From Terriglobia bacterium (GTDB taxonomy: Bacteria; Acidobacteriota; Terriglobia; Bryobacterales; Bryobacteraceae), in assembly GCA_020073305.1 (NCBI GenBank), contig JAIQFK010000008.1:186001-250000 (forward strand): a DNA stretch of 64,000 bases, given 5' to 3'. Positions 1-64,000 of this stretch are shown here, one piece after another. The notes beneath the pieces are model-generated. The model saw only the letters and a list, made by a program, of their open reading frames with translations, was not told the origin of the DNA and did not search any database. The position numbers and the translations under genes were made by a program. The number at the start of each line of letters is the position of its first letter. Position 1 is the first letter of the stretch.

Positions 1-429
1 GTGAAATTTGGTCTCGACACGAGTTATCTGATACCACTGATCGCCGAATGGCATCAGCATCACGAACAAACCGCCCGGGATTACCGCGCCCGGCTTGCCC
101 GCGGTGAACGGCCCGTCGTCGCCATACACGCGTTGCTGGAGTGCTACTCGGTCCTGACCCGTCTGCCTTACCCAACCCACATCCCTTCCCAGGTCGCCGC
201 GCAGATCCTGACGCAGTACTTGAAAGACGTGGAAGTTGCCGGCGTCACACCAGACACGGCTTGGCTGGCCATCCGCTCGCTGGCGGCTCTCGATCTGGGC
301 GGAGGCAGAATCTATGATGCGCTGATTGCCACCACCGTCGTGCACGAGAAAGCGTCACTCTTGATGACGTGGAATGTCAAACACTTTCTCGCTCTTGCCC
401 CTCCGGGTCTTGAGATCAGACAGCCGTAG
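1..429 (+). CDS. PIN-domain (VapC-like) RNase toxin
   Basis: A 142-residue protein with the acidic pattern of PIN-domain ribonucleases: Asp6 in the first strand (GLDTSYL), Glu47 (ALLECY), Asp106 (GRIYDALIA) and Asn125 in the final TWN motif where many members have Asp. Family members of this size are mostly toxins of VapBC toxin-antitoxin modules that cut RNA using Mg2+. The GTG start is at the first base of the window, so any antitoxin immediately upstream lies outside and cannot be checked; an earlier start is also possible. The next gene on the same strand starts about 50 nt later and looks unrelated. The fold is secure; the role as toxin is inference. Confidence 0.75.
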   Translation: MKFGLDTSYLIPLIAEWHQHHEQTARDYRARLARGERPVVAIHALLECYSVLTRLPYPTHIPSQVAAQILTQYLKDVEVAGVTPDTAWLAIRSLAALDLGGGRIYDALIATTVVHEKASLLMTWNVKHFLALAPPGLEIRQP

Positions 430-477
430 ACTGCTCTCGTGCTGCTTCCAGCGCCCTCAAACCGATATCCTAAGCAC

Positions 478-1362
478 ATGCTCTCGCGCCGAAACTTGCT
501 GGCTGCCTCCGCTGCGCTGCCAATGTCCGCAACCACCAGCCGGATGTCTCTGTGCATGCATCAGACCACGTCGGCAGGCTCGACGTTCCGGGCCTCGCTC
601 GAGGGTTACGCGCGCGCCGGAATACGTTACGTCGAAGTGATCCTGCCGATGGCCGAAGAGTTCGCAAAACGCGACAGCCTGGCGGGCGCAAAACGGCTGA
701 TCGCCGACCTGGGTTTGACGGCGGTCTCCTGTGGGGGCGTCCGTGGACTTGCCGAACCACACGCCGGGCGTCCGCAGGCCCTCGAAGATCTCAAGCGTGC
801 GGCCCCAACCGTCGCGGAGCTGGGGATCGATCGCATGGTTTGCCCCTGCGGAACAGCCGAAAAGTTTACAAATGAAGACTACGCGCGCGGCGTTGACAAC
901 TTGCGCGAAGTGGGCGACATGGTCAAGCCACTGGGGATCACCGCCATGCTCGAGTTCATGCGCGGCTCTACCTTCATTGGCACGCTTCCCACGGCGCTAC
1001 GGATGACGCGCCAGGCGGCACACTCGAATGTGCGGCCCATGCTCGATTGCTATCATTTCTGGGCCGGGCTTAGTAAGTTCGAGGATTTGGATCTGATCCA
1101 CCCCGGCGAAATTCATCACGTGCATTTTCAAGACGTGCCGGACATTCCAAGAGAGCAGCTCGACAACGGCACGCGCGATATTCCCGGCGAAGGCGTTTCG
1201 CCGCTGGTGCGCATTCTGAGCAAACTCGCGGAGAAGAACTACCGGGGCCCTCTCTCCGTCGAACTTTTCCACCCGCACCTGCAGAAGGGCGACCCCTACG
1301 AGGTTGCATCCCGCGTCCGCCAGAAAGCCGAGCCGATTCTCCGGCAGGCAGGCGTACTGTGA
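478..1362 (+). CDS. Tat-exported sugar phosphate isomerase/epimerase-like TIM-barrel protein
   Basis: The ATG at 478 gives a twin-arginine leader (MLSRRNLLAASAALPMS) followed by an AP endonuclease 2-type TIM barrel of the xylose isomerase-like superfamily (about 294 residues). Barrel hallmarks are GIRYVEV, LEFMRG, MLDCYHF, HHVHFQDVP and LSVELF; the Glu, Asp/His, His and Glu in these strands are the expected metal ligands. An upstream in-frame ATG at 439 would bury the twin-arginine motif, so 478 is preferred. The substrate cannot be read from sequence; relatives isomerise or epimerise sugars and inositols. The stop overlaps the GTG of the next gene, so the two may be translationally coupled although unrelated in function. 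Confidence 0.8.
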   Translation: MLSRRNLLAASAALPMSATTSRMSLCMHQTTSAGSTFRASLEGYARAGIRYVEVILPMAEEFAKRDSLAGAKRLIADLGLTAVSCGGVRGLAEPHAGRPQALEDLKRAAPTVAELGIDRMVCPCGTAEKFTNEDYARGVDNLREVGDMVKPLGITAMLEFMRGSTFIGTLPTALRMTRQAAHSNVRPMLDCYHFWAGLSKFEDLDLIHPGEIHHVHFQDVPDIPREQLDNGTRDIPGEGVSPLVRILSKLAEKNYRGPLSVELFHPHLQKGDPYEVASRVRQKAEPILRQAGVL

Positions 1363-2090
1363 CTCCCAACGGTTCTACTCCTCTGTTTCGCGCCGAGAAC
1401 CTCACAAAAACCTACCGCTCGGGTACGAACGATCTGGTGGTTCTCGACCGGCTGAACTTCTCCGTCGCTCAGGGCGAGCGCTTGGCGCTGGTGGGCGAAT
1501 CCGGCGCTGGGAAGTCCACACTGCTCCATTTGTTGGGCGGTCTGGACAGGCCAACAACCGGTACGATATACTACAAATCGAAGGACATATCAGGGCTCGG
1601 GGATTCAGATCTGGCGGATTTCCGGAACCGTGAAATTGGGTTCGTTTGGCAGATTCACTATTTGTTGCCAGAGTTTACCGCTCTGGAGAACGTGATGATG
1701 CCATTGCTCATCCGTGGCAGGTCGCACGCGGAGGCAGCCTCGGCTTCGCTGGCGAGGTTGGAGGAGGTTGGGCTTGCAGCACGCGTTGGGCATCGTGCGG
1801 GAGAGTTGTCCGGGGGAGAACAGCAAAGGGTTGCACTCGCCCGTGCCTTGGTCGCCAATCCTTCGGTCCTGCTGGCCGACGAGCCGACCGGAAATCTGGA
1901 TCTCAGGACCGGAGAGATGATCTTTGATCTCCTGACTGCCCTGCACCGTTCGCATCAGCTTACCTCGATTTTTGTCACACACAATTTGTCATTTGCTCAG
2001 AGATGTGATCGCGTATTGAAGCTGGAAGGGGGGACCCTGGCGGGGTCGCCGCCCATGCATCCGGAGTCGAACCCGGAGTATCTTAAGTAG
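1359..2090 (+). CDS. LolD/MacB-type ABC transporter ATP-binding protein
   Basis: A 243-residue ATPase with Walker A (GESGAGKST), Q-loop region (GFVWQIHYLLPEF), signature LSGGEQQR, Walker B (VLLADEPTGNLD) and the switch His in FVTHN. The DEPTGNLD block and overall length match the LolD/MacB/FtsE family, which energises lipoprotein release or efflux rather than nutrient import. The GTG start overlaps the preceding stop (GTGA). No permease gene of LolC/E or MacB type is adjacent, since ClpC follows, so this subunit is an orphan here and must find its partner elsewhere. Family confidence is high; exact role is unknown. Confidence 0.88.
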   Translation: MTPNGSTPLFRAENLTKTYRSGTNDLVVLDRLNFSVAQGERLALVGESGAGKSTLLHLLGGLDRPTTGTIYYKSKDISGLGDSDLADFRNREIGFVWQIHYLLPEFTALENVMMPLLIRGRSHAEAASASLARLEEVGLAARVGHRAGELSGGEQQRVALARALVANPSVLLADEPTGNLDLRTGEMIFDLLTALHRSHQLTSIFVTHNLSFAQRCDRVLKLEGGTLAGSPPMHPESNPEYLK

Positions 2091-2128
2091 AGGGATCTTT
2101 TTCATAAACGGCGGGGGCGCTACCCAGT

Positions 2129-4603
2129 ATGTTTGAACGCTATACCGAGAAGGCTCGACGGGTGATTTTCTTCGCGCGCTACGAAGCGAGCCAGTTTGGA
2201 AGCCCATTTATAGAGACCGAGCACCTGCTGCTGGGATTGCTTCGCGAAGACAAAACCCTGGCAAATCGTTTTCTTCGTTCCCATGCGGCCGTGGAATCGA
2301 TCCGCAAACAGATCGAGGGTCACACCACCATTCGGGAAAAAGTGTCGACTTCGGTCGATCTCCCACTGAGCCATGAGTGCAAGCGCGTTCTGGCCTACGG
2401 AGCCGAGGAAGCCGAGCGGCTCAGCCACAAGCACATCGGCACCGAGCATTTGCTGCTCGGCCTGTTGCGGGAAGAGAAGTGCTTTGCGGCGGAGATTCTG
2501 CATGAACGCGGGCTCCGGCTTTCCGCCATTCGCGAGGAACTCGCACGCGCCTCATCCGAAAAAGTCACTTCCAACCGGCCCAAAGAGAGTTCGTTGCTGG
2601 CCGAGTTCAGCCGCGACCTGACGCAGGCCGCCGTCGATAATTCGCTCGATCCGCTGATTGGCCGGGATTACGAACTGGAGCGCGTCGTCCAGATCCTGTG
2701 CCGCCGCACCAAGAACAATCCCGTCCTGATCGGTGAGCCTGGCGTGGGAAAAACCGCCATTGTGGAAGGACTGGCGCAGCGCATCGCAGAGGGCGATGTG
2801 CCTTCGTTCCTGGCCGACAAACGCATTCTGGCGCTGGACCTTTCGCTGATCGTTGCCGGCACCAAGTACCGTGGGCAGTTTGAAGAGCGCCTGAAGACCA
2901 TCATGAAAGAGCTGATGGAGAATCAGAACGCCATCATCTTCATCGATGAGCTGCATACGCTGGTGGGCGCGGGGTCGGCCGAGGGCTCTCTCGACGCCGC
3001 CAACATTTTGAAACCAGCTCTTTCGCGCGGCGAGATCCAGTGCATCGGCGCCACCACGCCGGGGGAGTACCGCAAGTCCATCGAAAAAGACCGTTCGCTT
3101 GAGCGCCGATTCCAGGCCGTCAAAGTTCCGCCGCCCACCGAAGCCGACGCCATCAAGATCCTGTTCGGCATCAAAGACCGCTACGAGAAGTTCCACGCGG
3201 TGGGCTATACGGACGATTCCATCGAGACCGCGGTGTACACTTCCAACCGCTACATCCCGGATCGCTTCCTGCCCGACAAAGCCATCGATCTGATCGACGA
3301 AGCGGGCGCGCGCGTGAAGCTGCGCCAGACCACCTTGCCCGCGGACCTGGCGGACATCCAGAAGCGCATCAAGTTCATTGTGCACCGCATGGAGAACGCC
3401 ATCGCGAACCACGAGTTCGAAAAGGCGCGCTTCTATTCCGACGAGGAACGTAAAGAGCGCGAGAACATGCGCCAGCTGCGAGAAAAATATAATCTGGATG
3501 ACACTTCCACCGGCATAGTCACCAAAGACGACATCGAAGACGTCGTGGCGCGCTGGACTGGCGTGCCCATGACGGCGATTAAGGAAGAGGAGATCACCAA
3601 GCTCCTGCGCATCGAAGAGGAGCTGCACAAGCGCATCATCAGCCAGGAGAAAGCCATCTCGGCGCTGGCGCGGGCCATCCGCCGCTCGCGCGCGGGCCTC
3701 AAAGCCAGCGCACGGCCGGCTGGATCGTTCCTGTTCCTCGGGCCCACGGGCGTGGGCAAAACCGAAGTGGCGCGTGCGCTGGCGGCGTTCCTGTTCGGCA
3801 GCGAGAAAACTCTCATCCGCTTCGATATGTCGGAGTTTATGGAGAAGCACTCGGTCTCAAAGTTGATCGGCTCGCCTCCCGGATACGTCGGCTACGAAGA
3901 GGGTGGGCAGTTGACCGAGCGCGTGAAGCGGTCGCCTTATTGCATCATCCTGCTGGACGAAATCGAGAAGGCGCACCCAGATGTGTACAACATCCTGTTG
4001 CAGGTGTTTGAAGACGGCCAGTTGACCGATGGCCTCGGCAACACCGTCGATTTCAAAAACGCCATCATCATCATGACTTCGAACCTGGGCGCGCGGTTCC
4101 TCGAGAAGCGCGGGCATCTGGGTTTCTCTGTCCCGTCGGCGGAAGGCATCCCGTCGAAAGTTGAGGACATGGTGCGCGGCGAGGTGAAGCGGGCATTCAA
4201 CCCGGAATTCCTCAATCGGCTGGATGAAGTCATTCTGTTCACGTCGCTCAACGACGACGATCTGCTCAAAATCATCGGCCTGATGGTGGAACAGATCAAC
4301 GGGAATCTGGTGGCCAAGCAGATCAAAATTCGCCTGACCACGGATGCCGCCAAATATATTCTGGAAAAGACCTGCGCGGACCGCAGTTATGGCGCACGCC
4401 CGCTGCGCCGCGCTCTGCAGAAGTACATCGAAGACCCGCTGTCGGAATCTCTGATCCAGGGCTCGCTGCCGCGGCCCTCGGACCTCGAGGTCTACCTCGG
4501 TGACACGGGCATTTTCTATCGCCCGGTCTCCGAAGCGCAGCCGGTGAGCGCCGGAGATGCGCCCGCCGAGCCGGTCGCCGGCACGCCGCTGTACACGTTC
4601 TGA
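2129..4603 (+). CDS. clpC: ClpC-type AAA+ unfoldase of the Clp protease
   Basis: An 824-residue class I Clp ATPase. Residues 1 to about 145 hold two Clp N repeats ([13 protein letters not shown] and [13 protein letters not shown]). The first AAA module has Walker [10 protein letters not shown] and Walker B IIFIDELH; the middle region carries the UVR-like helix pair ([19 protein letters not shown]) typical of ClpC rather than ClpA or ClpB. The second AAA module has GPTGVGKTE and [10 protein letters not shown]. ClpC feeds unfolded substrates to ClpP in the cytoplasm, usually with an adaptor; neither clpP nor mcsAB is in the window. The start ATG follows a weak purine-rich stretch. A perfect hairpin follows the stop. 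Confidence 0.95.
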
Positions 4604-4607
4604 GACT

Positions 4608-4636
4608 TGTGGAGCGGACCTCGGGTCCGCTCCACA
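4608..4636. terminator. Perfect 13-bp hairpin between convergent genes
   Basis: TGTGGAGCGGACC (4608-4620), a 3-nt loop TCG, and its exact reverse complement (4624-4636). It fills the gap between the clpC stop (4603) and the stop of the convergent methyltransferase gene (4639). There is no U tract on either strand, so a role as bidirectional terminator or mRNA 3' stabiliser is inferred from position and symmetry. The core GCGGACC/GGTCCGC recurs at 31238-31255. Confidence 0.6.
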
Positions 4637-4638
4637 GA

Positions 4639-6078
4639 TCACCCTAGCAACAGCGCTTCCTTTGCCAGCCGGTCCAGCCGTGTCTCAATCTCTTCGCCTC
4701 TGACTCCTTCGAGCAGCGCCTCGCGGTTCCGCGTGCCATCCAGCAACTGAAGGAGGCGGCGGTCGATCGCATCATCCACCTCGATCAGCGTGTGCCGCAG
4801 TGTGGTGACCACTGCTCCCTGCTGCGCCTGCAACCGGGCAAGCGGGCTGGCTACGGGATGATCCCCGGCGGTCGCAGCAAACTGCGGCGCGAGCGTGTGC
4901 AACTCCAGCAGTCCGACTCGATATCCTTGAAAAAGAATCTCGGCCAACCGCGCGGCCTCGCCGACGGCGCCAAGATCAGAGAACCGGATCGACTGCGGCC
5001 AAACGCCGGCCAGCCGGCACAAAGCGATTTTCGCCACCGCGGAGTCGGTTTCGAGCACTGCGCCGCGCGGACCGCGAAATTCCTCCGCTACTCCCTCCCG
5101 CAGGTCAGGCTGAGATGAGACGGGACGCGCTTCAGACGCAATGTACAACTCCTTGATCCGGTCCGGCTGCAGGCTCCGGTCGAGCACCACTTCCTCCCGG
5201 CAGAGTAAGGTCTGGCGGAAACGGCGGCCTCTGATGAAATCCCGGTACTGCTCCCTGGCAACAACATCCCCTCCCGCGAATCGTTCCAGAGCCTCCGCGA
5301 CCGGCTCGGGATCCGTTTCCGCCTGCATTTCGACGAAGTCCGCTTCGGCCAGATACTGCAAGTGATGCCGCCGCGCTTCCGCCGCGAATTCATGGAAATA
5401 GAACGCGCGATTCGTGCCGGCAAGATCGTCGTGGTACAAGACCCACGGCGCCGTCTCGGAGAGATGCTGCAACTGCTCATCGAACAGGAGACGAGCCAGT
5501 TCACCGTCGAGCTTGCACTTTGCCAGATCTTCGACCAGTTGCACCGCTTGCTGATACCGGCCGGCCGGATCCCGCACGCTGCGCACATGGTGAAGCATCA
5601 TTCCGCGAAACATCTCACGCCGGTGGAATCCCGGGTAGGCGTTGTAGCTGACGTAGGCGACTCCGTCTGGCGCAAGATTCGCCCTCGAGATCCTGAGCAG
5701 AGCATCGCGCACTTCCGGCGGAACCCACGAATACACGCCGTGGGCGAGAACATAGTCGAACTCGCCCAGATCCGCGCCGGCCTTCGTGAGATCCATTTGC
5801 CGGAGCGAAATATTCTCCAGGCCCAGCGCCTGGATCACGGTCCGGCCTCGCGCCACCGCTTGTTCCGCGAGATCGATGCCGGTGAACTGGCTTTGCGGCA
5901 GCCCGAGCGCCATGGGGATCAGATTGCCGCCGTCCCCGCATCCCAGCTCCAGGACACGGCAGCGATCGGGCGGCAGCGCCCTCATTCCCAACAGGCCGGC
6001 AATGGTCGCCAACCGGTCCGGATGCGTCTGTGCCAGAGGAAAGCCGGGGTAAAGGACCTGATCGTAGGCGAAGCCCAC
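4639..6078 (-). CDS. SAM-dependent methyltransferase with PKMT-type regulatory domain
   Basis: A 479-residue protein. The N-terminal Rossmann methyltransferase has motif I VLELGCGDGGNL, motif II TGIDLAEQ and motif IV FDYVLAHGVYSWVP. A middle segment (about 210-310) resembles the methyltransferase regulatory domain, and the C-terminal part (about 390-479) resembles a winged-helix extension. This order is that of the Rickettsia protein-lysine methyltransferases that modify OmpB, and of many uncharacterised homologues. The GTG start shares one base with the TAG stop of the upstream propeller gene, so the two are probably translationally coupled. Methylation of an envelope protein is inferred; the substrate is unknown. 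Confidence 0.8.
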   Translation of the reverse strand: MGFAYDQVLYPGFPLAQTHPDRLATIAGLLGMRALPPDRCRVLELGCGDGGNLIPMALGLPQSQFTGIDLAEQAVARGRTVIQALGLENISLRQMDLTKAGADLGEFDYVLAHGVYSWVPPEVRDALLRISRANLAPDGVAYVSYNAYPGFHRREMFRGMMLHHVRSVRDPAGRYQQAVQLVEDLAKCKLDGELARLLFDEQLQHLSETAPWVLYHDDLAGTNRAFYFHEFAAEARRHHLQYLAEADFVEMQAETDPEPVAEALERFAGGDVVAREQYRDFIRGRRFRQTLLCREEVVLDRSLQPDRIKELYIASEARPVSSQPDLREGVAEEFRGPRGAVLETDSAVAKIALCRLAGVWPQSIRFSDLGAVGEAARLAEILFQGYRVGLLELHTLAPQFAATAGDHPVASPLARLQAQQGAVVTTLRHTLIEVDDAIDRRLLQLLDGTRNREALLEGVRGEEIETRLDRLAKEALLLG

Positions 6079-7340
6079 TATGGCGTGGCCCGCTTGCCGA
6101 TGCAGTAGAGATACTGCGCGGTGCGCAGGAAAATCTGGCCTTGCGAGATAGCGACGGAGCTGAGCGTGTAGTCGTCCAGATTATTTTCGGCGAGCCCTTC
6201 AAACTTGGGACCCGCCTTGAAGACCGTGGTGACGCCATCCTCATCGGTGATGTAGATCTTTCCGTCCGCCAGTACTGGCGATGCGCTGTACGTGCCGTGC
6301 CGGATGCGCTGCGGCCCCCAGATTTCCTTTCCGGTTTTGGCATCCAGGCACCACACGATGCCTCGATCGTTGACGATATAGAAATAGGTCCCATCCGTCA
6401 CTGGAGTCGGAACGTCGGGGCCATTCTGCGAGGCCCATAGCCTGTGGGTCTCGGTGATGTCGCCGCGCCCGCCGGCGCGAAACGCCTGCAGGGGCCGCAC
6501 GCGTGTGGGTGTATAGATCACGCCGTCGTTGACCACCGGCGATGCGATGACGCGGTACGCCGGGTCCTTCTGCGGATTGAAGCCCTTGCCGCGCCACAGT
6601 TCTTTTCCAGTGGCCGGATCATGGCCGGTAACGCAGTCGCCGCCGCTGACCACGATCTCCACATTGCCGCCGTAGCGCAGCAGGGCCGGCGTGGTGTAGG
6701 AATCGGGAGACTCGTGCACCGCATCCGTAGGCCGTTCCACGCGCCACATGGTCTTGCCGGTCTTCTTGTCGATACGCAGCAGGTAGGAAGGATCGTGCGT
6801 TTTCATTCCGTGCAACACCTGGATGTACAGCGCATCTTCAAACAGCAGCGGTGACGAACCGTAGCCCCAGTTGAGTCCGAAGCGGCCGTAGTCTTTCTGA
6901 ATATCGCGCGCCCACAGCTCGTTTCCGGAAAAATCAAATCCCTTGACGATCCCGTTCCCGGTCATCACGTAGGCGCCGGCGCCGTCGGTCACCGGCGAGG
7001 GCGACGACATGTTCTGTTTGCCAATCTTGAAGTTGCCGCCCGCCAGGTGTTTCTTCCACACCACCGTTCCGCGTGCCCGGTCCACGCACCAAAGCGAGAT
7101 GTCCTCCTTATCGGCGACGTTGAGGAAGATCCGCTCTCCCCAGATGATGGGTGTGGCTCCGCTCCACGCCGGCAGCGGCAGCTTCCAGGCAATGTTCTCA
7201 TCGCGGGTCCAATGCACCGGCAAGTTCTTCTCGTCGCTGACTCCATTCAACGAAGGTCCGCGCCATTGAGGCCAGTTCTCGCACATGGAAGCGCCAACGG
7301 TCAAAACCGCGAAACCAACCATGCGGATAATTCGATCCAA
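6078..7340 (-). CDS. Exported PQQ-like beta-propeller (BamB-like) protein
   Basis: A 420-residue protein with a hydrophobic leader (MVGFAVLTVGASM) and then the family opening NWPQWRGPSLNGVS. Repeating blades follow, each with a tryptophan-docking type turn (for example DKKTGKTMWR, DPATGKELWRG, DAKTGKEIWG). These blades are shared by PQQ dehydrogenases and BamB-like scaffolds, but no PQQ catalytic set is evident, so it is probably a binding or scaffold protein of the periplasm. The start is TTG at 7340 because a GGAGGG ribosome site (7347-7352) sits at the right spacing; the ATG at 7322 is too far. It is first in a two-gene unit with the methyltransferase. Confidence 0.85.
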   Translation of the reverse strand: MDRIIRMVGFAVLTVGASMCENWPQWRGPSLNGVSDEKNLPVHWTRDENIAWKLPLPAWSGATPIIWGERIFLNVADKEDISLWCVDRARGTVVWKKHLAGGNFKIGKQNMSSPSPVTDGAGAYVMTGNGIVKGFDFSGNELWARDIQKDYGRFGLNWGYGSSPLLFEDALYIQVLHGMKTHDPSYLLRIDKKTGKTMWRVERPTDAVHESPDSYTTPALLRYGGNVEIVVSGGDCVTGHDPATGKELWRGKGFNPQKDPAYRVIASPVVNDGVIYTPTRVRPLQAFRAGGRGDITETHRLWASQNGPDVPTPVTDGTYFYIVNDRGIVWCLDAKTGKEIWGPQRIRHGTYSASPVLADGKIYITDEDGVTTVFKAGPKFEGLAENNLDDYTLSSVAISQGQIFLRTAQYLYCIGKRATP

Positions 7341-7411
7341 AGTTTCCCTCCGTACCGGTAACCAGAAGGATACTTTTGTTAGTGAGGGAAAAACAAGCCG
7401 GGGTAGGTGGG

Positions 7412-8128
7412 CTATTCGATGATGACGTCCACGCGGTCCAGGTAGTCTGTGAGCACTGCGATCTGTTTGCCCACTTCTTCGCTGTCAGACCGCTTGGCGG
7501 CTTCCTCGATGGACTTCCCGATGACACTGAGCTGGTCGAAACCGTAGCCCCCGCCCGACCCCTTCAAATCGTGTCCAATGAACCGGATTCTGGAATAATC
7601 CAGGGTTCCGAGAGCTTGGGACAGGGCCTGTAAGTCTTCGCGCGTGCTTTCGAGGAAGAGCGGGATGGCCTCTTCGATTCCCTCGGGCGCACGTATGGGG
7701 ATCCGTTGGCTCTTCGGGAGGAGGGGCGCAAAATTGCCCTCGTGGATATGGGTTCGAATGGCCTGCAGCAGTTCCCCTTTGCGGATCGGCTTAACCAGGT
7801 GGGCATCGCATCCCGCGGCGCGGCTCGCCTGCCTTTCTTCCTCAAAGGCGTTGGCGGTGAGGGCCAGAACGGGAGTTGGCCGCTTCTGATGCTCCACCTC
7901 CCAGGCACGAATGTTCCGCGTGGCCGTGTAACCATCCATGATGGGCATCTGAAGGTCCATCAACACCAGATCGTACACACCCGATTGAAATTTCTCGACG
8001 GCTACCGCTCCGTTCGGCGCGACATCCACTTCAAACGCCGGATCCTTCAGATACGACTTGATGAGGAGCAGGTTGGCCGCCGCATCCTCCACCACCAGAA
8101 TTCGCATGACCCTCTGTCCTTCAGACAC
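7412..8128 (-). CDS. Response regulator with REC and Hpt domains
   Basis: A 238-residue two-domain signalling protein. The receiver domain (1-130) has the acidic pair Glu14/Asp15, phospho-acceptor Asp58 (VLMDLQMPIMDG), Thr91 and Lys113. The C-terminal domain (150-238) is a histidine phosphotransfer module with His186 in IGHDLKGSGG. Such REC-Hpt proteins act as intermediates of a phosphorelay. The start overlaps the end of the diguanylate cyclase gene by 8 nt; the next in-frame ATG is at 8107 (MRILVVEDA). No histidine kinase is adjacent, so the input is unknown. Co-translation with a REC-GGDEF protein suggests this domain pair feeds c-di-GMP control. Confidence 0.88.
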   Translation of the reverse strand: MSEGQRVMRILVVEDAAANLLLIKSYLKDPAFEVDVAPNGAVAVEKFQSGVYDLVLMDLQMPIMDGYTATRNIRAWEVEHQKRPTPVLALTANAFEEERQASRAAGCDAHLVKPIRKGELLQAIRTHIHEGNFAPLLPKSQRIPIRAPEGIEEAIPLFLESTREDLQALSQALGTLDYSRIRFIGHDLKGSGGGYGFDQLSVIGKSIEEAAKRSDSEEVGKQIAVLTDYLDRVDVIIE

Positions 8129-9128
8129 AAGAAACCTCCGTTGTCGCGCTTCTTACGCGATTGCGGCCCTCGCGCTTGGCACGGTACAGGCAGCCATCCG
8201 CCACGGCAATCAGGCCGGCAGGCTGCGATCCCGCGTTCGGAACTGCCGCCGCCACCCCGGCGCTGATGGTGACCCGCCGGGTAGCGTTCGCGTGTGGGTT
8301 AGCGATATTGAGGCCCTCGACGGCCTTCCGCATTCCTTCGGCTACCTGCTCGGCTCCCGCTTCGGTCGTATCAGGCAGCAGTACGGCGAACTCCTCGCCG
8401 CCATATCGGGCCACCAGATCGAACGGCCGTTTGACGCTCAGCGCCAGTACCTCTGCCACGCGCCGCAGGCAATCATCGCCCGCAAGGTGGCCGTACCGGT
8501 CATTGAAGCTCTTGAAATGATCGATATCCGCGATAATCAAGGCAACGGAAGAAGACTCGCGCTGCGCGCGGCGCCAGGCCCGTGCTATCTCATCGTCGAA
8601 GTTGCGGCGGTTGGCGATTCCCGTCAACCCATCCACAATCGAGAGCTTCCGCAGCTTCTCGGTCAGCACCACCAGTTCCAGTTCCCGGGCCTTGCGGCAA
8701 TCCGTCTCCTGCTTCAGCCGCAGCGCCGACTTGACTCGCGCCATCAGCTCCACGCGGTTCACAGGCTTCTTTATATAGTCGATGGCGCCGGCGTCGAATG
8801 CCTCCTTGACACTCTCGGCGGAATCCTCCGCGGTCACCATGATCAGGGGTAGGTCCGCAAATTGCGGAGACGATTTGATGCGGCGGCAGGCCTCCAGCCC
8901 GTCCACTTCCGGCATCAGCAGATCCATAAGGATGAGGTCGAAATCGTTTGCGCCGGGCTCCTCACCAGGCTGCAGACCCAGCACGTCGAAGGCCTGCCGG
9001 GCCGATTCGACACTGGTGAGATCGTTGTATCCCTGGATTCTCAGCATCGATTCGATCAGCAGACGAGCCTTCGGCGAATCGTCGACAATCAGGATGCGAT
9101 GCACGCTGGCCTTTTCCCCGTTTTCCAT
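8121..9128 (-). CDS. PleD-like REC-GGDEF diguanylate cyclase response regulator
   Basis: A 335-residue protein: receiver domain (10-135) with phospho-acceptor Asp69 and Lys120/121, a linker helix, and a GGDEF domain with the active GGEEF motif at 243-247. The RxxD product-inhibition site (Arg234-Asp237) lies five residues before it, so the enzyme should make c-di-GMP from two GTP and be feedback inhibited. Phosphorylation of Asp69 probably drives dimerisation. It is transcribed ahead of the REC-Hpt gene with an 8-nt overlap, and the pair is likely one signalling unit. The start ATG is followed by a short lysine-containing lead-in; no membrane segment is visible, so it is cytoplasmic. Confidence 0.93.
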   Translation of the reverse strand: MENGEKASVHRILIVDDSPKARLLIESMLRIQGYNDLTSVESARQAFDVLGLQPGEEPGANDFDLILMDLLMPEVDGLEACRRIKSSPQFADLPLIMVTAEDSAESVKEAFDAGAIDYIKKPVNRVELMARVKSALRLKQETDCRKARELELVVLTEKLRKLSIVDGLTGIANRRNFDDEIARAWRRAQRESSSVALIIADIDHFKSFNDRYGHLAGDDCLRRVAEVLALSVKRPFDLVARYGGEEFAVLLPDTTEAGAEQVAEGMRKAVEGLNIANPHANATRRVTISAGVAAAVPNAGSQPAGLIAVADGCLYRAKREGRNRVRSATTEVSCV

Positions 9129-9220
9129 ATCGCCGTACCCTCGGGTACACGTCTCTCAAGGATTGAATCGGCAGGAATCCGCATTAGCTTTAAGCCCTCT
9201 GCCCGGTCAGCCGTTTACCA

Positions 9221-9250
9221 AGCCGCGACCGAAGCAAGCGGTTGCCGGCC
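9221..9250. repeat. Short intergenic repeat, AGCCGCGACC family, copy 1
   Basis: AGCCGCGACCGAAGCAAGCG followed by GTTGCCGG. It shares the core AGCCGCGACC(N4-5)RAGCGG with copies at 10608, 12006 and 38026, all in the same orientation. CCGC and GCGG can pair as a small stem. This copy lies just downstream of the stop of a minus-strand propeller gene. Confidence 0.6.
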
Positions 9251-9256
9251 TTAGTC

Positions 9257-10486
9257 TTAGCGCAGGTCGAGCGCCATCAACGTACTGCGGTCCCGCACGT
9301 AAAGCCGGCTGCCCACCAGCGATGGGGCCGTCCAAGCATTGCTGTGCAACAGTTCCGCGCGCGAGACCACCTTCAGCCCTTGCGGCGTGAAATCCGCCAG
9401 AGCGAGGTTGCCGTCCTCATCCACCACAATAAACTTGCCGTCCGCGTACACGAAGCTGGCTTTCGCGAAACTGCGGTCCTGCCATGCGATCTTGCCGGTC
9501 TTCACGTCCACCGCGGTGAGCGGCGCCGGCCCGAAGTCGCCGCTCGACCCGTAGACCATGTCGCCCACCCGCACGGCCGTCGAAAAATGCACGCGCATCC
9601 GGTTGCTTTCCCAGATTTTCTCCGCCGTCGTCTTCCCGCCTGTGCGCGTGAGCCGGATTACGCAGCTGCCTCCGTTATAAGCCGAGGAGACGAACAGCAG
9701 ATGGTCTTCTCCCCACACCGGCGTGCTGATATTGAGACCCCAGTTCGTGCTGTGCGGGTAGGTCCAGAGCACCCAGCCGTTGCTCGGGTCGATCCCCACA
9801 ATCTCATCGGCCATCGGCGCCACAAGCTGGTCCTGGCCGTCCACCTGGATCAGGAGGGGTGAGGCCGGCGCATTTGTAAACTTTTGCACCGTCTTCCACG
9901 CCACGGCGCCGGTCTTCTGGTCGAACGCCATGAACGAGTGCCCTTCGCCGCCCACCTTCATGATCACCCAGCCCTTATACGGGATGGGGCTAGGCGCCCA
10001 CCCGCGATCGAAAACCGTGCCATGGATCTCGTGATCCAGATCGTGCGACCAGATCAATTTCCCGGTCTTCTTGTCCAGGCACACTAAATTCGCCAGGATG
10101 CCGATGGCGTAAACTCCGTTCTTGGTCACCAATGGCGTTGCGTGCGGCCCTGATCCGTTTTCCATCCCCATGCCCGGCCGAAACGCCGCGTCGTAGCGAT
10201 ACTCCCAGATCGTCTTGCCCGTGGATGCATCGGCCGCCAGCACGATCTCGTCGTTGCCCACTCGATACATCGTGTAGAGGACGTCGCCGGACACTGAGAC
10301 TTCCGAGTAACCGTCACCTAGCGGCCGGCTCCAGAGCTTCCTCGGTCCTGCGGCGGGCCAGGAACTGGCCAGGCCTTTGCTATCCGACTTGAAGTCGCCA
10401 TGCGGGCCGCCAAATTGCGGCCAATCGAGCGAAGCCGCCCCGCACGCGGCGGCAAGGCCAAGGAATACAACAGAGCAGCGCAGCAT
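9257..10486 (-). CDS. Exported PQQ-like beta-propeller protein
   Basis: About 409 residues from the ATG at 10486, which is preceded by a strong GGAGGTG ribosome site and opens a signal peptide (MLRCSVVFLGLAAACGAA); the frame stays open upstream but that part looks non-coding. The mature protein begins SLDWPQFGGPHGDFKS and shows seven or eight blade-like repeats (DASTGKTIWEYR, DKKTGKLIWSHD, DQKTGAVAWK, DVKTGKIAWQD). No PQQ or calcium ligands of alcohol dehydrogenases are seen, so a periplasmic binding or scaffold role is more likely than catalysis. It is a separate paralogue of the gene at 6078, located about 1.9 kb further along, beyond the two signalling genes. Confidence 0.85.
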   Translation of the reverse strand: MLRCSVVFLGLAAACGAASLDWPQFGGPHGDFKSDSKGLASSWPAAGPRKLWSRPLGDGYSEVSVSGDVLYTMYRVGNDEIVLAADASTGKTIWEYRYDAAFRPGMGMENGSGPHATPLVTKNGVYAIGILANLVCLDKKTGKLIWSHDLDHEIHGTVFDRGWAPSPIPYKGWVIMKVGGEGHSFMAFDQKTGAVAWKTVQKFTNAPASPLLIQVDGQDQLVAPMADEIVGIDPSNGWVLWTYPHSTNWGLNISTPVWGEDHLLFVSSAYNGGSCVIRLTRTGGKTTAEKIWESNRMRVHFSTAVRVGDMVYGSSGDFGPAPLTAVDVKTGKIAWQDRSFAKASFVYADGKFIVVDEDGNLALADFTPQGLKVVSRAELLHSNAWTAPSLVGSRLYVRDRSTLMALDLR

Positions 10487-10607
10487 CCACCCACCTCCGG
10501 GCAAACTGAGCTTATCAGCACGCGGTGTGCCAGCGGAAGTCCGCGCCTGCTGTTCGCTCCTGGGATCGCGCCGTGCTTTGGTCACCGCTCAGTATCTGGG
10601 GTTTGCT

Positions 10608-10636
10608 GAGCCGCGACCGCAGGAAGCGGAACGGCC
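10608..10636. repeat. Short intergenic repeat, AGCCGCGACC family, copy 2
   Basis: GAGCCGCGACCGCAGGAAGC followed by GGAACGGCC, ending one base before the stop codon of the minus-strand MFS gene (10638). It matches copies at 9221, 12006 and 38026 over the core AGCCGCGACC and GAAGCGG. Position at a gene 3' end fits a role in transcript ends; that is inference. Confidence 0.6.
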
Positions 10637-10637
10637 A

Positions 10638-11882
10638 CTAGTCTCTGGATTTGTGCCCCCCGTGCGCCTTCGCCGGCTCCAGGTTCGGCAGGAATGCCGT
10701 GAGCAGGCCGATGACGGGCAGAAACGCGCACACCCGGTAGACGAACTCGATGCTCGTGCGGTCCGCCAGGTTTCCCATGAGTGCCGCGCCGATGCCGGCC
10801 ATCCCGAATGCCAGTCCAAAAAACATACCGGAGATCGTACCCACCTTGCCGGGAACCAGATCCTGCGCATAAACCAGGATGGCCGAGAACGCTGAGGCCA
10901 ACACCAGGCCGATGATGACGGTCAAAATCGCGGTCCAGAACAGGTTGGCGTAGGGCAATATCATGGTGAATGGAAGAACGCCCAGGATCGAGCACCAGAT
11001 CACCGGCTTGCGCCCGATGCGGTCGCCCACCGGCCCGCCAATGATCGTCCCCGCTGCCACAGCGCCCAGGAACACGAACAGATAGATCTGCGCCGTGCGC
11101 ACCGAGACGTGAAACCGGCTCATCAGAAAAAACGTGTAGTAGCTGACCAGGCTCGCCAGGTAGAAGTACTTGGAAAAAACCAGCGCGATAAGAACCGCGA
11201 GAGCGATCACCACTTTCTTCCGGGGCAGCCGCGCGTGATGCTCCTGATGCAGTGCCGGTGACTTCGCCGCGGCCGCCCGCCGCGCTTTGTACCAGGAGCC
11301 CACGCGCACAAGCACCACAATCGCCACCAGGGCCGCGAGGGAAAACCACGCGATGCTGCGTTGCCCCACCGGAACTACGATGAACGCCGCCAGCAAAGGC
11401 CCGAGCGAAGACCCCGCGTTTCCGCCGACCTGAAACAGCGACTGTGCCAGGCCGTGTTGTCCGCCCGATGCCATGCGCGCCACCCGCGACGATTCCGGAT
11501 GGAAGACCGCGGATCCCATGCCGATGAGCGCCACCGCGAGCAGAATCATGCCAAAGCTCGGCGCCATCGCCAGCAGGAAGAGGCCCACCAGCGTAAATCC
11601 CATTCCTGCCGACAAGGAGTACGGTGTCGGGCGATGATCCGTGTACAACCCCACCACCGGCTGCAGGAGTGATGCCGTCAATTGCGATGTCAACGTGATC
11701 AGCCCGATCTGCCCGAAATCGAGCCGGTAGGAAGCCTTCAGGATCGGATACACCGCAGGCACGACCGACTGCATCATGTCGTTCAGGAAGTGGCAGAAAC
11801 TGATCGCCCCCAGGACCCTCAAGGCAGCGCCGGCCGTGCGCTCCCGCACTGCGCTAGCCAGCATACTGGTTTGTGTAGACAC
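10638..11882 (-). CDS. MFS exporter of the fosmidomycin-resistance (Fsr) family
   Basis: A 414-residue major facilitator with about twelve hydrophobic segments. The Fsr-like signature is visible at the N terminus (ISFCHFLNDMMQSVVPAVYP) and after the first half (GSAVFHPESSRVARMASGG), the HPE motif being typical of Fsr and related exporters. The central cytoplasmic loop (about 190-215) is basic. Fosmidomycin inhibits the MEP isoprenoid pathway, and ispH of that pathway lies 11 kb away, but a link is speculative. The start is GTG at 11882 with a weak AAGAAG site; an ATG at 11864 is the alternative. A palindromic repeat sits just upstream. Confidence 0.85.
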   Translation of the reverse strand: MSTQTSMLASAVRERTAGAALRVLGAISFCHFLNDMMQSVVPAVYPILKASYRLDFGQIGLITLTSQLTASLLQPVVGLYTDHRPTPYSLSAGMGFTLVGLFLLAMAPSFGMILLAVALIGMGSAVFHPESSRVARMASGGQHGLAQSLFQVGGNAGSSLGPLLAAFIVVPVGQRSIAWFSLAALVAIVVLVRVGSWYKARRAAAAKSPALHQEHHARLPRKKVVIALAVLIALVFSKYFYLASLVSYYTFFLMSRFHVSVRTAQIYLFVFLGAVAAGTIIGGPVGDRIGRKPVIWCSILGVLPFTMILPYANLFWTAILTVIIGLVLASAFSAILVYAQDLVPGKVGTISGMFFGLAFGMAGIGAALMGNLADRTSIEFVYRVCAFLPVIGLLTAFLPNLEPAKAHGGHKSRD

Positions 11883-11907
11883 TTCTTTTTAGTGTAGCTG
11901 GAAGTGT

Positions 11908-11998
11908 GAAATGGGGACAGACCACTGCGTCCCAGACGCAGCGCATAACAGCCTTTTGCGACCCCCGCTCCGTGGACGCAGCGGTCTGTCCCCATTTC
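11908..11998. repeat. REP-like palindromic element A (GGGGACAGACC type)
   Basis: Inverted repeat with 25-nt arms (11908-11932 and 11974-11998; 24 of 25 positions complementary) around a 41-nt centre. Arm core: GAAATGGGGACAGACC. Element B at 13419-13511 has the same build, including a 41-nt centre that aligns without gaps. The pair brackets the aminotransferase gene at 12097. The arm sequence resembles palindromes that RAYT (REP-associated tyrosine) transposases mobilise; no such gene is in the window. Confidence 0.8.
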
Positions 11999-12005
11999 GA
12001 CACCC

Positions 12006-12028
12006 AGCCGCGACCAAAGGGAGCGGGG
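12006..12028. repeat. Short intergenic repeat, AGCCGCGACC family, copy 3
   Basis: AGCCGCGACCAAAGGGAGCG plus GGG, starting 8 nt after palindromic element A. Unlike the other three copies it lies between two divergent gene starts rather than at a gene 3' end. Confidence 0.5.
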
Positions 12029-12096
12029 TTTTCATCCACGCTGTAGAGCGGTAGAATGCAACTCGGGTGGGGTATTCCAAAAAAGGAGCCGTCATC

Positions 12097-13416
12097 ATGA
12101 ATCGACGAACATTTCTCGCGGGAGCCGCGGTCGCCGCTGGCGCGGCCGGCAACACTTCCAGACTCGCGGTCGAAGGCGGAACACCGGTCCGCGAAACGCC
12201 GCTCAAAGCCGATTTCTTCGGCACCCAATACTATGGCGAAGAAGAAACGCGCGAGCTGAACGACGTGGTTCGTACCCGCCGCCCCTTCCGCTGGTATGGC
12301 CCCGGCAGCGAGCCGCCCATGAAAGTCGCAACCTTCGAGAAGGAACTGGCGCAGCGCATGAAGACGCGCTACGCGCTGGGCGTGACGTCGGGCTCGGCTG
12401 CGCTCCAAACCGCGGTCGCCGCGCTTGGCATCGGTCCCGGCGATGAAGTGATTCTTCCCGCCTGGACCTGGCATTCGTGCTACGAAGCCATCGTGCTCGC
12501 CGGCGCGCTGCCCGTGTTCGCCGAGATCGACGAGTCCTTCAACATCGACCCGAACGATATCGAAAGCAAAATCACGCCGCAGACGAAGTTGATCATGGCG
12601 GTTCATTTGCAAGGCAACCCGGCGGATCTCGATCGCGTTCTCGATATCGCCAGACGCCATCACATCCGCGTGCTGGAGGATTGCGCGCAATCCGTGGGCG
12701 CCAGCTACAAGGGCCGGCCCGTGGGCTCGCTCGCCGATATCGGCATTTACAGCCTGCAGCTCAACAAAACCATCACGTCCGGCGAGGGTGGCGCGGTGGT
12801 TACCAACGACCCGCTGCTTTTCGAGCGCGCCAGCCGCTATCACGACCTGGGCAGCCTGCGCCCCTTGCATGAAAAAGTGGTGGGCGGCGCCAAGGGCGAC
12901 ACCTTCGTGGGCGGCCAGTTCCGTATGAGCGAATTCACCGGCGGCGTGCTCGTCGCGCAGTTGCGCAAGCTCGACCGCATCGTCGCCGACGTGCGCGCCA
13001 ACGCGCGGCGCGTCTACGACGGCATCCATGACCTGCCCGGCATCAAGCTGCGCCACTTGCCCGATCCGGCGGGCGAACTCGGCTCAGCCATCTTCCTGGG
13101 TTTCGCCACCAAGGAGAAGTGCGAACATTTCCGCGCCGCCATGAAAGCCGAGAACGTTCCCGTCGATCATCCCGGCGGCTCGGCCATCCTGCCCATTCAA
13201 CCCTACATCGAGCACAAGCGCACCGTGCATCCCGCCTGGCCGTCGTTCACCTCCGAGCGCGGCCGGTCGATTCAATACGGCGCCGCCTGCTGTCCGCGAA
13301 CGCTTGATATTCTCAGCCGCTTCGCCGGCCCGTCGTTAGATCCCAAGTACACCGAGCGCGAGACAACAGACATCGTAGCGGCGATAAAGAAAGTGTATCC
13401 GCAGATTTCGGCCTAG
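12097..13416 (+). CDS. DegT/DnrJ/EryC1/StrS-type PLP aminotransferase with Tat-type leader
   Basis: A 439-residue protein from the ATG at 12097, preceded by AAAGGAG at good spacing. The N terminus is a twin-arginine type leader (MNRRTFLAGAAVAAGAA). The enzyme part has the family features: substrate loop SGSAALQTAV (98-107), Asp195 in VLEDCAQSVGA that contacts the pyridine nitrogen of PLP, and Lys224 in LNKTITSGEGG that forms the Schiff base. Family members make amino sugars or act on related keto-sugars. A folded PLP enzyme exported by Tat would be unusual but similar annotations occur in Acidobacteria and Planctomycetes. No sugar-nucleotide genes are adjacent. The gene is flanked on both sides by copies of one palindromic element. 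Confidence 0.85.
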   Translation: MNRRTFLAGAAVAAGAAGNTSRLAVEGGTPVRETPLKADFFGTQYYGEEETRELNDVVRTRRPFRWYGPGSEPPMKVATFEKELAQRMKTRYALGVTSGSAALQTAVAALGIGPGDEVILPAWTWHSCYEAIVLAGALPVFAEIDESFNIDPNDIESKITPQTKLIMAVHLQGNPADLDRVLDIARRHHIRVLEDCAQSVGASYKGRPVGSLADIGIYSLQLNKTITSGEGGAVVTNDPLLFERASRYHDLGSLRPLHEKVVGGAKGDTFVGGQFRMSEFTGGVLVAQLRKLDRIVADVRANARRVYDGIHDLPGIKLRHLPDPAGELGSAIFLGFATKEKCEHFRAAMKAENVPVDHPGGSAILPIQPYIEHKRTVHPAWPSFTSERGRSIQYGAACCPRTLDILSRFAGPSLDPKYTERETTDIVAAIKKVYPQISA

Positions 13417-13418
13417 CC

Positions 13419-13511
13419 CGAAATGGGGACGGACACCCGCGTCCCCAACACAGCCCGTCGCAAACTTCTCGAACATCCTCACCGTGGACGCTGGTGTCCG
13501 TCCCCGTTTCG
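13419..13511. repeat. REP-like palindromic element B (GGGGACGGACACC type)
   Basis: Inverted repeat with 26-nt arms (13419-13444 and 13486-13511; 24 of 26 complementary) around a 41-nt centre, beginning 3 nt after the aminotransferase stop. Arm core: CGAAATGGGGACGGACACC. It is homologous to element A and in the same orientation. Being directly after a stop codon it may also act as a terminator or mRNA 3' stem. Confidence 0.8.
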
Positions 13512-13670
13512 CCCGTACATACGCCGAGTGGCAAATGCGGCAATGAGCGTGGCCACTCCAACGCCCACCGACCAAGTTACATCGGATGTCACATTCACGA
13601 CACCTTTGTGGGCAGCAAGCGCTGGCCAAATCATACAGGAAAGATATACCAGCCAGGCGCATCGATCCAC
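13479..13670 (-). CDS. Possible small membrane protein
   Basis: An open frame of 63 codons from a GTG at 13670. It has two hydrophobic stretches (WLVYLSCMIWPALAA and WSVGVGVATLIAAFA) and a basic tail. It follows the small membrane protein gene at 13692 by 21 nt on the same strand. No clear ribosome site is seen and its last 10 codons run into palindromic element B, so the natural end may have been altered by that element. It is reported because the composition is membrane-protein-like and nothing else explains 13512-13691; it could be spurious. Confidence 0.28.
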   Translation of the reverse strand: MDRCAWLVYLSCMIWPALAAHKGVVNVTSDVTWSVGVGVATLIAAFATRRMYGRNGDGHQRPR

Positions 13671-13691
13671 GGCGGACAGACGCGCAGCGCC

Positions 13692-14012
13692 CTAATAGAA
13701 CGCTACTAAGCAACCTACAGCGTAGAAGGCCAGCAAGAGACCTGCGACTCCCGTCGAGACGGTTAGGCCAGGATTAGTCGGAGCCTTGTGGGTCACTAGC
13801 ACGAGCAGTGAGTTGATAACACCAAAAATCAGGAGACCAGGAAGCCACCTCAGCCAGCGATGAACAGTCACGTACAGAACGATCGTGAAAACTCCGACGA
13901 TAAGCAACCCAACCCATCGCGAAAAGTCAAACGAAATGCGGAAAAGCAAGAGTGCGGCAATAATCCCTGTCAACACCAGAAGAAACTTGCCCGCGAACTG
14001 AAGCGCTCGCAT
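13692..14012 (-). CDS. Small four-helix membrane protein, unknown function
   Basis: A 106-residue hydrophobic protein starting at the ATG at 14012, with GGAGGG just upstream; the frame stays open further but the extra residues are compositionally odd. It contains about three to four membrane helices (FLLVLTGIIAALLLF, WVGLLIVGVFTIVLYV, WLPGLLIFGVINSLLVLV, GVAGLLLAFYAVGCLVAFY). It lies 32 nt after hpnD on the same strand, so it may be the last gene of the hopanoid operon, but no recognised hopanoid protein looks like this. Confidence 0.55.
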   Translation of the reverse strand: MRALQFAGKFLLVLTGIIAALLLFRISFDFSRWVGLLIVGVFTIVLYVTVHRWLRWLPGLLIFGVINSLLVLVTHKAPTNPGLTVSTGVAGLLLAFYAVGCLVAFY

Positions 14013-14044
14013 CACCCTCCGCCGACCTTCCCGTTTCGCCCCCT

Positions 14045-14875
14045 TCAGCCCCCCGCCCACGCCCTCACCACAATCCACGCCTTCTCCGCCGCCGGCAACG
14101 ACACCCGTCGGGTAACATCGAACCCGCCCTCCACAATCCGCTCCAGCAGCCGCGAATAGATTCCGATCAGTGCCCGCAACGCCGGCCGGCTGCGCTTATG
14201 CACCAGGCCAACCAGAGGCTGCGACTCACGATAAAACCCACGCGCCCGTTCCGCCTCAAATGCCATCATCCGCCGGAATGCCTCCGACGGCGCCCCTGTG
14301 CATAGCTCATTCACCCCGAACCGCTCCAAATCCTCCGCCGGCAAATACACCCGCCCACGTCCCGCGTCCTCGCAGATATCCCGCAGGATATTCGTCAACT
14401 GAAACGCCACTCCGCACTTCTCCGCCAGCGGCAGGGCATCCGCCGAATCGAATCCAAACACGTGAATGGTCGAGAGCCCGACCACCGACGCCACCTGGTA
14501 GCAGTACTTGTACAGCTCCTCGAACGTCGCCACCCGTCGCGGCCTGAGGTCCGACATCACGCCCTCGATCATCTGAAAAAAGTACTCGTGCGGGATGCGG
14601 TATCGCTGAACGGTGTCGTAGAACGCGGGCCACGCCGGGTAGGAATCAAACTTGCCGCCCAGCGCATCCACCAGCGCGCAGCGCCAGCGTTCCAGCGGTT
14701 CCTGCGACGCGCCCGGCTCATCGCTCAGGTCGTCGCAATAGCGCATGAACGCGTAGATGGCGCACATGGCGTTGCGCTGCTCGCGAGGCAGCAGCACGAA
14801 AGAGTAGTAGAAATTCCTCGCGCGCCGGCGGGCGACCGCACGGCAAAAGTCGTACGATTCGCCTAGCGTCGCCAT
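14045..14875 (-). CDS. hpnD: Presqualene diphosphate synthase HpnD
   Basis: A 276-residue squalene/phytoene synthase family enzyme. It has the two Asp-rich metal motifs, YCDDLSDE (about 45-52) and the NILRDICED region with GRVYLP following, and opens SYDFCRAVARRRARNFYYSF. Length and motifs match HpnD, which joins two farnesyl diphosphates to presqualene diphosphate; HpnC then converts that to hydroxysqualene. The ATG at 14875 shares one base with the hpnC stop (TGATG), which fixes the start despite a longer open frame. Assignment as HpnD rather than HpnC or a phytoene synthase rests on the motif pattern and on being paired with HpnC in a hopanoid locus. Confidence 0.9.
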   Translation of the reverse strand: MATLGESYDFCRAVARRRARNFYYSFVLLPREQRNAMCAIYAFMRYCDDLSDEPGASQEPLERWRCALVDALGGKFDSYPAWPAFYDTVQRYRIPHEYFFQMIEGVMSDLRPRRVATFEELYKYCYQVASVVGLSTIHVFGFDSADALPLAEKCGVAFQLTNILRDICEDAGRGRVYLPAEDLERFGVNELCTGAPSEAFRRMMAFEAERARGFYRESQPLVGLVHKRSRPALRALIGIYSRLLERIVEGGFDVTRRVSLPAAEKAWIVVRAWAGG

Positions 14876-15792
14876 CACGCCGCCCGGGATAGCGCCACGC
14901 GCGCCAGCGTGCCCAGCAGCAGCCACACGCGCTCGGTTTTCGAAATCGAGGGCCGCCGCGCCAGCACATCGTAATTCTGCGCTTCGATCTTCTCCAGCAC
15001 GCGCATCCCGCCGCGGCTGAACAGCTCGATGTCCACCGCCAGCCGCCGGTCCACCATCCCGACTAGTGGCAGTCCTTCGAGGAACAACTCGCGCGCCCGC
15101 TGAACCACGTCGCGCATAGCGGCACGAAAGCCCGGCCCGGCCCGGCGCGCCGCAATGTCTTCCACCGATGACCCGTTCCGCTCCAGCACATCCAGCGGCA
15201 TGTAAACGCGATCCTTCTCCCAATCCACCGTCACATCCTGCCAGAAATTGGCAAGCTGCAGCGCGGTACAAGTCGCATCCGACAACCGTTGCCGCTCCGC
15301 ATCCGAGTAACCGCACAAATACAGCACCAGCCGACCCACGGGATTCGCCGAGCCGCGGCAATAGCCGAACAGCTCCTCCCAATTCCGGTAGCGCGTCACC
15401 GTCTGGTCCTGCACGAAGGCGCCAATCAGATCATCGAACGGCTGTTGCGGAATGGAGTACCGCTGAACGGTGCCTTGCAGGGCCACGAACACCGGGTGAG
15501 TCGCACGGCCGCCGTACATGGCCTGCAAACCCTCGCGCCACCACGCCAGCAGGCGCAGGCTCTCCGCTGTATCGCCCAGCTCGTCGCCCAAATCGTCGGC
15601 CCAGCGGCAGTAAGAGTAGACGTTATAAAAATCCTGGTGCAGGCGTTTGGGCAACAGCCAGCTCACCACGTGGAAATTTTCGTAGTGGCGCGTAGCCAGC
15701 CAGCGGGTGTAGCTCAGAGCTTCGGGAAGGGTCGGACGCGCGGCCATCGCCGCCGGATCGCGGACGAAATCCTTGGGGGCGAGCGGCACCAC
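14875..15792 (-). CDS. hpnC: Hydroxysqualene synthase HpnC
   Basis: A 305-residue member of the squalene/phytoene synthase family. The first metal motif is WADDLGDELGD and the second is NFWQDVTVDWEKDRVYMP, the HpnC-typical form. HpnC converts presqualene diphosphate made by HpnD into hydroxysqualene, which the flavoenzyme HpnE reduces to squalene. The GTG at 15792 begins 2 nt before the preceding gene's stop region (15795); an ATG at 15747 is an alternative start. Its stop overlaps hpnD by one base. hpnE is not found in this window. Confidence 0.9.
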   Translation of the reverse strand: MVPLAPKDFVRDPAAMAARPTLPEALSYTRWLATRHYENFHVVSWLLPKRLHQDFYNVYSYCRWADDLGDELGDTAESLRLLAWWREGLQAMYGGRATHPVFVALQGTVQRYSIPQQPFDDLIGAFVQDQTVTRYRNWEELFGYCRGSANPVGRLVLYLCGYSDAERQRLSDATCTALQLANFWQDVTVDWEKDRVYMPLDVLERNGSSVEDIAARRAGPGFRAAMRDVVQRARELFLEGLPLVGMVDRRLAVDIELFSRGGMRVLEKIEAQNYDVLARRPSISKTERVWLLLGTLARVALSRAA

Positions 15793-15794
15793 TC

Positions 15795-16835
15795 TTACGG
15801 GAAGATGGCCGTCTTCAAGTGGCCGTTGTGGCTCATCAGATGGCGCATCACTTCCAGCAGGTTGGTGAGCGGCTCCTCACGATTCACGAAATCGCGCGCG
15901 CTGATATCGCCGTTGCAGATGATGTCGAGCGCTTTGCGAATGTGCGACGGCGTGTGATGGAAGCTGGCTTTGCAGGTGATCTCGGAATAGTGGAGCAGGG
16001 AAGTGTCCAGGCTCACCTTGCTCTCATTGGGGCAGCCGCCGAAGAAATTGACCGTCCCGCCGCGCCGCACCATGTCCACCGCCCAATGCCAAGTCTCGGG
16101 ATTGCCGACGGCTTCAATGGCCACATCCACTCCGCGGCCTTTGGTCAGCCTGCGAACCTGCTCGGCCGGACGCGATACGTGTTCGGTCGAGATCAGCTCG
16201 TCGGCCCCGGCGGCCTGTGCACGCTCAAGCTGTGTCTTTCTGCGTCCAATCGCGATGACGCGCGCGCCGTATAGCTTGGCCAGCCGCACAAACATCAGCC
16301 CGATGGGTCCCAGGCCGATGATTCCCAGCGTGTCGCCGGCGCGAATTCCCGTTTCCTCGAGACCGCGCAGCACGCACGCCAGCGGTTCTACCAGCGCGGC
16401 GTCCTGATAGGACACTTCCGCCGGGATTTCATAAGTGTTACGTTCCACGATGCGCGACGGAATCCGAATGTACTCCGCATACGCGCCGTTGTTAAACAGC
16501 AAGTCCTCGCAAAGGTTTTCAAGGCCGCGGCGGCAGAAGTAACACTCGTTGCAGGGGGCCGAATTGGCCGCGACCACACGCTGGCCGGCCGCGAATGCGG
16601 TTACGTCAGCCCCTACTCTCACAACATCGCCGGCCAGTTCGTGGCCGAATACGGCTGGGGGAACGATCATGCGGGCGTGGTATCCGCGCCGAAAAACTTT
16701 GACATCCGTGCCGCACGTCAAAGCAACTTTGACGCGAACCAGAATGTCGCCTTTCTCGATATTCGGAACAGCCACGGGCTCTACCTGTAAATGTTCTTTG
16801 CCGTAGAGCACGGCAGCCATCATTTCGGTTTTCAC
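15795..16835 (-). CDS. Zinc-type medium-chain dehydrogenase (polyol/threonine dehydrogenase-like), hopanoid operon
   Basis: A 346-residue medium-chain dehydrogenase. Catalytic zinc ligands are suggested by CGTDVKVF and GHELAGDVV; the structural zinc lobe is CNECYFCRRGLENLC; the NAD(P) site is IIGLGPIGLM followed by Arg-rich GRRKTQ, which may favour NADP. Such enzymes interconvert polyols and aldoses or ketoses. The GTG start overlaps the stop of the next upstream MDR gene (GTGA), and hpnC starts 2 nt after its end, so it is firmly embedded in the hopanoid operon. Function there is not established; reduction of ribosylhopane is a candidate (see findings). ATG at 16823 is an alternative start. 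Confidence 0.88.
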   Translation of the reverse strand: MKTEMMAAVLYGKEHLQVEPVAVPNIEKGDILVRVKVALTCGTDVKVFRRGYHARMIVPPAVFGHELAGDVVRVGADVTAFAAGQRVVAANSAPCNECYFCRRGLENLCEDLLFNNGAYAEYIRIPSRIVERNTYEIPAEVSYQDAALVEPLACVLRGLEETGIRAGDTLGIIGLGPIGLMFVRLAKLYGARVIAIGRRKTQLERAQAAGADELISTEHVSRPAEQVRRLTKGRGVDVAIEAVGNPETWHWAVDMVRRGGTVNFFGGCPNESKVSLDTSLLHYSEITCKASFHHTPSHIRKALDIICNGDISARDFVNREEPLTNLLEVMRHLMSHNGHLKTAIFP

Positions 16836-17929
16836 TCAGTCCACCTCTGTGGCTTAAGAATAATTTTCAATGATTGGGAGTCAGGATGCAACGCTAAATC
16901 AAAGGCTGAACTTATCTTAGCCAGGGGAAGCTGGTGGGAAACAAGCAGATCCACCGGCAGCTCGCCGGAGAACACCAGCTCCGCGGATTGTTTCTGTAAA
17001 TCGACCGAAGCACTATAGGAGCCAAAGATGATGCGCTCGCCGACGCAAATTGAGGCGCCGGAAAGATCGATGCGCTCGGCATCGGAAGTTTGCGCGAACA
17101 GCAGAATACGCGCGCCCGCGCGTGACCAGCGCACCGCATTTTCCACAATGCCTTTGACCGATGCGGCCACAATCACCAGATCGGCGCCGCGGCCCTCGGT
17201 GAGCGATCCGACTGCTCCGGCTACATCGCCCGAGTGCGGATCCAACGACTGCTCCGCGCCGCAGCGCAGCGAAAGCTCACGGCGGCTGGGAATCATGTCG
17301 GTCGTCACCACGCGCGCGCCCGCGCGGCGTGCCAGCATGGTCATCAGCAGCCCGATCGGCCCCTGGCCCAGCACCAGCGCCACTTCGCCCGCTTCCGGCG
17401 CGCATTGCACTACCGCCTTCAGGCACGTGTTCACCGGCTCGACAAACGACGCGCGCTCGAACGAAATCCCGCTGGGAATCTTTTCCACGCCACGCTCGAC
17501 GATCCAGTCCATCACCCGAACGTATTGTGAGAATCCGCCGCCCGCCGGTTCGAAACCCGCCGTCACGCCAACTTTCTTGTACACGGGACACTGCGCGTAG
17601 AGCTTCTTGCGGCAATAGAAGCACGCGCCGCACGGGATGTGATGGAACACCACCACGCGGTCGCCGGCCTTGAAGTTGCGCACGCCGCGGCCCACACGCG
17701 CCACCACGCCGGCCGTCTCGTGTCCGAATATTCGCGGCGGAGCCAGCAGGTTGTACTCGATCTTCTTGAGATCCGTGTGGCAGACCCCGCAGGCTTCCAC
17801 GCGCACCAGTAACTCGCCCATACCGATTTCTGGCGTAGGTACCTGTTCCACGGCAACCACGCTGTCGCCCTTATAGACGGCGGCGTGCATGGTCGCGGGA
17901 ATCGCCATGTCAAAATCGGCAGTCGGCAA
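16832..17929 (-). CDS. Zinc-type medium-chain alcohol dehydrogenase, directly after hpnG
   Basis: A 365-residue medium-chain dehydrogenase with CGVCHTDLKK and GHETAGVV (catalytic zinc), CGACFYCRKKLYAQC (structural zinc) and LVLGQGPIGLLM (cofactor site; one glycine position is Gln). The TTG at 17929 is chosen because AGGAG sits 6 nt upstream; it makes the gene overlap hpnG by 20 nt. An ATG at 17908 would avoid the overlap but lacks a ribosome site. It overlaps the following MDR gene by 4 nt. The two MDRs are clearly paralogues but not close, so they may catalyse successive or opposite steps, or form a heteromer. Confidence 0.88.
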   Translation of the reverse strand: MPTADFDMAIPATMHAAVYKGDSVVAVEQVPTPEIGMGELLVRVEACGVCHTDLKKIEYNLLAPPRIFGHETAGVVARVGRGVRNFKAGDRVVVFHHIPCGACFYCRKKLYAQCPVYKKVGVTAGFEPAGGGFSQYVRVMDWIVERGVEKIPSGISFERASFVEPVNTCLKAVVQCAPEAGEVALVLGQGPIGLLMTMLARRAGARVVTTDMIPSRRELSLRCGAEQSLDPHSGDVAGAVGSLTEGRGADLVIVAASVKGIVENAVRWSRAGARILLFAQTSDAERIDLSGASICVGERIIFGSYSASVDLQKQSAELVFSGELPVDLLVSHQLPLAKISSAFDLALHPDSQSLKIILKPQRWTE

Positions 17930-18617
17930 GAAATTCTCCTAATGTGCGGGCGGCCATGTAGGATCGGCGCCCGAGGCGCAGTAATTCAGGTAACAAACTC
18001 AAGGGCCGGCGGCAGGAAGCCGCAATTAACTGCATTGTAGCGAATCTGCCGTCGGAGCGCAGTGCCGCGTTGAAATCGAACGAAAAACTCTCGTGGGCCA
18101 GATCCGTAACAGACCGGACACAGTAGAAGGGCAAGTCGAACTCGGCGGCCTTGGCGGCCACTCCCGCAGCCTCCATTTCCACGGCTGACGCGCCGCGCCT
18201 GCGGAGCTGAGCCTTCTCTGTAGCGGTTTGAGCCACTCGATCGATGGACGCGAGCACGCCGGTATGGTAAGCCCGGGCCGTGCGAGGCTGGGCCGCGGCA
18301 AATTCACCGGCGCGCGCCTGTACCCGCTCAGCGACAAAAATATCGCCCACCTGCATATCGTTTTCGAGTGCGCCGCAAAATCCCATGCTGCAAATCAAAT
18401 CCAAACGGACCGCCGCGTGCGCCGCTTCAACTGCCTGCGCCGCTCTGGCCGCGCCCGCTCCATTGGCCACCAGCCAGACTTCCTGGCCGTTCATCTCCGC
18501 CGATCGCGCCCAGTGCACCGGCCATCCCACCACCTTTACGTTCCGGCAAAATTTCAAAACTCCGCTGAACTCGCGGGCTTCGGCGCCGGCTAGCAATAGC
18601 CGTTGGCTCGAAACCAT
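17910..18617 (-). CDS. hpnG: HpnG, adenosylhopane nucleoside phosphorylase
   Basis: A 235-residue protein of the nucleoside phosphorylase (PNP/UDP) superfamily. Landmarks are the glycine loop VANGAGAARAAQ, CSMGFCGAL, the catalytic-type SAVEMEAAGVAAKA and VRSVTDLAHE. In hopanoid producers HpnG removes adenine from adenosylhopane made by HpnH, giving a phosphoribosyl or ribosyl hopane. The ATG start lies inside hpnA (28-nt overlap) and the end overlaps the following dehydrogenase. Position between hpnA and the MDR pair supports the assignment over a general MTA/SAH nucleosidase. Confidence 0.88.
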   Translation of the reverse strand: MVSSQRLLLAGAEAREFSGVLKFCRNVKVVGWPVHWARSAEMNGQEVWLVANGAGAARAAQAVEAAHAAVRLDLICSMGFCGALENDMQVGDIFVAERVQARAGEFAAAQPRTARAYHTGVLASIDRVAQTATEKAQLRRRGASAVEMEAAGVAAKAAEFDLPFYCVRSVTDLAHESFSFDFNAALRSDGRFATMQLIAASCRRPLSLLPELLRLGRRSYMAARTLGEFLADCRF

Positions 18618-19564
18618 TCCACCGCGCGCTCGAGCGCCCGATCCACCGGCCCGGGTTTGAAACCCAGTTCGCGCGCCGCCTTATCATGCGAAACGAACAT
18701 CTTCTTCTTCGCCATCCGCACCGCATCGAGCGGCGCCTTCGGCGGATGTCCGGTCACGCGAGCCCAACCCGTCGTTACCACTCCCGCGGCGTAAGCCACG
18801 GCGTACGGAAGCTTCACTCGCGGCGCTGACTTGCCGGTGATTCGCGCCAGCTTCCCAAGAATCTCCTCCAGGGTCAGATTCTCCGAGCCCACCACATAGC
18901 GTTCGCCTGGCCTGCCGCGGTCCGACGCCAGCAGGTGCGCTTCCGCCGTGTCCCGCACATCCACCAGATTCAAGCCTGTTTCGATAAACGCCGGCATCGC
19001 ATCTGTCAAAAAATCCAGCACGATTTTTCCCGTGGGCGTTGGCTTAACATCGTGGTCTCCAACCGGCGCTGTAGGGTTCACCACCACAACCGGAAACCCG
19101 GACGCCGCAAATTCCAGCGCTACCCGCTCGGCCAGGAACTTCGAGCGTTTATAGGCGCCCGACATTTCTTCGAGCGTGACCGGCACGCTCTCATCACCCA
19201 CTCCGCCGGGCGGCACCCCGATGCAGCCCACCGTGCTGGTATAAACCACCCGCTCGACGCCATGTCGCCGGGCCGCTTCCAGCACATTGCGCGTGCCCTC
19301 CACATTCGAGCGGTACAACTCGTTCGAATCCCTTGACCAGAGCCTGTAATCGGCGGCGACGTGAAATACCAGCCCGCATCCTGCTACCGCTCGTTCCAGC
19401 GATTCCGCATCCCTTAGATCACCCGTTACCGGCTCAACGTCCAATTCCCGCAGCTTGCTCGTTGGCCGAACCAGCGCCCGGACTTTGTGACCGCGCTCCG
19501 TAAGCAACCGCGCGACGTGCCAGCCAATAAAACCCGAAGCCCCGGTGACCAGCGTTGGCTTCAT
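18590..19564 (-). CDS. hpnA: HpnA, hopanoid-associated sugar epimerase
   Basis: A 324-residue extended short-chain dehydrogenase with the N-terminal GASGFIG cofactor motif, the active-site triad (Ser/Thr in YTSTVGCIG and the Tyr-Lys of GAYKRSK) and the PTAPVGDHDVKPTPTG block characteristic of HpnA. HpnA is conserved in hopanoid loci, but its reaction is not firmly known; modification of the side chain or a sugar headgroup is the usual proposal. It overlaps hpnG by 28 nt and follows hpnH after about 80 nt, the largest gap in the operon, which holds an imperfect inverted repeat. Confidence 0.92.
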   Translation of the reverse strand: MKPTLVTGASGFIGWHVARLLTERGHKVRALVRPTSKLRELDVEPVTGDLRDAESLERAVAGCGLVFHVAADYRLWSRDSNELYRSNVEGTRNVLEAARRHGVERVVYTSTVGCIGVPPGGVGDESVPVTLEEMSGAYKRSKFLAERVALEFAASGFPVVVVNPTAPVGDHDVKPTPTGKIVLDFLTDAMPAFIETGLNLVDVRDTAEAHLLASDRGRPGERYVVGSENLTLEEILGKLARITGKSAPRVKLPYAVAYAAGVVTTGWARVTGHPPKAPLDAVRMAKKKMFVSHDKAARELGFKPGPVDRALERAVEWFRANGYC

Positions 19565-19645
19565 TCTTTACGGCTGAGATGCAAAGATGCAGAGAACGAA
19601 TGAGTAGTTCCCGGCGCCTCTGCGTCTCGGCGGTGAATCACCGTC
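19565..19645. repeat. Imperfect inverted repeat in the hpnH-hpnA gap
   Basis: The gap contains GCTGAGATGCAAAGATGCAG near 19573-19592 and CCTCTGCGTCTCGGCGG near 19617-19633. Read as arms around a short centre, the second is a partial reverse complement of the first. Such ACCGCCGAGACGCAGAG-like palindromes are common between bacterial genes. No other feature is seen in this gap. Confidence 0.4.
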
Positions 19646-20758
19646 TCACCTCAACGCCCACGTCAGCATCTTAAAGCTGTCGGCTAATTTTGAATTAATC
19701 CCCAAGGCGGCCGACGGTTCGTACCCGCAGTGCACCATGCAGTGCTCGCAGCGCGGATCGTTCCCGTGGCCGTAATTCTCCCACGGCGTCTCTGTCATTA
19801 ATGCTTCGAATGTCTTGTAATGCCCGTCCGTGATGAGATAGCAGGGGCCTTTCCAGCCCTTGATGTTGTACGTTGGGTTACCCCAGGCGGTGCATGGCAG
19901 ATCGCGGTCGCCCTTCAGAAACTCCAGAAACATGGGCGTCTGATTCAGCCGGAACCGCTTAAACAGCGTGTCGACATCCCGGAACTTCTCATGGATATCG
20001 TCCCGCGTCATAAAGATCTCGCGATCGTTCACCGCGGAGTATCCGTAGGCCGGGGAAAGCTGGTGGCCGTCGACGTCAAACTGCTGGAGATACTCGAACA
20101 GCGCTTCGATCTCTTTCATGTCGGTTTCTTTGTAGACCGTGGTGTTGGTGCACACCATGAAACCGGCTTTCTTAGCCGCCTTGATTCCTTCGATGGCCTC
20201 GCGGAAGACGCCTTCCTTTTCCACGCAGATGTCGTGCGTCTTTTCGAGACCGTCCAGATGCACGTTGAAAAAGAAGCGGCGGTCTGGTTTGAACTCATGG
20301 AGACGCTTCACGATGAACATGCCGTTGGTGCACAGGTAAATGTTCCGGTTGCGCTCCAGGATGCCCGCCACCAGCTCGCCGATCTGCGGGTACATCATGG
20401 GCTCGCCCCCGCATATCGATACCATGGGCGCGCCGCATTCATCCACCGCCGCCAGGCATTCTTCCAGCGGCAGCCGCTCGGTGATGGTCGCCTCGTACTC
20501 GCGAATCCGCCCGCATCCGGTGCACGTGAGATTGCAGGCGTGCAGCGGCTCCAGCATGAGCACGATCGGGAAACGCTTGTTGATCATGGGGTGAGGCTCC
20601 GGGCGCCCACCCTCGGCCACGCGCATGGGAAGGATACGGAAAGGATTCGACGCGTCCGGCTTCGGCGTTGCTGTTTTCTGCCACTCCGGCTTCGGCCGCA
20701 TCTTGTTCTTAAAGATGTACTGGGCCATGCCGGCCGTCATGGAAAGCGGGAATCTCAT
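19646..20758 (-). CDS. hpnH: HpnH, radical SAM adenosylhopene transferase
   Basis: A 370-residue radical SAM protein with the CxxxCxxC cluster motif in HACNLTCTGCGR, the GGEPMMYP segment that binds SAM, and the long C-terminal part with further cysteines (DPRCEHCMVHCG) typical of HpnH. HpnH couples a 5'-deoxyadenosyl radical to diploptene, creating the first C5-extended hopanoid, adenosylhopane. The N terminus (MRFPLSMTAGMAQYIFKNK) matches the family start. The ATG overlaps the squalene-hopene cyclase stop by 4 nt (ATGA), so substrate production and elongation are translationally coupled. Confidence 0.95.
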   Translation of the reverse strand: MRFPLSMTAGMAQYIFKNKMRPKPEWQKTATPKPDASNPFRILPMRVAEGGRPEPHPMINKRFPIVLMLEPLHACNLTCTGCGRIREYEATITERLPLEECLAAVDECGAPMVSICGGEPMMYPQIGELVAGILERNRNIYLCTNGMFIVKRLHEFKPDRRFFFNVHLDGLEKTHDICVEKEGVFREAIEGIKAAKKAGFMVCTNTTVYKETDMKEIEALFEYLQQFDVDGHQLSPAYGYSAVNDREIFMTRDDIHEKFRDVDTLFKRFRLNQTPMFLEFLKGDRDLPCTAWGNPTYNIKGWKGPCYLITDGHYKTFEALMTETPWENYGHGNDPRCEHCMVHCGYEPSAALGINSKLADSFKMLTWALR

Positions 20759-22692
20759 GAACGCTCCGTCAATCGAGAACTCTTCAGTTTTCCGAATTCA
20801 GATAGTGCCATCAGCGGGAAGTAAAGCCTGTACAGATGGTACGTGAGATAGAAAACTTTCGGGAACCCGGTGCCCGTGGAGAGTTCTTCATTCCACGACC
20901 CGTCCGGCCGCTGTGTCTCCAGCAGATATTCAATGCCTTGATGCAGGCTGTGGCTGGTCGTATCGCCGCCGGCCAGTAAGCCGAGGATCGCCCATGCGGT
21001 TTGCGAAGGAGTGCTTCGGGCGGGCGTGAATCCGTGGTTATCGTAACTGGCGCAGCTTTCGCCCCAACCGCCGTCCGCATTTTGGATGGAACGCAGCCAC
21101 TCGCCGGCGCGCAGCACGTGGGCTTCACGGTCGTCTTCTCCGGCTGCGCGTAGTCCGCGCAACGCGAAACACGTGCCGTAGATGTAGGCCACGCCCCAGC
21201 GTCCGTACCAGCTTCCATCCGGCTCCTGCGTCCGCACCAGATGATCGACGGCGCGACGGACCGCTGGATGCCCGCGATCGTAACCAAACGCACCCAATGA
21301 CTCGAGTACTCGCCCCGTGATGTCGGCGCACGTCGGATCGAGCATGGCGTTGTGATCGGCGAACGGCACGTGGCTCAGGAACTGCCAGTTGTTGTCTTTG
21401 TCGAATGCCGCCCAACCGCCGTCGCTTGACTGCATTTCAAGGATCCACGCCAGCGCGCGCTGCTCGGTCGCGCGCTGGGCTGCCGGATCGCTGGCATGCG
21501 CGCGGCTGAGGGCCAGCAGAATCATGGCCGTGTCATCGATATCGGGATAGAAATCGTTGTTGAACTCGAAAGCCCATCCCGATGGCGTCGTGTTGGGCGA
21601 CTTGACCGACCAGTCGCCCGCGCGCCGGATCTCTTTCTGCAGCACCCAGTTTGCCGCGCGTGACAGCGCCTGCGGCGGTGCTACACCCGATTCGCCGAGT
21701 GCGTACATGGCGATGCCGGTGTCCCAGATGGGTGAAAAACAGGGCTCGAAGAACAGCGGCCGCCTTCCGTCATCCACCATCAAATGCTGGAACTGCCGGA
21801 TCGCTTCCAGCCGCGCCGGATGATTCTCGGGATACCCCAGGACATCCAGCGCCATGATGGCATACATCATCGGCGGGTAAATGGCGCCCAATCCGTCGGA
21901 GTGCTCCAGATGTTCGAGCATCCACTTCTCCGCGGAGCGAAGCGCTCTCTGGCGAATGCTTCGCGGGCCCCGGCGTTCCCACACTTTCAAAAAGCGGTCG
22001 ATTCGCAGGAACAGATTCCGCCACGTGAACCACTTCGTGTCGCCCTGGAACCCGCGCGGCACGCCCGGAAGGAACAATTCTTCGAGCGAGAATCCCGCCG
22101 GCACCGGACGGCGCGGATGATGAGCGTGGACGATCGAGAGTGAGATCACAATCGCCCGCGTCCAGGATGACATCTGATAGATGAACTTGCCCAGCAGCAT
22201 CAGCTCCGGCGGAATCGTGGGGCAGTGCTCGCGGGGGTAGAGATCGAACAGGCTCAGATTGATCTTGACGTAGCTGTTGGCGGCCTGCAGCCCGCCGCGC
22301 GCCAGTATGCATTCACGCGCCCGTGCCATGCGGGAATCGTCCGGCGAGAGGCCCGACAGCTTCAGGGCGAAGTACGCCTTCACCGTCGCGCTGATTTCCG
22401 TCGGACCCTGCTGGTAAATATTGAATCCGCCGTCCGCGAGTTGCCTCGACAAAATCGATTGCGCCGCCTTCTGGACCAGCGGCATGGTGGGTGGGTTCCA
22501 TACCCCGTCCACCGGCGGATGCATCCAGAGCTGCAAGAGAATGTAATCCGATTCGAGAGTCGTGTCGGCGGTCAGCTCCCCGCACCAATAGCCGCGCGCG
22601 TCTTGTCGCGCCACCAGATTCGCCGCGGCCCGTTGCACGGCTGCGGGAATGGCTCGAACCAGACTTTCTGTGATCGCTAATGTCGGAGTCAT
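20755..22692 (-). CDS. shc: Squalene-hopene cyclase
   Basis: A 645-residue triterpene cyclase of normal length. The catalytic DxDD motif is in FYPDIDDTAM, and several QW repeats are visible (for example QNADGGWGESC, QSSDGGWAAFD, QRPDGSWNE). It converts squalene into hopene/diploptene at the membrane. The gene overlaps ispH upstream and hpnH downstream by 4 nt each. Isoprenoid precursor supply (ispH) and cyclisation are thus in one transcript. Confidence 0.96.
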   Translation of the reverse strand: MTPTLAITESLVRAIPAAVQRAAANLVARQDARGYWCGELTADTTLESDYILLQLWMHPPVDGVWNPPTMPLVQKAAQSILSRQLADGGFNIYQQGPTEISATVKAYFALKLSGLSPDDSRMARARECILARGGLQAANSYVKINLSLFDLYPREHCPTIPPELMLLGKFIYQMSSWTRAIVISLSIVHAHHPRRPVPAGFSLEELFLPGVPRGFQGDTKWFTWRNLFLRIDRFLKVWERRGPRSIRQRALRSAEKWMLEHLEHSDGLGAIYPPMMYAIMALDVLGYPENHPARLEAIRQFQHLMVDDGRRPLFFEPCFSPIWDTGIAMYALGESGVAPPQALSRAANWVLQKEIRRAGDWSVKSPNTTPSGWAFEFNNDFYPDIDDTAMILLALSRAHASDPAAQRATEQRALAWILEMQSSDGGWAAFDKDNNWQFLSHVPFADHNAMLDPTCADITGRVLESLGAFGYDRGHPAVRRAVDHLVRTQEPDGSWYGRWGVAYIYGTCFALRGLRAAGEDDREAHVLRAGEWLRSIQNADGGWGESCASYDNHGFTPARSTPSQTAWAILGLLAGGDTTSHSLHQGIEYLLETQRPDGSWNEELSTGTGFPKVFYLTYHLYRLYFPLMALSEFGKLKSSRLTERS

Positions 22693-23684
22693 CTTGTAGA
22701 AATTGTCGTCAGAGCAGAAGCCGCATGCCCTAATTCGCCAGGCAGCGAAAATCGTACATCTTCCTCCACCAGTTCCACTTCCTCCAACCGATGGAAGCCG
22801 TGGTCTTTCAACGACGCAATCAACTGATCTACCAGGTGTTCCGGAGCCGATGCCCCGGCCGTAATCGCCACATTCCGCACATCTTCCAGCCAGCCCTGGT
22901 TTACATCGCCCCAGTCGTTGACCAGAAACGAGCGCACGCCGGTGTTCTCACCAACTTCCACCAGCCGCTTCGAATTCGAGCTGTTCTGCGATCCCACTAC
23001 CAGCAGCAGATCGCAGAACGCCGCCACCGCCTTCACCGCCATCTGGCGGTTTTCGGTGGCGTAGCAGATATCCTGAGCGGGCGGGCCCTGAATCAACGGG
23101 AACCGTTCTTTGAGACGGATGACGATATCGCGCGTTTCATCCAGACTCAGCGTGGTTTGTGTGAGATAGCAGACTCGCGCCGGATCGGGCACCGCCAGTT
23201 TGTCGACATCCGCAACCGTGGAAACCAGGAACGTTCGATCGGGCACTTCGCCCAGCGTGCCGATCACTTCGTCGTGGTCCTTATGGCCAATCAGGACAAT
23301 GGTATAGCCTTCCCGAGCGAACTTGACCGCCTCCAGGTGAACCTTGGTCACCAAAGGGCAGGTGGCGTCGATGACTTGTAGTTGCCTCACTTTGGCTTCC
23401 CGCCTGACTTCCGGAGAAACTCCATGCGCGCTGAAGATCGCCCTCGCCCCCAGCGGCACTTCCTGCAGTTCCTCGACGAAAATGGCGCCAGCCTCCCGCA
23501 GTTCGTCCACTACGTGCTTGTTATGCACGATTTCCTTGCGCACATAAACCGGAGGGCCATACAAGTCCAGCGCGATTTTCACCACGTCGATCGCCCGCAC
23601 GACGCCAGCGCAAAAGCCGCGGGGCCTCAACAGGTAGATCTTCTTGTCCGCGCCGTTATTGGCGGCGATGGGCTTGAGCGGCAT
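22689..23684 (-). CDS. ispH: 4-hydroxy-3-methylbut-2-enyl diphosphate reductase IspH
   Basis: A 331-residue LytB/IspH protein. The three cluster cysteines are in PRGFCAGV, DATCPLVTKVH and DICYATENRQ; the substrate His is in HKDHDEVIGT and the catalytic Glu region is TQTTLS(L)DET and NSSNSKRLVEV. It carries out the last step of the MEP pathway, making IPP and DMAPP with a 4Fe-4S cluster. It is the first gene of the hopanoid operon, linking precursor supply to hopanoids. A TATAAT box lies about 28 nt upstream of the ATG. Confidence 0.96.
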   Translation of the reverse strand: MPLKPIAANNGADKKIYLLRPRGFCAGVVRAIDVVKIALDLYGPPVYVRKEIVHNKHVVDELREAGAIFVEELQEVPLGARAIFSAHGVSPEVRREAKVRQLQVIDATCPLVTKVHLEAVKFAREGYTIVLIGHKDHDEVIGTLGEVPDRTFLVSTVADVDKLAVPDPARVCYLTQTTLSLDETRDIVIRLKERFPLIQGPPAQDICYATENRQMAVKAVAAFCDLLLVVGSQNSSNSKRLVEVGENTGVRSFLVNDWGDVNQGWLEDVRNVAITAGASAPEHLVDQLIASLKDHGFHRLEEVELVEEDVRFSLPGELGHAASALTTISTR

Positions 23685-23711
23685 AGAGGTTGTCTGGGCT
23701 TAAACCCATAG

Positions 23712-23736
23712 ATTATAACAGGTTGTGTTGTGTCAA
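23712..23736 (-). promoter_or_regulatory. Candidate promoter of the ispH-hopanoid operon
   Basis: Read on the minus strand, TTGACA (23736-23731) is followed by TATAAT (23717-23712), about 28 nt upstream of the ispH ATG. Both hexamers match the sigma-70 consensus exactly, but the spacer is only 13 nt instead of about 17, so strength or sigma class is uncertain. The AT-rich -10 stands out in this GC-rich sequence. Confidence 0.45.
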
Positions 23737-23792
23737 GTCGCTCGCGTGCAACAAACTGGATTAAAAAAACACAATCTGCAACACTTGGAAAT

Positions 23793-24281
23793 ATGTACGA
23801 ATTGAGTGACTTTAAAGTTTCCGAGGGCTTTTCCCTTTCGATCGAAACCGGCCCGGCCGGCGTCAGGCGCATTGAATTCGGAGCCCGCGGCGTCAATAGT
23901 CACTCTTCTCCTGTGATGCGCGAGGTCATCCGCCAGCTTCGTCTTTATTTCGCTGGCGATCTGAGGGAATTCGATGTGCCACTCGAACTCATAGGTACGG
24001 ATTTCCAAAAGCGGGTTTGGAACGCTCTGTTGACGATCCCGTACGGCGAAACGCGCAGTTATACCGAAATCGCGTGGCAGATCGGCGCTCCCCGGGCCGT
24101 GCGCGCGGTTGGGGCGGCAAACGGGCGCAACCCGATTCCGATCATCGTGCCCTGCCACCGGGTGATCGGCGCCTCGGGAAGTCTGGTCGGCTTCGGCGGA
24201 GGACTGGAATGGAAGCGGAAGCTGCTCGATCTGGAAGGCAACAGTTGGAAGAAGTCGGGTACTTTGTTCTCGATAGCTTGA
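23793..24281 (+). CDS. ogt: Methylated-DNA--protein-cysteine methyltransferase
   Basis: A 162-residue O6-alkylguanine-DNA alkyltransferase from the ATG at 23793 (MYELSDFKV); the frame is open further upstream but without coding character. The acceptor Cys121 lies in the hallmark [12 protein letters not shown], with the helix-turn-helix and arginine finger block [11 protein letters not shown] and [11 protein letters not shown] before it. It repairs O6-methylguanine by suicidal alkyl transfer. It is divergent from ispH. The end overlaps the next gene by 73 nt in a different frame. Confidence 0.93.
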
Positions 24282-24994
24282 TGAGCGCAGCGTTGCTGGA
24301 GGGGCTACGCCGGCGCGTCGACGAGTTGTTCGAGGCGGAAGGCGCTCGCGCCGGCTCCGAGTTCAAGCAGGAACCCAACGCGCGGCGTCTTGCCAACCTG
24401 GTGAATAAAGGAGAGATCTTCGAGCGAGCCATCTCTATGCCGGAGGTGCTCGCATGCGTCGAACAGGTACTGGGGCCGCGGTTTAAGCTCAGCAGCCTGA
24501 ACGTGCGCGCGGCGGATCCATTCAGCGATTGTTCGCAACCGCTCCACGCCGACAGCGGCGCCGTCGCCGACGAGCACGGCTACTGGGTGTGCAATTCGGT
24601 CTGGATGCTGGACGATTTCACTCGCGAGAACGGAGCCATCCGCATGGTTCCGGGCTCCCACCGGTGGCGGCGGCTGCCCCAGGACGCGCTGGCCGATCCG
24701 GTGGCTCCCCATCCCGGTGAGGTGCTGCTCACGGGCAAGGCGGGCACCGTGGTGGTCATGAACGCCCATATGTGGCACGGGGCGACGGCGAACCGCACCG
24801 GCGGCCAGCGGCGCGCCATGCACGCCTTCTACACGCGCTGGGACAAGCCGCAACAGCAGTATCAGAAAAAACTGCTATCGCCAGAGGCGCAGGCGCGGCT
24901 GAGCCCGGAACTGCGGAAACTGCTGGCTCTCGATGATGCGCTCAACGACGAGCTCAGCTCGCGCTTCAGCGGAGCCAGCGGGTTTCTCAAGTAG
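24209..24994 (+). CDS. Phytanoyl-CoA dioxygenase (PhyH) family Fe(II)/2-oxoglutarate oxygenase
   Basis: About 261 residues from the ATG at 24209, which has GGAGG at proper spacing and lies inside the end of ogt. Iron ligands are His113 and Asp115 (PLHADSG) and His190 (MWHGATANR), with the arginine pair at 201-202 placed to bind 2-oxoglutarate. MVPGSHRW is a family block. PhyH enzymes hydroxylate varied small molecules; the substrate here is unknown. The 73-nt overlap with a DNA-alkylation repair gene suggests coupling; it is not AlkB, which has a different motif arrangement. Confidence 0.85.
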
Positions 24995-25155
24995 ACGAAT
25001 ACGGCGGTGACGCGGCGGCAAAGAGAATATTCCGCCTGTTTTCACCAAGGTGTTCGTCCGGTGGAATGAAGAAGAAGGGTCCCGGCATATTGTCTAGTGC
25101 AAAGAGGGATTTCGGTCCTCGTTAGTTCCCCTTCGGTTTTTACACCCGCGACGCC

Positions 25156-26124
25156 CTACCGAGACCTCCTTCCCGCTCCCGCCTGGGAGCGTTCCGCCGA
25201 TTCGCCGGACTCCCTCTCTTCCATTACCTCCCGGTACACTTCCATCAGCTTGCGAATCTGTTCCACGTGTTGTTCCAGGCAGTTCACAAGCGGCGGCCGC
25301 ACTGGACCCGCCGGAATTCCCAAAATCTCCATGGCGGTTTTCATGACCGCGACTTCGTAGCCGCGCATGCGGTCGCGGATCGCATAGAGCGGGTGGACGT
25401 AGCGGTGCATGAGCCCGTCGAGCTCGGCGAAATTCCGCGTGAGGCCCGCTTCGGCCAACTGCAAAGAAAGCCTGGGCGCGATGTTGGAGATGCTTGAAGT
25501 GTAAGCCTGCACGCCGATGGCGAAATACGCGGGCACGCAATCGTCTCCGATGCCGCCGAACCAGGCGAGGCGGTCGCCCACATAGCTCATGATGCGCTGG
25601 TATTTGCGGGCATCGCCCTGGCCGTCTTTCCACCCCACGAGCGACGGGAGGCGATTGGCCAGCCGCGCCACCATTTGCGGGGAGAACACCGCCCAATCGC
25701 GGCTATAGACGATCAGCGGAAGGTTGCTCGCACGGCCGATCGCCTCGTAGTAGTGGAACAGCCCCTCTTCCGGCGCATTCGAATAATAAGGTGGCAGCGC
25801 GAGCAGGCAAGAAGCGCCGGCCCGCTCGGCGCCGCGGGCGATCTCTGCTCCCAAGGCCGCGTTGAAGCCCACGCCTGCGACTACGGGCATTCGGCCGGCT
25901 GCTGCTTCGACGGCGACGCGAATCACGTCGAGAATCTCGGGGACGGTAAGCGAGTACATCTCTCCGGTCCCGCCCGCTGCCACCATGGCGCAGAAGGGAT
26001 GGCGGGACATTTCATCCACATTGCGGGCAAGAGCGTCGAGATCGAGCGAGAGGTCCTTGTGAAAAGGCGTGACGGGGAAGCCGAAAACTCCGCGGAAGCG
26101 ATGGCGCACGTCGGCTGGGGTCAT
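25156..26124 (-). CDS. DapA-family aldolase, probably 5-dehydro-4-deoxyglucarate dehydratase (KdgD)
   Basis: A 322-residue TIM-barrel lyase from the ATG at 26124 (MTPADVRHRF); the frame extends into palindromic element C and that part is not credible. Features: GVFGFPVTPFHKD, AAGGTGEMYSL, the Tyr of LIVYSRDWAVF and the Schiff-base Lys in GWKDGQGD. The FPVTPF opening and YSRDWAV region fit KdgD, which converts 5-dehydro-4-deoxyglucarate to 2-oxoglutarate semialdehyde, better than DapA. Other glucarate-pathway genes are not adjacent. The C-terminal tail (ESGESAERSQAGAGRRSR) is unusual and probably disordered. Confidence 0.75.
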   Translation of the reverse strand: MTPADVRHRFRGVFGFPVTPFHKDLSLDLDALARNVDEMSRHPFCAMVAAGGTGEMYSLTVPEILDVIRVAVEAAAGRMPVVAGVGFNAALGAEIARGAERAGASCLLALPPYYSNAPEEGLFHYYEAIGRASNLPLIVYSRDWAVFSPQMVARLANRLPSLVGWKDGQGDARKYQRIMSYVGDRLAWFGGIGDDCVPAYFAIGVQAYTSSISNIAPRLSLQLAEAGLTRNFAELDGLMHRYVHPLYAIRDRMRGYEVAVMKTAMEILGIPAGPVRPPLVNCLEQHVEQIRKLMEVYREVMEERESGESAERSQAGAGRRSR

Positions 26125-26148
26125 GGGGTAGATTCTAACGCGGAAGGT

Positions 26149-26228
26149 GAGGACAGGCACCACTGTCCACGGTGGGCAGTCCGGTCAGGCTGCGAATGTT
26201 GGGATTAGGGACAGTGGAGCCAGTCCCC
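26149..26228. repeat. REP-like palindromic element C (GGACAGGCACC type)
   Basis: Inverted repeat with 21-nt arms (26149-26169 and 26208-26228; 17 of 21 complementary) around a 38-nt centre. It lies between the KdgD-like gene start and the stop of the adjacent propeller gene. It is related to element D at 27348, so the propeller gene between them is bracketed by two family members. Confidence 0.65.
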
Positions 26229-26238
26229 GGGCGCTCGG

Positions 26239-27375
26239 CTAACCGAGGCAAAACAGTTTGCCGTCTTGGGAGCCGATGACGAGTTTGCCTTGGGCGATGG
26301 CTGGGGAGGCGGACAAGGGGCCGCCGGCGTTGAACTCGGAGAGCTTCTTTCCGGTTGCGAGATCGAGGACGTACAGGCGGCCGTCGTTCGAGCCGACGTA
26401 GGCGCGGCCGGCGGAAATAGCCGGCGAGCAATCGACGCGCGCGTTGGTGGTGAAGGTCCAGAGCGCCTTGCCGGTGCGGGCATTCAGGCAGTGAATGATT
26501 TTGTCGCGGCCGCCGAGTACGACTTTCCCGTCGGCGACGGCGGGCGACGAATAAAACGGGAAGTGCCGCTCGGGATGCTCATATCGCCAGAGAACGCGGC
26601 GGGTGGCGAGATTGAGGCCCAGCACTTCGTTGTTGAAATTCCCGAAGTATGCGGCTTTTCCGGCGATCGCGGGCGAAGCGGCGTTGTAGCCACCCGACGA
26701 GATGTGAAACATTTCTTTGCCGTCGGTGATGCGAATCGCGCGGAACATTTCATCGCATCCGGCGATGAAGGCCAAGCCTTCGGAAACCGCGGGTGTGCAG
26801 TGCACGTAGCTGCTGGTGGTGAATTTCCAATGCACCGTCCCGGTGCGCGCCGCCAGGCAGTAGAGATTGCCGTCGTACGAGCCCACAAGCAGCCGGTCAC
26901 CCACGACCACGGGCGATGATTTGATTTCAGCGCCGGTCTTGAAGGTCCAGAGCTTCTTTCCGTCGGCCGCGTTCACGGCATGCAGCACGCCCGGAAGATC
27001 GCCGACGTAAACCATGCCGTCGTGCACGGCGGGCGAAGACTCTTCGATGCCTTCCTCGACGTGATATTTCCAGCGCGGTTTGCCCGTCTCCAATTCGAGA
27101 GAGATGAGATCGGCCGTCATCGAGCCGACGTAGACTGCGCCATCTGCAATGGCGGCGGAGGACTCGATGGAATCACCGGCCTCGTAGGTCCACAGCATCT
27201 TGAGAGTTGCGGGAAGGGAAGAAGGCGCGACGCCGGTCAACTGGGGGTTGCCGCGGAATTGCGGCCAGGAATCAGGCGTGGGAGCGGCGGCGCGGAGGCA
27301 CGCAGCGGCGGGGAGGGTGAAGAGGAGATCTCGGCGCGTCAGGGAAGAAAAACGGGGACAGGCAGCACCGTCCAC
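26239..27375 (-). CDS. Exported PQQ-like beta-propeller protein; start lies inside a repeat element
   Basis: Propeller protein of about 378 residues. After a twin-arginine leader ([20 protein letters not shown]) the mature part starts [14 protein letters not shown] and holds seven regular blades ([56 protein letters not shown]). No enzyme motif is visible. There is no ATG near the leader: the nearest usable start is the GTG at 27375, inside the left arm of element D, or a non-standard CTG at 27342. The repeat may have replaced the original start region. It is followed by the KdgD-like gene on the same strand. Confidence 0.8.
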
Positions 27376-27496
27376 GCGCCGACGTACAGGGCTGCGTGAT
27401 TCGCAGGATGATGCGGCTTGGGACGGTGAAGCCAGTCCCCGTTTTTCGCATTGTCGGATGATGCGGCTTGGGACGGTGAAGCCAGTCCCCGTTTTT
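27348..27496. repeat. REP-like palindromic element D with duplicated right arm
   Basis: Left arm 27348-27373 (core AACGGGGACAGGCAGCACCG) pairs with 27421-27446 at 23 of 26 positions. The right side is then repeated: a 41-nt segment at 27406-27446 recurs exactly at 27456-27496, a 50-nt period. It sits between two propeller genes and ends 4 nt before the stop codon of the upstream-transcribed one (27501). Confidence 0.8.
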
Positions 27497-27500
27497 AGGC

Positions 27501-28889
27501 TCACTTCGTTTCGGCGATAGCGAAGAGCTGGTTGCGGTTGCCGATGAACAGCGTGCCGTGGGCGGGCACCGGGGTCATATAGACGGCGCTGCCCATGTTG
27601 TTTGTGCTGATCACCTTCTTTTCCTTGCTGGCTTCGAGAACGGCTACGTCGCCGTCTTCATCGGCGAGATAGACTTTGCCGTCGATGATCATGGGCGAAC
27701 TCCAGATGGCGGCCAGCATGTCGTGCACCCAATACGGCTTTCCGGTGTTCACATCCAGGCAGTGAAGAAAACCGCTGAAATCGGAGTAGAACAGCAGGCC
27801 GTTGTAAATGGCACCGGTCGAAATGGAGCGGCGGATCTTGTCGTAATGCCAGAGGCGGCCGGATTCGGTGATGTCGCCGCGTTTGGTGGCGTCGATGGCA
27901 TAAAGATGGCCCACGCCCTCGCCGTGTTCAGGGTCCTGGCCGTTGGCGATGAAAACCTTGTTCTCGTAGATCACCGGAGTGGAAATGACTTCGTTGCGCG
28001 TCTTGGGCCACACGGAATCCTTGGGATTTAAATCGAACTCCCAGAGTTTTTTGCCGCTCTCGGCTTCGTAGCCGCGTACCCAGCCATCGCCCTGGCCGAT
28101 CACCACTTGCACCGCGTCGCCTATCTTGCCGACGGCGGCGGACGACCATTGCCCGTGCAGGATGCGGTCGCCGACCGAATTGTCCTCCCAAACCAGTTTG
28201 CCGGTGTTCTTGTTGACGGCGATGACCGCGGGCGCGCGCGGCGACGGAATATGGACGTGGCTTTCGTCCTGACCGTTGGCGGTGCTGACGTAAATCAGAT
28301 TGCCGTAGGACACGGGCGACGAGTTCGACATGTTGTGCGGCTCAGAGCCGACCTCTTCCATCATGTCGAACTTCCAGATGAGCTTGGCGTGCTTGTTGCC
28401 GTCGCCGTGCGTGTCGAGACAGCGGATCTCGCAGCGATTGGTGACGTAGTAGAGGCGGTCCCCCTCGACGAGCGGTGAAGAGCAGACGCCCTGAAACGGC
28501 CAATCGTTGGCGCGTCCGGATGGCAGCTTATCGTTGGTGTCCTGCCAGAGGAACTGGCCGTCCGATTCGCGGAAGGCCATGAGCACGCCCTTGTCGCCTT
28601 TGACCGCGGGGTCCCTCGTGCTCTCGTTGTTGGTACCGACGTAGACCTGGCCGCCCGCGACCACGGGGTTGCCGTAACTCTGCGAACCGAGTTCGGCCAT
28701 CCATTTCACGTTCTTCTTGGTTTTCACATCCCAGGTGGTGGGGATGCTCTTCATGCCGGAGACCATGTTTCGGTCGGCGGTGCCGCCCCACATGGGCCAG
28801 TCGCCTCCGGCGTTGGGCTCAGAAGCCCACACGAGGAACAGCGTTGCCGGGATTGCGGCCAGAGCTCCGGCGATCATTTTTTTGCTCAT
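27501..28889 (-). CDS. Exported PQQ-like beta-propeller protein
   Basis: A 462-residue protein with signal peptide ([18 protein letters not shown]) and mature start [18 protein letters not shown]. Blade motifs include [34 protein letters not shown] and a final [12 protein letters not shown]. It belongs to the same family as its neighbours but is larger than the gene at 26239. Its ATG is preceded by the 28889 gene's stop with a one-base overlap (TGATG), so the two are translated together. A catalytic PQQ site is not apparent; a periplasmic scaffold, sensor or sugar-binding role is open. Confidence 0.85.
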
Positions 28890-31102
28890 CAGTTTGCCGT
28901 CACTTTCAGGTTGTCATAAAACACGCCGTTGGTGGCATCGCCGAACAGGCCGGGACTGCCTTGACGGTTGGGAATCGGGTCTACGCGGTCGATCAGCCAG
29001 TTGGCCGGTTCGCTCTCCGCCGTAGGCCATGCCTTTCCGCGAATGCGCGTTTTGCCGTCGGCGGTATTCTCAACGCGCAGCTTCAGGTGATACCAGGTAT
29101 CGGGCTTCCAGGAAAACGGCACGGCCACGCGGCGGGCAACTTCCGGCTGCCAGGAATTCATCTCGAGCTGTTGGTTGTTCCCGAATAGCACCAGAGTGTA
29201 TCGCTGCGCGGTGACGCCGGCGTCGCCCATCTGGCGGCGTTTTTCCGGAGCGCGCACATCGGCCTCTACGGTGTAGTTCGACCAGTTGGTCGGGCCCAGA
29301 AAGAGGCGCATGCGCTTGAACAGAGTCTCGGTGGGAGACTTGGCGAGAACCTTCTGGCCGTCGAGCTCGGCGACTTTGTACTGGCCAGCGACGGTGCCGA
29401 CCCAATGCGGAGGGACGGCGCCCACGGCGTAGGAATCAAACGTCTCGTTCCACGGAAGCGGTGGAACGACGCGCACGCGCGCCTCGCCGGTGATGGAGCC
29501 GAAGGTTGCCTTCACCAGACCTGCCTGGCCCGCCGGGTCCGCAGCGGCGGTGAACTTGCCGTCTTCAACCGAACCTTTCAGACCGGCGAGGGACCACGCG
29601 GCTTTCTCCTCGCGCAGAAATGTCCCATGTTCATCGAAGAGGCGCGCGCGAAAGTTCGCGGTTTGGCCGGAAGTCAGAATGACTTCTGTTGGCACCACCT
29701 GAACCCATGCCGGCTGCCCGGGCGGCGGTGGCGGCTCTTCCGCGGCGGCGGTTTGCGGGACCGGGTGCGACTTCTTGCCGATGGCGTAGAGCGTGTCGCT
29801 CGAGACAAAATAAACGCGACCGCGTGAAATCGCCGCGGAGGCCACAATCGGCGCAGGAACTCTTTCGTTAACGATGCCGGTCTCGTTGATGGGCATTTCC
29901 ACATCGCTCAGCACCTCGCAGCGATCTGAGTGAGGCCTGAGGATATAGAATTTCCCGGTCTCGGTTCCGACGTAGATTTTGCCGTCGCCGAAAACGGGTG
30001 AAGCTTTTTGCACCGTTCCCAGGTTCTGCTTCCAGAGCTGGCGCCCGGTGACGACGTCAAACGCATAAAGGTTGGAGCCGTTGTCCACCTGCAAATAGCG
30101 GTCGCCATCAACGACCCCGGAAGAGAATTCGCCGATGAAACCCTTGACGGTCCACTTGGCCTGGTTCATGGGGATGGTGCCCTTCGCCGTGCCGTCAATG
30201 GCGGCGAGCATTCCCATTTCGTTGCCTTCGAGATTTTCCTGGCCGTGAGAGGCGAGCACCGTGGTTCCGTTCAATACCGGCGCGGTATTGATGGCGCGCT
30301 TGCTCATCAGAAAGTGCCAGACGGGTTCGCCGGTCGAGACTTTCACCGCATGGACGCCGCCGTCGCCGAGGCCGGTAATCAGCAGGCGCATTCCGTTGAT
30401 GCGCGTAATGATGGGCTGCGAGTAATCCGTATCGAAGGGCCTGCCGCCGGGCGTGCTGACCCACACGGTTTCACCCGTCCGCTTGTCGAAGGCCATCAGG
30501 CGAATGGAGCGGTTGGATTGCGTGCCCCAGGTGGAGCTGGCGGCTTTGACGATGACGAGATCGCCATCGACGACGGGGGATGTCGTGCGGCCGCCATGGG
30601 TGGTGAACAGATCGAATTCTTCGTCGAGCGAGCGTTCCCAGATGGGTTTGCCGTCTTTAGTGAGCGCGAGCAGCGTTCCATTCACGCCGAAGACGTAGAC
30701 GTTGCCGGTTTCGAGATCGGCCGCGGGCGACGCCCAGCCCACGCGGTGCGCGGGCACGTCGCTCTGGAAAATATTGAAGCGATATTCCCAGAGCAGCTTG
30801 CCGGTATCGGCGTTGAAACACAAGACGCGCTCCTGCTCGGTCTCACCTTTACCGGCGGTGTTCTGAAGGTAGAGGCGGTCGCCGACAACGATGGGGGCGG
30901 AGCGGCCGCCGTAAGGCGCTTTCCACGCCAGGTTCTGCCCGGAGAGCGACCATTTTTCGGGCAGGTTCTTTTCGCGGGAGACACCGTCGCGGTTGGGACC
31001 GCGCCAGTCGGGCCAGTCGCCGCCCGAAGGAGGAATGGAAGCGGCGAAGAGAACAGGAACAAAAAGTAACAGCGAGAGGCGGTGCACAACGATAGCGTTC
31101 AT
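28889..31102 (-). CDS. Large exported propeller protein with Ig-like and lectin-like C-terminal domains
   Basis: About 737 residues from the ATG at 31102 (MNAIVVHRLSLLLFVPVLFAA, a signal peptide); the longer open frame upstream has no coding character. Residues 30-430 form a PQQ-like propeller opening with GGDWPDWRGPNRDGVSRE. A proline-rich linker (EEPPPPPGQP) leads to a bacterial Ig-like segment (VVPTEVILTSGQTANFRARL), then a C-terminal beta-sandwich (ETFDSYAVGAVPPHW to FYDNLKVTAN) resembling the concanavalin-like folds of DUF1080 or LamG proteins. The build suggests binding of an extracellular polysaccharide or surface ligand. It heads the three-propeller operon. Confidence 0.82.
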   Translation of the reverse strand: MNAIVVHRLSLLLFVPVLFAASIPPSGGDWPDWRGPNRDGVSREKNLPEKWSLSGQNLAWKAPYGGRSAPIVVGDRLYLQNTAGKGETEQERVLCFNADTGKLLWEYRFNIFQSDVPAHRVGWASPAADLETGNVYVFGVNGTLLALTKDGKPIWERSLDEEFDLFTTHGGRTTSPVVDGDLVIVKAASSTWGTQSNRSIRLMAFDKRTGETVWVSTPGGRPFDTDYSQPIITRINGMRLLITGLGDGGVHAVKVSTGEPVWHFLMSKRAINTAPVLNGTTVLASHGQENLEGNEMGMLAAIDGTAKGTIPMNQAKWTVKGFIGEFSSGVVDGDRYLQVDNGSNLYAFDVVTGRQLWKQNLGTVQKASPVFGDGKIYVGTETGKFYILRPHSDRCEVLSDVEMPINETGIVNERVPAPIVASAAISRGRVYFVSSDTLYAIGKKSHPVPQTAAAEEPPPPPGQPAWVQVVPTEVILTSGQTANFRARLFDEHGTFLREEKAAWSLAGLKGSVEDGKFTAAADPAGQAGLVKATFGSITGEARVRVVPPLPWNETFDSYAVGAVPPHWVGTVAGQYKVAELDGQKVLAKSPTETLFKRMRLFLGPTNWSNYTVEADVRAPEKRRQMGDAGVTAQRYTLVLFGNNQQLEMNSWQPEVARRVAVPFSWKPDTWYHLKLRVENTADGKTRIRGKAWPTAESEPANWLIDRVDPIPNRQGSPGLFGDATNGVFYDNLKVTAN

Positions 31103-31216
31103 GGCGTTACTCTCTCGAAAGGCATGGCGGGTGAACCCAAGATATAATCGCTGGCGTTTCGAGTCAAGGAGCGGGTAAGGGTTGGACGGGCGGGAGGGGG
31201 TGGAGGTCACGCGGAG

Positions 31217-31255
31217 GGCCGACGAGGGCGTCGGCCTGCGGACCAGGGGGTCCGC
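31217..31255. repeat. Twin hairpins with identical AGGG loops
   Basis: GGCCGACG-AGGG-CGTCGGCC (31217-31236; 8-bp stem) is followed 1 nt later by GCGGACC-AGGG-GGTCCGC (31238-31255; 7-bp stem). The second stem equals part of the hairpin at 4608. They lie in the 183-nt gap between the divergent propeller gene (31102) and the PEBP gene (31286). Nothing else is recognised there beyond two TATAATCGC stretches (31143 and 31266). Confidence 0.6.
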
Positions 31256-31285
31256 CCCACCGGGATATAATCGCGCTGGTGGTTT

Positions 31286-31744
31286 ATGGCGTTCAAGCTG
31301 ATTATTCCTGCGTTCAATGAGGGCGCGGTCATTCCCAAGCTGCACACGTGTGAAGGCGCCGATCTTTCGCCGTCGGTCGAGTGGTCGGGCGAGCCCGCGG
31401 AGACCGCCAGTTACACGCTGATCGTCGACGATCCGGATGCGCCGGTGGGTACGTGGAATCACTGGCTGCTGTTTGACATTCCGGCGCCGGTTCACTCGCT
31501 GGCGCAAGGTTACAAGCCGGGCCAGTTGGGCGTGAACGGCAGCAACGATTTCGGCAAGCAGGGGTACGGCGGACCTTGCCCGCCGAAAGGCCATGGGCCG
31601 CACCGGTATTTCTTTAAGCTGTATGCGGTGAAGGCGGCTTCGCTTGGGCTGAAGGCGGGCGCCAAGCGAGCGGAGATTGACCGGGCGCTGCGCGGGCACG
31701 TGCTGGGAGAGGTGCAGTACATGGGGAGGTACGAGAGGAAGTAG
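31286..31744 (+). CDS. YbhB/YbcL-type PEBP (Raf kinase inhibitor-like) protein
   Basis: A 152-residue protein matching the bacterial phosphatidylethanolamine-binding protein family over its full length: LYTLIVDDPDAPVGTWNHWL carries the DPDAP and nearby His residues of the ligand site, GGPCPPKGHGPHRYFFKLYA is the second signature. No signal peptide is seen, so it is cytoplasmic like YbhB. The molecular role of bacterial members is unknown. A TATAAT lies only about 15 nt upstream of the ATG, within reach of a very short leader. It converges with the enoyl-CoA hydratase gene, 6 nt apart. Confidence 0.9.
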   Translation: MAFKLIIPAFNEGAVIPKLHTCEGADLSPSVEWSGEPAETASYTLIVDDPDAPVGTWNHWLLFDIPAPVHSLAQGYKPGQLGVNGSNDFGKQGYGGPCPPKGHGPHRYFFKLYAVKAASLGLKAGAKRAEIDRALRGHVLGEVQYMGRYERK

Positions 31745-31750
31745 GGGCCG

Positions 31751-32518
31751 TCAGGGTTTCTTCAGGAATTGCTCGATGCCGTGGCGGCAGTCGTCAGTCT
31801 GGCGCGCGATGGCGTTGATGTTGACGCCCGCGCTCAGAGCGGCTTCGAACGCCATGGCGTCGATCTGATACAGAAGGCTCTTGGTCAAGGCCAGCGCTGA
31901 CGCCGAACGGGCGGCGAGCTGCGCGGCGTAGGATTGCACTTCCTGGTCGAATGAGGCGTCCGGGAAAATGCGGTTAATCATGCCGATTTCGAGCGCCGTG
32001 CGGGCGGAAAAGCTTTCGCCGCCGGTCAATAGTTCGAAGGCGCGCTTCTCGGATACGGAGCGGCGCACGATGGCCATGACCATCGCGGGCACAAAACCGA
32101 TTTTGACTTCGGGATAGCCAAACTGCGCGGACTCGGTTGCGAGGATGATGTCGGCTGCCGTGGCGATGCCGCACCCGCCCGCTAGCGCACGGCCCCGAAC
32201 GGCTGCCACGATCGGCCGGGGATGGCGCCGCATATCGAGGAAAACGTCGGCGAGCTGCCGGGCGTCGGCCACGTTCTCCGTCACGGTGGCGTTGGCGATC
32301 TGGTGCAGCGCGGCCAGGTCGGCGCCCGCACAGAAATCCTTGCCCGCGCCCGAGAGAAGCACCACGCGGACTTCAGCGTTCGCCGCGGAGTCGGCCAGCG
32401 CGCGACGGATCTCCGCAATCATCTCGGCGTCGAGCGCGTTGCGTTTGTCCGGCCGGTTCAGGGTGAGACGCGCGACGGGGCCATCGAGCGAGTAAAGGAT
32501 TTTGCGGTACTCCGCCAT
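31751..32518 (-). CDS. Enoyl-CoA hydratase/isomerase family protein
   Basis: A 255-residue crotonase-fold protein. Oxyanion-hole segments are SGAGKDFCAGADL and VRGRALAGGCGIATAADI; the position of the first catalytic Glu of classical hydratases is not clearly occupied in GGCGIATAADIILA, while YPEVKIGF supplies the second conserved Glu. It may therefore be a hydratase, isomerase or methylglutaconyl-CoA hydratase-like enzyme. It lies 10 nt downstream of the PQQ dehydrogenase on the same strand; no other beta-oxidation gene is near. Cytoplasmic. Confidence 0.88.
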   Translation of the reverse strand: MAEYRKILYSLDGPVARLTLNRPDKRNALDAEMIAEIRRALADSAANAEVRVVLLSGAGKDFCAGADLAALHQIANATVTENVADARQLADVFLDMRRHPRPIVAAVRGRALAGGCGIATAADIILATESAQFGYPEVKIGFVPAMVMAIVRRSVSEKRAFELLTGGESFSARTALEIGMINRIFPDASFDQEVQSYAAQLAARSASALALTKSLLYQIDAMAFEAALSAGVNINAIARQTDDCRHGIEQFLKKP

Positions 32519-32528
32519 GACCGAGTCC

Positions 32529-34112
32529 CTATTCTACCGGCAATGCGAATGTCATTACCGCCGATCCCGACGGCATCGTGACATATTGCCGGCCGTTCAC
32601 CATGTAAGTCATGGGCGAGTTCTGGATCGCGGTGCCGGTGCTGAACCTCCACAAGTTTTTGCCGGTTTTGGCATCGAAGGCCATGAGATAGCCGTCGGCG
32701 TCACCGGCGAAAATGAGGCCGCCGGCTGTCGAGAGCGTACCGGCCCAGGGCGCGTGAAAGTAGCGGAAATCCCACTTGGTCTCGCCGGTCAATGGATCGA
32801 GGGCTTTGAGCAATCCCCACTCGGGCTCATCGGTGACACCGCGCGAGACACTGCCGAAGTAAGGCCGCCCTTCAATGTAGACCGGGGGGTTGGTGTAGTA
32901 CACATCGCACTGCTCGCGCACCGCGAAATAAAACAACCTGGTTTCGGGATTGTATGACGGCGCCATCCAGTTGGCTGCGCCTGCAAGCCCGGGGCAGAGA
33001 CGAGTGCCGTCGACCGAAGGCTCCTGGTCCTTCATGAGGAGCGGCCGGCCTTTGGCGTCCAACTCGGTCGCCCAACTTTGCCGGGCGAACGGCTTACCCA
33101 TCAGGAATTCGCCCGTTTCGCGGTCGAGGACATAAAAGAACGCATTGCGATTGGCCTGCACCACCAGTTTCCGCTCGCGGCCTCTCCAGTTGAGGTCGAG
33201 CAGCATGGGAGTTTCCGCGGCATCCCAGTCGTGCGTGTCGTGGGGAGTGAACTGAAAATACCACTTGAGCTTTCCAATATCCGGATCGAGCGCCACCAGC
33301 GAACAGGTATAGAGGTTGTCTCCCTTGCGGACATAGCCGTCCAGGTCCGGTCCCGGATTTCCCACTCCCCAGTAAAGCGTGTTGAGCCGCGGATCGTAGG
33401 TGCCAGTCATCCACGTGGACCCGCCGCCACGCTTCCAAGAATCCGCCAGCCAGGTCTCGCCGCCGGGTTCGCCATTGGCGGGAACGGTCCAGAAGCGCCA
33501 GGCGCGCTTGCCTGTGGCGGTGTCGTACGCGTCAATGAAGCCGCGAATGCCAAGCTCCGCTCCGGAGATGCCGACAATCACTTTGTCCTTGATGACGATG
33601 GGGGCCAGCGTGGCGGTGTACTGGCCGTTATGAAACTCCGCCATCTCGGTTTGCCAGAGGAGTTTTCCGGTGCGAGCTTCGAGCGCGACCACGTTGGCGT
33701 CCGGCGTCACCATGAACAGGCGGTTGCCCAGGATGGCAAAGCCGCGGTTTGGCGCATTGGCTTTGCGGCCCGGCGGAAACGCGTGCTTGTACATCCAGAG
33801 CCGGCGGCCGCTGCGCGCATCGAGCGCGTAGGCGTAGCCGTTGCCGGCCGTCAGGTACATTACACCGTCGACTACGAGCGGCACGGTTTCAAGCGAGCCG
33901 GTTTGTCCGGTCTGGAAAATCCAGTCGGCGCGGAGGTTCTTGACGTTGGAAGTGTTGATCTGGTTGAGATCACGGTGGCGGACGGCGCTATAGTCGCCCC
34001 AGTAAGTCAGCCAGTTCTGCTGTTCGCTTAACGCATGGACCAGCCGGTCGAAGGTGACGCTCTGCGCCGGAAGGAGCGATGCCAGCGCGAACAGACAGAG
34101 TACGCGATTCAT
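32529..34112 (-). CDS. PQQ-dependent alcohol dehydrogenase-type quinoprotein
   Basis: A 527-residue exported quinoprotein (leader MNRVLCLFALASLLPAQS). Unlike the other propellers here it keeps the catalytic set of methanol/ethanol dehydrogenases: the Glu in GISGAELGIRGF, the Asn of QANRNAFFYVLDRETG and the Asp of FTPHDTHDWDAAE. The adjacent Cys-Cys pair of classical enzymes is not seen. It should oxidise an alcohol or sugar in the periplasm and pass electrons to cytochrome c. The diheme cytochrome gene upstream overlaps it by 4 nt, which supports this. PQQ biosynthesis genes are not in the window. Confidence 0.88.
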   Translation of the reverse strand: MNRVLCLFALASLLPAQSVTFDRLVHALSEQQNWLTYWGDYSAVRHRDLNQINTSNVKNLRADWIFQTGQTGSLETVPLVVDGVMYLTAGNGYAYALDARSGRRLWMYKHAFPPGRKANAPNRGFAILGNRLFMVTPDANVVALEARTGKLLWQTEMAEFHNGQYTATLAPIVIKDKVIVGISGAELGIRGFIDAYDTATGKRAWRFWTVPANGEPGGETWLADSWKRGGGSTWMTGTYDPRLNTLYWGVGNPGPDLDGYVRKGDNLYTCSLVALDPDIGKLKWYFQFTPHDTHDWDAAETPMLLDLNWRGRERKLVVQANRNAFFYVLDRETGEFLMGKPFARQSWATELDAKGRPLLMKDQEPSVDGTRLCPGLAGAANWMAPSYNPETRLFYFAVREQCDVYYTNPPVYIEGRPYFGSVSRGVTDEPEWGLLKALDPLTGETKWDFRYFHAPWAGTLSTAGGLIFAGDADGYLMAFDAKTGKNLWRFSTGTAIQNSPMTYMVNGRQYVTMPSGSAVMTFALPVE

Positions 34113-34888
34113 CGGATTCCCTCCGCTTTCTTCACCGCGGCGCCCGCGTTCAGATCGCCGTGCAACGTATCCAGATAAGCCAGCAGGTTCTGCATGTCAT
34201 CTTTGTCGAGCGAACTATAGGCCGGCATCAGCGATTTCGTCTCCGGGATCACCTGCTGCACCTCGTCCTTCTGGAACATCTGAAAATTCTGCGAAGCATT
34301 GCGCAACTGGACGGTGAAGGTATCTTCATTGATCCGCACGCCGGTGATGCGTTTGCCGTCGCGCGTGATTACGGTCACCCCGCCGTACTCTTGCGGGATG
34401 TCGGCGGAAGGGTTGACGATGGACTCGCGGATGTACTCGGGCGAGCGGCCTGCGCCGATGCGGGTCAGCTCCGGCCCGTAAACACTGCCTTCCGTGCCGA
34501 TGCGATGGCACCCGGCGCAACCGCTGCGCTCGTAGACTTTTCGGCCCCGAACGGGATCGCCCGCGACCGGCGCCGCCTTGGCGGCGGATCCCGATAGCGT
34601 CCGGAGGTAAGCGACCAAACGAGCGAGCTCGTCTTTGTCGAAGTCGAAGGCAGGCATGGAGGTGCCGGGAACGCCGGCGCTGATAACGTTCTTGATGTCG
34701 GCATCGGTGGAACCGTGAGCCAGTCGCGCGGAATTCAGGATAGGCCCGCGCCCACCTCCGCCCGTGAGACCGTGGCAGAACGCGCAGTTGCCGCGGAACG
34801 TCGCTTGGCCGTCCGCGAGATCCGCTCCGGTCTGGCTCCAGGCGAGGGACGAACAGAGAACGAGCGCGGCCGTGTACGCAATTCGCAT
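34109..34888 (-). CDS. Periplasmic diheme cytochrome c
   Basis: A 259-residue exported protein with a signal peptide (MRIAYTAALVLCSSLAWS) and two CxxCH heme sites, C35-H39 (CAFCH) and C124-H128 (CAGCH). Axial methionines are plausible at Met78 (TSMPAF) and in the final SLMPAYSSL. The second domain contains the DGKRITGVRINEDTFTVQL strand typical of heme-binding domains in Acidobacteria and Planctomycetes. It overlaps the PQQ dehydrogenase start by 4 nt and is the probable electron acceptor of that enzyme. It is divergent from cca. Confidence 0.92.
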   Translation of the reverse strand: MRIAYTAALVLCSSLAWSQTGADLADGQATFRGNCAFCHGLTGGGGRGPILNSARLAHGSTDADIKNVISAGVPGTSMPAFDFDKDELARLVAYLRTLSGSAAKAAPVAGDPVRGRKVYERSGCAGCHRIGTEGSVYGPELTRIGAGRSPEYIRESIVNPSADIPQEYGGVTVITRDGKRITGVRINEDTFTVQLRNASQNFQMFQKDEVQQVIPETKSLMPAYSSLDKDDMQNLLAYLDTLHGDLNAGAAVKKAEGIR

Positions 34889-34947
34889 AATGGGAAATTA
34901 GCTATTCTATACGATCGGCGCAAAGGAACCGCCGCTGTTCGCCCGTT

Positions 34948-36276
34948 ATGGAGCCCCTCGCATTAGCCCGGCAGATTCTCACCAAGCTGAAAGCCAGCGG
35001 GCACCAGGCGTATTTTGTCGGAGGTTGCGTGCGCGACATGCTGCTCGGTGGGCAGCCGAAAGACTACGACGTTGCGACCGACGCGCGGCCCGCGGAGATC
35101 ACCGCGCTGTTTCCGGACTCCGACCTGGTGGGCGCGCATTTCGGAGTCGTGTTGGTGCGGGCCTCTGGCGCGCAGGTGGAAGTGGCCACGTTCCGCAGCG
35201 ATCACACGTACGTCGATGGCCGCCATCCGGTCTCCGTGGAATTTGAGACCGATCCCCGCCAGGACGTGCTGCGCCGTGATTTCACCATCAACGCGCTGCT
35301 GCTCGATCCCGACCACGATGAGGTGCTGGACTTCGTCGGCGGACGCGACGACCTTCGGAATCGACTGGTGCGTGCCATCGGAGATCCGGAGACACGCTTT
35401 CGTGAGGATCATCTGCGCCTGCTGCGCGCCGTGCGTTTTGCCGCACGGCTGGACTATCAGATCGAAATCGGAACCGAGGCGGCCATGCAGCGCCTGCATC
35501 AACTGATTCTCAAAGTTTCGGCGGAGCGGGTTCGCGACGAGCTGATTCGTATTCTGACCGAGGGACGGGCGCGCCGTGGTTTCGAGCTGCTGGATGAAAC
35601 CGGGCTGCTGGCGGATCTTTTGCCTGAGGTCGCGGCCATGAAAGGAGTCGCGCAGCCGCCGGAATATCACCCGGAGGGCGACGTGTGGATTCACACGCTG
35701 CTGCTTCTCGAAAAGCTGCAGAATCCGAGCGTCGCGCTGGCGATGGGCGCGCTGCTGCACGACGTGGGCAAGCCGCCTACCTTCCGCATGGCGGAGCGCA
35801 TCCGCTTCGACGGCCATGTGGAGAAGGGCGTGGAGATGGCCACCGCCATCATGAACCGCCTGCGATTTTCCAACGATCAGATCCGCCAGGCGACGGCGCT
35901 CATCGCGAATCACATGCGGTTCAAAGATGTGCCGCAAATGAAAGAGAGCACGCTGAAGCGGTTTCTGCGGCTGGAAAATTTTCCGGAACATCTGGAGCTG
36001 CACCGCCTGGATTGCCTGTCGAGCCACGGCCATCTGGAGCATTACGAGCTCATGAAACAGAAGTGGGAGGCGATGCCACCGGGCGAATTGAAGCCGCCGC
36101 CGCTCATTACGGGACAGGATCTGATCGCCGCGGGCTATCAGCCGGGGCCGGCGTTCGCACGGATTCTCGCAGCGGTCGAGGACGAACAGCTCGAATCCAG
36201 GATTCGAACGCGGGAGGAAGCGCTCGCGCTGGTGCGGGAAAATTTTAGTATTCCCGATGGAAGTCCGGCGGGCTAA
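34948..36276 (+). CDS. cca: CCA tRNA nucleotidyltransferase / poly(A) polymerase family
   Basis: A 442-residue class II nucleotidyltransferase. The head domain has VGGCVRDMLLG, the catalytic Asp pair in KDYDVAT, RRDFTINALLLD and DDLRNRLVRAIGDP; an HD domain follows (LLHDVGKPPTF). These match CCA-adding enzymes with an HD domain, which repair tRNA 3' ends. Poly(A) polymerase I of the same family cannot be excluded from sequence alone. Its TAA stop overlaps the TAG stop of the convergent RraA-like gene (shared CTAA at 36273-36276). Confidence 0.9.
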   Translation: MEPLALARQILTKLKASGHQAYFVGGCVRDMLLGGQPKDYDVATDARPAEITALFPDSDLVGAHFGVVLVRASGAQVEVATFRSDHTYVDGRHPVSVEFETDPRQDVLRRDFTINALLLDPDHDEVLDFVGGRDDLRNRLVRAIGDPETRFREDHLRLLRAVRFAARLDYQIEIGTEAAMQRLHQLILKVSAERVRDELIRILTEGRARRGFELLDETGLLADLLPEVAAMKGVAQPPEYHPEGDVWIHTLLLLEKLQNPSVALAMGALLHDVGKPPTFRMAERIRFDGHVEKGVEMATAIMNRLRFSNDQIRQATALIANHMRFKDVPQMKESTLKRFLRLENFPEHLELHRLDCLSSHGHLEHYELMKQKWEAMPPGELKPPPLITGQDLIAAGYQPGPAFARILAAVEDEQLESRIRTREEALALVRENFSIPDGSPAG

Positions 36277-37004
36277 ATCCGACCGAACTTCGCCACGGCC
36301 TCTTTGATGGATCGGAATTTCTCGATGAACGGCATCATGCTGTGCTCGGTGTTATCGAGCTGCTGAGCCTTCTTGAGCACGTCCTCGGCATGAGCGCGCG
36401 GCACAACGGCGACTCCGTCTTCGTCGGCGACGATGATGTCGTTGGGATTGACGCGGACACCCGCGCACGTGACCGGTACGTTGGTTCCAACAAAGCGATA
36501 GTGGTTGATGGACGTGGAGGGCGCGATGCCCACGCTGAACACCGGAAACTGGAGTCGCTTGATCTGCGGCGTGTCGCGGATGGCGGCGTCCACAATCGCG
36601 CCGGTCATCCCGCGAACCTTCATGGCCGTGGCCATAATCGCGCCGATGCCGGCGATGTCGGCTCCGTCCTCGAGCACCATGACATACACCGAACCCGGCG
36701 GCGCGGCGTCAATGGCGTCCAGCATTCCTTGCGAAGCGCTGGCGCCCTCTTTGTGCTCTTCCTTTTTCAGCAGCACGGTCAAGGCCGGGCCGGCGAACTT
36801 GGTCGTAAACAGCGGCCGCATTTCATGTGACATGTGCGCCCGCTGTCCGTAAAGCTGCTCGACGGCATCGGCGACGGATGCCACTTCGACCAGCCGGAAG
36901 CCTTCAAGGAGAGGATCGGCGGCGGGCTGCGCGCCCGACCAGCGCGCCAGCGTCAGCAACATGAGCAAAACCAGGGGAATCACGAACAGGAGTTTGCGTT
37001 TCAT
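36273..37004 (-). CDS. Exported RraA-like / HMG-CHA aldolase family protein
   Basis: A 243-residue protein with an N-terminal hydrophobic leader (LLFVIPLVLLMLLTLARWSGA) ahead of an RraA-fold domain. Metal and substrate elements are GAIVDAAIRDTPQI (Arg-Asp pair), VNPNDIIVADEDGVAVVP and the GSVYVMVLEDGADIAGIG loop. Cytoplasmic relatives are either pyruvate-forming aldolases (HMG/CHA aldolase) or RraA inhibitors of RNase E. A secreted or membrane-anchored version can hardly regulate RNase E, so an enzymatic periplasmic role is more likely. It is divergent from the Gfo/Idh gene at 37069 and convergent with cca. Confidence 0.82.
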   Translation of the reverse strand: MKRKLLFVIPLVLLMLLTLARWSGAQPAADPLLEGFRLVEVASVADAVEQLYGQRAHMSHEMRPLFTTKFAGPALTVLLKKEEHKEGASASQGMLDAIDAAPPGSVYVMVLEDGADIAGIGAIMATAMKVRGMTGAIVDAAIRDTPQIKRLQFPVFSVGIAPSTSINHYRFVGTNVPVTCAGVRVNPNDIIVADEDGVAVVPRAHAEDVLKKAQQLDNTEHSMMPFIEKFRSIKEAVAKFGRI

Positions 37005-37068
37005 ATGGAGTCCTGCGCGATTATAGCAGTGGGCTAAACTGTCCTCACACCCTGATGGAGGCTTGCCA

Positions 37069-37998
37069 GTGGCGCTACGAATCGGATTTGCCGGTTATGG
37101 ATACATCGCCAGCGTGCATACGACCAACCTGAAGCGCGACGCGCGCGTGGAGATCACGTCCTTTTTTGATCCGGATCCTTCGCGGGCCGGCTCGCTGGCC
37201 ACGGCGGATTTCGACGAGATGCTTGCTAAGTCGGACGCCGTGTACATTACCGCGCCCAACACGCTGCACGCGGAGCTGGCGATGCGCGCGGTGGCGGCCG
37301 GCAAACACGTGTTTTGCGAAAAGCCCATGGCCACCACTCTCGAAGCCGCGCAAAAGGTTTTCGAAACGGCCAGAGCCGCGAAGACCGTCTTCCAGGTGGG
37401 GTTCAACCGGCGGTTTGCGAATGTGTACCAGCGTGTTCGGGAGCTGGCGCAAGCAGCGGCGCCGCATGCGGCCCACATCAAGATGAATCGCGGCGAGCTA
37501 TTGAAGCCGGTCTGGACCGCCGACGAAAAAGTCACGGGCGGCTTTCTCTACGAAACGCCCATTCACATGTTCGATATGATGCGGCACCAGTTTGGCGAGG
37601 TGGCGTCCATCGACGCGCGAATGGGCCGCCCGAACGATTTCTCCATGTTGGTGGAATTCCAGAGCGGCATGCACGCCACCTTTGTCACGTCGGCCGATGC
37701 GAGCTGGTTCTTTCCCTATGAGCGCCTGGAGATTTTTGGAGAATACGCCACCATCGAGACGCAGGAGATGGACTTTGTCCGCTACCGGGTCGGCCTGGAC
37801 GCTCCCACGCGGACCGAGGACTACCGCGACGTCGCGCCGGAAATCAAGCTGGGGTTCGCCGAGGGGGACCGGCGATTTGTGGATGCGGTGCTCGGCAGTG
37901 GGGCGGCCCCGGTCACGGCGCTCGATGGGCTGCGTTCGGTGGAACTCGCGTGTGCGTGTTATCAGAGCGCCGTGGAAAAACGCCGCGTGCGGCTGTAA
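37069..37998 (+). CDS. Gfo/Idh/MocA family oxidoreductase
   Basis: About 309 residues from the GTG at 37069, which has TGGAGG 7 nt upstream; a TTG at 37063 is too close to that site. N-terminal Rossmann motif GFAGYGYIAS, then the family EKPMATT block with the catalytic Lys and the C-terminal GGFLYETPIHMFDMMRH with the conserved His/Asp-type residues. No export signal is present, unlike the homologue at 39789. The substrate is probably a sugar, inositol or derived keto compound. The sarcosine-oxidase-like gene converges on it. Confidence 0.88.
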   Translation: MALRIGFAGYGYIASVHTTNLKRDARVEITSFFDPDPSRAGSLATADFDEMLAKSDAVYITAPNTLHAELAMRAVAAGKHVFCEKPMATTLEAAQKVFETARAAKTVFQVGFNRRFANVYQRVRELAQAAAPHAAHIKMNRGELLKPVWTADEKVTGGFLYETPIHMFDMMRHQFGEVASIDARMGRPNDFSMLVEFQSGMHATFVTSADASWFFPYERLEIFGEYATIETQEMDFVRYRVGLDAPTRTEDYRDVAPEIKLGFAEGDRRFVDAVLGSGAAPVTALDGLRSVELACACYQSAVEKRRVRL

Positions 37999-38025
37999 CG
38001 CGCCAGTAAAACATGACGGCAAACC

Positions 38026-38050
38026 GAGCCGCGACCGAAGGAACCGGTTA
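38026..38050. repeat. Short intergenic repeat, AGCCGCGACC family, copy 4
   Basis: GAGCCGCGACCGAAGGAACC followed by GGTTA. It ends in the stop codon of the minus-strand flavoprotein gene (38048-38050) and lies between convergent genes. It shares the core with copies at 9221, 10608 and 12006. Confidence 0.6.
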
Positions 38051-39265
38051 CCGCTTGAAGCGCGCTAACTCGAAAAACGGATCGAGCGGTTTTTTGCCAA
38101 GTACGAAAGCGGCCATCATCTCGCCCACAGCGGGACCGTGCTTGTAGCCGTGACCCGATCCGCCTCCGAGCAGCCAGGCATTTTGAGCGCCGGGATGGCG
38201 GTCCATGATGAAATTCTCGTCCGGCGTATTCTCGTACTGGCACACGCGCGCTTCCACCAAGGGCGCGCCCTTGAGGCCTGGGAAGCGAAACTCGACATGC
38301 TCGCGGACGTTGCGGATGGCTTCGGGAGAGGGTGTGCGGTCGCTGTTGGTAGGATCGAATTTCACGCCTCGCGTATCGTCGCCCGCCTTGAACCCGCGCC
38401 ACTCATTGCCGGGCACGCCGTAATACAGATGTTCTTGACCGTGGTCGATCCAGGTCGGCATCTGACCTTCCGAATAGCGCAGGTCGCCGGCGGGCACGCC
38501 AAAGAAGAATATCTCCTGGCGCGTGGGACGCAGCAGATCGCCGATCACGTCCGGCAAAATCTTGCCGAGCCACGGACCGCAGGCGAAGACGTACTGATCG
38601 GCGGAAAGCCCGCTTCCGTCAGACAGCGTGACCGCGGTCATCTCACGTCCTTGGAGAGCGCCCGGCGTCACCGAAGTCTCGCGGTATTCACCGCCTTCGG
38701 CGAGAAAATGCTCGAGAACCGTCTGGCAGTTGCGGCGCGCGGTTAAAAAGCCGGTGTCCTTCTCAAAGATGGCCCACTTGACGTTGTCGAAATTGATTTG
38801 AGGAAAACGCTTGGAGGCTTGTGCCGCGCTTAGCTCGTCAAACTCCACGCCGGCTTCGCGGAGCAGGGGCAGGGAAGCTCTTTCCGTTTCGTCTGCGGCG
38901 CCGGCCATCCACAGCATGCCGGTGCGATGGAATAGCCGGCAGTTCCAGCGCTTCTCGTTTTCCTTCCACAACTGAAGCGCCCTCACCGCCATGTCCACGT
39001 ACTGGCGTCTCGGCCCATAGGTCGCGCGAATGATGCGCGTTTCACCGCCGGAGCTGGCGCGGGAATTCCCCGGTCCCCAGGTATCCAGTAAAGTGACCGT
39101 GGCTCCGTTTCGGAGCAGGTGAAGAGCGGTCCAGCCGCCGAACGCGCCGGCGCCGATGACCGCAACGTGGGGCTTCCGATTGGGCGACGCAAAGGAAGTA
39201 GACATAGTGAGGGCAGCGGCTTTCAACAGGGATCTTCGCTGGATGGGAACGAGGTCGAGCGGCAT
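38048..39265 (-). CDS. Monomeric sarcosine oxidase-like flavoprotein with twin-arginine leader
   Basis: A 405-residue FAD-dependent amine oxidase. After a leader with a twin-arginine motif (IQRRSLLKAAALTM) comes the dinucleotide-binding AVIGAGAFGGWTA, then RASSGGETRIIRATYG, close to the sarcosine-oxidase signature. The Cys in ARVCQYENTPDENFIMD aligns with the cysteine that binds FAD covalently in monomeric sarcosine oxidase. Substrates of the family are N-methyl amino acids or related secondary amines. A Tat leader would place it in the periplasm with FAD loaded. It is followed by a palindromic motif and preceded by the small TIG-domain gene. Confidence 0.85.
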   Translation of the reverse strand: MPLDLVPIQRRSLLKAAALTMSTSFASPNRKPHVAVIGAGAFGGWTALHLLRNGATVTLLDTWGPGNSRASSGGETRIIRATYGPRRQYVDMAVRALQLWKENEKRWNCRLFHRTGMLWMAGAADETERASLPLLREAGVEFDELSAAQASKRFPQINFDNVKWAIFEKDTGFLTARRNCQTVLEHFLAEGGEYRETSVTPGALQGREMTAVTLSDGSGLSADQYVFACGPWLGKILPDVIGDLLRPTRQEIFFFGVPAGDLRYSEGQMPTWIDHGQEHLYYGVPGNEWRGFKAGDDTRGVKFDPTNSDRTPSPEAIRNVREHVEFRFPGLKGAPLVEARVCQYENTPDENFIMDRHPGAQNAWLLGGGSGHGYKHGPAVGEMMAAFVLGKKPLDPFFELARFKR

Positions 39266-39278
39266 TGGCGCCGGCGAT

Positions 39279-39617
39279 CTATTCGATGGTCACTTTGACC
39301 GGCTGCTCAATCAGCTTGGGATCTTTTCCACCCGTCAGAACCATCAGCGCAAAACGTCCGGCCGTGACCTTATCCGGAACCTTGAACTTGAGCGCTGTGG
39401 GACTCTGTTCGGTCATTTGGCATTTGGTGTCCTTCTTGCCATCGGTCAAATACAGCTCCGTCACCTCGCCTTTGTCTAAATGCTCCCCGGTGACCGTCAA
39501 AATATCCCCCGCCTTGGCGCTGTCTGGGTCGACGCTGGTCATCCGCGGCATCGCCTGCTGCGCGTACAGAACGACGGCGGTTAATACCAGAAGCGGCGTC
39601 ATTAAAGACAGTCTCAT
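39279..39617 (-). CDS. Small exported IPT/TIG-domain protein
   Basis: A 112-residue protein with a signal peptide (MRLSLMTPLLVLTAVVLYAQ) and one immunoglobulin-like IPT/TIG domain: PRMTSVDPDSAKAGDILTVTGEHL is the usual opening, LKFKVPDKVTAGRFALMV the closing strands. Single-TIG periplasmic or surface proteins are common in Acidobacteria and have no defined role. It lies 13 nt upstream of the flavoprotein gene on the same strand, so the two are probably co-transcribed. Confidence 0.8.
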   Translation of the reverse strand: MRLSLMTPLLVLTAVVLYAQQAMPRMTSVDPDSAKAGDILTVTGEHLDKGEVTELYLTDGKKDTKCQMTEQSPTALKFKVPDKVTAGRFALMVLTGGKDPKLIEQPVKVTIE

Positions 39618-39682
39618 CTGAATTCCCGTCCTTTGTACCTACATCCTATGTCTTGCATTCTCAGATATCAAGAGCGTGGCAC

Positions 39683-39714
39683 AGCTCACCGTCCCGCCAG
39701 CTCACTGTCCCGCC
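39683..39714. repeat. 16-nt tandem repeat upstream of the Gfo/Idh gene
   Basis: AGCTCACCGTCCCGCC (39683-39698) is followed directly by AGCTCACTGTCCCGCC (39699-39714), one mismatch. It lies in the 171-nt region before the ATG at 39789. It may be a decayed arm of the GGGGAC palindromes or an operator; neither is shown. Confidence 0.4.
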
Positions 39715-39788
39715 AGTTGGGTTGTCAACGCCCTTCGGAACCGGATAGACTGAAATCGTTTTCCAATACAAGTCTGCAGGGGATCGAT

Positions 39789-41192
39789 ATGGCACAGGAA
39801 AAGGATTTGACCCGCCGCGATGTGGTGAAAGCCGCGGGGGCTGCGACTGTTTTGGCCGCCGCCCGCAAATTGGAAGGCGCGCCTGCGATTCAGACCGTCA
39901 AAGCCGCGAACAGCCAGGTGCAGTACGGCATGATCGGCACGGGCAGCCGAGGATCCTACCTCCTGAAACACTTGAAGGGAATCGACAACGGCCGCTGCGT
40001 CGCGGTGTGCGACATAAATCAGGACCATCTGGACAAGGGCGCCGCCACGATCGGTACGAATCCCGACAAGTTCAAGGACTACCGGGAGCTGCTGGCCAAG
40101 CGAGACGTGGACGCGGTTTTTGTGGTGACGCCGCTGTTTATGCACTTTCCGGTTACCAAGGACACATTGGAGGCCGGCAAAAACACATTCTGCGAAAAGA
40201 GCCTGGTGTTTAAGCCGGAAGAAGTTCACGCCTTGCGCGCGCTGGCGAATTCGCGGCCGAAGCAGATTCTGCAGGTCGGCTTACAGCGCCGCTACAGCCA
40301 GTATTACCAGCTGCTAAAAGACATGGTGGACAAGGGCGTGCTCGGGCAGGTGACGCACGTGCATGCGCAGTGGCATCGCAATCCGGGATGGGTTTTGAAA
40401 CCCGACCCCGATCCGCAGCAGCAGCGCATGGCGAACTGGCGTCTCTATCGCGAATACTCCGGCGGCCTTTCGGCGGAGTTGGCTTCGCACCAGATTGACG
40501 TTGCGGACTGGATGTTCGGCTCGGCTCCCGAGTACGTAATTGGCGTGGGAGGCTTGGATGTCCGCAAGGACGGACGCGACATTTACGACAACATCCAGCT
40601 CATTTACAAGTATCCGAAGAACCAGAAGCTCACCTACAGCGCGATCAGCACCAACGCACATCTGCCCTATTTCAACGCCACACGCGCGGAGATGGGCGAG
40701 TGCATCATGGGCACCGAGGGCGCGGTCGAGATCACCGTGGGCGACGACAAGGCGATGCCCATCGCCATGTGGTTCAAGGAGCCGCCCCAGCCGAAGGTAA
40801 CCAAAGCCGGCGAGGTGAAAGAGAACTGGAAGGCCGGCGCGACCATGGTGGCCGGAGCGGTCATGAAGGGCTTGCCCATTATTGCCGAGCGGGACGAGTT
40901 CACCGGGAAAGAGTCGTTTATCGACCGGGAGATGAAGTTTGCCCGGCGCTGGCTCTACACCAAGGGTGTCATGGTGCCGGAAGAGACTCGCAACCCCGTG
41001 GACACGGAACTGGAGAGCTTCTTCAACTGCTGCCGCGACGGCCAGCGGCCTCGCGCGGATCTCGAAGTGGGCCTGAACGATTCCATCGGCGTGATTCTTT
41101 CCAACCTCTGTATGGACCAGGAGCGGCGGGTTTATTTTAACGAGATCGATAAGATGGGCCTGGAGAGCGCGGCTCCCGCGAAGAAAGCGTAG
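39789..41192 (+). CDS. Tat-exported Gfo/Idh/MocA family oxidoreductase
   Basis: About 467 residues from the ATG at 39789, preceded by AGGGG at good spacing. A twin-arginine leader (DLTRRDVVKAAGAATVLAA) precedes the Rossmann domain (GMIGTGSRGSYLL), the catalytic EKSLVFKPEE block and the C-terminal sheet with GGLSAELASHQIDVADW. The length and leader match the large group of exported dehydrogenases found in Acidobacteria and Planctomycetes. NAD(P) would be carried as a tightly bound cofactor during Tat export. The substrate is not known; sugar derivatives from polysaccharide breakdown are a reasonable guess. Confidence 0.9.
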   Translation: MAQEKDLTRRDVVKAAGAATVLAAARKLEGAPAIQTVKAANSQVQYGMIGTGSRGSYLLKHLKGIDNGRCVAVCDINQDHLDKGAATIGTNPDKFKDYRELLAKRDVDAVFVVTPLFMHFPVTKDTLEAGKNTFCEKSLVFKPEEVHALRALANSRPKQILQVGLQRRYSQYYQLLKDMVDKGVLGQVTHVHAQWHRNPGWVLKPDPDPQQQRMANWRLYREYSGGLSAELASHQIDVADWMFGSAPEYVIGVGGLDVRKDGRDIYDNIQLIYKYPKNQKLTYSAISTNAHLPYFNATRAEMGECIMGTEGAVEITVGDDKAMPIAMWFKEPPQPKVTKAGEVKENWKAGATMVAGAVMKGLPIIAERDEFTGKESFIDREMKFARRWLYTKGVMVPEETRNPVDTELESFFNCCRDGQRPRADLEVGLNDSIGVILSNLCMDQERRVYFNEIDKMGLESAAPAKKA

Positions 41193-41204
41193 CGCCGGGC
41201 AGGC

Positions 41205-41636
41205 CTACCAGTTGTGGCTAAGAATCAACCACGCCACGAGTCCCGCGCCTCCCGCCAGTAGAATCCCGATGGTTTGAGCCGCGGTGGGCTTCGGGAACGA
41301 TGGCCGTGGGGTTTTGCCGGCCAGCGCATCTGACAATCGCCGCTGAGACGTGGCCGGCAATTTCTTCAGTGCGCGGGCGATCTCCTGCCGGCCGCGGCGG
41401 TCGGCAATCAGGAGAGTTCGCGAATTCAGACTGTTGGTGGAACGCAGCAGCTTCTTGCGCAGCGGTTCCGGGACGTCCTCGACTGACCGGTAGACGCCTT
41501 CGGTGTTCTGCGCGGAAATGAGAATGGTCGACGTCTTCAGCATTCCGGCAATCCGTTGGACCCCTGCCGGTTCTCCGCAGCGCGGGCAATTCGCCGCATT
41601 GCCATCCAGATTGCCGCCGCACTTTCCGCAACGCAT
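41205..41636 (-). CDS. Zinc-ribbon protein with C-terminal membrane anchor
   Basis: About 143 residues from the ATG at 41636 (GAGG 6 nt upstream); a GTG at 41651 is possible and would overlap the lysR stop. The N terminus is a zinc ribbon (CGKCGGNLDGNAANCPRCG), the middle is charged and helical (RKKLLRSTNS to ARALKKLPATS), and the C terminus has one membrane helix (TIGILLAGGAGLVAWLIL) with a very short tail. This tail-anchored layout is seen in many unassigned zinc-ribbon proteins. No function is proposed. Confidence 0.7.
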   Translation of the reverse strand: MRCGKCGGNLDGNAANCPRCGEPAGVQRIAGMLKTSTILISAQNTEGVYRSVEDVPEPLRKKLLRSTNSLNSRTLLIADRRGRQEIARALKKLPATSQRRLSDALAGKTPRPSFPKPTAAQTIGILLAGGAGLVAWLILSHNW

Positions 41637-41650
41637 CGCCATCCTCGCCA

Positions 41651-42574
41651 CTATACCGCGACCCGCGGTCCTTTTCTATTCTCAACCGCCGGTTCGCCAA
41701 ACTGTTCCAGCACCACTTGAATGAATCCCAGGGCGGCCTTGGACAGCGCCTTGTCTTTCCGATAGATCAGGCCCAGGCGCCGCACCATGGCCTCGGGAGC
41801 CATGGGTACCGCGCGCAGCTTGCCCGCGGCCACCTCCTCCCGGCAATTCGAAGCCGCCAGGAATGTCAGCCCAAGACCCGCCATGGTAAAGCGTTTCATC
41901 ATTTCCGTGGAATCGAGCTCCATGGACACCTGAATGCGGTCTTCAACCGGCTCGAGCCACGTGTTCAAGCGCGCTCGCGTCGTGCCGGATGTCGGGAGCA
42001 ATAGCGGAAACGGAACCAGATCGTGGCAGGTGGCCGAACTCAGTTCGGCGATGGCGTGCTTGGCGGGAGCAATCACGCGAATCTCGTCGCGATAGATATC
42101 CACCACTTGCACGCGCTTCTCCTGGATGGGCAACTGCGTGAGGCCGAAATCCGCAATATTTTCAGTAACGGCTTCCACCACGTGCGTTCCGTAGGAACGA
42201 TCCACCTGCAACTGCACGCCGGGAAACAGTTTCTTGTATTCCGAAAAAACTTGTGGCAGCACGTAAATGCACGTCGCCTCGTTAGCTGCGATCACCAGTT
42301 CGCCCTTGGGGAAGCGCTCCAGCTCATTGATCTCGTCCTGGGCTCGGCGCCGCAGCTCGAGGATCTGTTCGGCGTAGCCGGCGAACAGCCTTCCCGCGGT
42401 GGTGAGCGAAATGCGGCTGCCGAACCGCTCAAACAGCTCGGTTTTCAACTCCTGCTCGAGCTGGCGGATCTGTGCGCTGATGGCCGGCTGGGTGCGGTAA
42501 CACGTTTGTGCAGCCTTGGAAAAGCTCTTGAGGCGAACGATCTCGAGAAACGTATGGAGCTGATCAAAATCCAT
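41651..42574 (-). CDS. LysR-family transcriptional regulator
   Basis: A 307-residue LysR protein. The winged helix-turn-helix is at 1-60 (FLEIVRLKSFSKAAQTCYRTQPAISAQI split over two helices), followed by a linker helix and a periplasmic-binding-protein-like effector domain. It is divergent from the monoheme cytochrome c gene (42722), and LysR proteins usually control the divergent neighbour, so that cytochrome is the likely target. The 147-nt intergenic region contains TTGTACATATTGTAA (42636-42650) with a T-N11-A spacing, a possible binding site. Inducer unknown. Confidence 0.93.
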   Translation of the reverse strand: MDFDQLHTFLEIVRLKSFSKAAQTCYRTQPAISAQIRQLEQELKTELFERFGSRISLTTAGRLFAGYAEQILELRRRAQDEINELERFPKGELVIAANEATCIYVLPQVFSEYKKLFPGVQLQVDRSYGTHVVEAVTENIADFGLTQLPIQEKRVQVVDIYRDEIRVIAPAKHAIAELSSATCHDLVPFPLLLPTSGTTRARLNTWLEPVEDRIQVSMELDSTEMMKRFTMAGLGLTFLAASNCREEVAAGKLRAVPMAPEAMVRRLGLIYRKDKALSKAALGFIQVVLEQFGEPAVENRKGPRVAV

Positions 42575-42721
42575 AGCGCGTGGGGCACCCGTTTCCCGTT
42601 CGTCAAAGCTGTAGCAGCCGGCTCCGGGAACTTAGTTGTACATATTGTAACAGACGCGCCCCGGCAAACCGGCGATTTGCAGGATTTGCGATCAGGCATT
42701 CTCGAAGATACATTGAACTGT

Positions 42722-43126
42722 ATGAAAACATTGCCGGCTATACTTGCAACCCTCTTTGCGTTGCCGTTGGCTAGCGTGGCTTCCCACCAAACTGAGCGTG
42801 GGAAGTATCTGGTGGAAGAAGTGGCGAAATGCCAGGACTGCCACACACCGCGTGGCGCGGATGGCCAACTGGACCGCGAGAAGTGGCTGAAGGGCGCGGT
42901 GCTCGATTTCCAGCCCATGCAGCCGGTCAAGGAGTGGCATAAGACCTCCCCCGATCTGACGCCTGGCAGCCGCCTGTGGAACCGGTGGGGCGAGAAGGGG
43001 ATCACCGAATTCCTCAAAACCGGCCTCGGACCGAGCGGCCATGCCGCCGATCCGCCCATGCCCGCCTACAAGCTGAAGGCCGAAGACGCGGAAGCGATGG
43101 TCGAGTACTTGAAGACGCTGAAGTAG
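42722..43126 (+). CDS. Small exported monoheme cytochrome c
   Basis: A 134-residue protein with signal peptide (MKTLPAILATLFALPLASVAS) and one CxxCH heme site (C37-H41, CQDCHTPRG). GPSGHAADPPMPAYKLK supplies the likely axial Met. It resembles c-type domains of the cytochrome subunit of alcohol or aldehyde dehydrogenases (ERGKYLVEEVAKCQDCHTPR). The ATG at 42722 is the natural start; the longer open frame upstream is antisense to lysR. It is divergent from lysR and probably regulated by it. Electron partner is unknown. Confidence 0.88.
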   Translation: MKTLPAILATLFALPLASVASHQTERGKYLVEEVAKCQDCHTPRGADGQLDREKWLKGAVLDFQPMQPVKEWHKTSPDLTPGSRLWNRWGEKGITEFLKTGLGPSGHAADPPMPAYKLKAEDAEAMVEYLKTLK

Positions 43127-43142
43127 CACCCGGCGTCACGGC

Positions 43143-44381
43143 TCAACCCGACACGTTTTTCACCTTCAGCAGAAAACGAACGGTGATGTAACCCATCACC
43201 ACGATGGCCAGCGCCAAAGTCCCGTAGAGCAACTGCGGGTAACGCTCGCTCCACGGCTTCACCGCCGGCGGAGGCGGGCGATATCCGGGGTTGGCGGATG
43301 GCGCGAGCAGAGTCGCGTCAACTTCCGGTTGCGGCGCCTCGCGCGCCACAACTGCGGCGAAGTCGTATGACGACGCCTTCGCCTCAGGGTTTCCCGTGAA
43401 AAGAAAGAAGGGGCCGGTGCTAGCGGCGAGGGAAAACTTGAGCACGCGAATCGTGGCTTCCAACACAATGCTCGTGACCGGTACCGGCTTATCATCGCCG
43501 TTGAAAATGTGCAGCCGCAGATACCGGTCGTGGCGTTCGCTGAATGTCAAGCCGGGGGAGCTGTCGCTCGCCGTCTGGTAGATCGTGCCGCTGGCCACAA
43601 AACGCCAGTCCTTGGCGTCCGTGCTCGTCTCGAGTTCAACCGCCCGGAAGTAGTGCGGCGGGCCCGATTCCAGGCGGACGCGATCATACGGCACGCCAGA
43701 TTGCTTCAAATCCACCAGCAGGATGCTCGACTTCGTTTTCGAATCTTCGCTGCGCTCGGGAACTGCGGTGGCCATGACCTCGCGCTCCGCCGGATGCTCG
43801 TTGCGATATGCCGACCAGATCTGGCGGATCGCATCTGTCTTCATCCATCCCAACACGGTTACCCGCACATAGCGCATGGTGGAAACCGGGTAGTCCACGG
43901 TCAGCAACGCCATGTGCCGGTCGCCCTGCGAAAAGTCGAAGACGTAACCGTCGTCGCGTGCGATGGCCCAGGAACGTTCGTCATTACTGGTCTCGATGCG
44001 CACCTTCTGCCGGAAGTTGGTTTCTCCAGTTGAGATCCGAATCCGGCTGTGTTTGAGGCGGTGGCCGAGATCGAGCGTCAACTGAAGACCGCGGCCCGGA
44101 ACCCCGGACTGGTCGGTCACCGCGGGCTCGATCTCGCGGAATTCGACGGCGCCCCGGCGGACTTCGATCAGGTACGGAATTTCTTCGCCGCCGCGCACGA
44201 CACGCAGATCGGCCAGGCCGGCTTGAGAGCGCACGTAGATGTCACGAATCAGCTTGACGGAGGCTATGCCGGCGGAGCCGGGTGGAACCTGGATGGCGGC
44301 CTGAAACTGCCACCGCGCGGTGTCAAGCGCATGAATAGCGGGAGCAAGAAAAAGCAGGAGGCTAAGAAGCCGCTTGGTCAT
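43143..44381 (-). CDS. DUF3999-like exported/membrane protein
   Basis: A 412-residue protein with signal peptide (LLSLLLFLAPAIHA), a long beta-rich periplasmic part with discoidin-like segments (VRIETSNDERSWAIARDDG, VELETSTDAKDWRFVAS), a proline-rich stretch (YRPPPPAVKPW) and a C-terminal membrane helix (LLYGTLALAIVVMGYITV). It matches the DUF3999 family, whose genes typically accompany DUF2339 genes, as here; the two overlap by 20 nt. Their joint role is unknown; envelope polysaccharide handling has been suggested by domain form only. Confidence 0.82.
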   Translation of the reverse strand: MTKRLLSLLLFLAPAIHALDTARWQFQAAIQVPPGSAGIASVKLIRDIYVRSQAGLADLRVVRGGEEIPYLIEVRRGAVEFREIEPAVTDQSGVPGRGLQLTLDLGHRLKHSRIRISTGETNFRQKVRIETSNDERSWAIARDDGYVFDFSQGDRHMALLTVDYPVSTMRYVRVTVLGWMKTDAIRQIWSAYRNEHPAEREVMATAVPERSEDSKTKSSILLVDLKQSGVPYDRVRLESGPPHYFRAVELETSTDAKDWRFVASGTIYQTASDSSPGLTFSERHDRYLRLHIFNGDDKPVPVTSIVLEATIRVLKFSLAASTGPFFLFTGNPEAKASSYDFAAVVAREAPQPEVDATLLAPSANPGYRPPPPAVKPWSERYPQLLYGTLALAIVVMGYITVRFLLKVKNVSG

Positions 44382-46479
44382 CCTTCCACCAGGCCTCGAT
44401 TTTTTCCCGGTAGCGGGAATAGAGATAGGACGTGATGAGCAGCAGCGCGCCCAGCGCGGCGAACGCGGCGATGCGGTAGATACGGACTAGCAGCCAGACG
44501 TCGTACAGATACAGCTTCGCGACCACCAGCCCGATCAGTCCGAGGCCGAGGATGCGGTTGATCAAGGTGCGGGTCACGACGCCCGCCGCGATCAGCGCGA
44601 GAGCGTAGACGGCCAGCAGGATCGAAACGGAGGTGCTTTGAAGGTTGGCTACGTTTTGGGGCGCGGCCGTGCGCTCGGCCCAGCCCATTACCTCGAGCCC
44701 CAGCCCCCACAGGAGGACTATGTGCCCGGCGATGTAGGTCGCCAGCGCGCGGAGGCCGCTGCCGAGCCAGTATGCCGAACCCCAGAGCGCGGCTGCCGCG
44801 ATCATAAAGGTGAGGAACCGGCCGTTCCAGAGAGTCACGTACTGTGCGTCAAGGTAGATCCAGGAATCGATTGCCCATAGACGAACCAGCACGAGCGCGA
44901 AGACGCATAGCGCGGCGATGGTGAGCCGCCCGCTGCTTGCCCGCTTGCCAATCCAGGTGAGCGCCGCTGCTTCGACGGCCCAGCCGATCGTGATGCGATA
45001 ACCCGTGAACTGGATGGGAGCCGCCAAGGTGAGCAGCGTGAGCGCCACGCCCAGGGAGAGCAGCACGGGCCGCGAGTCGCGGGTCGCCGCCGGCAACTGC
45101 CGCCACATCTCGATGCCCATGGCGAGATACAAGCCGGCGAGCGCGACGGTAAACAGTCCCAGGTATGCGCGGTTATCGGTCACCAACAGGTTGTACGCGG
45201 CGGCAAAATATGCCACGGCATTGAGCGACAGGACAAGAAACTCCGGCGTGCGCAGCTCGGCTTTGCGCGCCAGCGCGCGCCACGGCGGCCACACAAAAAA
45301 GAACAGGAAGGCCACGGTGAGAAGGGGAAGGACCGTGCCGATGGGAACGGTTCCAAGGAACGAACGATACCAGACGGCGTACAGGGTCCAGTACGCGGCG
45401 AGAGCGACGGGTGCGAGCGCGGTGCGCTTCTGCAGATCCGCTGCAACCAACCCGGCGGCTGCAACTGCGGTTGTGGTCGCCAGGTACGGAAACGGCCTTG
45501 CATCCCAGATGCTCGCCAGTGCCGCCGTGACCAGCACCTGCGACGCGATTGCAATCGCGGGGTGGTTTGCCAATAGGAACAGTGCGTAGAAAAGAAGCGC
45601 AAACACGGCGGCCACGATCTGTTTTTCGGACGTAAAATGCGTGGCTCCCCAGGCGGAGTAGAGGACCACGGTAGCCGCGAAAGCCAGGAACTCGAACGCC
45701 CGCCATTTGCGCGCGCGCGCCAGCGCGAGAGCGCCCAAATCGAGCAGGAGAACATAGCTGAAGAAGATGACCGGCCGGTCCTCGCCTGTCGAGAGCAGTA
45801 CCGGCGTCAGATATCCGCCAATGAGCCCGAGGACCGCAATGGCGGGCGCCTCGTAGCGCAGCGCCAGAGCGCCTGAGAGCGCTGTCGTGAGAGTCATCAG
45901 GGCGAAGGGCGCGCTCTGCGGTAGCAGGTGATAGAAGGCGAAAGACGCGTAGAACGAAAGATACAGAATCGCGATGCCGAGCCCGGAGATGGCCTGCGCG
46001 TAGGTCTGGTGGCCACGGCGCCAGATGCGATCGCCGGCCGCAACGCAGGCAAGGCCCGCCAGGATGCCGAGGATGATGCGCCCGGTTTCGCCGATCCATT
46101 GATTGTCGATGGCGTACTTGAAAATGAACGCTACACAGAAGATCAGCGTGACTGCGCCGATGCGGCTGATCCAGGTAAGGCCGACCTGGGTTTCGAATTC
46201 CCGGGGACGGTCCGAAGCGGGCGCGTGCGGCTGAACGGGAGGTAGGGGAACGGGTTGCTCCGCCGCGGGCTGGGGCGGTGGTGGTCCGGCGGCTGTCTCG
46301 GTTGCCACGGGTGGCGGCGGTTCCGGCTGGCGCGGCGGCTCCGCCGGCAGGACCGTCTCCCCGATGCCCAGCGCCGTTTCGATGCGGGCCATGCGCCGCT
46401 CAGTCTGATCCTGGCGCTTGAGCAGACGCACAATCGCCTCGCTCAGCGCGTCCATGCGCTCTTGTTCTTCGGAGGGCAC
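44362..46479 (-). CDS. DUF2339 polytopic membrane protein
   Basis: A 705-residue protein. The N terminus (1-110) is a coiled coil (EQERMDALSEAIVRLLKRQDQ) plus a proline-rich linker; the rest holds some twenty hydrophobic helices starting at GLTWISRIGAVTLIFCVAF and ending GALLLITSYLYSRYREK. This is the usual DUF2339 layout. It heads a two-gene unit with the DUF3999 gene. The GTG at 46479 is used; an ATG at 46455 is an alternative. Function is unknown; many long uncharacterised membrane transport or polymerase-like proteins share this build. Confidence 0.85.
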   Translation of the reverse strand: MPSEEQERMDALSEAIVRLLKRQDQTERRMARIETALGIGETVLPAEPPRQPEPPPPVATETAAGPPPPQPAAEQPVPLPPVQPHAPASDRPREFETQVGLTWISRIGAVTLIFCVAFIFKYAIDNQWIGETGRIILGILAGLACVAAGDRIWRRGHQTYAQAISGLGIAILYLSFYASFAFYHLLPQSAPFALMTLTTALSGALALRYEAPAIAVLGLIGGYLTPVLLSTGEDRPVIFFSYVLLLDLGALALARARKWRAFEFLAFAATVVLYSAWGATHFTSEKQIVAAVFALLFYALFLLANHPAIAIASQVLVTAALASIWDARPFPYLATTTAVAAAGLVAADLQKRTALAPVALAAYWTLYAVWYRSFLGTVPIGTVLPLLTVAFLFFFVWPPWRALARKAELRTPEFLVLSLNAVAYFAAAYNLLVTDNRAYLGLFTVALAGLYLAMGIEMWRQLPAATRDSRPVLLSLGVALTLLTLAAPIQFTGYRITIGWAVEAAALTWIGKRASSGRLTIAALCVFALVLVRLWAIDSWIYLDAQYVTLWNGRFLTFMIAAAALWGSAYWLGSGLRALATYIAGHIVLLWGLGLEVMGWAERTAAPQNVANLQSTSVSILLAVYALALIAAGVVTRTLINRILGLGLIGLVVAKLYLYDVWLLVRIYRIAAFAALGALLLITSYLYSRYREKIEAWWKDDQAAS

Positions 46480-46630
46480 TATCCAGGGAAGAGTATCACG
46501 AAGCGATCAGGGCCAGCGCCGCGGATTGCGACGCTCGATCGAACGTAAATCGGATATGAGACGAGGAACCCAGGTAGCGGCGAGCGCCAGCCCATGCGAG
46601 AGAGGCACCCGCCGACACGAACCGCTGGCG

Positions 46631-47113
46631 TTACTGCCCGGCGCCGCCGGCGCGCTCATGGCGACCCATGAACATGCTGCGGGCGTGATCGGCCATTTGA
46701 TCGGCCTGGGTCCGCTGGTCCGGCGTCAACAGAGCGTAGAATTTGGCGAACGCCTTGGTGCGAATGGCCGCCATTTGACCGGCAAGATTCCCGACATTCG
46801 CGGAAAGCTGATCGATATCCGCGTCGGACTTGCCGGCCTTGGCCGCGTCCCGCAGGGCATGCCGGCTCTGCAAGAGCTGTTGGGCCAGAGGCCGCGAGGA
46901 TGTGCGCGCCGCTTGCCAAATGGAGCGCGCCTGCTGCGTCTGATCCTCCGTTAGATTCAGTTTCGTGGCCATCCTTTCGAACATCTGCCCCCGGTTCCAC
47001 TGGCGGTGCTGCGCGGGCGGTTGCGGCGGGTTCGACGGGGCCGGGCTCTGCGCGAACATCATTCCGGACGCGAGCGCGGCCATCGTTGCAAAACGAGTCA
47101 TTGTGTTTTTCAT
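46631..47113 (-). CDS. Spy/CpxP-like periplasmic LTxxQ protein
   Basis: A 160-residue exported protein (leader MTRFATMAALASGMMFAQ) with two LTxxQ-type motifs, LNLTEDQTQQ (about 53) and LLTPDQRTQ (about 127), in an all-helical, Gln/Arg-rich body. This is the pattern of CpxP and Spy, periplasmic chaperones or stress sensors. It is divergent from a CpxR/CpxA-like pair, and the shared 118-nt region carries a CpxR-type box, matching the cpxP-cpxRA arrangement of enterobacteria. It probably damps the kinase or protects envelope proteins; that is inferred. Confidence 0.85.
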   Translation of the reverse strand: MKNTMTRFATMAALASGMMFAQSPAPSNPPQPPAQHRQWNRGQMFERMATKLNLTEDQTQQARSIWQAARTSSRPLAQQLLQSRHALRDAAKAGKSDADIDQLSANVGNLAGQMAAIRTKAFAKFYALLTPDQRTQADQMADHARSMFMGRHERAGGAGQ

Positions 47114-47138
47114 TTGGGGTTCAATCCCTCCTGAATAG

Positions 47139-47191
47139 GTAAACGCACTGCGCGGGCCAGGGTTCTGGGCAACCCTGTAAATGAATGTAAA
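47139..47191. promoter_or_regulatory. CpxR-type box between the Spy-like gene and cpxRA
   Basis: GTAAA-TGAAT-GTAAA at 47177-47191 is an exact match to the CpxR consensus GTAAA-N5-GTAAA known from enterobacteria. A further half site GTAAA lies at 47139-47143. They sit between the divergent Spy/CpxP-like gene and the cpxR-like gene, so one site could serve both. The ATG of the longest cpxR frame (47181) falls inside the box, which argues for the downstream GTG as start. Confidence 0.65.
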
Positions 47192-47231
47192 GCGCGCTTT
47201 CCGGGCGCCTGCCGCGTGCTACATTTTAGCC

Positions 47232-47927
47232 GTGCGGATCTTGTTGATTGATGACGATGCCGAGCTCTGTACGCTCCTGGACGAACTGTTATCGCGGGAA
47301 GGCTTTTCGACGGAGTGCCAGCACGACGGCAAACGCGGCCTCGATCGCGCTCTCGACGGCACATTCGATCTGGTGATCCTGGACGTGATGCTGCCCGGTC
47401 TCGACGGATTTGAAATCCTGCGCCGCCTGCGCGCGGAAAGCCGCGTCCCCGTGCTCATGCTCACCGCGCGCGGTGAAGATCTGGATCGCATTGCGGGCCT
47501 GGAGATGGGAGCGGACGACTATCTGGCGAAGCCGTTCAACACCCGCGAACTGGTGGCCCGCATTCGGGCGATTCTGCGGCGGCTGGAGCGGCCTCCGTCG
47601 CAAGAAGGTCCGCTCGAAGTCAATGGCGTGCGTATCGATCCGGGGACTAGAGAAGCGTGGGTCAACGGCAGAAGAGTCGAGCTGACCACTTTCGAGTTCG
47701 ATATTCTCGAGCTGCTGATGCGCTCCGCGGGCAAGGTGATTTCGCGCGACGACCTGATGGAGCACCTCTACAACCGCAAAGCGACGGCGTTTGACCGCTC
47801 GGCCGACATGCACGTCAGCCATTTGCGCAAGAAGCTGGAAACCGGCCAGCCCCGGATCAAGACGATCCGAGGCGTGGGATACCAGTTCTGCCGCACGTCA
47901 GACGAACTGTCGGAAGGGACGACGTGA
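47232..47927 (+). CDS. cpxR: CpxR-like OmpR-family response regulator
   Basis: A 231-residue regulator from the GTG at 47232. The receiver has Asp7-9, phospho-acceptor Asp51 (VILDVMLPG) and Lys in LAKPFNTREL; the C-terminal winged helix contains FDRSADMHVSHLRKKL and IRGVGYQF. The stretches LTARGEDLDR and KPFNTRELVARIRAILRR are nearly those of enterobacterial CpxR, closer than to OmpR or PhoP. It should bind the box at 47177 and control the divergent Spy-like gene and itself. It overlaps the kinase gene by 4 nt. Confidence 0.9.
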   Translation: MRILLIDDDAELCTLLDELLSREGFSTECQHDGKRGLDRALDGTFDLVILDVMLPGLDGFEILRRLRAESRVPVLMLTARGEDLDRIAGLEMGADDYLAKPFNTRELVARIRAILRRLERPPSQEGPLEVNGVRIDPGTREAWVNGRRVELTTFEFDILELLMRSAGKVISRDDLMEHLYNRKATAFDRSADMHVSHLRKKLETGQPRIKTIRGVGYQFCRTSDELSEGTT

Positions 47928-49219
47928 GGTCGCTGTTCGCGAAAATCCTGCTGTGGTTCCTCGCGACGGTGATGGTTGCGTTCATGGGCTTCAGCGTGAT
48001 CGCTGTCAGGCACTATAACGACCCTATGCGGCAGCCGCCCATGGCCCGCGCCATTCGGTTCCAGGCGCGCGAAGCCGTGGAGGCGTACGAGACCGGGGGA
48101 GTGGCCGCGCTTCGCTGGGATCTCGCGCGTGTACAGGAAATTTTCCAGTCCGAGGCGATGCTGGCCGACGCCAAGGGCCGTGATCTTGTGACCGGTGAGG
48201 ATCGCTCGGAGCTGATCGCAGCCGGCCGTGTGCGGCCATTTTGGCCCCACAATCGCGCGGTGGTGGCGCGCAAGACAGAAAACGGGCGGTATTGGTTCAT
48301 CCTCACGATCCCGGGGGAGGCCCTGACGCAAGGGAGTTTTCCCGCAGGGCAAGTATACGTGCTGGGTGGGGTGGTGTTGCTCTACTACCTGCTTGCCCGG
48401 TACCTGACGCGGCCGCTGCGTAAGCTGCAGACCGCGCTCGAGCGATTCGGGCAGGGAGATTTATCAGCGCGCGCGGGATCGACGCGGCGCGACGAGTTGG
48501 GCCACCTCGCCCGCACCTTCGACCAGATGGCCGAGCGTATTCAAAAGCTGGTGGCCTCCGAGCGCCGGCTCCTGTTGGATATTTCACACGAGCTGCGTTC
48601 GCCTCTGGCGCGGCTGAACGTCGCCACCGAGCTGGCACGCTCCGGCGAGAATCGCGATGCGGCGCTCGATCGCATTCAAAAGGAATCCGACCGGCTGAAC
48701 GCGCTGGTGGGCGAACTGCTGCAGGCCACGCGTATTGAGGTGGACCCACAGGCTCTCCGCGCGCAACCCGTGCGTCTGGACGATTTGCTGGCCGCGGTAG
48801 TCAGTGACTGTTCGATCGAGGCCGCGGTCCGCGGTTCATCGCTCAAATTGGATGCGCCGGGCCCGGTGACGGTGTCCGGCGATGCGGAGCTGCTGCGGCG
48901 AGCTGCTGAGAACGTGATTCGCAATGCCATTCGTTATGCGCCGCGCGAAACGGCGGTTGAGGTGCATCTGGTGCCCGGTGGCGCGGTAGCGCGAATTCAG
49001 GTGCGCGACTACGGACCGGGTGTGCCTGAAGAGGCGCTCAGCCGGATCTTCGATCCGTTTTATCGCGTCGAAGGGGATCGCAACCGCGATAGCGGTGGAG
49101 TGGGGCTGGGACTGGCCATTGCACGGCGCGCCGTGGATCTGCATAAGGGGAAGATGCACGCCCGCAACATGCATCCGGGTCTGCTCGTGGAGATGGAGTT
49201 CCCGGCGGGCGCCCAATAA
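47924..49219 (+). CDS. cpxA: CpxA-like envelope-stress sensor histidine kinase
   Basis: A 431-residue membrane kinase. TM1 is at about 7-27 (ILLWFLATVMVAFMGFSVIAV), the periplasmic sensor spans about 28-142, TM2 is at about 144-160, then HAMP, and the dimerisation domain with His222 in DISHELRSPLARL. The ATPase lobe has N (ENVIRNAIRYAP), G1 (DYGPGVPEE) and G2 (GGVGLGLAIARRAVDLHKG) boxes. The GTG start overlaps cpxR (GTGA). The CpxA-like H box and the neighbouring LTxxQ protein point to envelope-stress sensing. Confidence 0.92.
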   Translation: MRSLFAKILLWFLATVMVAFMGFSVIAVRHYNDPMRQPPMARAIRFQAREAVEAYETGGVAALRWDLARVQEIFQSEAMLADAKGRDLVTGEDRSELIAAGRVRPFWPHNRAVVARKTENGRYWFILTIPGEALTQGSFPAGQVYVLGGVVLLYYLLARYLTRPLRKLQTALERFGQGDLSARAGSTRRDELGHLARTFDQMAERIQKLVASERRLLLDISHELRSPLARLNVATELARSGENRDAALDRIQKESDRLNALVGELLQATRIEVDPQALRAQPVRLDDLLAAVVSDCSIEAAVRGSSLKLDAPGPVTVSGDAELLRRAAENVIRNAIRYAPRETAVEVHLVPGGAVARIQVRDYGPGVPEEALSRIFDPFYRVEGDRNRDSGGVGLGLAIARRAVDLHKGKMHARNMHPGLLVEMEFPAGAQ

Positions 49220-49232
49220 CTGTTCCGGCCGG

Positions 49233-50036
49233 TCACTTCACTTTTTTTAGAATCTTCATGTTGGCCGGCAGCGTGAACAAGTTGTCGGTCAGGCCCTTGT
49301 TGACCACCACCGAGTCCGCGTACATCTGGTAGATCTTTTCTCCGTCGCGCTCGCGTTGAATATCATAAGGCCACATCACTCCGCCGCCCACGTCGCGATA
49401 TTTCGTGAAACGGGTAACTTCCTCCACGCGCTCATTGCTCTGCAAGTCGCGGCGGTAGGTGACCTGTTTGAGCGGCAGGTGAGTAACCCGGCTGAAGTAG
49501 ACCGTTACCACGCGGTTGGCGGAGTCGGTGATATCCACGATGTCGACCGATAAGTTTTCCACCACATCGGCGCCGCGCGATTCGAAGATCAGACCCGGCT
49601 CGCCGAGGCGCATGCGGAGAATGTAGAGAACGTTGCGAAGCGTGCTCTCTTTGAATCGCTCCATCCGCTCGTCTGCCAGCGGCCGAGCTCCGCGAAACGA
49701 GATATCGTACCCCTCGCCGTCCGCCAGGATGACAGCGCTCTGTTCTTTTTTCCCGAATGCCTGGCGCTCACGGACGCCTAGAAAATCGGGCACCGGCGGC
49801 TCGGGCCGGTTCAGGTACCGTGTGTAGATCTTGGCCAGGGACAGGCCGTTCAATTGCTCGCGATAGAAGGAGTAAGCGCGCCCGCTCTCGATGCGATCCT
49901 GCATCTGGAGAAAGCTCTCTCCGCCGAGCGCCTGCACGGCCTCGTCCGCCACGCGCTTGCCGCGCTCGAAATTCGTTTCAGCGCCGGCAGGAAAAACGGC
50001 GATAACGATCGCCAGCAGGAGTCCGCCCGATTTCAT
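49233..50036 (-). CDS. Exported LolA-like (outer-membrane lipoprotein-sorting fold) protein
   Basis: A 267-residue exported protein (leader MKSGGLLLAIVIAVFPAGA). It opens with FERGKRVADEAVQALGG and has long amphipathic strands (AVILADGEGYDISF, RVVTVYFSRVTHLPLKQVTYRR), as in LolA/LolB-fold proteins. The C-terminal part of the adjacent M16 protein (50033) shares the RGKxxxxxxQxxGG opening and the VxLxID...LPxKxxY pattern, so this looks like a free-standing paralogue of that domain. It overlaps the M16 gene by 4 nt. It could carry lipids or lipoproteins in the periplasm; not shown. Confidence 0.65.
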   Translation of the reverse strand: MKSGGLLLAIVIAVFPAGAETNFERGKRVADEAVQALGGESFLQMQDRIESGRAYSFYREQLNGLSLAKIYTRYLNRPEPPVPDFLGVRERQAFGKKEQSAVILADGEGYDISFRGARPLADERMERFKESTLRNVLYILRMRLGEPGLIFESRGADVVENLSVDIVDITDSANRVVTVYFSRVTHLPLKQVTYRRDLQSNERVEEVTRFTKYRDVGGGVMWPYDIQRERDGEKIYQMYADSVVVNKGLTDNLFTLPANMKILKKVK

Positions 50037-52168
50037 GGTTTCTTGCTGAGATCCTCAGATTTGAGGCCGGAATTGAGTTTGTATTCCTCGACGGTCAGCT
50101 CGGCAAACTTCTTCCCGTTCTGGTTCACGGTGATCCTCTTCGGCGCTTTGATTCCGCCGGCCTGGTCGAAATCGTCGAAGATCTCTTCCATGGGGCCCGG
50201 CGGACCCATGGGCTGCTCCGTGGAATACACTTCTTTCACTGGAAGACCCGTCTTCTCGTCGATGAACAGCTTCACGGAATTCCCGGATTGATCGCTGATT
50301 TCGATGACGCCTTCTTCGGGAGAAGTCACGGTCCGGTCCGCCTCGCGGTCGCTCAGCAGCAGGCGAAAGTAATGGCGGAACAATTCCTCCCGCACCTGTT
50401 TCAACTGGGCCCCGGGAAGCGGACGCACGCCCTGCGGCGTGGACATCCATCCGCTCTTGCCATCCGAATAAACGACGACCTTGCCGAAGGGGAGTTGGCT
50501 CTCCTGGCGAAAAAAATCGGGCGCGACCCATAAATTGGTCTGCTTCACTTTCATTCCAGCGGGCATGGTGGACATGCTCAACTCGACGGTTTCGGTGACA
50601 TCCTGAATCGCGGCGAGCTTGTCGGCCCCGCCCACCGACTGCTGTACCCGCTCTAACAGCTTCTTGCCGCGCTCCGCGCTTGCGGCGTCCGTCTTCGAGG
50701 CTTCCACCTTGGGCGCACCGGGCGGCCCGGGAATCGTCAAATCAATAGACGCGACCGGCAGCCCGAGGGTTGCCAGGGGCTTGCCGAATTCCTGCGGATT
50801 TCCCACCGCCACGATAGTCAGGTTCTTGGGCTGGATGCGTTCGCGGGCTACGCGCAGCACATCGGCTCGCGTTACCGCCTGGATGGCGCGCTGGTACTGG
50901 TGGATGAAGTCGCGAGGATAGCCGTAGTAGTCGTACCGCAGCATGCGGTTCAATGTCTTGGACGGAGTATCGAAGGCGAATACGAAACTGTTGGCCACCG
51001 TCTGCTTGGCGCTTTCCAACTCCTCGGCGGTCACCTCAGTGGTGCGGATCTTCTCGACTTCCTCTTCGATCACCTTGATCGTGTCGGCAGTGCTGGCGGA
51101 CTTGGTGCTACTGGAGATCTCGAACAGCCCCGGATGGTCGTAATTCGCTCCCCAGAATGCCGAGATCTCGTATGCGTATCCGAGCTTGGTGCGCACCCGC
51201 TGGAGCAGCCGGCTGTGGAACCCGCCGCCCAGAATGTCGGACATGACCTCCAGCGCCGGATAGTCTTTATCGCGAAATTCGCCACCCAGATGTCCGATAG
51301 TCAGGAACGTCTGCGTAACGTCTGTCTTGGTGGCGAGAAAGACGCCAGGCTCAGCCTTGTTTCTTACGGATGGAAACGCCGGAACGGAGGGTTGCTGGAC
51401 CGTCCAGTCCGCGAATCGTTTTTCGAGGCGGGCTTTCATGTCGGCAGCCGAGAAGTCGCCGATCACCGCCAGCATCACGTTGGCCGGAAAAAAGTAGCGC
51501 TGGTAAAACTGTACGAGCTCGTCGCGAGACATGCGGTCGATGGTGGCGTATTCTTCGCGCCAGCCGTAGGGGGTGTCCTTGCCGTAAACGGCATCACTGA
51601 ACTCGCGTTCCACAATGCCGTGGGGATCATCGTTACGCCGCGAGATCCCGCTGCGCGTTTCCGTCTTGGCCAGATCGACCTTGTCCTGCCGGAAGCCGGG
51701 CGCCGTCAGAATATCGTGAAAGACGCCGAGCACCTCGTCGGTGTTTTCTTTCAGGCAGGAGAACGACGCTTGCCCGAAGCTCTCATCGATCGAGCTTTCC
51801 ACGGAGGCCGCGATATTCTCCAACTGCTCGTCGATCTGATCGCCGGTTTTGTCTTTCGTGCCACCGCTGCGCATCACCGTGCCGGTTATGCCGGCGAGCC
51901 CCACCTTGTCCGGAGGATCGAACAGGTTGCCCGTGCGCACCAGCGCGGAGCCGCGCACCAGCGGCAGCTCGTGATTCTCCAGCAGGTAGACTTTCATCCC
52001 GTTGGGTAGCGTGAACGTCGCCACATCGGGAATCTTGATGGGCTTGAGCGCCGGATATTTCAGCTCTTTGTAGGAGGGAATGATGGCCGCGGCCGCCTTG
52101 GGTGTGGCCGCCGGCTGAGCCACCGCGGTAGCCGCCACGAGCAGCGTGAGGGCGACGATGCATTTCAT
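50033..52168 (-). CDS. Non-catalytic M16 peptidase subunit fused to a LolA-like domain
   Basis: A 711-residue exported protein (leader LTLLVAATAVAQPA). Residues 45-480 form an M16B peptidase repeat pair: LPNGMKVYLLENHELPLVRGSAL and QASFSCLKENTDEVLGVFHDIL. The zinc motif HxxEH is replaced (GLAGITGTVMRSGG), so it cannot be the active subunit. From about residue 500 a LolA-like domain follows (ERGKKLLERVQQSVGGADK to TVEEYKLNSGLK). It is translated right after the active M16 partner (4-nt overlap), giving the usual active/inactive pair. The fused domain is the novel part. Confidence 0.85.
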   Translation of the reverse strand: MKCIVALTLLVAATAVAQPAATPKAAAAIIPSYKELKYPALKPIKIPDVATFTLPNGMKVYLLENHELPLVRGSALVRTGNLFDPPDKVGLAGITGTVMRSGGTKDKTGDQIDEQLENIAASVESSIDESFGQASFSCLKENTDEVLGVFHDILTAPGFRQDKVDLAKTETRSGISRRNDDPHGIVEREFSDAVYGKDTPYGWREEYATIDRMSRDELVQFYQRYFFPANVMLAVIGDFSAADMKARLEKRFADWTVQQPSVPAFPSVRNKAEPGVFLATKTDVTQTFLTIGHLGGEFRDKDYPALEVMSDILGGGFHSRLLQRVRTKLGYAYEISAFWGANYDHPGLFEISSSTKSASTADTIKVIEEEVEKIRTTEVTAEELESAKQTVANSFVFAFDTPSKTLNRMLRYDYYGYPRDFIHQYQRAIQAVTRADVLRVARERIQPKNLTIVAVGNPQEFGKPLATLGLPVASIDLTIPGPPGAPKVEASKTDAASAERGKKLLERVQQSVGGADKLAAIQDVTETVELSMSTMPAGMKVKQTNLWVAPDFFRQESQLPFGKVVVYSDGKSGWMSTPQGVRPLPGAQLKQVREELFRHYFRLLLSDREADRTVTSPEEGVIEISDQSGNSVKLFIDEKTGLPVKEVYSTEQPMGPPGPMEEIFDDFDQAGGIKAPKRITVNQNGKKFAELTVEEYKLNSGLKSEDLSKKP

Positions 52169-53700
52169 TGCTTTTCTCCTGGGGCCGCCGATTGCGGCGC
52201 TTGCGCAGCCGCCGGAACCTGCGCCGGCTGGAAATCGAACGCCTCGGTGCGCGCGTTCGTGATGAAATACTTTTGCGCCACGCGCTGCACATCATCCGCC
52301 GTCACCTTGTCGATGTCGTCGAGCGAGGTGAACAGCTTGCGCCAGTCGCCGTAGTTGACGTAATAGCTGGTAAGCAGCTCCGCCAGGCCGGCGTTGTTGT
52401 CGAGGCGGCGGATCAGCGCAGCGCGCGTCTTGGTCTTCACGCGAGCCAGGGTTGCGGGGTCCACTTTTTCTTTTTTGAAGCGCTCCAGAATCTCATGCAG
52501 CGCTTTCCGGTTGTCCTCCACGGTGTGCCCGAGGGAAGGGAAGGCATAAAGCAGAAACAGGTTCGGATATTTGGCTCCTGGAGCGCTCGCCTCCGCTCCC
52601 GCGGCAAGTGAAATTTGTTTGTCACGCACCATTTCTTTGTACAGAATGCCTGTTCTTCCGCCCGCCAGAATGCTGCTGATGACGTCAAACACCGGATCAT
52701 TCTTGTCGTATTGGTCGGGGCGTTTGTACGCGATCAGATCAAACGGCTGGGCTGGAGATTCCACCTGTGATTGCCGCGGGCCCTCCTGCTGCGGCTCCGC
52801 CGTGTGAACCAGCGGCGGCAGGGGGCCGGCCGCCAACCGGCCGAAATACTTCTCGGCCAGATCCCGGACCTGCTTCGGATCCACATCGCCGACGATCCCT
52901 ACGGTAATGTTCGCCGGCACGTAGTAGGTCTTGTAGAACTTTTCGGCATCGCGCACGCGAAGGTTCCGGATATCGCTCGACCAGCCAACCGGCGGCCGCC
53001 GGTAGGGATGCGCCTCGAACGACGATGCCATCAGCGTCTCGAACAGCTTGCCTTGCGGGCTGGATTCCGTGCGCATGCGGCGCTCTTCCATCACCACGTC
53101 GCGTTCTTTATAAAACTCTCGAAATACCGGGTGCAAGAAGCGCCCTGATTCCAGGTTGAACCACAGCTCCACGCGGTTGGTGGGCAGGTTGTAGAAATAC
53201 TCCGTTGAATCGTACGAGGTGCCGGCGTTCAACCCGCCGCCGCCGTTTTCCTCGATGATGGTGGGATAGAGATTCGGTATGACGTACGAATCCGCCTTCT
53301 CGATAGCGGCTTTCACATCCGACTCGAGCGCCGCAACCTTCTTAGGATCCGCGCGGGGTCCCTTGCGATGCTCCTGGTCGAGCCGGTCGTACGCGTCTTC
53401 GATCGCGGCCAGCGCCTTTTTCTCCTCCGGCCAGTTCTTGGTTCCGATGGTCTCGGTGCCCTTGAACGCCATGTGCTCGAACATGTGCGCCAGCCCGGTC
53501 TTGCCTTCGGGATCATCCACCGCCCCGGCGTTGACGTAGGTATGGAACGAGACCACCGGCGCCTCGTGCCGCTCGAGAACGATGAAATGCAGGCCGTTGC
53601 CGAGCGTAAACTCGGTAACGTGTTTTTCGAACTCTTTGAGATCCTGCGCCGTCATCAGCGGCGCGAGGAGAAGCAGGGCGAAAAGCTTTGACGAACTCAC
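52165..53700 (-). CDS. Exported zinc-dependent M16 peptidase (active subunit)
   Basis: About 511 residues from the GTG at 53700 (GGAAAA just upstream), giving the leader SSSKLFALLLLAPLMTA; the open frame extends to 53751 but without a ribosome site. The zinc motif HMFEH (GLAHMFEHMAFKG) is at about 72-76, and the distal ligand Glu lies in DVVMEERRMR. A helical insertion (EKKALAAIEDAYDRLDQEH onwards, some 60 residues) separates the motif from the GGLNAGTSYDSTEY strand. It is probably a periplasmic oligopeptidase working as a heterodimer with the gene product at 50033. Confidence 0.9.
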   Translation of the reverse strand: MSSSKLFALLLLAPLMTAQDLKEFEKHVTEFTLGNGLHFIVLERHEAPVVSFHTYVNAGAVDDPEGKTGLAHMFEHMAFKGTETIGTKNWPEEKKALAAIEDAYDRLDQEHRKGPRADPKKVAALESDVKAAIEKADSYVIPNLYPTIIEENGGGGLNAGTSYDSTEYFYNLPTNRVELWFNLESGRFLHPVFREFYKERDVVMEERRMRTESSPQGKLFETLMASSFEAHPYRRPPVGWSSDIRNLRVRDAEKFYKTYYVPANITVGIVGDVDPKQVRDLAEKYFGRLAAGPLPPLVHTAEPQQEGPRQSQVESPAQPFDLIAYKRPDQYDKNDPVFDVISSILAGGRTGILYKEMVRDKQISLAAGAEASAPGAKYPNLFLLYAFPSLGHTVEDNRKALHEILERFKKEKVDPATLARVKTKTRAALIRRLDNNAGLAELLTSYYVNYGDWRKLFTSLDDIDKVTADDVQRVAQKYFITNARTEAFDFQPAQVPAAAQAPQSAAPGEKQ

Positions 53701-53725
53701 TTTTCCATTGTAATGTGCCGTCCGC

Positions 53726-54145
53726 TTATTTCGCCGTGACGGTGATTTCAATGCGCGCCGTGCCCACGAGCTTGGCCACGCCGACGGTGGTGCGCGCCGG
53801 GCGCGGCTCTTTGAAGTACGTGGTGTAGATCGCGTTCATGCGGGGAAACAGTTCCATGTCGGTGAGGTAGACCTGCACCGCGACCGCATCTCCAAACCCC
53901 TTGCCGGCCTCCTTCAGCACTAAGCCGATGTTGTCGAGCGCTTGCTTGACTTCGGCTTCGAACTCTTCGGGAAGCTTGCCGGTTTTGAGGTCGGAACCGG
54001 TCTGGCCGGCCACGTACAGCGTGCCATCCACCAGGATGCCCGGGCTAAACGGCCGGCCGGTTGGAAACTCCTTCGGCTGGATGACTTTCTTGTCAGCGGC
54101 CGCAAGCGAAGCGGCCAGAATCACAGAGAGCAGGATTATGCGCAT
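53726..54145 (-). CDS. RidA/YjgF-family protein with signal peptide
   Basis: A 139-residue protein with a clear leader (MRIILLSVILAASLAAADKK) before a full RidA domain: PFSPGILVDGTLYVAGQTG, LDNIGLVLKEAGKGFGDAV, VYLTDMELFPRMNAIY and PARTTVGVAKLVGTARIEI. The Arg of the active site is in ARTTV, though the usual Glu/Gln near the end is in RIEITV. Cytoplasmic RidA deaminates reactive enamines made by PLP enzymes. An exported version has a different environment and perhaps a different substrate. It lies between the TIG/carboxypeptidase-regulatory gene and the M16 genes, all co-directional. Confidence 0.85.
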   Translation of the reverse strand: MRIILLSVILAASLAAADKKVIQPKEFPTGRPFSPGILVDGTLYVAGQTGSDLKTGKLPEEFEAEVKQALDNIGLVLKEAGKGFGDAVAVQVYLTDMELFPRMNAIYTTYFKEPRPARTTVGVAKLVGTARIEITVTAK

Positions 54146-54183
54146 ACACGAGAGCTTACAATAAGCCGCCCGCTGGCGCTCGA

Positions 54184-54552
54184 TTACTTCTTGGGGAGCT
54201 TGAGATTCAGGACCGCTTGTTTGCGGGAATCGAAAGAACTCAGGGTTTTGGTGGGGCTCGAAGCGCCTTCATAATCCGCCTTGAGCTCGTAGTCAACGTC
54301 GGGGCTCAGGCCGTGGAAGTAATAGGCGCCGTTTTCCTTGGTGATGAACGACCGGATTTGCAGCGTCTTGGTGTTCTTGATCTGAACCACCGCGCCATTG
54401 ACCGCATTTTCACCGGCGTCGGACACGGTACCCTGCACCGAGCGGACGTTCTGATCTTCGCCCTTTTTGGCGGCCGCGAAGGCGGTGGCCGCCCCCGCAA
54501 GCAGCAAAGCAGCTGCCAGCAAACTCAGATGGATCATCGCGCTTTTGCCCAT
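54184..54552 (-). CDS. Small exported carboxypeptidase-regulatory-like domain protein
   Basis: About 122 residues from the ATG at 54552 (GGGGATC 8 nt upstream; an ATG at 54567 is also possible). A signal peptide (SLLAAALLLAGAATAFAAA) precedes one carboxypeptidase regulatory-like (transthyretin-type) domain: VQGTVSDAGENAVNGAVVQIK, TKENGAYYFHGLSPDVDYELKA. This domain occurs at the start of large TonB-dependent receptors in Acidobacteria but here stands alone. It is probably periplasmic; function unknown. Confidence 0.75.
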   Translation of the reverse strand: MGKSAMIHLSLLAAALLLAGAATAFAAAKKGEDQNVRSVQGTVSDAGENAVNGAVVQIKNTKTLQIRSFITKENGAYYFHGLSPDVDYELKADYEGASSPTKTLSSFDSRKQAVLNLKLPKK

Positions 54553-54649
54553 TTGGCTGATCCCCATTGTATGTAGACGTTTCCCAAGTCGCATGCGTTG
54601 CGCCGAACGTTCCAGCGCCACTATGCCGTGGCAGCAGGCGGGCTTAGGC

Positions 54650-54856
54650 TTATCTCCAGTCCTCCTCCTCTTCTTCTTCCTCATCGGCCGGTTCTTCGTC
54701 CTCATCCTCCAGGTCATCGGCGGATTCGAGTTCCAGAGGATTTTTGCCAACGACTTTGAGATCCGCGCCGCATTCGTCGCAGCTCAGCGAATCGCCTTCA
54801 TCTACATCTTCCTCGTCAACGTCGATGGTGCCGTCGCATACAGGACAAGTGACCAT
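54650..54856 (-). CDS. LysW-like acidic zinc-ribbon carrier protein
   Basis: A 68-residue acidic protein. CPVCDGTI and CDECGADLKVVGKNPLELE match the zinc ribbon and conserved core of LysW/ArgW, the amino-group carrier of lysine and arginine biosynthesis in Thermus and archaea. The tail is a run of Asp/Glu ending EEEDWR, whereas LysW ends in EDWGE, its terminal Glu being the attachment site. No LysX, LysZ, LysY, LysJ or LysK homologue is adjacent. The ATG is preceded by AGAAGG. It could be an orphan LysW, a carrier with altered chemistry, or a zinc-ribbon protein with another role. Confidence 0.75.
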   Translation of the reverse strand: MVTCPVCDGTIDVDEEDVDEGDSLSCDECGADLKVVGKNPLELESADDLEDEDEEPADEEEEEEEDWR

Positions 54857-54877
54857 ATTGGCGCCTTCTTTTTATAG

Positions 54878-54903
54878 CTTATATCAGAACTCTCAGCCGT
54901 CAA
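54878..54903 (-). promoter_or_regulatory. Candidate promoter of the LysW-like gene
   Basis: On the minus strand TTGACG (54903-54898) is followed after 14 nt by TATAAG (54883-54878), 22 nt before the ATG. The short spacer resembles the 13-nt spacer of the ispH candidate. Support is by sequence similarity only. Confidence 0.3.
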
Positions 54904-54910
54904 TCCCCGT

Positions 54911-55358
54911 CTAAGCCTTCTGCTGCTTGGCCATGCGCCGGCGCGTCGTCGCCGGCACAATATTCTTCATGCGCAGGCACATGAACATCTGCGCGCGATG
55001 CGTCAGCTCATGTTCCTTCGTGAACTGCAGCGTTTCCAAGCGCGTCGCGCATTTCCACGTTCTGGCGCAGAGCTTGTGCCAGCGCCGCCGCGTCCGGAGT
55101 CTGGGGCAGCTCGGCGATGTACTTCTGCAGCATTTCGCGGAATTGCGGCGTGGCCATGTTTTCCACGCCGTCGAGCAGCAGCCCGGTGATCGCGTGGCCG
55201 GCTTCCAGAATATGGCGGGCCATCTCCCGGAAGCTCATGACGTCGGCCACGGGCTTGAAATCCAGCTCCGCGGCGGGAAAATCCTCGACGGCTTGCGCCG
55301 TATCCTGCCGGACTGTTTTCCACGAATCCAGCACGGTTTCTGTTCGGATCATAGCCAT
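54911..55358 (-). pseudogene. DinB/YfiT-family protein, broken by a single-base frameshift
   Basis: The first frame (55358-55008) encodes MAMIRTETVLDSWKTV and a DinB-like helical bundle with the first metal-type His (MARHILEAGHAIT), then runs to a stop after NVEMRDALGNAAVHEGT. In another frame the sequence continues as LETLQFTKEHELTHRAQMF and ends at 54911; HELTH is the second DinB metal motif. Dropping one T of CTT at about 55038 joins both to RDALETLQFTKEHELTH, about 149 residues, the usual DinB length. Either the gene is inactivated or the base is a sequencing error. Intact DinB proteins are metal-dependent thiol transferases or of unknown role. Confidence 0.75.
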
Positions 55359-55396
55359 TCATTGTAACCGTGCGCGAGCGCGGCTTGAAGGGCGAC

Positions 55397-58030
55397 TTAC
55401 CCGATCTCCGCAAGGAGCCGTACGATCAGCGCCGTCCACCCGGTTTGATGATTGGCTCCGCAGCCACGGCCGTTGTCCCCGTGAAAGTATTCGAAAAACC
55501 ACACCAGGTCGCGCCAGTGCGGATTCTGTGCGAAGACACGCATATCGCCCTGCCACGCGCTGCCGCCGGAGGCGTTGGGCAAGAAAATGGCGGCCACGCG
55601 CCGCATGAGCTCGCACGCCACCTCTTTCAGGTTCATCAGCTTGCCCGACCCGGTCGGGCACTCGACACGGAAGGTGTCGCCGTAGAAGTAGTGGTAGCGT
55701 TCCAGGGCCTCGATCAGCAGGTAGTTGGGCGGGAGCCAGACCGGCCCGCGCCAGTTCGAATTCCCGCCAAACAGGGCATCCGTCGATTCACCCGGCTCGT
55801 AGTCCACGCGCCGCTCGTCTCCGTCCACGTGCAATACGAACGGCTGTTCGCGGTGAATGCGCGACAGCGAGCGGATTCCGTACGGCGAGAGGAATTCATT
55901 GGGATCGAGCAAGTAACGCAAGACGCGCTCCAGCCGCTCGCGCGACGGAATCGCCAGCAGCCGGTGCGTGTTGTGGCTCTTGCCGCCCATCTCCATATAC
56001 GAGATCTGCTGCGCCAGATCGCGGCGGTTTCGCAGAAACCATTCCATGCGCTTGCGAAATCCGGGGGCCAGGTCGATCACCGCTTGATCCAGAACCTCAA
56101 CCGCAAAAAGCGGCACCAGGCCCACCACGGAACGGACGCGCAACGGCATGTTGGCGCCGCCGATTTGCAGCTGGTCGTAGTAGAAGCCGTCTTCTTCGTC
56201 CCAAAGGCCCGTGCCGCCCAGCGTGTTCATGGCATCGGCGATCGCCACGAAGTGTTCGAAAAACTTGGACGCGATGTCTTCGTAAGACGAATCGTAAGCC
56301 GCCAGCTCCAGCGCCATGGAGAGCATGGTGGAGCAGTAGAAGGCCATCCACGCCGTTCCATCGGCTTGCTCCAGCGCTCCGCCGCCGGGGAGCGGCTTGG
56401 ATCGGTCAAACACGCCGACGTTATCCAGTCCCAGGAAGCCGCCCGCGAACACGTGCTTGCCGCGAACGTCCTTGCGGTTCACCCACCAAGTGAAATTGAG
56501 CAGCAACTTCTGGAAGACGCGCGCCAGAAACTGCCGGTCGCGGCCGCCGCGCCGCCCGGTCATCTTGTAAACGCGCCAGCAGGCCCAGGCATGAACGGGC
56601 GGGTTAACGTCCGAGAACGCAAACTCATATGCCGGCATCTCGCCGTTCGGGTGCATGTACCATTCGCGGAGCAACAGCACCAGTTGATCTTTGGCGAACT
56701 GCGGATCGAGTTGCGCGAACGGAATCATGTGGAAGCCCAGGTCCCAGGCGGCATACCACGGGTACTCCCAGTTGTCCGGCATGGAAATCACGTCGCGATT
56801 GTAGAGGTGGCCCCAATCGGAATTGCGGCCGTCGCGCCGGCTGGCCGGAGGAGGCGGCTGCGCCGGGTCGCCCTCCAGCCAGTCCGCCACGGCGTAGTGG
56901 TAAAACTGCTTGGTCCATAGCAGCCCGGCATAGGCTTGGCGCGTGATGGACCGCGCGGCGTCGGAACCGCACAGCAGATCGCCATAGAATTCGTCTGCCT
57001 CGTCGATGCGTTGCTCGAAGACAGGGATCTCTGGCGTCTTCGTGCCGGCGAGCGGCAACGAGCGGAGCCTCAGATTCACGGCCTTGCTCTCCCCGGGCGC
57101 CAGATCGAAACGATAGTGCATCGCCGCCTTGGTTCCCACGCCCTGCGGGTTCACCGCCTCCTTCCGCCCGTGGATGAGGTACTCATGGAACGCGTCCTTC
57201 ACATGGGGTGTCGCGTTCTGTGTCGCGAAAAGCCGCTGGAAGTTGGTCTCGTTCTCCGTGAACAGCACGTCAGCCGCCGCATCGAATTCGAGTTGATAGC
57301 TTCCGAGCGAGGCGTGCTCGGCGACGATGCGCGCCTCGTCGCATCGCGACAGCTTTGCCTTGGGCCAGTATCCTTCGCCCGTCCGGCCCCACGACCAGGT
57401 GTTCCGAAACCACAGCGTGGGCAGCAGGTGAAGCGTGGCGGCATCCGGCCCGCGGTTCGCCGCCGTGATGCGGATCAGAATATCGTCCGCGTCCGCCTTG
57501 GCGTATTCCGCGAAGACATCGAAATAGCGGTCGCCGTCGAAGACGCCAGTATCCAGGATCTCGAACTCCGGCTGCTGGCGGCTTCTGCGCCGGTTCTCGT
57601 CAACCAGCCGCGCATAGGGAAACTCAGCCTGCGGATACTTATAGAGCGCCTTCATGTAGGAGTGAGTGGGAGTGGAATCCAGGTAAAAATAGCACTCCTT
57701 GACGTCCTCGCCGTGATTCGCCTCCGGCCCGCTCGTCCCAAAAAGGCGCTCCTTCAGGATGGGATCGCGCCCGTTCCATAGGGCCAGGGCGAAGCACATC
57801 CGGCCTTCGCGATCGCAGATGCCCAGCAGCCCGTCCTCGCCCCAACGGTACGCCCGGCTGCGTGCGTGATCGTGCGGAAAGTACGCCCAGCAGTTCCCGT
57901 CCTCGGAATAGTCCTCGCGAACCGTTCCCCATTGCCGCTCGGAAAGGTACGGCCCCCAGCGCTTCCAGTTCTTCTCGCGCCGGGTATCCTCGCCAAGCCG
58001 TTGGCGCTCGGCGCCTTTGTCGGCCGCCAT
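55397..58030 (-). CDS. Glycoside hydrolase family 63 (alpha-glucosidase-type) protein
   Basis: An 877-residue enzyme with the GH63 (alpha/alpha)6 barrel in its second half: [20 protein letters not shown] carries the likely acid Asp, [21 protein letters not shown] and [20 protein letters not shown] are family blocks. The N-terminal half (W28 to about 430) is a beta-rich domain with [18 protein letters not shown]. No signal peptide is present. GH63 members hydrolyse alpha-glucosides, mannosylglycerate or trehalose-like sugars. The start overlaps the stop of the glucose dehydrogenase gene by one base, so freed glucose could be oxidised by the partner. Confidence 0.88.
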
Positions 58031-59154
58031 CAGCTTCTCCCGTCCAGCACAATGATATTTTTGATTCCGGACCGGTCGAAAACTGGTTCGAGGAATTCTT
58101 CAATCGGATAGCGCCCGGTGATTAAGGCACTCACGGCATCCGGCCAGCGCCGGTAAAACAGCCCCAGGTCGCGGATGGCCGCTTCGAATGCATCCTTGCC
58201 TGCGTTCACGGTTCCCAGGATCACCTGATTCTTCAGCACCAGGTGATACAGAAGTGAATGAGCATCGATGGAGATCGGCTCGCCATGGCGCGGCACGCCC
58301 GTAAAGCAGTAAACCGCGTCCGTGCCCAGCACTTCGAGCAGCTCGAACGCAGTCTGTGTCGCGCCTGCCGCTTCGTACACCACATCAATATTACCCACCT
58401 CGGAGGCGAGTTGCCCGGCGTTGACTGTTGCGGAACAAAAGTAGCGCGCGCCGAACGCCGCGGCCAGGGCGGCTCTTGGATTTGGGGTCCCCTCGCGCGA
58501 ATAAACAAACGTCTCGAACCCGGCATTCACCAGAGCCATTGCTCCTAGGAGACCCACCGGTCCTGCGCCAAGCACAACCGCGCGCCGGCCATGGGGCTTG
58601 CCCGGGCTTGCGGAAGACCAGGGCAGCCGCTGCTGAATGGCGTAGATCTGGATCAGAGCCTTCTCGGCGATCGTCAGCGGCTCCACCAGCACCGCCACCG
58701 CGCGCAGATCCCTGGGAACCGCATTCAGGTACTGCTCATCATCCACCACGAAGCCGGTCATGAATCCGTGCTGCTGCTTGATGCCCCGTTCCCGAAAATC
58801 GTCGGTGTAACAGAAGTCCTGCCGTTCCGCGCGGCAGGCCGCGCATTCAGGGTGCGGGCAGGGCCGGCGGACCATCGGAACTACCAGGTCACCCTCCTGG
58901 AACCGGCTCACCGCCGGGCCGGTTTCCACCACTTCGCCCAGCGCCTCATGTCCCAGCACCAGAAATTCGAATCCTTCCGGCGGCGTGCCGTGATGGAAGC
59001 TGGCAATTTCGCGGTCCGTGCCGCAAACGCCGACTTCCAGCATGCGCAGCTTAACCTCGGTGGGCGCCGTGATCCGCGGCTCGTCGAGCGCCACCACCTC
59101 GATCTTGCGCTTCCCGGGAAAAACCGCGCCGGCTTTCATCTCACGTTCTGCCAA
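58030..59154 (-). CDS. Glucose 1-dehydrogenase-type zinc MDR enzyme
   Basis: A 374-residue medium-chain dehydrogenase of the archaeal glucose dehydrogenase type. Zinc-site elements are [14 protein letters not shown] and [29 protein letters not shown] is the structural zinc lobe with the family's extra residues; [13 protein letters not shown] is the cofactor site; [12 protein letters not shown] is a shared glucose-dehydrogenase block. It oxidises glucose (or galactose) to the lactone. It follows the DUF971 gene with no gap and is coupled to the GH63 gene. Together they make a cytoplasmic glucoside-to-gluconate route, inferred from arrangement. Confidence 0.85.
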
Positions 59155-59487
59155 CTACGCCTTCCTGCATTCCGGGCAGGTACAGATCTTCCGGAAGTGC
59201 TCAAACGAGTAGATTCCGGTGCTGTGCCCGTCGCTCCATACGATGCGAATCGCGTAGTTGCCGACCGGTTCCACATCCACCATCTTCAGCGCCGGTTTGA
59301 ACATGGGAAACGGCGAGGCCGCATGCTTAGTGGTAGGCGGGGTGCCATGAGCGCCGGTACAGGTGGCGCAGGGGCAGTTTTCTCGCAGGTAATCCAAGGT
59401 GTAGCTGCTGGCGTGCCCGTCTTTCCAGTCGATCGTTATGCCCTTGGATTTCGAGATGGCGATGTGTTCCGGATCCGTCGAGGCCAT
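59155..59487 (-). CDS. DUF971 domain protein
   Basis: A 110-residue protein of the DUF971 family (the N-terminal domain of gamma-butyrobetaine hydroxylase standing alone): GITIDWKDGHASSYTLDYLRENCPCATC and VGNYAIRIVWSDGHSTGIYSFEHFRKIC are diagnostic, and cysteine pairs CPCATC and CTCPEC may bind metal or a cluster. Free-standing DUF971 proteins often occur near iron-sulfur carrier genes such as apbC/mrp; none is here. It sits between rel and the glucose dehydrogenase with 0-4 nt gaps. Confidence 0.88.
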   Translation of the reverse strand: MASTDPEHIAISKSKGITIDWKDGHASSYTLDYLRENCPCATCTGAHGTPPTTKHAASPFPMFKPALKMVDVEPVGNYAIRIVWSDGHSTGIYSFEHFRKICTCPECRKA

Positions 59488-59491
59488 GGGT

Positions 59492-61732
59492 CTAATTGAG
59501 GAGCCGCTCGACGTCCCGGATCCCTGAAATGCGGCGCATGGCTGCCACCAGCTTCTCGAGCTGCTTCTTATCCCGTATGTCCACGGTCATCTCCACCAGC
59601 GCGCCATCCGCGGCATTCCCTTCGGTGCGCGCTTCCAGGCTCCGGATGTTGGTGTTCTCCGCGGAAACCACGGAGGTGATCTGTGCCAGCAGGCCGGGGC
59701 GGTCATCCGTATGGACGACAATTTTGACCGGAAAAGCATCGGCGGTATTGCGCGCCCACTCCACCTCGATCTTACGCTCCACGTCGTAAAGCAGGTTCTG
59801 AACGTTGGGACACATTTTGGAATGGACGGCGATGCCTTTGCCCCGCGTCACATACCCTACGATCGCTTCACCACGGATCGGGTTGCAGCACTTGGCCCGG
59901 TACACCAGCAGGTCGTCTACACCCTTCACCTTGATGACCGCGTCGCCATCGTGGTGGGCCGGCGGCGCTCCTCCTCCCGGAACCGGCTCTGGAACCGCTT
60001 TGGGCAGCTCCATTTGCTCCTCTTTGAACTGCTGCGGCGCCATTTTCTGGAGCGCCTGGCGCGCGGAGAACTTGCCGTACCCCAGCGCGGCGTACAGGTC
60101 CTCGATCTTACCGACTCCGTAATCGGCCGCAGCCTTCTCCAGGTCGCTGCGCTGGACTTTGCTCAACTGAACGCCCAGGCGCCGCGCTTCCTTTTCGAGG
60201 TACTTTTGGCCAATCTCGATAGCCTTGGTGCGCTCGTTAGCGTTGATGACATGCTTGATCTTGTTGCGGGCGCGAGGCGTCTTCACCACCGCCAGCCAGT
60301 CTTTGCTGGGCTGGTGGCCGGGTTGCGTGAGAATCTCCACGATGTCGCCGTTCTTCAGCGTGTAACGGAGGGGGACAATGCGGCTGTTTACCTTCGCACC
60401 CACGCAGGCCTGGCCCACATCGGAGTGAATGGCGTAGGCAAAATCTATGGGAGTCGCATCGCGCGGAAGCACGATCACCTTGCCGCGCGGCGTGAAGGTG
60501 TAGACTTCCTCCGGATACAGGTCCACTCTCAAAGTGGACATGAACTCGCCGGGATCCTGCACGTCGCGCTGCCACTCCACCAGGTGGCGCAGCCATGCGA
60601 TCCGCTGATCGTCATCCGCCGGCCCCTTCTTGCCCTCCTTGTATTTCCAGTGCGCGGCAATGCCCTCTTCCGCGACGCGGTGCATCTCTTCGGTGCGGAT
60701 CTGCACTTCGAAGTGCCGGCCTTCGGGCCCTACAACGGACGTATGCAGCGACTGGTAGAGGTTGGGGCGGGGAATCGCGATGAAGTCCTTGATGCGTCCG
60801 GGCACCGGGCGCCACTCGTTGTGAATCACGCCCAGAGCCGCGTAGCAATTCTTCACCGAGTCGGTGATGATGCGGATGGCCGCCAGATCGTAGACCTGCT
60901 CGATCAAGATCTTCTGGCGCTTCATCTTCTGATAGATGGAGTAGGCGCGCTTCAGCCGGCCTTCGACGCGCGCCGGAATTCCCTCGCGCCTCAGCTCCGC
61001 CTCGATCATCTGCCGGATGCGGGTCAGGAACTCCTCGTTGGCATGCCGGCCCGATTCGAGCGAGCGCGTGATTTCTTCCCACGCCGCTGCGTCAATGTAA
61101 CGAAAGGCGAGATCTTCGAGCTCGCCGCGAATTTTGCCCATGCCCAGCCGGTGGGCGATGGGACCGTAGATTTCGATCGTCTCGCGGGCGATGCGTTCCC
61201 GGCGTTCCGGTTCCTGGATGAAGGCCAGCGTCCGCATGTTGTGCAGCCGGTCCGCCAGCTTGACGATGATGACGCGGATATCGTTCACCATCGCCAGCAG
61301 CATTTTGCGGAAGCTCTCCGCCTGCCGTTCTTCCGCCGAGAAGAAATCGAGCTTGCTCAGCTTGGTGACGCCGTCCACGCAGCGCGCCACGTCTTCGCCG
61401 AAATTCTTGCGAATATCCTCGACGGTGACGATGGTATCTTCTACGACGTCGTGCAGGAGCCCAGTTTCGATGGTGACCAGGTCCATCCGCATGTCGGCCA
61501 GGAAGTGAGCCACCATGAGCGGATGAACCATGTACGGTTCGCCCGAATCCCGCGTTTGCAGTTTGTGATGTTCGGAGGAAAAACGAAACGCCTTTTCAAT
61601 CGGCGCCAGATCATCCCGCGGCCGAACCTCGCCAACCTTCGCCCTCAGTTCGCTAAACAGCTTCTCAACGGGCGCCTCAGCCGGAGGGGATGGAGAAGCT
61701 GGCGGGACATTGACGCTAGGCTCGGAGGCCAC
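59492..61732 (-). CDS. rel: Bifunctional (p)ppGpp synthetase/hydrolase (Rel/SpoT)
   Basis: A 746-residue RSH protein of standard long form. The HD hydrolase domain has VHPLMVAHFL and GLLHDVVEDT (both HD and ED present, so hydrolysis is expected). The synthetase has YDLAAIRIITDS, RIKDFIAIPRPNLYQSLHT and the EVQIRT block; basic residues in the KRQK region fit a bifunctional enzyme. A TGS domain follows (VYTFTPRGKVIVLP), then a zinc-finger-like helical part and a C-terminal ACT domain. It governs the stringent response on the ribosome. The gene is first in an operon with DUF971, glucose dehydrogenase and GH63. Confidence 0.95.
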   Translation of the reverse strand: MASEPSVNVPPASPSPPAEAPVEKLFSELRAKVGEVRPRDDLAPIEKAFRFSSEHHKLQTRDSGEPYMVHPLMVAHFLADMRMDLVTIETGLLHDVVEDTIVTVEDIRKNFGEDVARCVDGVTKLSKLDFFSAEERQAESFRKMLLAMVNDIRVIIVKLADRLHNMRTLAFIQEPERRERIARETIEIYGPIAHRLGMGKIRGELEDLAFRYIDAAAWEEITRSLESGRHANEEFLTRIRQMIEAELRREGIPARVEGRLKRAYSIYQKMKRQKILIEQVYDLAAIRIITDSVKNCYAALGVIHNEWRPVPGRIKDFIAIPRPNLYQSLHTSVVGPEGRHFEVQIRTEEMHRVAEEGIAAHWKYKEGKKGPADDDQRIAWLRHLVEWQRDVQDPGEFMSTLRVDLYPEEVYTFTPRGKVIVLPRDATPIDFAYAIHSDVGQACVGAKVNSRIVPLRYTLKNGDIVEILTQPGHQPSKDWLAVVKTPRARNKIKHVINANERTKAIEIGQKYLEKEARRLGVQLSKVQRSDLEKAAADYGVGKIEDLYAALGYGKFSARQALQKMAPQQFKEEQMELPKAVPEPVPGGGAPPAHHDGDAVIKVKGVDDLLVYRAKCCNPIRGEAIVGYVTRGKGIAVHSKMCPNVQNLLYDVERKIEVEWARNTADAFPVKIVVHTDDRPGLLAQITSVVSAENTNIRSLEARTEGNAADGALVEMTVDIRDKKQLEKLVAAMRRISGIRDVERLLN

Positions 61733-61746
61733 GATTTAATTGTAAG

Positions 61747-61851
61747 AGGTGTTAGGCGCTAGGTGCTAGGTTTTAGATGCCAGGTGTTAGACCGCGCTCG
61801 AGCAGATCAGCCCGCTGTCCGCTAGAACCTAACACCTGGCACCTAACACCT
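61747..61851. repeat. Large palindrome of the GGTGTTAGG type
   Basis: Arms 61747-61776 and 61822-61851 (30 nt; 26 of 30 complementary) enclose 45 nt that contain a third related piece (CCAGGTGTTAG at 61780). Each arm is itself a repeat of AGGTGNTAGG units. It lies between the rel start and the TPR lipoprotein stop, where no other feature is seen. Such stem loops are spread in many genomes; possible roles are termination or mobile REP-like DNA. Confidence 0.75.
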
Positions 61852-61854
61852 TTT

Positions 61855-62655
61855 CTACTGGGCGCTCAAACCTGTGCTGACGGGCTTGCGCTCCGCCTTG
61901 ATCTTCTTAGTTTCGAGCGTCTTCTGCACCCAATTGTTGGCGACTTCGATATCTTTCTGGTACGCCTCCGGAGTGTCATCGAGATCGGCGCGCTCACGAA
62001 TCAACAGGTTCATGTACGCCATGGCATCGTCGTACTCCTTGTCGATCTCGAGCGCTTTCTCCAGATTTTGAATGCCCGCGTTCACCAGCGGCAGGTATTG
62101 AGTTTTCAGTTCTTCCTTGACCTTCTTGTCCTTGATGGGCCCGGGGTCTTCCGGTTTCATGCTCAGCTTCGCGCGCGCCGTTCCATAGATTGGGTACCAT
62201 TTGCTCCAGGCGATGACGCCCAGAGTGTAGTAGGCTTCCTTATCCTTGGCGTTGAGTTCGACGCACTTCTTGTACCAATCCTCGGCCTGCTCCCATTTCT
62301 TCTGGTTGTAATAGAGCGAGGCAATCGATTTGGTGGCGACGTCGTTCTTGGGATCCTGCTGCAGCACTTTCTGAAACTGGTCGAGAGCGCGATCCGCCAT
62401 CTGCTGGTTTTCCGGGGAATCCGCCCCCGGAATGTACTGCATGTAGTACGCCATCGCCAGGTACAGCCGCGCAGGCGTGAAGGTGGGGTCGAGCTGCACG
62501 GCTTGCTCGAACCGCTCCACCGCCTGCGTGTACTGAGTGCTCTTATAGGCCTGGACGCCGCGGTTCAGATTGTCACGCGCCTTGAGCTTGTTGCAGCCGG
62601 TGGCCGCCAGCGCCAGCGCGGCGACCGCCAAGAGCGCGGCTAGGTTGCGTTTCAT
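61855..62655 (-). CDS. TPR-repeat lipoprotein
   Basis: A 266-residue lipoprotein: signal peptide with lipobox LAATGC (Cys21), then several tetratricopeptide repeats (ARDNLNRGVQAYKSTQYTQA, RALDQFQKVLQQDPKND, ASLYYNQKKWEQAEDWYKK, AGIQNLEKALEIDKEYDDAMA). It lies at the end of the ExbB-ExbD-ExbD operon; its start overlaps the second exbD by one base. In Acidobacteria and related phyla TPR lipoproteins often accompany the Ton/Tol motor and may be periplasmic scaffold or accessory subunits. The acceptor partner is unknown. Confidence 0.88.
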   Translation of the reverse strand: MKRNLAALLAVAALALAATGCNKLKARDNLNRGVQAYKSTQYTQAVERFEQAVQLDPTFTPARLYLAMAYYMQYIPGADSPENQQMADRALDQFQKVLQQDPKNDVATKSIASLYYNQKKWEQAEDWYKKCVELNAKDKEAYYTLGVIAWSKWYPIYGTARAKLSMKPEDPGPIKDKKVKEELKTQYLPLVNAGIQNLEKALEIDKEYDDAMAYMNLLIRERADLDDTPEAYQKDIEVANNWVQKTLETKKIKAERKPVSTGLSAQ

Positions 62656-63080
62656 TACTGTCCGGCCTCCATCTGAGGCGTCATCAGACCGACTTTGTCG
62701 ATGCCCGCGCCGTGGGCGATATCAATGGCACGAGCCACATATTGATACTCGAGATCCGCGTCGCCCTTCACAAAAACCACGCGCTCGGCTCGCGTCTTGA
62801 AGATCTCTTCCAGGCGCGGTCCTAACTTCTGGTCATCGGTGGGCTCTTGATTGATCGCCATCGTCTTGTCCCGATTAATGACAATCACCACGGTGCGTTG
62901 ATCCGACTGGCTCTGTGGCTGATTGGGATTCGGCGGCTGAGGTACCAGCGTCTCGAGTCCTTTCGGCGTCAGCGGCGTGATCACCATGAAAATGATGATC
63001 AGCACCAGCAGAACGTCGATCATGGGCGTCATGTTGATATCGGCTTTGGTTCCGCCCTTGCCTCCTACTGCCATCCCCAT
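62655..63080 (-). CDS. exbD: ExbD/TolR-family protein (second copy)
   Basis: A 141-residue biopolymer transport protein. MTPMIDVLLVLIIIFMVITP is the single membrane helix with the essential Asp (MTPMIDVLLV), followed by a periplasmic domain ending with VARAIDIAHGAGIDKVGLM, the conserved ExbD tail. It couples proton flow through ExbB to energising TonB or Tol. It shares about half its residues with the first exbD upstream (63114) but differs in the periplasmic part, suggesting a heteromeric motor or two alternative partners. Confidence 0.92.
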   Translation of the reverse strand: MGMAVGGKGGTKADINMTPMIDVLLVLIIIFMVITPLTPKGLETLVPQPPNPNQPQSQSDQRTVVIVINRDKTMAINQEPTDDQKLGPRLEEIFKTRAERVVFVKGDADLEYQYVARAIDIAHGAGIDKVGLMTPQMEAGQ

Positions 63081-63113
63081 AAAATTGCTCCTCTAGCGTT
63101 ACGCTACACTACC

Positions 63114-63578
63114 CTACTCGCCCGCTCCGGCAGCCGGGGTTGCGCGGCCTGGCCGCTTCTCCTGAATCTGCTCGGTCAGTAGTCCAAGCTGGTCGACACC
63201 CGAGGCTCTCAAGTTGTTGACCACCTCCACCACTTTCTCGTACCGCGCTCGCGAATCCGCGCGTAAAAATACCTCTTTGTCCACGCGGCCGGTCAGCAGG
63301 TCCTTTACCTTGGGAGACATCTGGTCGGCTGGAACCTGCGTGTTGCCCAAGAAGGTTTTTCCATCGCGCGTCACGGCGACGATGATGGCGTCGGTCTTGT
63401 CGGCTGCTTGCATCGCGATGGGATTCTTGGTCCGCACCATATCCACGCTCACGCCCTTGGTCAACATGGGCGTGATGACCATGAAAATGATGAGCATGAC
63501 CAGCATCACGTCCACCATGGGCGTGACGTTGATGTCCGCCACCGGAGGTGGAGACTCGTGCTTCATGATGATCGACAT
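63114..63578 (-). CDS. exbD: ExbD/TolR-family protein (first copy)
   Basis: A 154-residue protein with the signature DINVTPMVDVMLVMLIIFMV (membrane helix and proton-coupling Asp), a hydrophilic middle with the DKTDAIIVAVTRDGKTFLG strand, and the tail VVNNLRASGVDQLGLLT. The ATG at 63578 is preceded by a GAGGAG-like purine run. It lies between the ExbB gene and the second exbD gene, all co-directional, so ExbB-ExbD-ExbD is one energising unit. Confidence 0.92.
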   Translation of the reverse strand: MSIIMKHESPPPVADINVTPMVDVMLVMLIIFMVITPMLTKGVSVDMVRTKNPIAMQAADKTDAIIVAVTRDGKTFLGNTQVPADQMSPKVKDLLTGRVDKEVFLRADSRARYEKVVEVVNNLRASGVDQLGLLTEQIQEKRPGRATPAAGAGE

Positions 63579-63694
63579 AGAAAACTCCTCTTATCAAACC
63601 CCCGCGGCCGCCCCGGCAGCCAGTCGCACAAACCGGCTGCCGGGAGATGCTTATGGGCCGGCTCGGCGGGGCTAACGGCTGAACGCTAGAAACC

Positions 63695-64000
63695 CTACTT
63701 CCGCGCAGTGGATGTGCGCTGCGAACGCTTCAGGAAATAGTCGATCAACTCGGAACTGGAGTTGCCCATTTCCACGTCGAACGATTCGATCTTGCCGGTG
63801 AAGTAGTTATACATCCACACCGCCGGGATAGCCACGAACAACCCGATAGCGGTGGTCACCAGGGCTTCGGAAATGCCGCCCGCCACCGCGCCCAGACCGG
63901 TCGACTTCTCGGTCGAAATCGACTTGAACGCGTTGACGATGCCCACCACCGTTCCGAACAGTCCGACGAACGGAGCCGTCGAGCCGATCGTAGCCAGACC
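63695..64000 (-). CDS. exbB: ExbB/TolQ/MotA proton-channel protein, 3' part only
   Basis: The gene enters from the window edge; the frame is open to base 64000 on this strand. The visible C-terminal ~100 residues read [20 protein letters not shown] and then [20 protein letters not shown], the two diagnostic helices of the MotA/TolQ/ExbB channel, followed by a cytoplasmic tail. It is the proton-channel partner of the two ExbD proteins downstream. The start and N-terminal part lie outside the window. Confidence 0.9.

Follow-up and report, generated by a model that had tools for sequence, protein, structure and literature searches.

The closest described systems are the acidobacterial hopanoid clusters surveyed in 2017 by Sinninghe Damste et al., in which two genes of unknown function, ug1 and ug2, were recorded (PMC5462960). 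In these clusters ug1 comes after hpnA-hpnG, and ug2, whose product of ~350 aa frequently carries the label Zn-binding alcohol dehydrogenase, stands before hpnC-hpnD-hpnE. The same paper reports Rohmer degradation products, not intact bacteriohopanetetrol (BHT), from SD1/SD3 acidobacteria, describes acidobacterial bacteriohopanepolyols (BHPs) as hard to extract and detected after direct degradation of cells, and raises HpnA as a possible missing reductase. In 2025 the conversion of ribosylhopane into BHT was still without an assigned enzyme (PMC12583986), and the pathway gap pointed out in the first-pass annotation of this locus is thus a real one.

The window, that is the whole 64,000-nucleotide stretch of DNA analysed here, probably comes from an acidobacterium and holds an operon for hopanoids, lipids of bacteria that are related to cholesterol, in the order ispH-shc-hpnH-hpnA-hpnG-MDR1-MDR2-hpnC-hpnD, as read from its open reading frames and profile matches (Table 1). 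The two zinc-type medium-chain dehydrogenase (MDR) genes match ug1 and ug2 in position, ug1 lying after hpnG and ug2 before hpnC, and are likened to them by position only. The operon anatomy with these two genes is already known from that survey (PMC5462960); its passages on ug1 and ug2 give no function, no MDR label for ug1, no paralogy and no cofactor motifs. The first-pass annotation had placed two zinc MDR genes between hpnG and hpnC, and this was borne out by exact ORF coordinates, with overlaps of 20 nt between hpnG and MDR1 (17910-17929) and of 4 nt between MDR1 and MDR2 (16832-16835), and by Pfam domains far over their cut-offs. The interval 15795-18617 given in that annotation takes in hpnG too. 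The TTG start of MDR1 and the GTG start of MDR2 are credible since AGGAG and AGAGGTGG are found upstream of them at spacings of six and five bases, respectively. HpnD and HpnG were the top NCBIfam matches of their ORFs, yet both score under cut-off, and no HpnE match was found within the window.

Table 1. Features of the hopanoid operon, with positions counted from the first letter of the window
Feature	Position	Strand	Protein and start	Assignment
MDR1	16832..17929	-	365 aa, TTG start	zinc-type medium-chain dehydrogenase, NAD-type motif; position of ug1 (PMC5462960)
MDR2	15795..16835	-	346 aa, GTG start	zinc-type medium-chain dehydrogenase, NADP-type motif; position of ug2 (PMC5462960)
hpnG	17910..18617	-	235 aa, ATG	adenosylhopane nucleosidase/phosphorylase; divergent; NCBIfam 146 bits vs cut-off 187.1
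hpnA	18590..19564	-		hopanoid-associated sugar epimerase (SDR); NCBIfam, over cut-off
hpnH	19646..20758	-		radical SAM adenosylhopane synthase; NCBIfam, over cut-off
shc	20755..22692	-		squalene-hopene cyclase; NCBIfam, over cut-off
ispH	22689..23684	-		NCBIfam, over cut-off
hpnC	14875..15792	-		hydroxysqualene-forming synthase; NCBIfam, over cut-off
hpnD	14045..14878	-	start inferred	presqualene diphosphate synthase; NCBIfam 252 bits vs cut-off 278.6

From their sequences, both proteins are assigned to the zinc-type MDR superfamily, with a GroES-like N domain (Pfam ADH_N, 89 bits in MDR1 and 87.9 bits in MDR2, both far over cut-off) and a Rossmann domain (ADH_zinc_N, 60.7 bits in MDR1 and 95.3 bits in MDR2, both over cut-off). 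The catalytic Cys, His, Glu and Glu and the four structural-zinc Cys are all eight present in 42/42 core MDR1, a set that leaves out an unrelated MDR of locus L070, and in 39/39 core MDR2. The end residue of strand beta-2 is acidic in 42/42 core MDR1 (a NAD-type motif), while in core MDR2 it is non-acidic in 38/39 and followed by R/K in 35/39 (an NADP-type motif). From these motifs MDR1 would use NAD(H) and MDR2 NADP(H). That the two are redundant copies of one enzyme was rejected, since the two fall into distinct clades and their cofactor motifs are opposite.

The NCBIfam equivalogs for named polyol, threonine and inosose dehydrogenases were not reached, the best scores being 177.7 bits for MDR2 and 158.9 bits for MDR1 against a cut-off of 450. 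Structure models of the two proteins (mean pLDDT 86.5 for MDR1 and 86.3 for MDR2) matched generic MDRs with query-normalised TM-scores of 0.75-0.88 among the best 50 matches per model. Both proteins resemble the zinc-dependent MDR polyol/threonine dehydrogenase-like group in the two Pfam domains, the catalytic Cys-His-Glu-Glu and the four structural Cys, but differ from it by a low identity of 20-31% in those same best 50 matches. The nearest solved sequences to MDR2 are 4ej6, a putative dehydrogenase, and then 1e3j, the NADP(H)-dependent ketose reductase of the silverleaf whitefly, which shares with MDR2 the non-acidic beta-2 end followed by Arg. However, 1e3j is 28% identical to MDR2 in the structural alignment and its substrates are ketoses, whereas ribosylhopane is presumably an aldose.

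In the order to which the window genome belongs, MDR1 was found in 41/41 and MDR2 in 40/41 genomes, in tandem and with the window genome counted, and since the tandem recurs in 40/41 genomes it is not a matter of chance. Across a 247-genome sample of the phylum, core MDR1 and HpnH occurred together in 35 genomes, MDR1 only in 3 and HpnH only in 27, counts that are not independent since they come largely from one clade; 27 of the 62 hpnH genomes are without core MDR1. The first-pass annotation named absence of the pair from other producers as a ground for giving up the reductase idea, and this is largely what was seen: within the stretch examined, none of the 63 hpnH loci whose titles name other phyla showed the pair, 33 of these showing at least one further hpn gene. 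These loci belong to a set of 85 drawn from a contig scan (best 80 of 584 matches confirmed) and five plasmid records, three of them unannotated; nor did annotated Streptomyces and Roseomonas clusters contain the pair in the stretch examined. The test is not a clean one, since only 3 of the 21 loci with acidobacterial titles among these 85 show the pair, that hpnH type often lying away from the cluster. On this distribution across hpnH genomes and loci a universal reductase was rejected, and the MDR pair is unlikely to be the general ribosylhopane reductase.

Where the cluster splits, the two genes part company. The nearest upstream gene of MDR1, among those sought, was hpnG in 35/46 loci, and in the split genomes of family f4 MDR1 stays with hpnG in 17/17 and MDR2 is found with hpnC-hpnD, not hpnG, in 17/17. 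That the pair forms a single unit attached to hpnG was therefore rejected for f4. In f3 the hpnG-MDR1-MDR2 trio is intact and stands by itself in 4/4 regions (G028, G034, G035 and G040), with no other reference hpn gene within ~19 kb, and in f30 no hpnG was found before MDR1 in 7/7 loci. Across f1, f3, f4, f52 and f30, hpnG or hpnA is tightly linked to the MDR genes, including cases in which the other cluster genes have relocated.

We propose that MDR1 and MDR2 form an ancient pair, conserved together, of zinc enzymes resembling polyol dehydrogenases. Their cofactors would be complementary, NAD(H)-type and NADP(H)-type, and their genes would have entered the hopanoid operon in a single class of acidobacteria and in a few families related to it. 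This lineage-specific redox pair would probably act on the C5 sugar tail exposed by HpnG: MDR1 would take the step that follows HpnG, and MDR2 would provide a carbonyl reduction driven by NADPH that may include the conversion of ribosylhopane to BHT in this lineage. The pair would be neither the general BHT reductase of hopanoid producers nor dedicated solely to hopanoids. We put the probability of this proposal at roughly 0.4. Counted for it are the order-wide tandem, hpnG upstream in 35 of 46 loci, the four f3 trios, the 17 f4 genomes with MDR1 beside hpnG, the 35 genomes with both MDR1 and HpnH, and the cofactor motifs. Counted against it are the placement of MDR2 with hpnC in the same number of f4 genomes, the seven f30 loci and the genomes described below (genus g29 and G261), and its substrate is putative.

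All three genomes of genus g29 (G036, G037 and G038) keep MDR1-MDR2 alongside hpnC-hpnD, and in G036 hpnE was seen as well; SHC, HpnH and HpnA were not found in them, and hpnG is a remnant in two. Between G036 and G038, 3.2% of sites differ in MDR1 and 2.1% in MDR2, while the neighbouring hpnG remnant differs at 9.6%. For MDR2 the total divergence is significantly lower than that of the remnant (p 4e-10), and about 14 of its 24 changes are nonsynonymous (p 0.09, not significant on its own). This pattern indicates that both MDRs are under constraint in a genus where ribosylhopane should not be made. In G261 the pair lies behind a proline dehydrogenase gene, and SHC, HpnH, HpnA and HpnG were not found; the order proline dehydrogenase-MDR1-MDR2 occurs in both f41 genomes. 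A reductase would be expected to be absent where its substrate cannot be made, and g29 and G261, in which SHC, HpnH and HpnA were not found, retain the pair. In G172, where SHC, HpnH, HpnA, HpnG and HpnC were not found, MDR2 is a neighbour of mtnB and mtnC in divergent orientation, and in other families related tandem MDR pairs sit apart from hpn genes. Together with the lower divergence of the MDRs than of the hpnG remnant, these cases favour a non-hopanoid pair, a module for the redox chemistry of sugars/polyols or amino acids in general that rides in the isoprenoid operons of one clade. We regard such a module as rather unlikely, the tight linkage to hpnG or hpnA in five families despite the moved remainder of the cluster being the argument against it. 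In G047, shc and hpnH are present and hpnA, hpnG, hpnC, MDR1 and MDR2 were not found; an IS630-type transposase stretch and a contig end lie near hpnH, and an assembly gap is possible. As proof of function this co-loss is weak for these reasons and because hpnG, hpnA and hpnC likewise went unfound.

The reaction of sorbitol-type MDRs links a polyol to a ketose and not an aldose to a polyol, and the first-pass annotation overstated the case in crediting them with exactly the required aldose-to-polyol chemistry. The ribosylhopane-reducing activity of Methylobacterium is reported to need NADPH. That this lineage reduces ribosylhopane to BHT with one or both MDRs, as a reductase that is no orthologue of the one used elsewhere, is possible but doubtful; the cofactor motif and the nearest solved sequences would point to MDR2, and gene linkage to MDR1. 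The step lacks an assigned enzyme (PMC12583986), and MDR1 lies beside hpnG in the split genomes and has it as nearest upstream gene, among those sought, in 35 of 46 loci. However, the gene after hpnG carries the NAD-type motif, the NADP-type MDR2 sits with hpnC in split genomes, both genes are kept in g29, and SD1/SD3 acidobacteria are reported with degradation products and not intact BHT (PMC5462960). The role first suggested for the MDRs has partial support: the link of MDR1 to hpnG stood, and the general role gave way to the distribution, the position of MDR2 with hpnC and the retention in g29.

It is improbable that MDR1 oxidises the ribose with NAD, to a C-35 lactone or acid or to a keto intermediate, and that this product is the substrate of a reduction by MDR2; the outcome would be a side chain peculiar to acidobacteria and oxidised, epimerised or joined to a head group. 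The opposite cofactor motifs conserved in a tandem pair would suit such a sequence, as would the difficulty of extracting acidobacterial BHPs and their detection after direct cell degradation (PMC5462960), a method presumably blind to the difference between BHT and a C-35-oxidised form, but the chemistry is putative and the g29 and f41 objections apply here also. A still less probable version has the two enzymes in series, oxidising and then reducing the ribosyl chain, so that Terriglobia would make, in place of plain BHT, a C35 hopanoid whose tail is inverted or oxidised. Least probable of all is that the missing reductase is no MDR at all but HpnA, the sugar epimerase-like SDR encoded upstream: HpnA is far more widespread than the MDRs (60/62 hpnH genomes at E <= 1e-80; absent in G047 and G099, with a partial match in G254), but SHC, HpnH and an HpnG-like match do occur in G099, which lacks HpnA, and evidence cited in PMC5462960 has hpnA dispensable for BHT in Burkholderia cenocepacia and lacking in Rhodopseudomonas.

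BHPs rank among the major biomarkers of the geological record, and the last step in building their side chain has yet to be assigned to an enzyme. Our analysis splits a vague pair into two separate questions, that of MDR1 with hpnG and that of MDR2 with hpnC, and offers natural test cases in the acidobacteria that have the pair after loss of hopanoid synthesis and in G047, an acidobacterium with shc and hpnH in which both MDRs, hpnA, hpnG and hpnC were not found. If Terriglobia do carry an inverted or oxidised tail, this would explain the resistance of their BHPs to extraction.

In the window, ispH, shc (squalene-hopene cyclase), hpnH, hpnA, hpnG, MDR1, MDR2, hpnC and hpnD follow one another on the minus strand, with overlaps of 4-28 nt at six of the eight junctions and gaps only at hpnH-hpnA (81 nt) and MDR2-hpnC (2 nt). 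The overlaps of MDR1 with hpnG and of MDR2 with MDR1 that had been described in the first-pass annotation agree exactly with the coordinates listed below, and plausible ribosome-binding sites precede both MDR genes. Since the window genome (6.98 Mb, 51 contigs) contains 21 PF00107 matches, 20 of them over the cut-off, dehydrogenases of this type are common there and the special feature of MDR1 and MDR2 is their location. A locus titled Acidobacteriaceae (L154) is almost identical to the window in gene content and order (MDR1 63%, MDR2 61%), with its own hpnH apart. A DegT/DnrJ/EryC1-type aminotransferase gene lies directly past the window operon on the opposite strand, and three BamB/PQQ-like beta-propeller genes lie in a row upstream of it.

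Coordinates of the MDR genes and of related features in the window and in compared loci
Feature	Location	Strand	Remark
MDR1	window 16832-17929	-	overlap with hpnG 20 nt
MDR2	window 15795-16835	-	overlap with MDR1 4 nt
hpnH	window 19646-20758		
aminotransferase gene	window 12067-13416	+	
beta-propeller genes	window 26239-31699	-	
hpnG remnant, G036	L258 3412-3905		between ispH and MDR1
hpnG remnant, G038	L260 10690-11179		between ispH and MDR1
WYL-proline dehydrogenase-MDR1-MDR2, family f41	L070 6210-10617; L072 5003-9261		
MDR2-mtnB-mtnC, G172	L073 9240-12412		
shc-hpnH, G047	L074 7328-10081		

The observation of an MDR pair beside hpnG was exact, but the genes had been described before: the cluster descriptions of a 2017 survey of acidobacterial hopanoids give hpnA-hpnG-ug1 as cluster C and ug2-hpnC-hpnD-hpnE as cluster A, with ug2, about 350 aa long, frequently annotated as a Zn-binding alcohol dehydrogenase (PMC5462960). 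In the same descriptions ug1 and ug2 are given without function, and HpnA is suggested as a possible enzyme for the ribosylhopane step (PMC5462960). The relevant passage of a 2025 study describes the enzyme converting ribosylhopane to bacteriohopanetetrol as not yet established (PMC12583986), and no other assignment of this reductase step was recognised in a literature search that covered mainly openly accessible papers.

In family f4, core MDR1 was found in 24 of 25 sampled genomes and the cluster was split in 17 of those 24. By coordinates, MDR1 followed hpnG within about 160 nt and MDR2 lay ahead of hpnC and hpnD in all 17. HpnE was detected downstream of hpnC-hpnD in 15 of the 16 split loci searched for it (not in L281), the seventeenth (L064) having been laid out without an HpnE query. 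In genome G170, about 50 kb separate hpnG-MDR1 from hpnA and hpnH. When the nearest sought gene upstream of MDR1 was scored in 46 loci, it was hpnG in 35 (at a spacing of about 600 nt in L057), hpnA in all seven loci of family f30 (L065-L068, L247-L249) and, in two loci of genus g29, ispH, which an hpnG remnant separates from MDR1; the two f41 loci had no sought gene upstream. Since MDR1 stays with hpnG and MDR2 with hpnC-hpnD when the cluster is split, the window represents the meeting of two conserved subclusters, and the MDR pair noted behind hpnG corresponds to the ug1/ug2 junction.

All 42 core MDR1 and all 39 core MDR2 proteins have the full set of catalytic residues (Cys, His and two Glu) and the four structural Cys. 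The second Rossmann strand ends in an acidic residue in every core MDR1 (41 Asp, 1 Glu) and in a non-acidic one in 38/39 core MDR2 (the exception being L248); in core MDR2 the next residue is Arg or Lys in 35/39 and the one after that Arg in 33/39. We take an acidic strand end to be NAD-type and a non-acidic end followed by Arg/Lys to be NADP-type, and on these motifs MDR1 would use NAD and MDR2 NADP. A conserved pair with opposite predicted cofactors suggests that the two enzymes carry out an oxidation and a reduction in a single route and are not duplicates of the same reductase. The nearest solved sequence is 4ej6 for both proteins, followed by 1e3j, an NADP(H) ketose reductase, for MDR2 and 2dq4, a threonine dehydrogenase, for MDR1; Foldseek searches with predicted models of both returned generic zinc MDRs.

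MDR1 is present in all 41 genomes compared within the genus, family and order, the window's own among them. MDR2 was found in 40 of these, always in tandem with MDR1 on a single contig; in the sole genome without MDR2 (G025), MDR1 is at a contig end. The MDR region was read in 20 of the 40 other genomes, and upstream of MDR1 was hpnG in 18 and an hpnG remnant in two. The trio hpnG-MDR1-MDR2 is isolated in G028, G034, G035 and G040, with no other reference hpn genes within about 19 kb. HpnH is over the cut-off in 35/41, the six genomes without such a match being G011, G018, G036, G037, G038 and G040. G011 has SHC, HpnA and HpnG, G018 is 62% complete, and G040 (93% complete) has HpnA and HpnG with no SHC match. 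By family-model score there are two kinds of HpnH inside the window's own family, nine genomes (L009-L017) scoring 513-548 bits and the other full-length proteins, the window's included, about 402-434 bits; according to the MDR regions read from the nine, their high-scoring hpnH lies outside the hpnG cluster.

The remaining three of the six genomes without HpnH over the cut-off, G036, G037 and G038 (98%, 93% and 99% complete), constitute genus g29. No SHC match at E <= 1e-30, no HpnH over the cut-off (matches only of 2.6e-12 or weaker) and no HpnA were found in them, and they retain ispH-MDR1-MDR2-hpnC-hpnD, followed in G036 by a gene whose product is HpnE over the cut-off. G037 has an intact hpnG; in G036 and G038 a decayed remnant of the gene is left. 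Between the latter two, 47/490 sites differ in the remnant, 34/1080 in MDR1 (p 4e-7 against the remnant) and 22/1041 in MDR2 (p 4e-10), with hpnC, hpnD and ispH constrained equally to the MDRs; dN/dS is 0.17 for MDR1 and, on few changes, 0.5 for MDR2. The G036/G038 lineage seems to have lost hopanoids and kept the squalene genes, and since both MDRs are constrained where SHC, HpnH and HpnA were not found, they are retained where ribosylhopane should not exist.

In G261 (listed as 100% complete) the pair is preceded by a proline dehydrogenase gene and, before that, a WYL regulator; SHC, HpnH, HpnA and HpnG were not found in this genome, and HpnC is present elsewhere in it. G106, of the same family, shares this arrangement and has an hpn cluster elsewhere. 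The order WYL regulator, proline dehydrogenase, MDR1, MDR2 is conserved in two genera of f41, in one of which SHC, HpnH, HpnA and HpnG were not found. In G172, where core MDR1 is missing, core MDR2 is encoded divergently from mtnB and mtnC; the products of these methionine salvage genes act on 5-substituted pentose derivatives, a class to which ribosylhopane also belongs. The reverse case is G047, which has SHC and HpnH, and in which HpnA, HpnG, HpnC, MDR1 and MDR2 were not found, possibly through an assembly gap; an IS630-type transposase stretch lies about 1 kb past hpnH, near the contig end.

In a sample of 247 genomes of the phylum, 38 have core MDR1 (> 330 bits) and 39 core MDR2, the two occurring together in 38; HpnH was found in 62. 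MDR1 and HpnH occurred together in 35 genomes, with HpnH without core MDR1 in 27 and MDR1 without HpnH in three, a strong association (Fisher p 4e-22) that comes mostly from one clade and is therefore not independent. The three are G261, G153, which has SHC and HpnA, and G251, which is 84% complete. HpnA (E <= 1e-80) accompanies HpnH in 60/62 genomes (missing in G047 and G099) and an HpnG-like match (E <= 1e-15) in 59/62 (missing in G047, G228 and G236); such a match is present in 26 of the 27 that lack core MDR1. The weakest of these matches may belong to other nucleosidases: the only f30 protein tested (L067) scored 86 bits as MTA/SAH nucleosidase vs 72 bits as HpnG. Some of the 27 (e.g. in f49 and f34) have more distant MDR1/MDR2-like genes, sister to or near the core clades, several in tandem and with no hpn linkage in the stretches read, which may do the same job as the core pair.

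The comparison with other hopanoid producers suggested in the first-pass annotation did not favour a general role. The best 80 of 584 loci in a scan with acidobacterial HpnH, all of them named, and 5 plasmid-borne hpnH loci gave 85 loci, by title 21 acidobacterial, 1 from an unspecified bacterium and 63 from other phyla. Among these, MDR1-MDR2 was present in 3/21 acidobacterial loci (L149, L154, L163) and in 0/63 from other phyla, 33 of which carry at least one further hpn gene (hpnA, shc or hpnG); the MDR of L129, titled Lyngbya, is unrelated (25% identity). Since many of the stretches are short and 18/21 acidobacterial loci also lack the pair, because that hpnH often sits apart, this is absence beside hpnH in the stretches examined, not absence from the genomes.

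The proposal that one or both MDRs reduce ribosylhopane to bacteriohopanetetrol stands as a reasonable candidate for one lineage, and is weakened because the pair is retained without the hopanoid pathway, because MDR1 and MDR2 differ in linkage and because the hpnG-adjacent gene carries the NAD-type motif. On the best reading, MDR1 and MDR2 are not a general ribosylhopane reductase; judged from sequence and gene context, they would be a lineage-specific redox pair, probably acting on the side chain and not dedicated to hopanoids alone.
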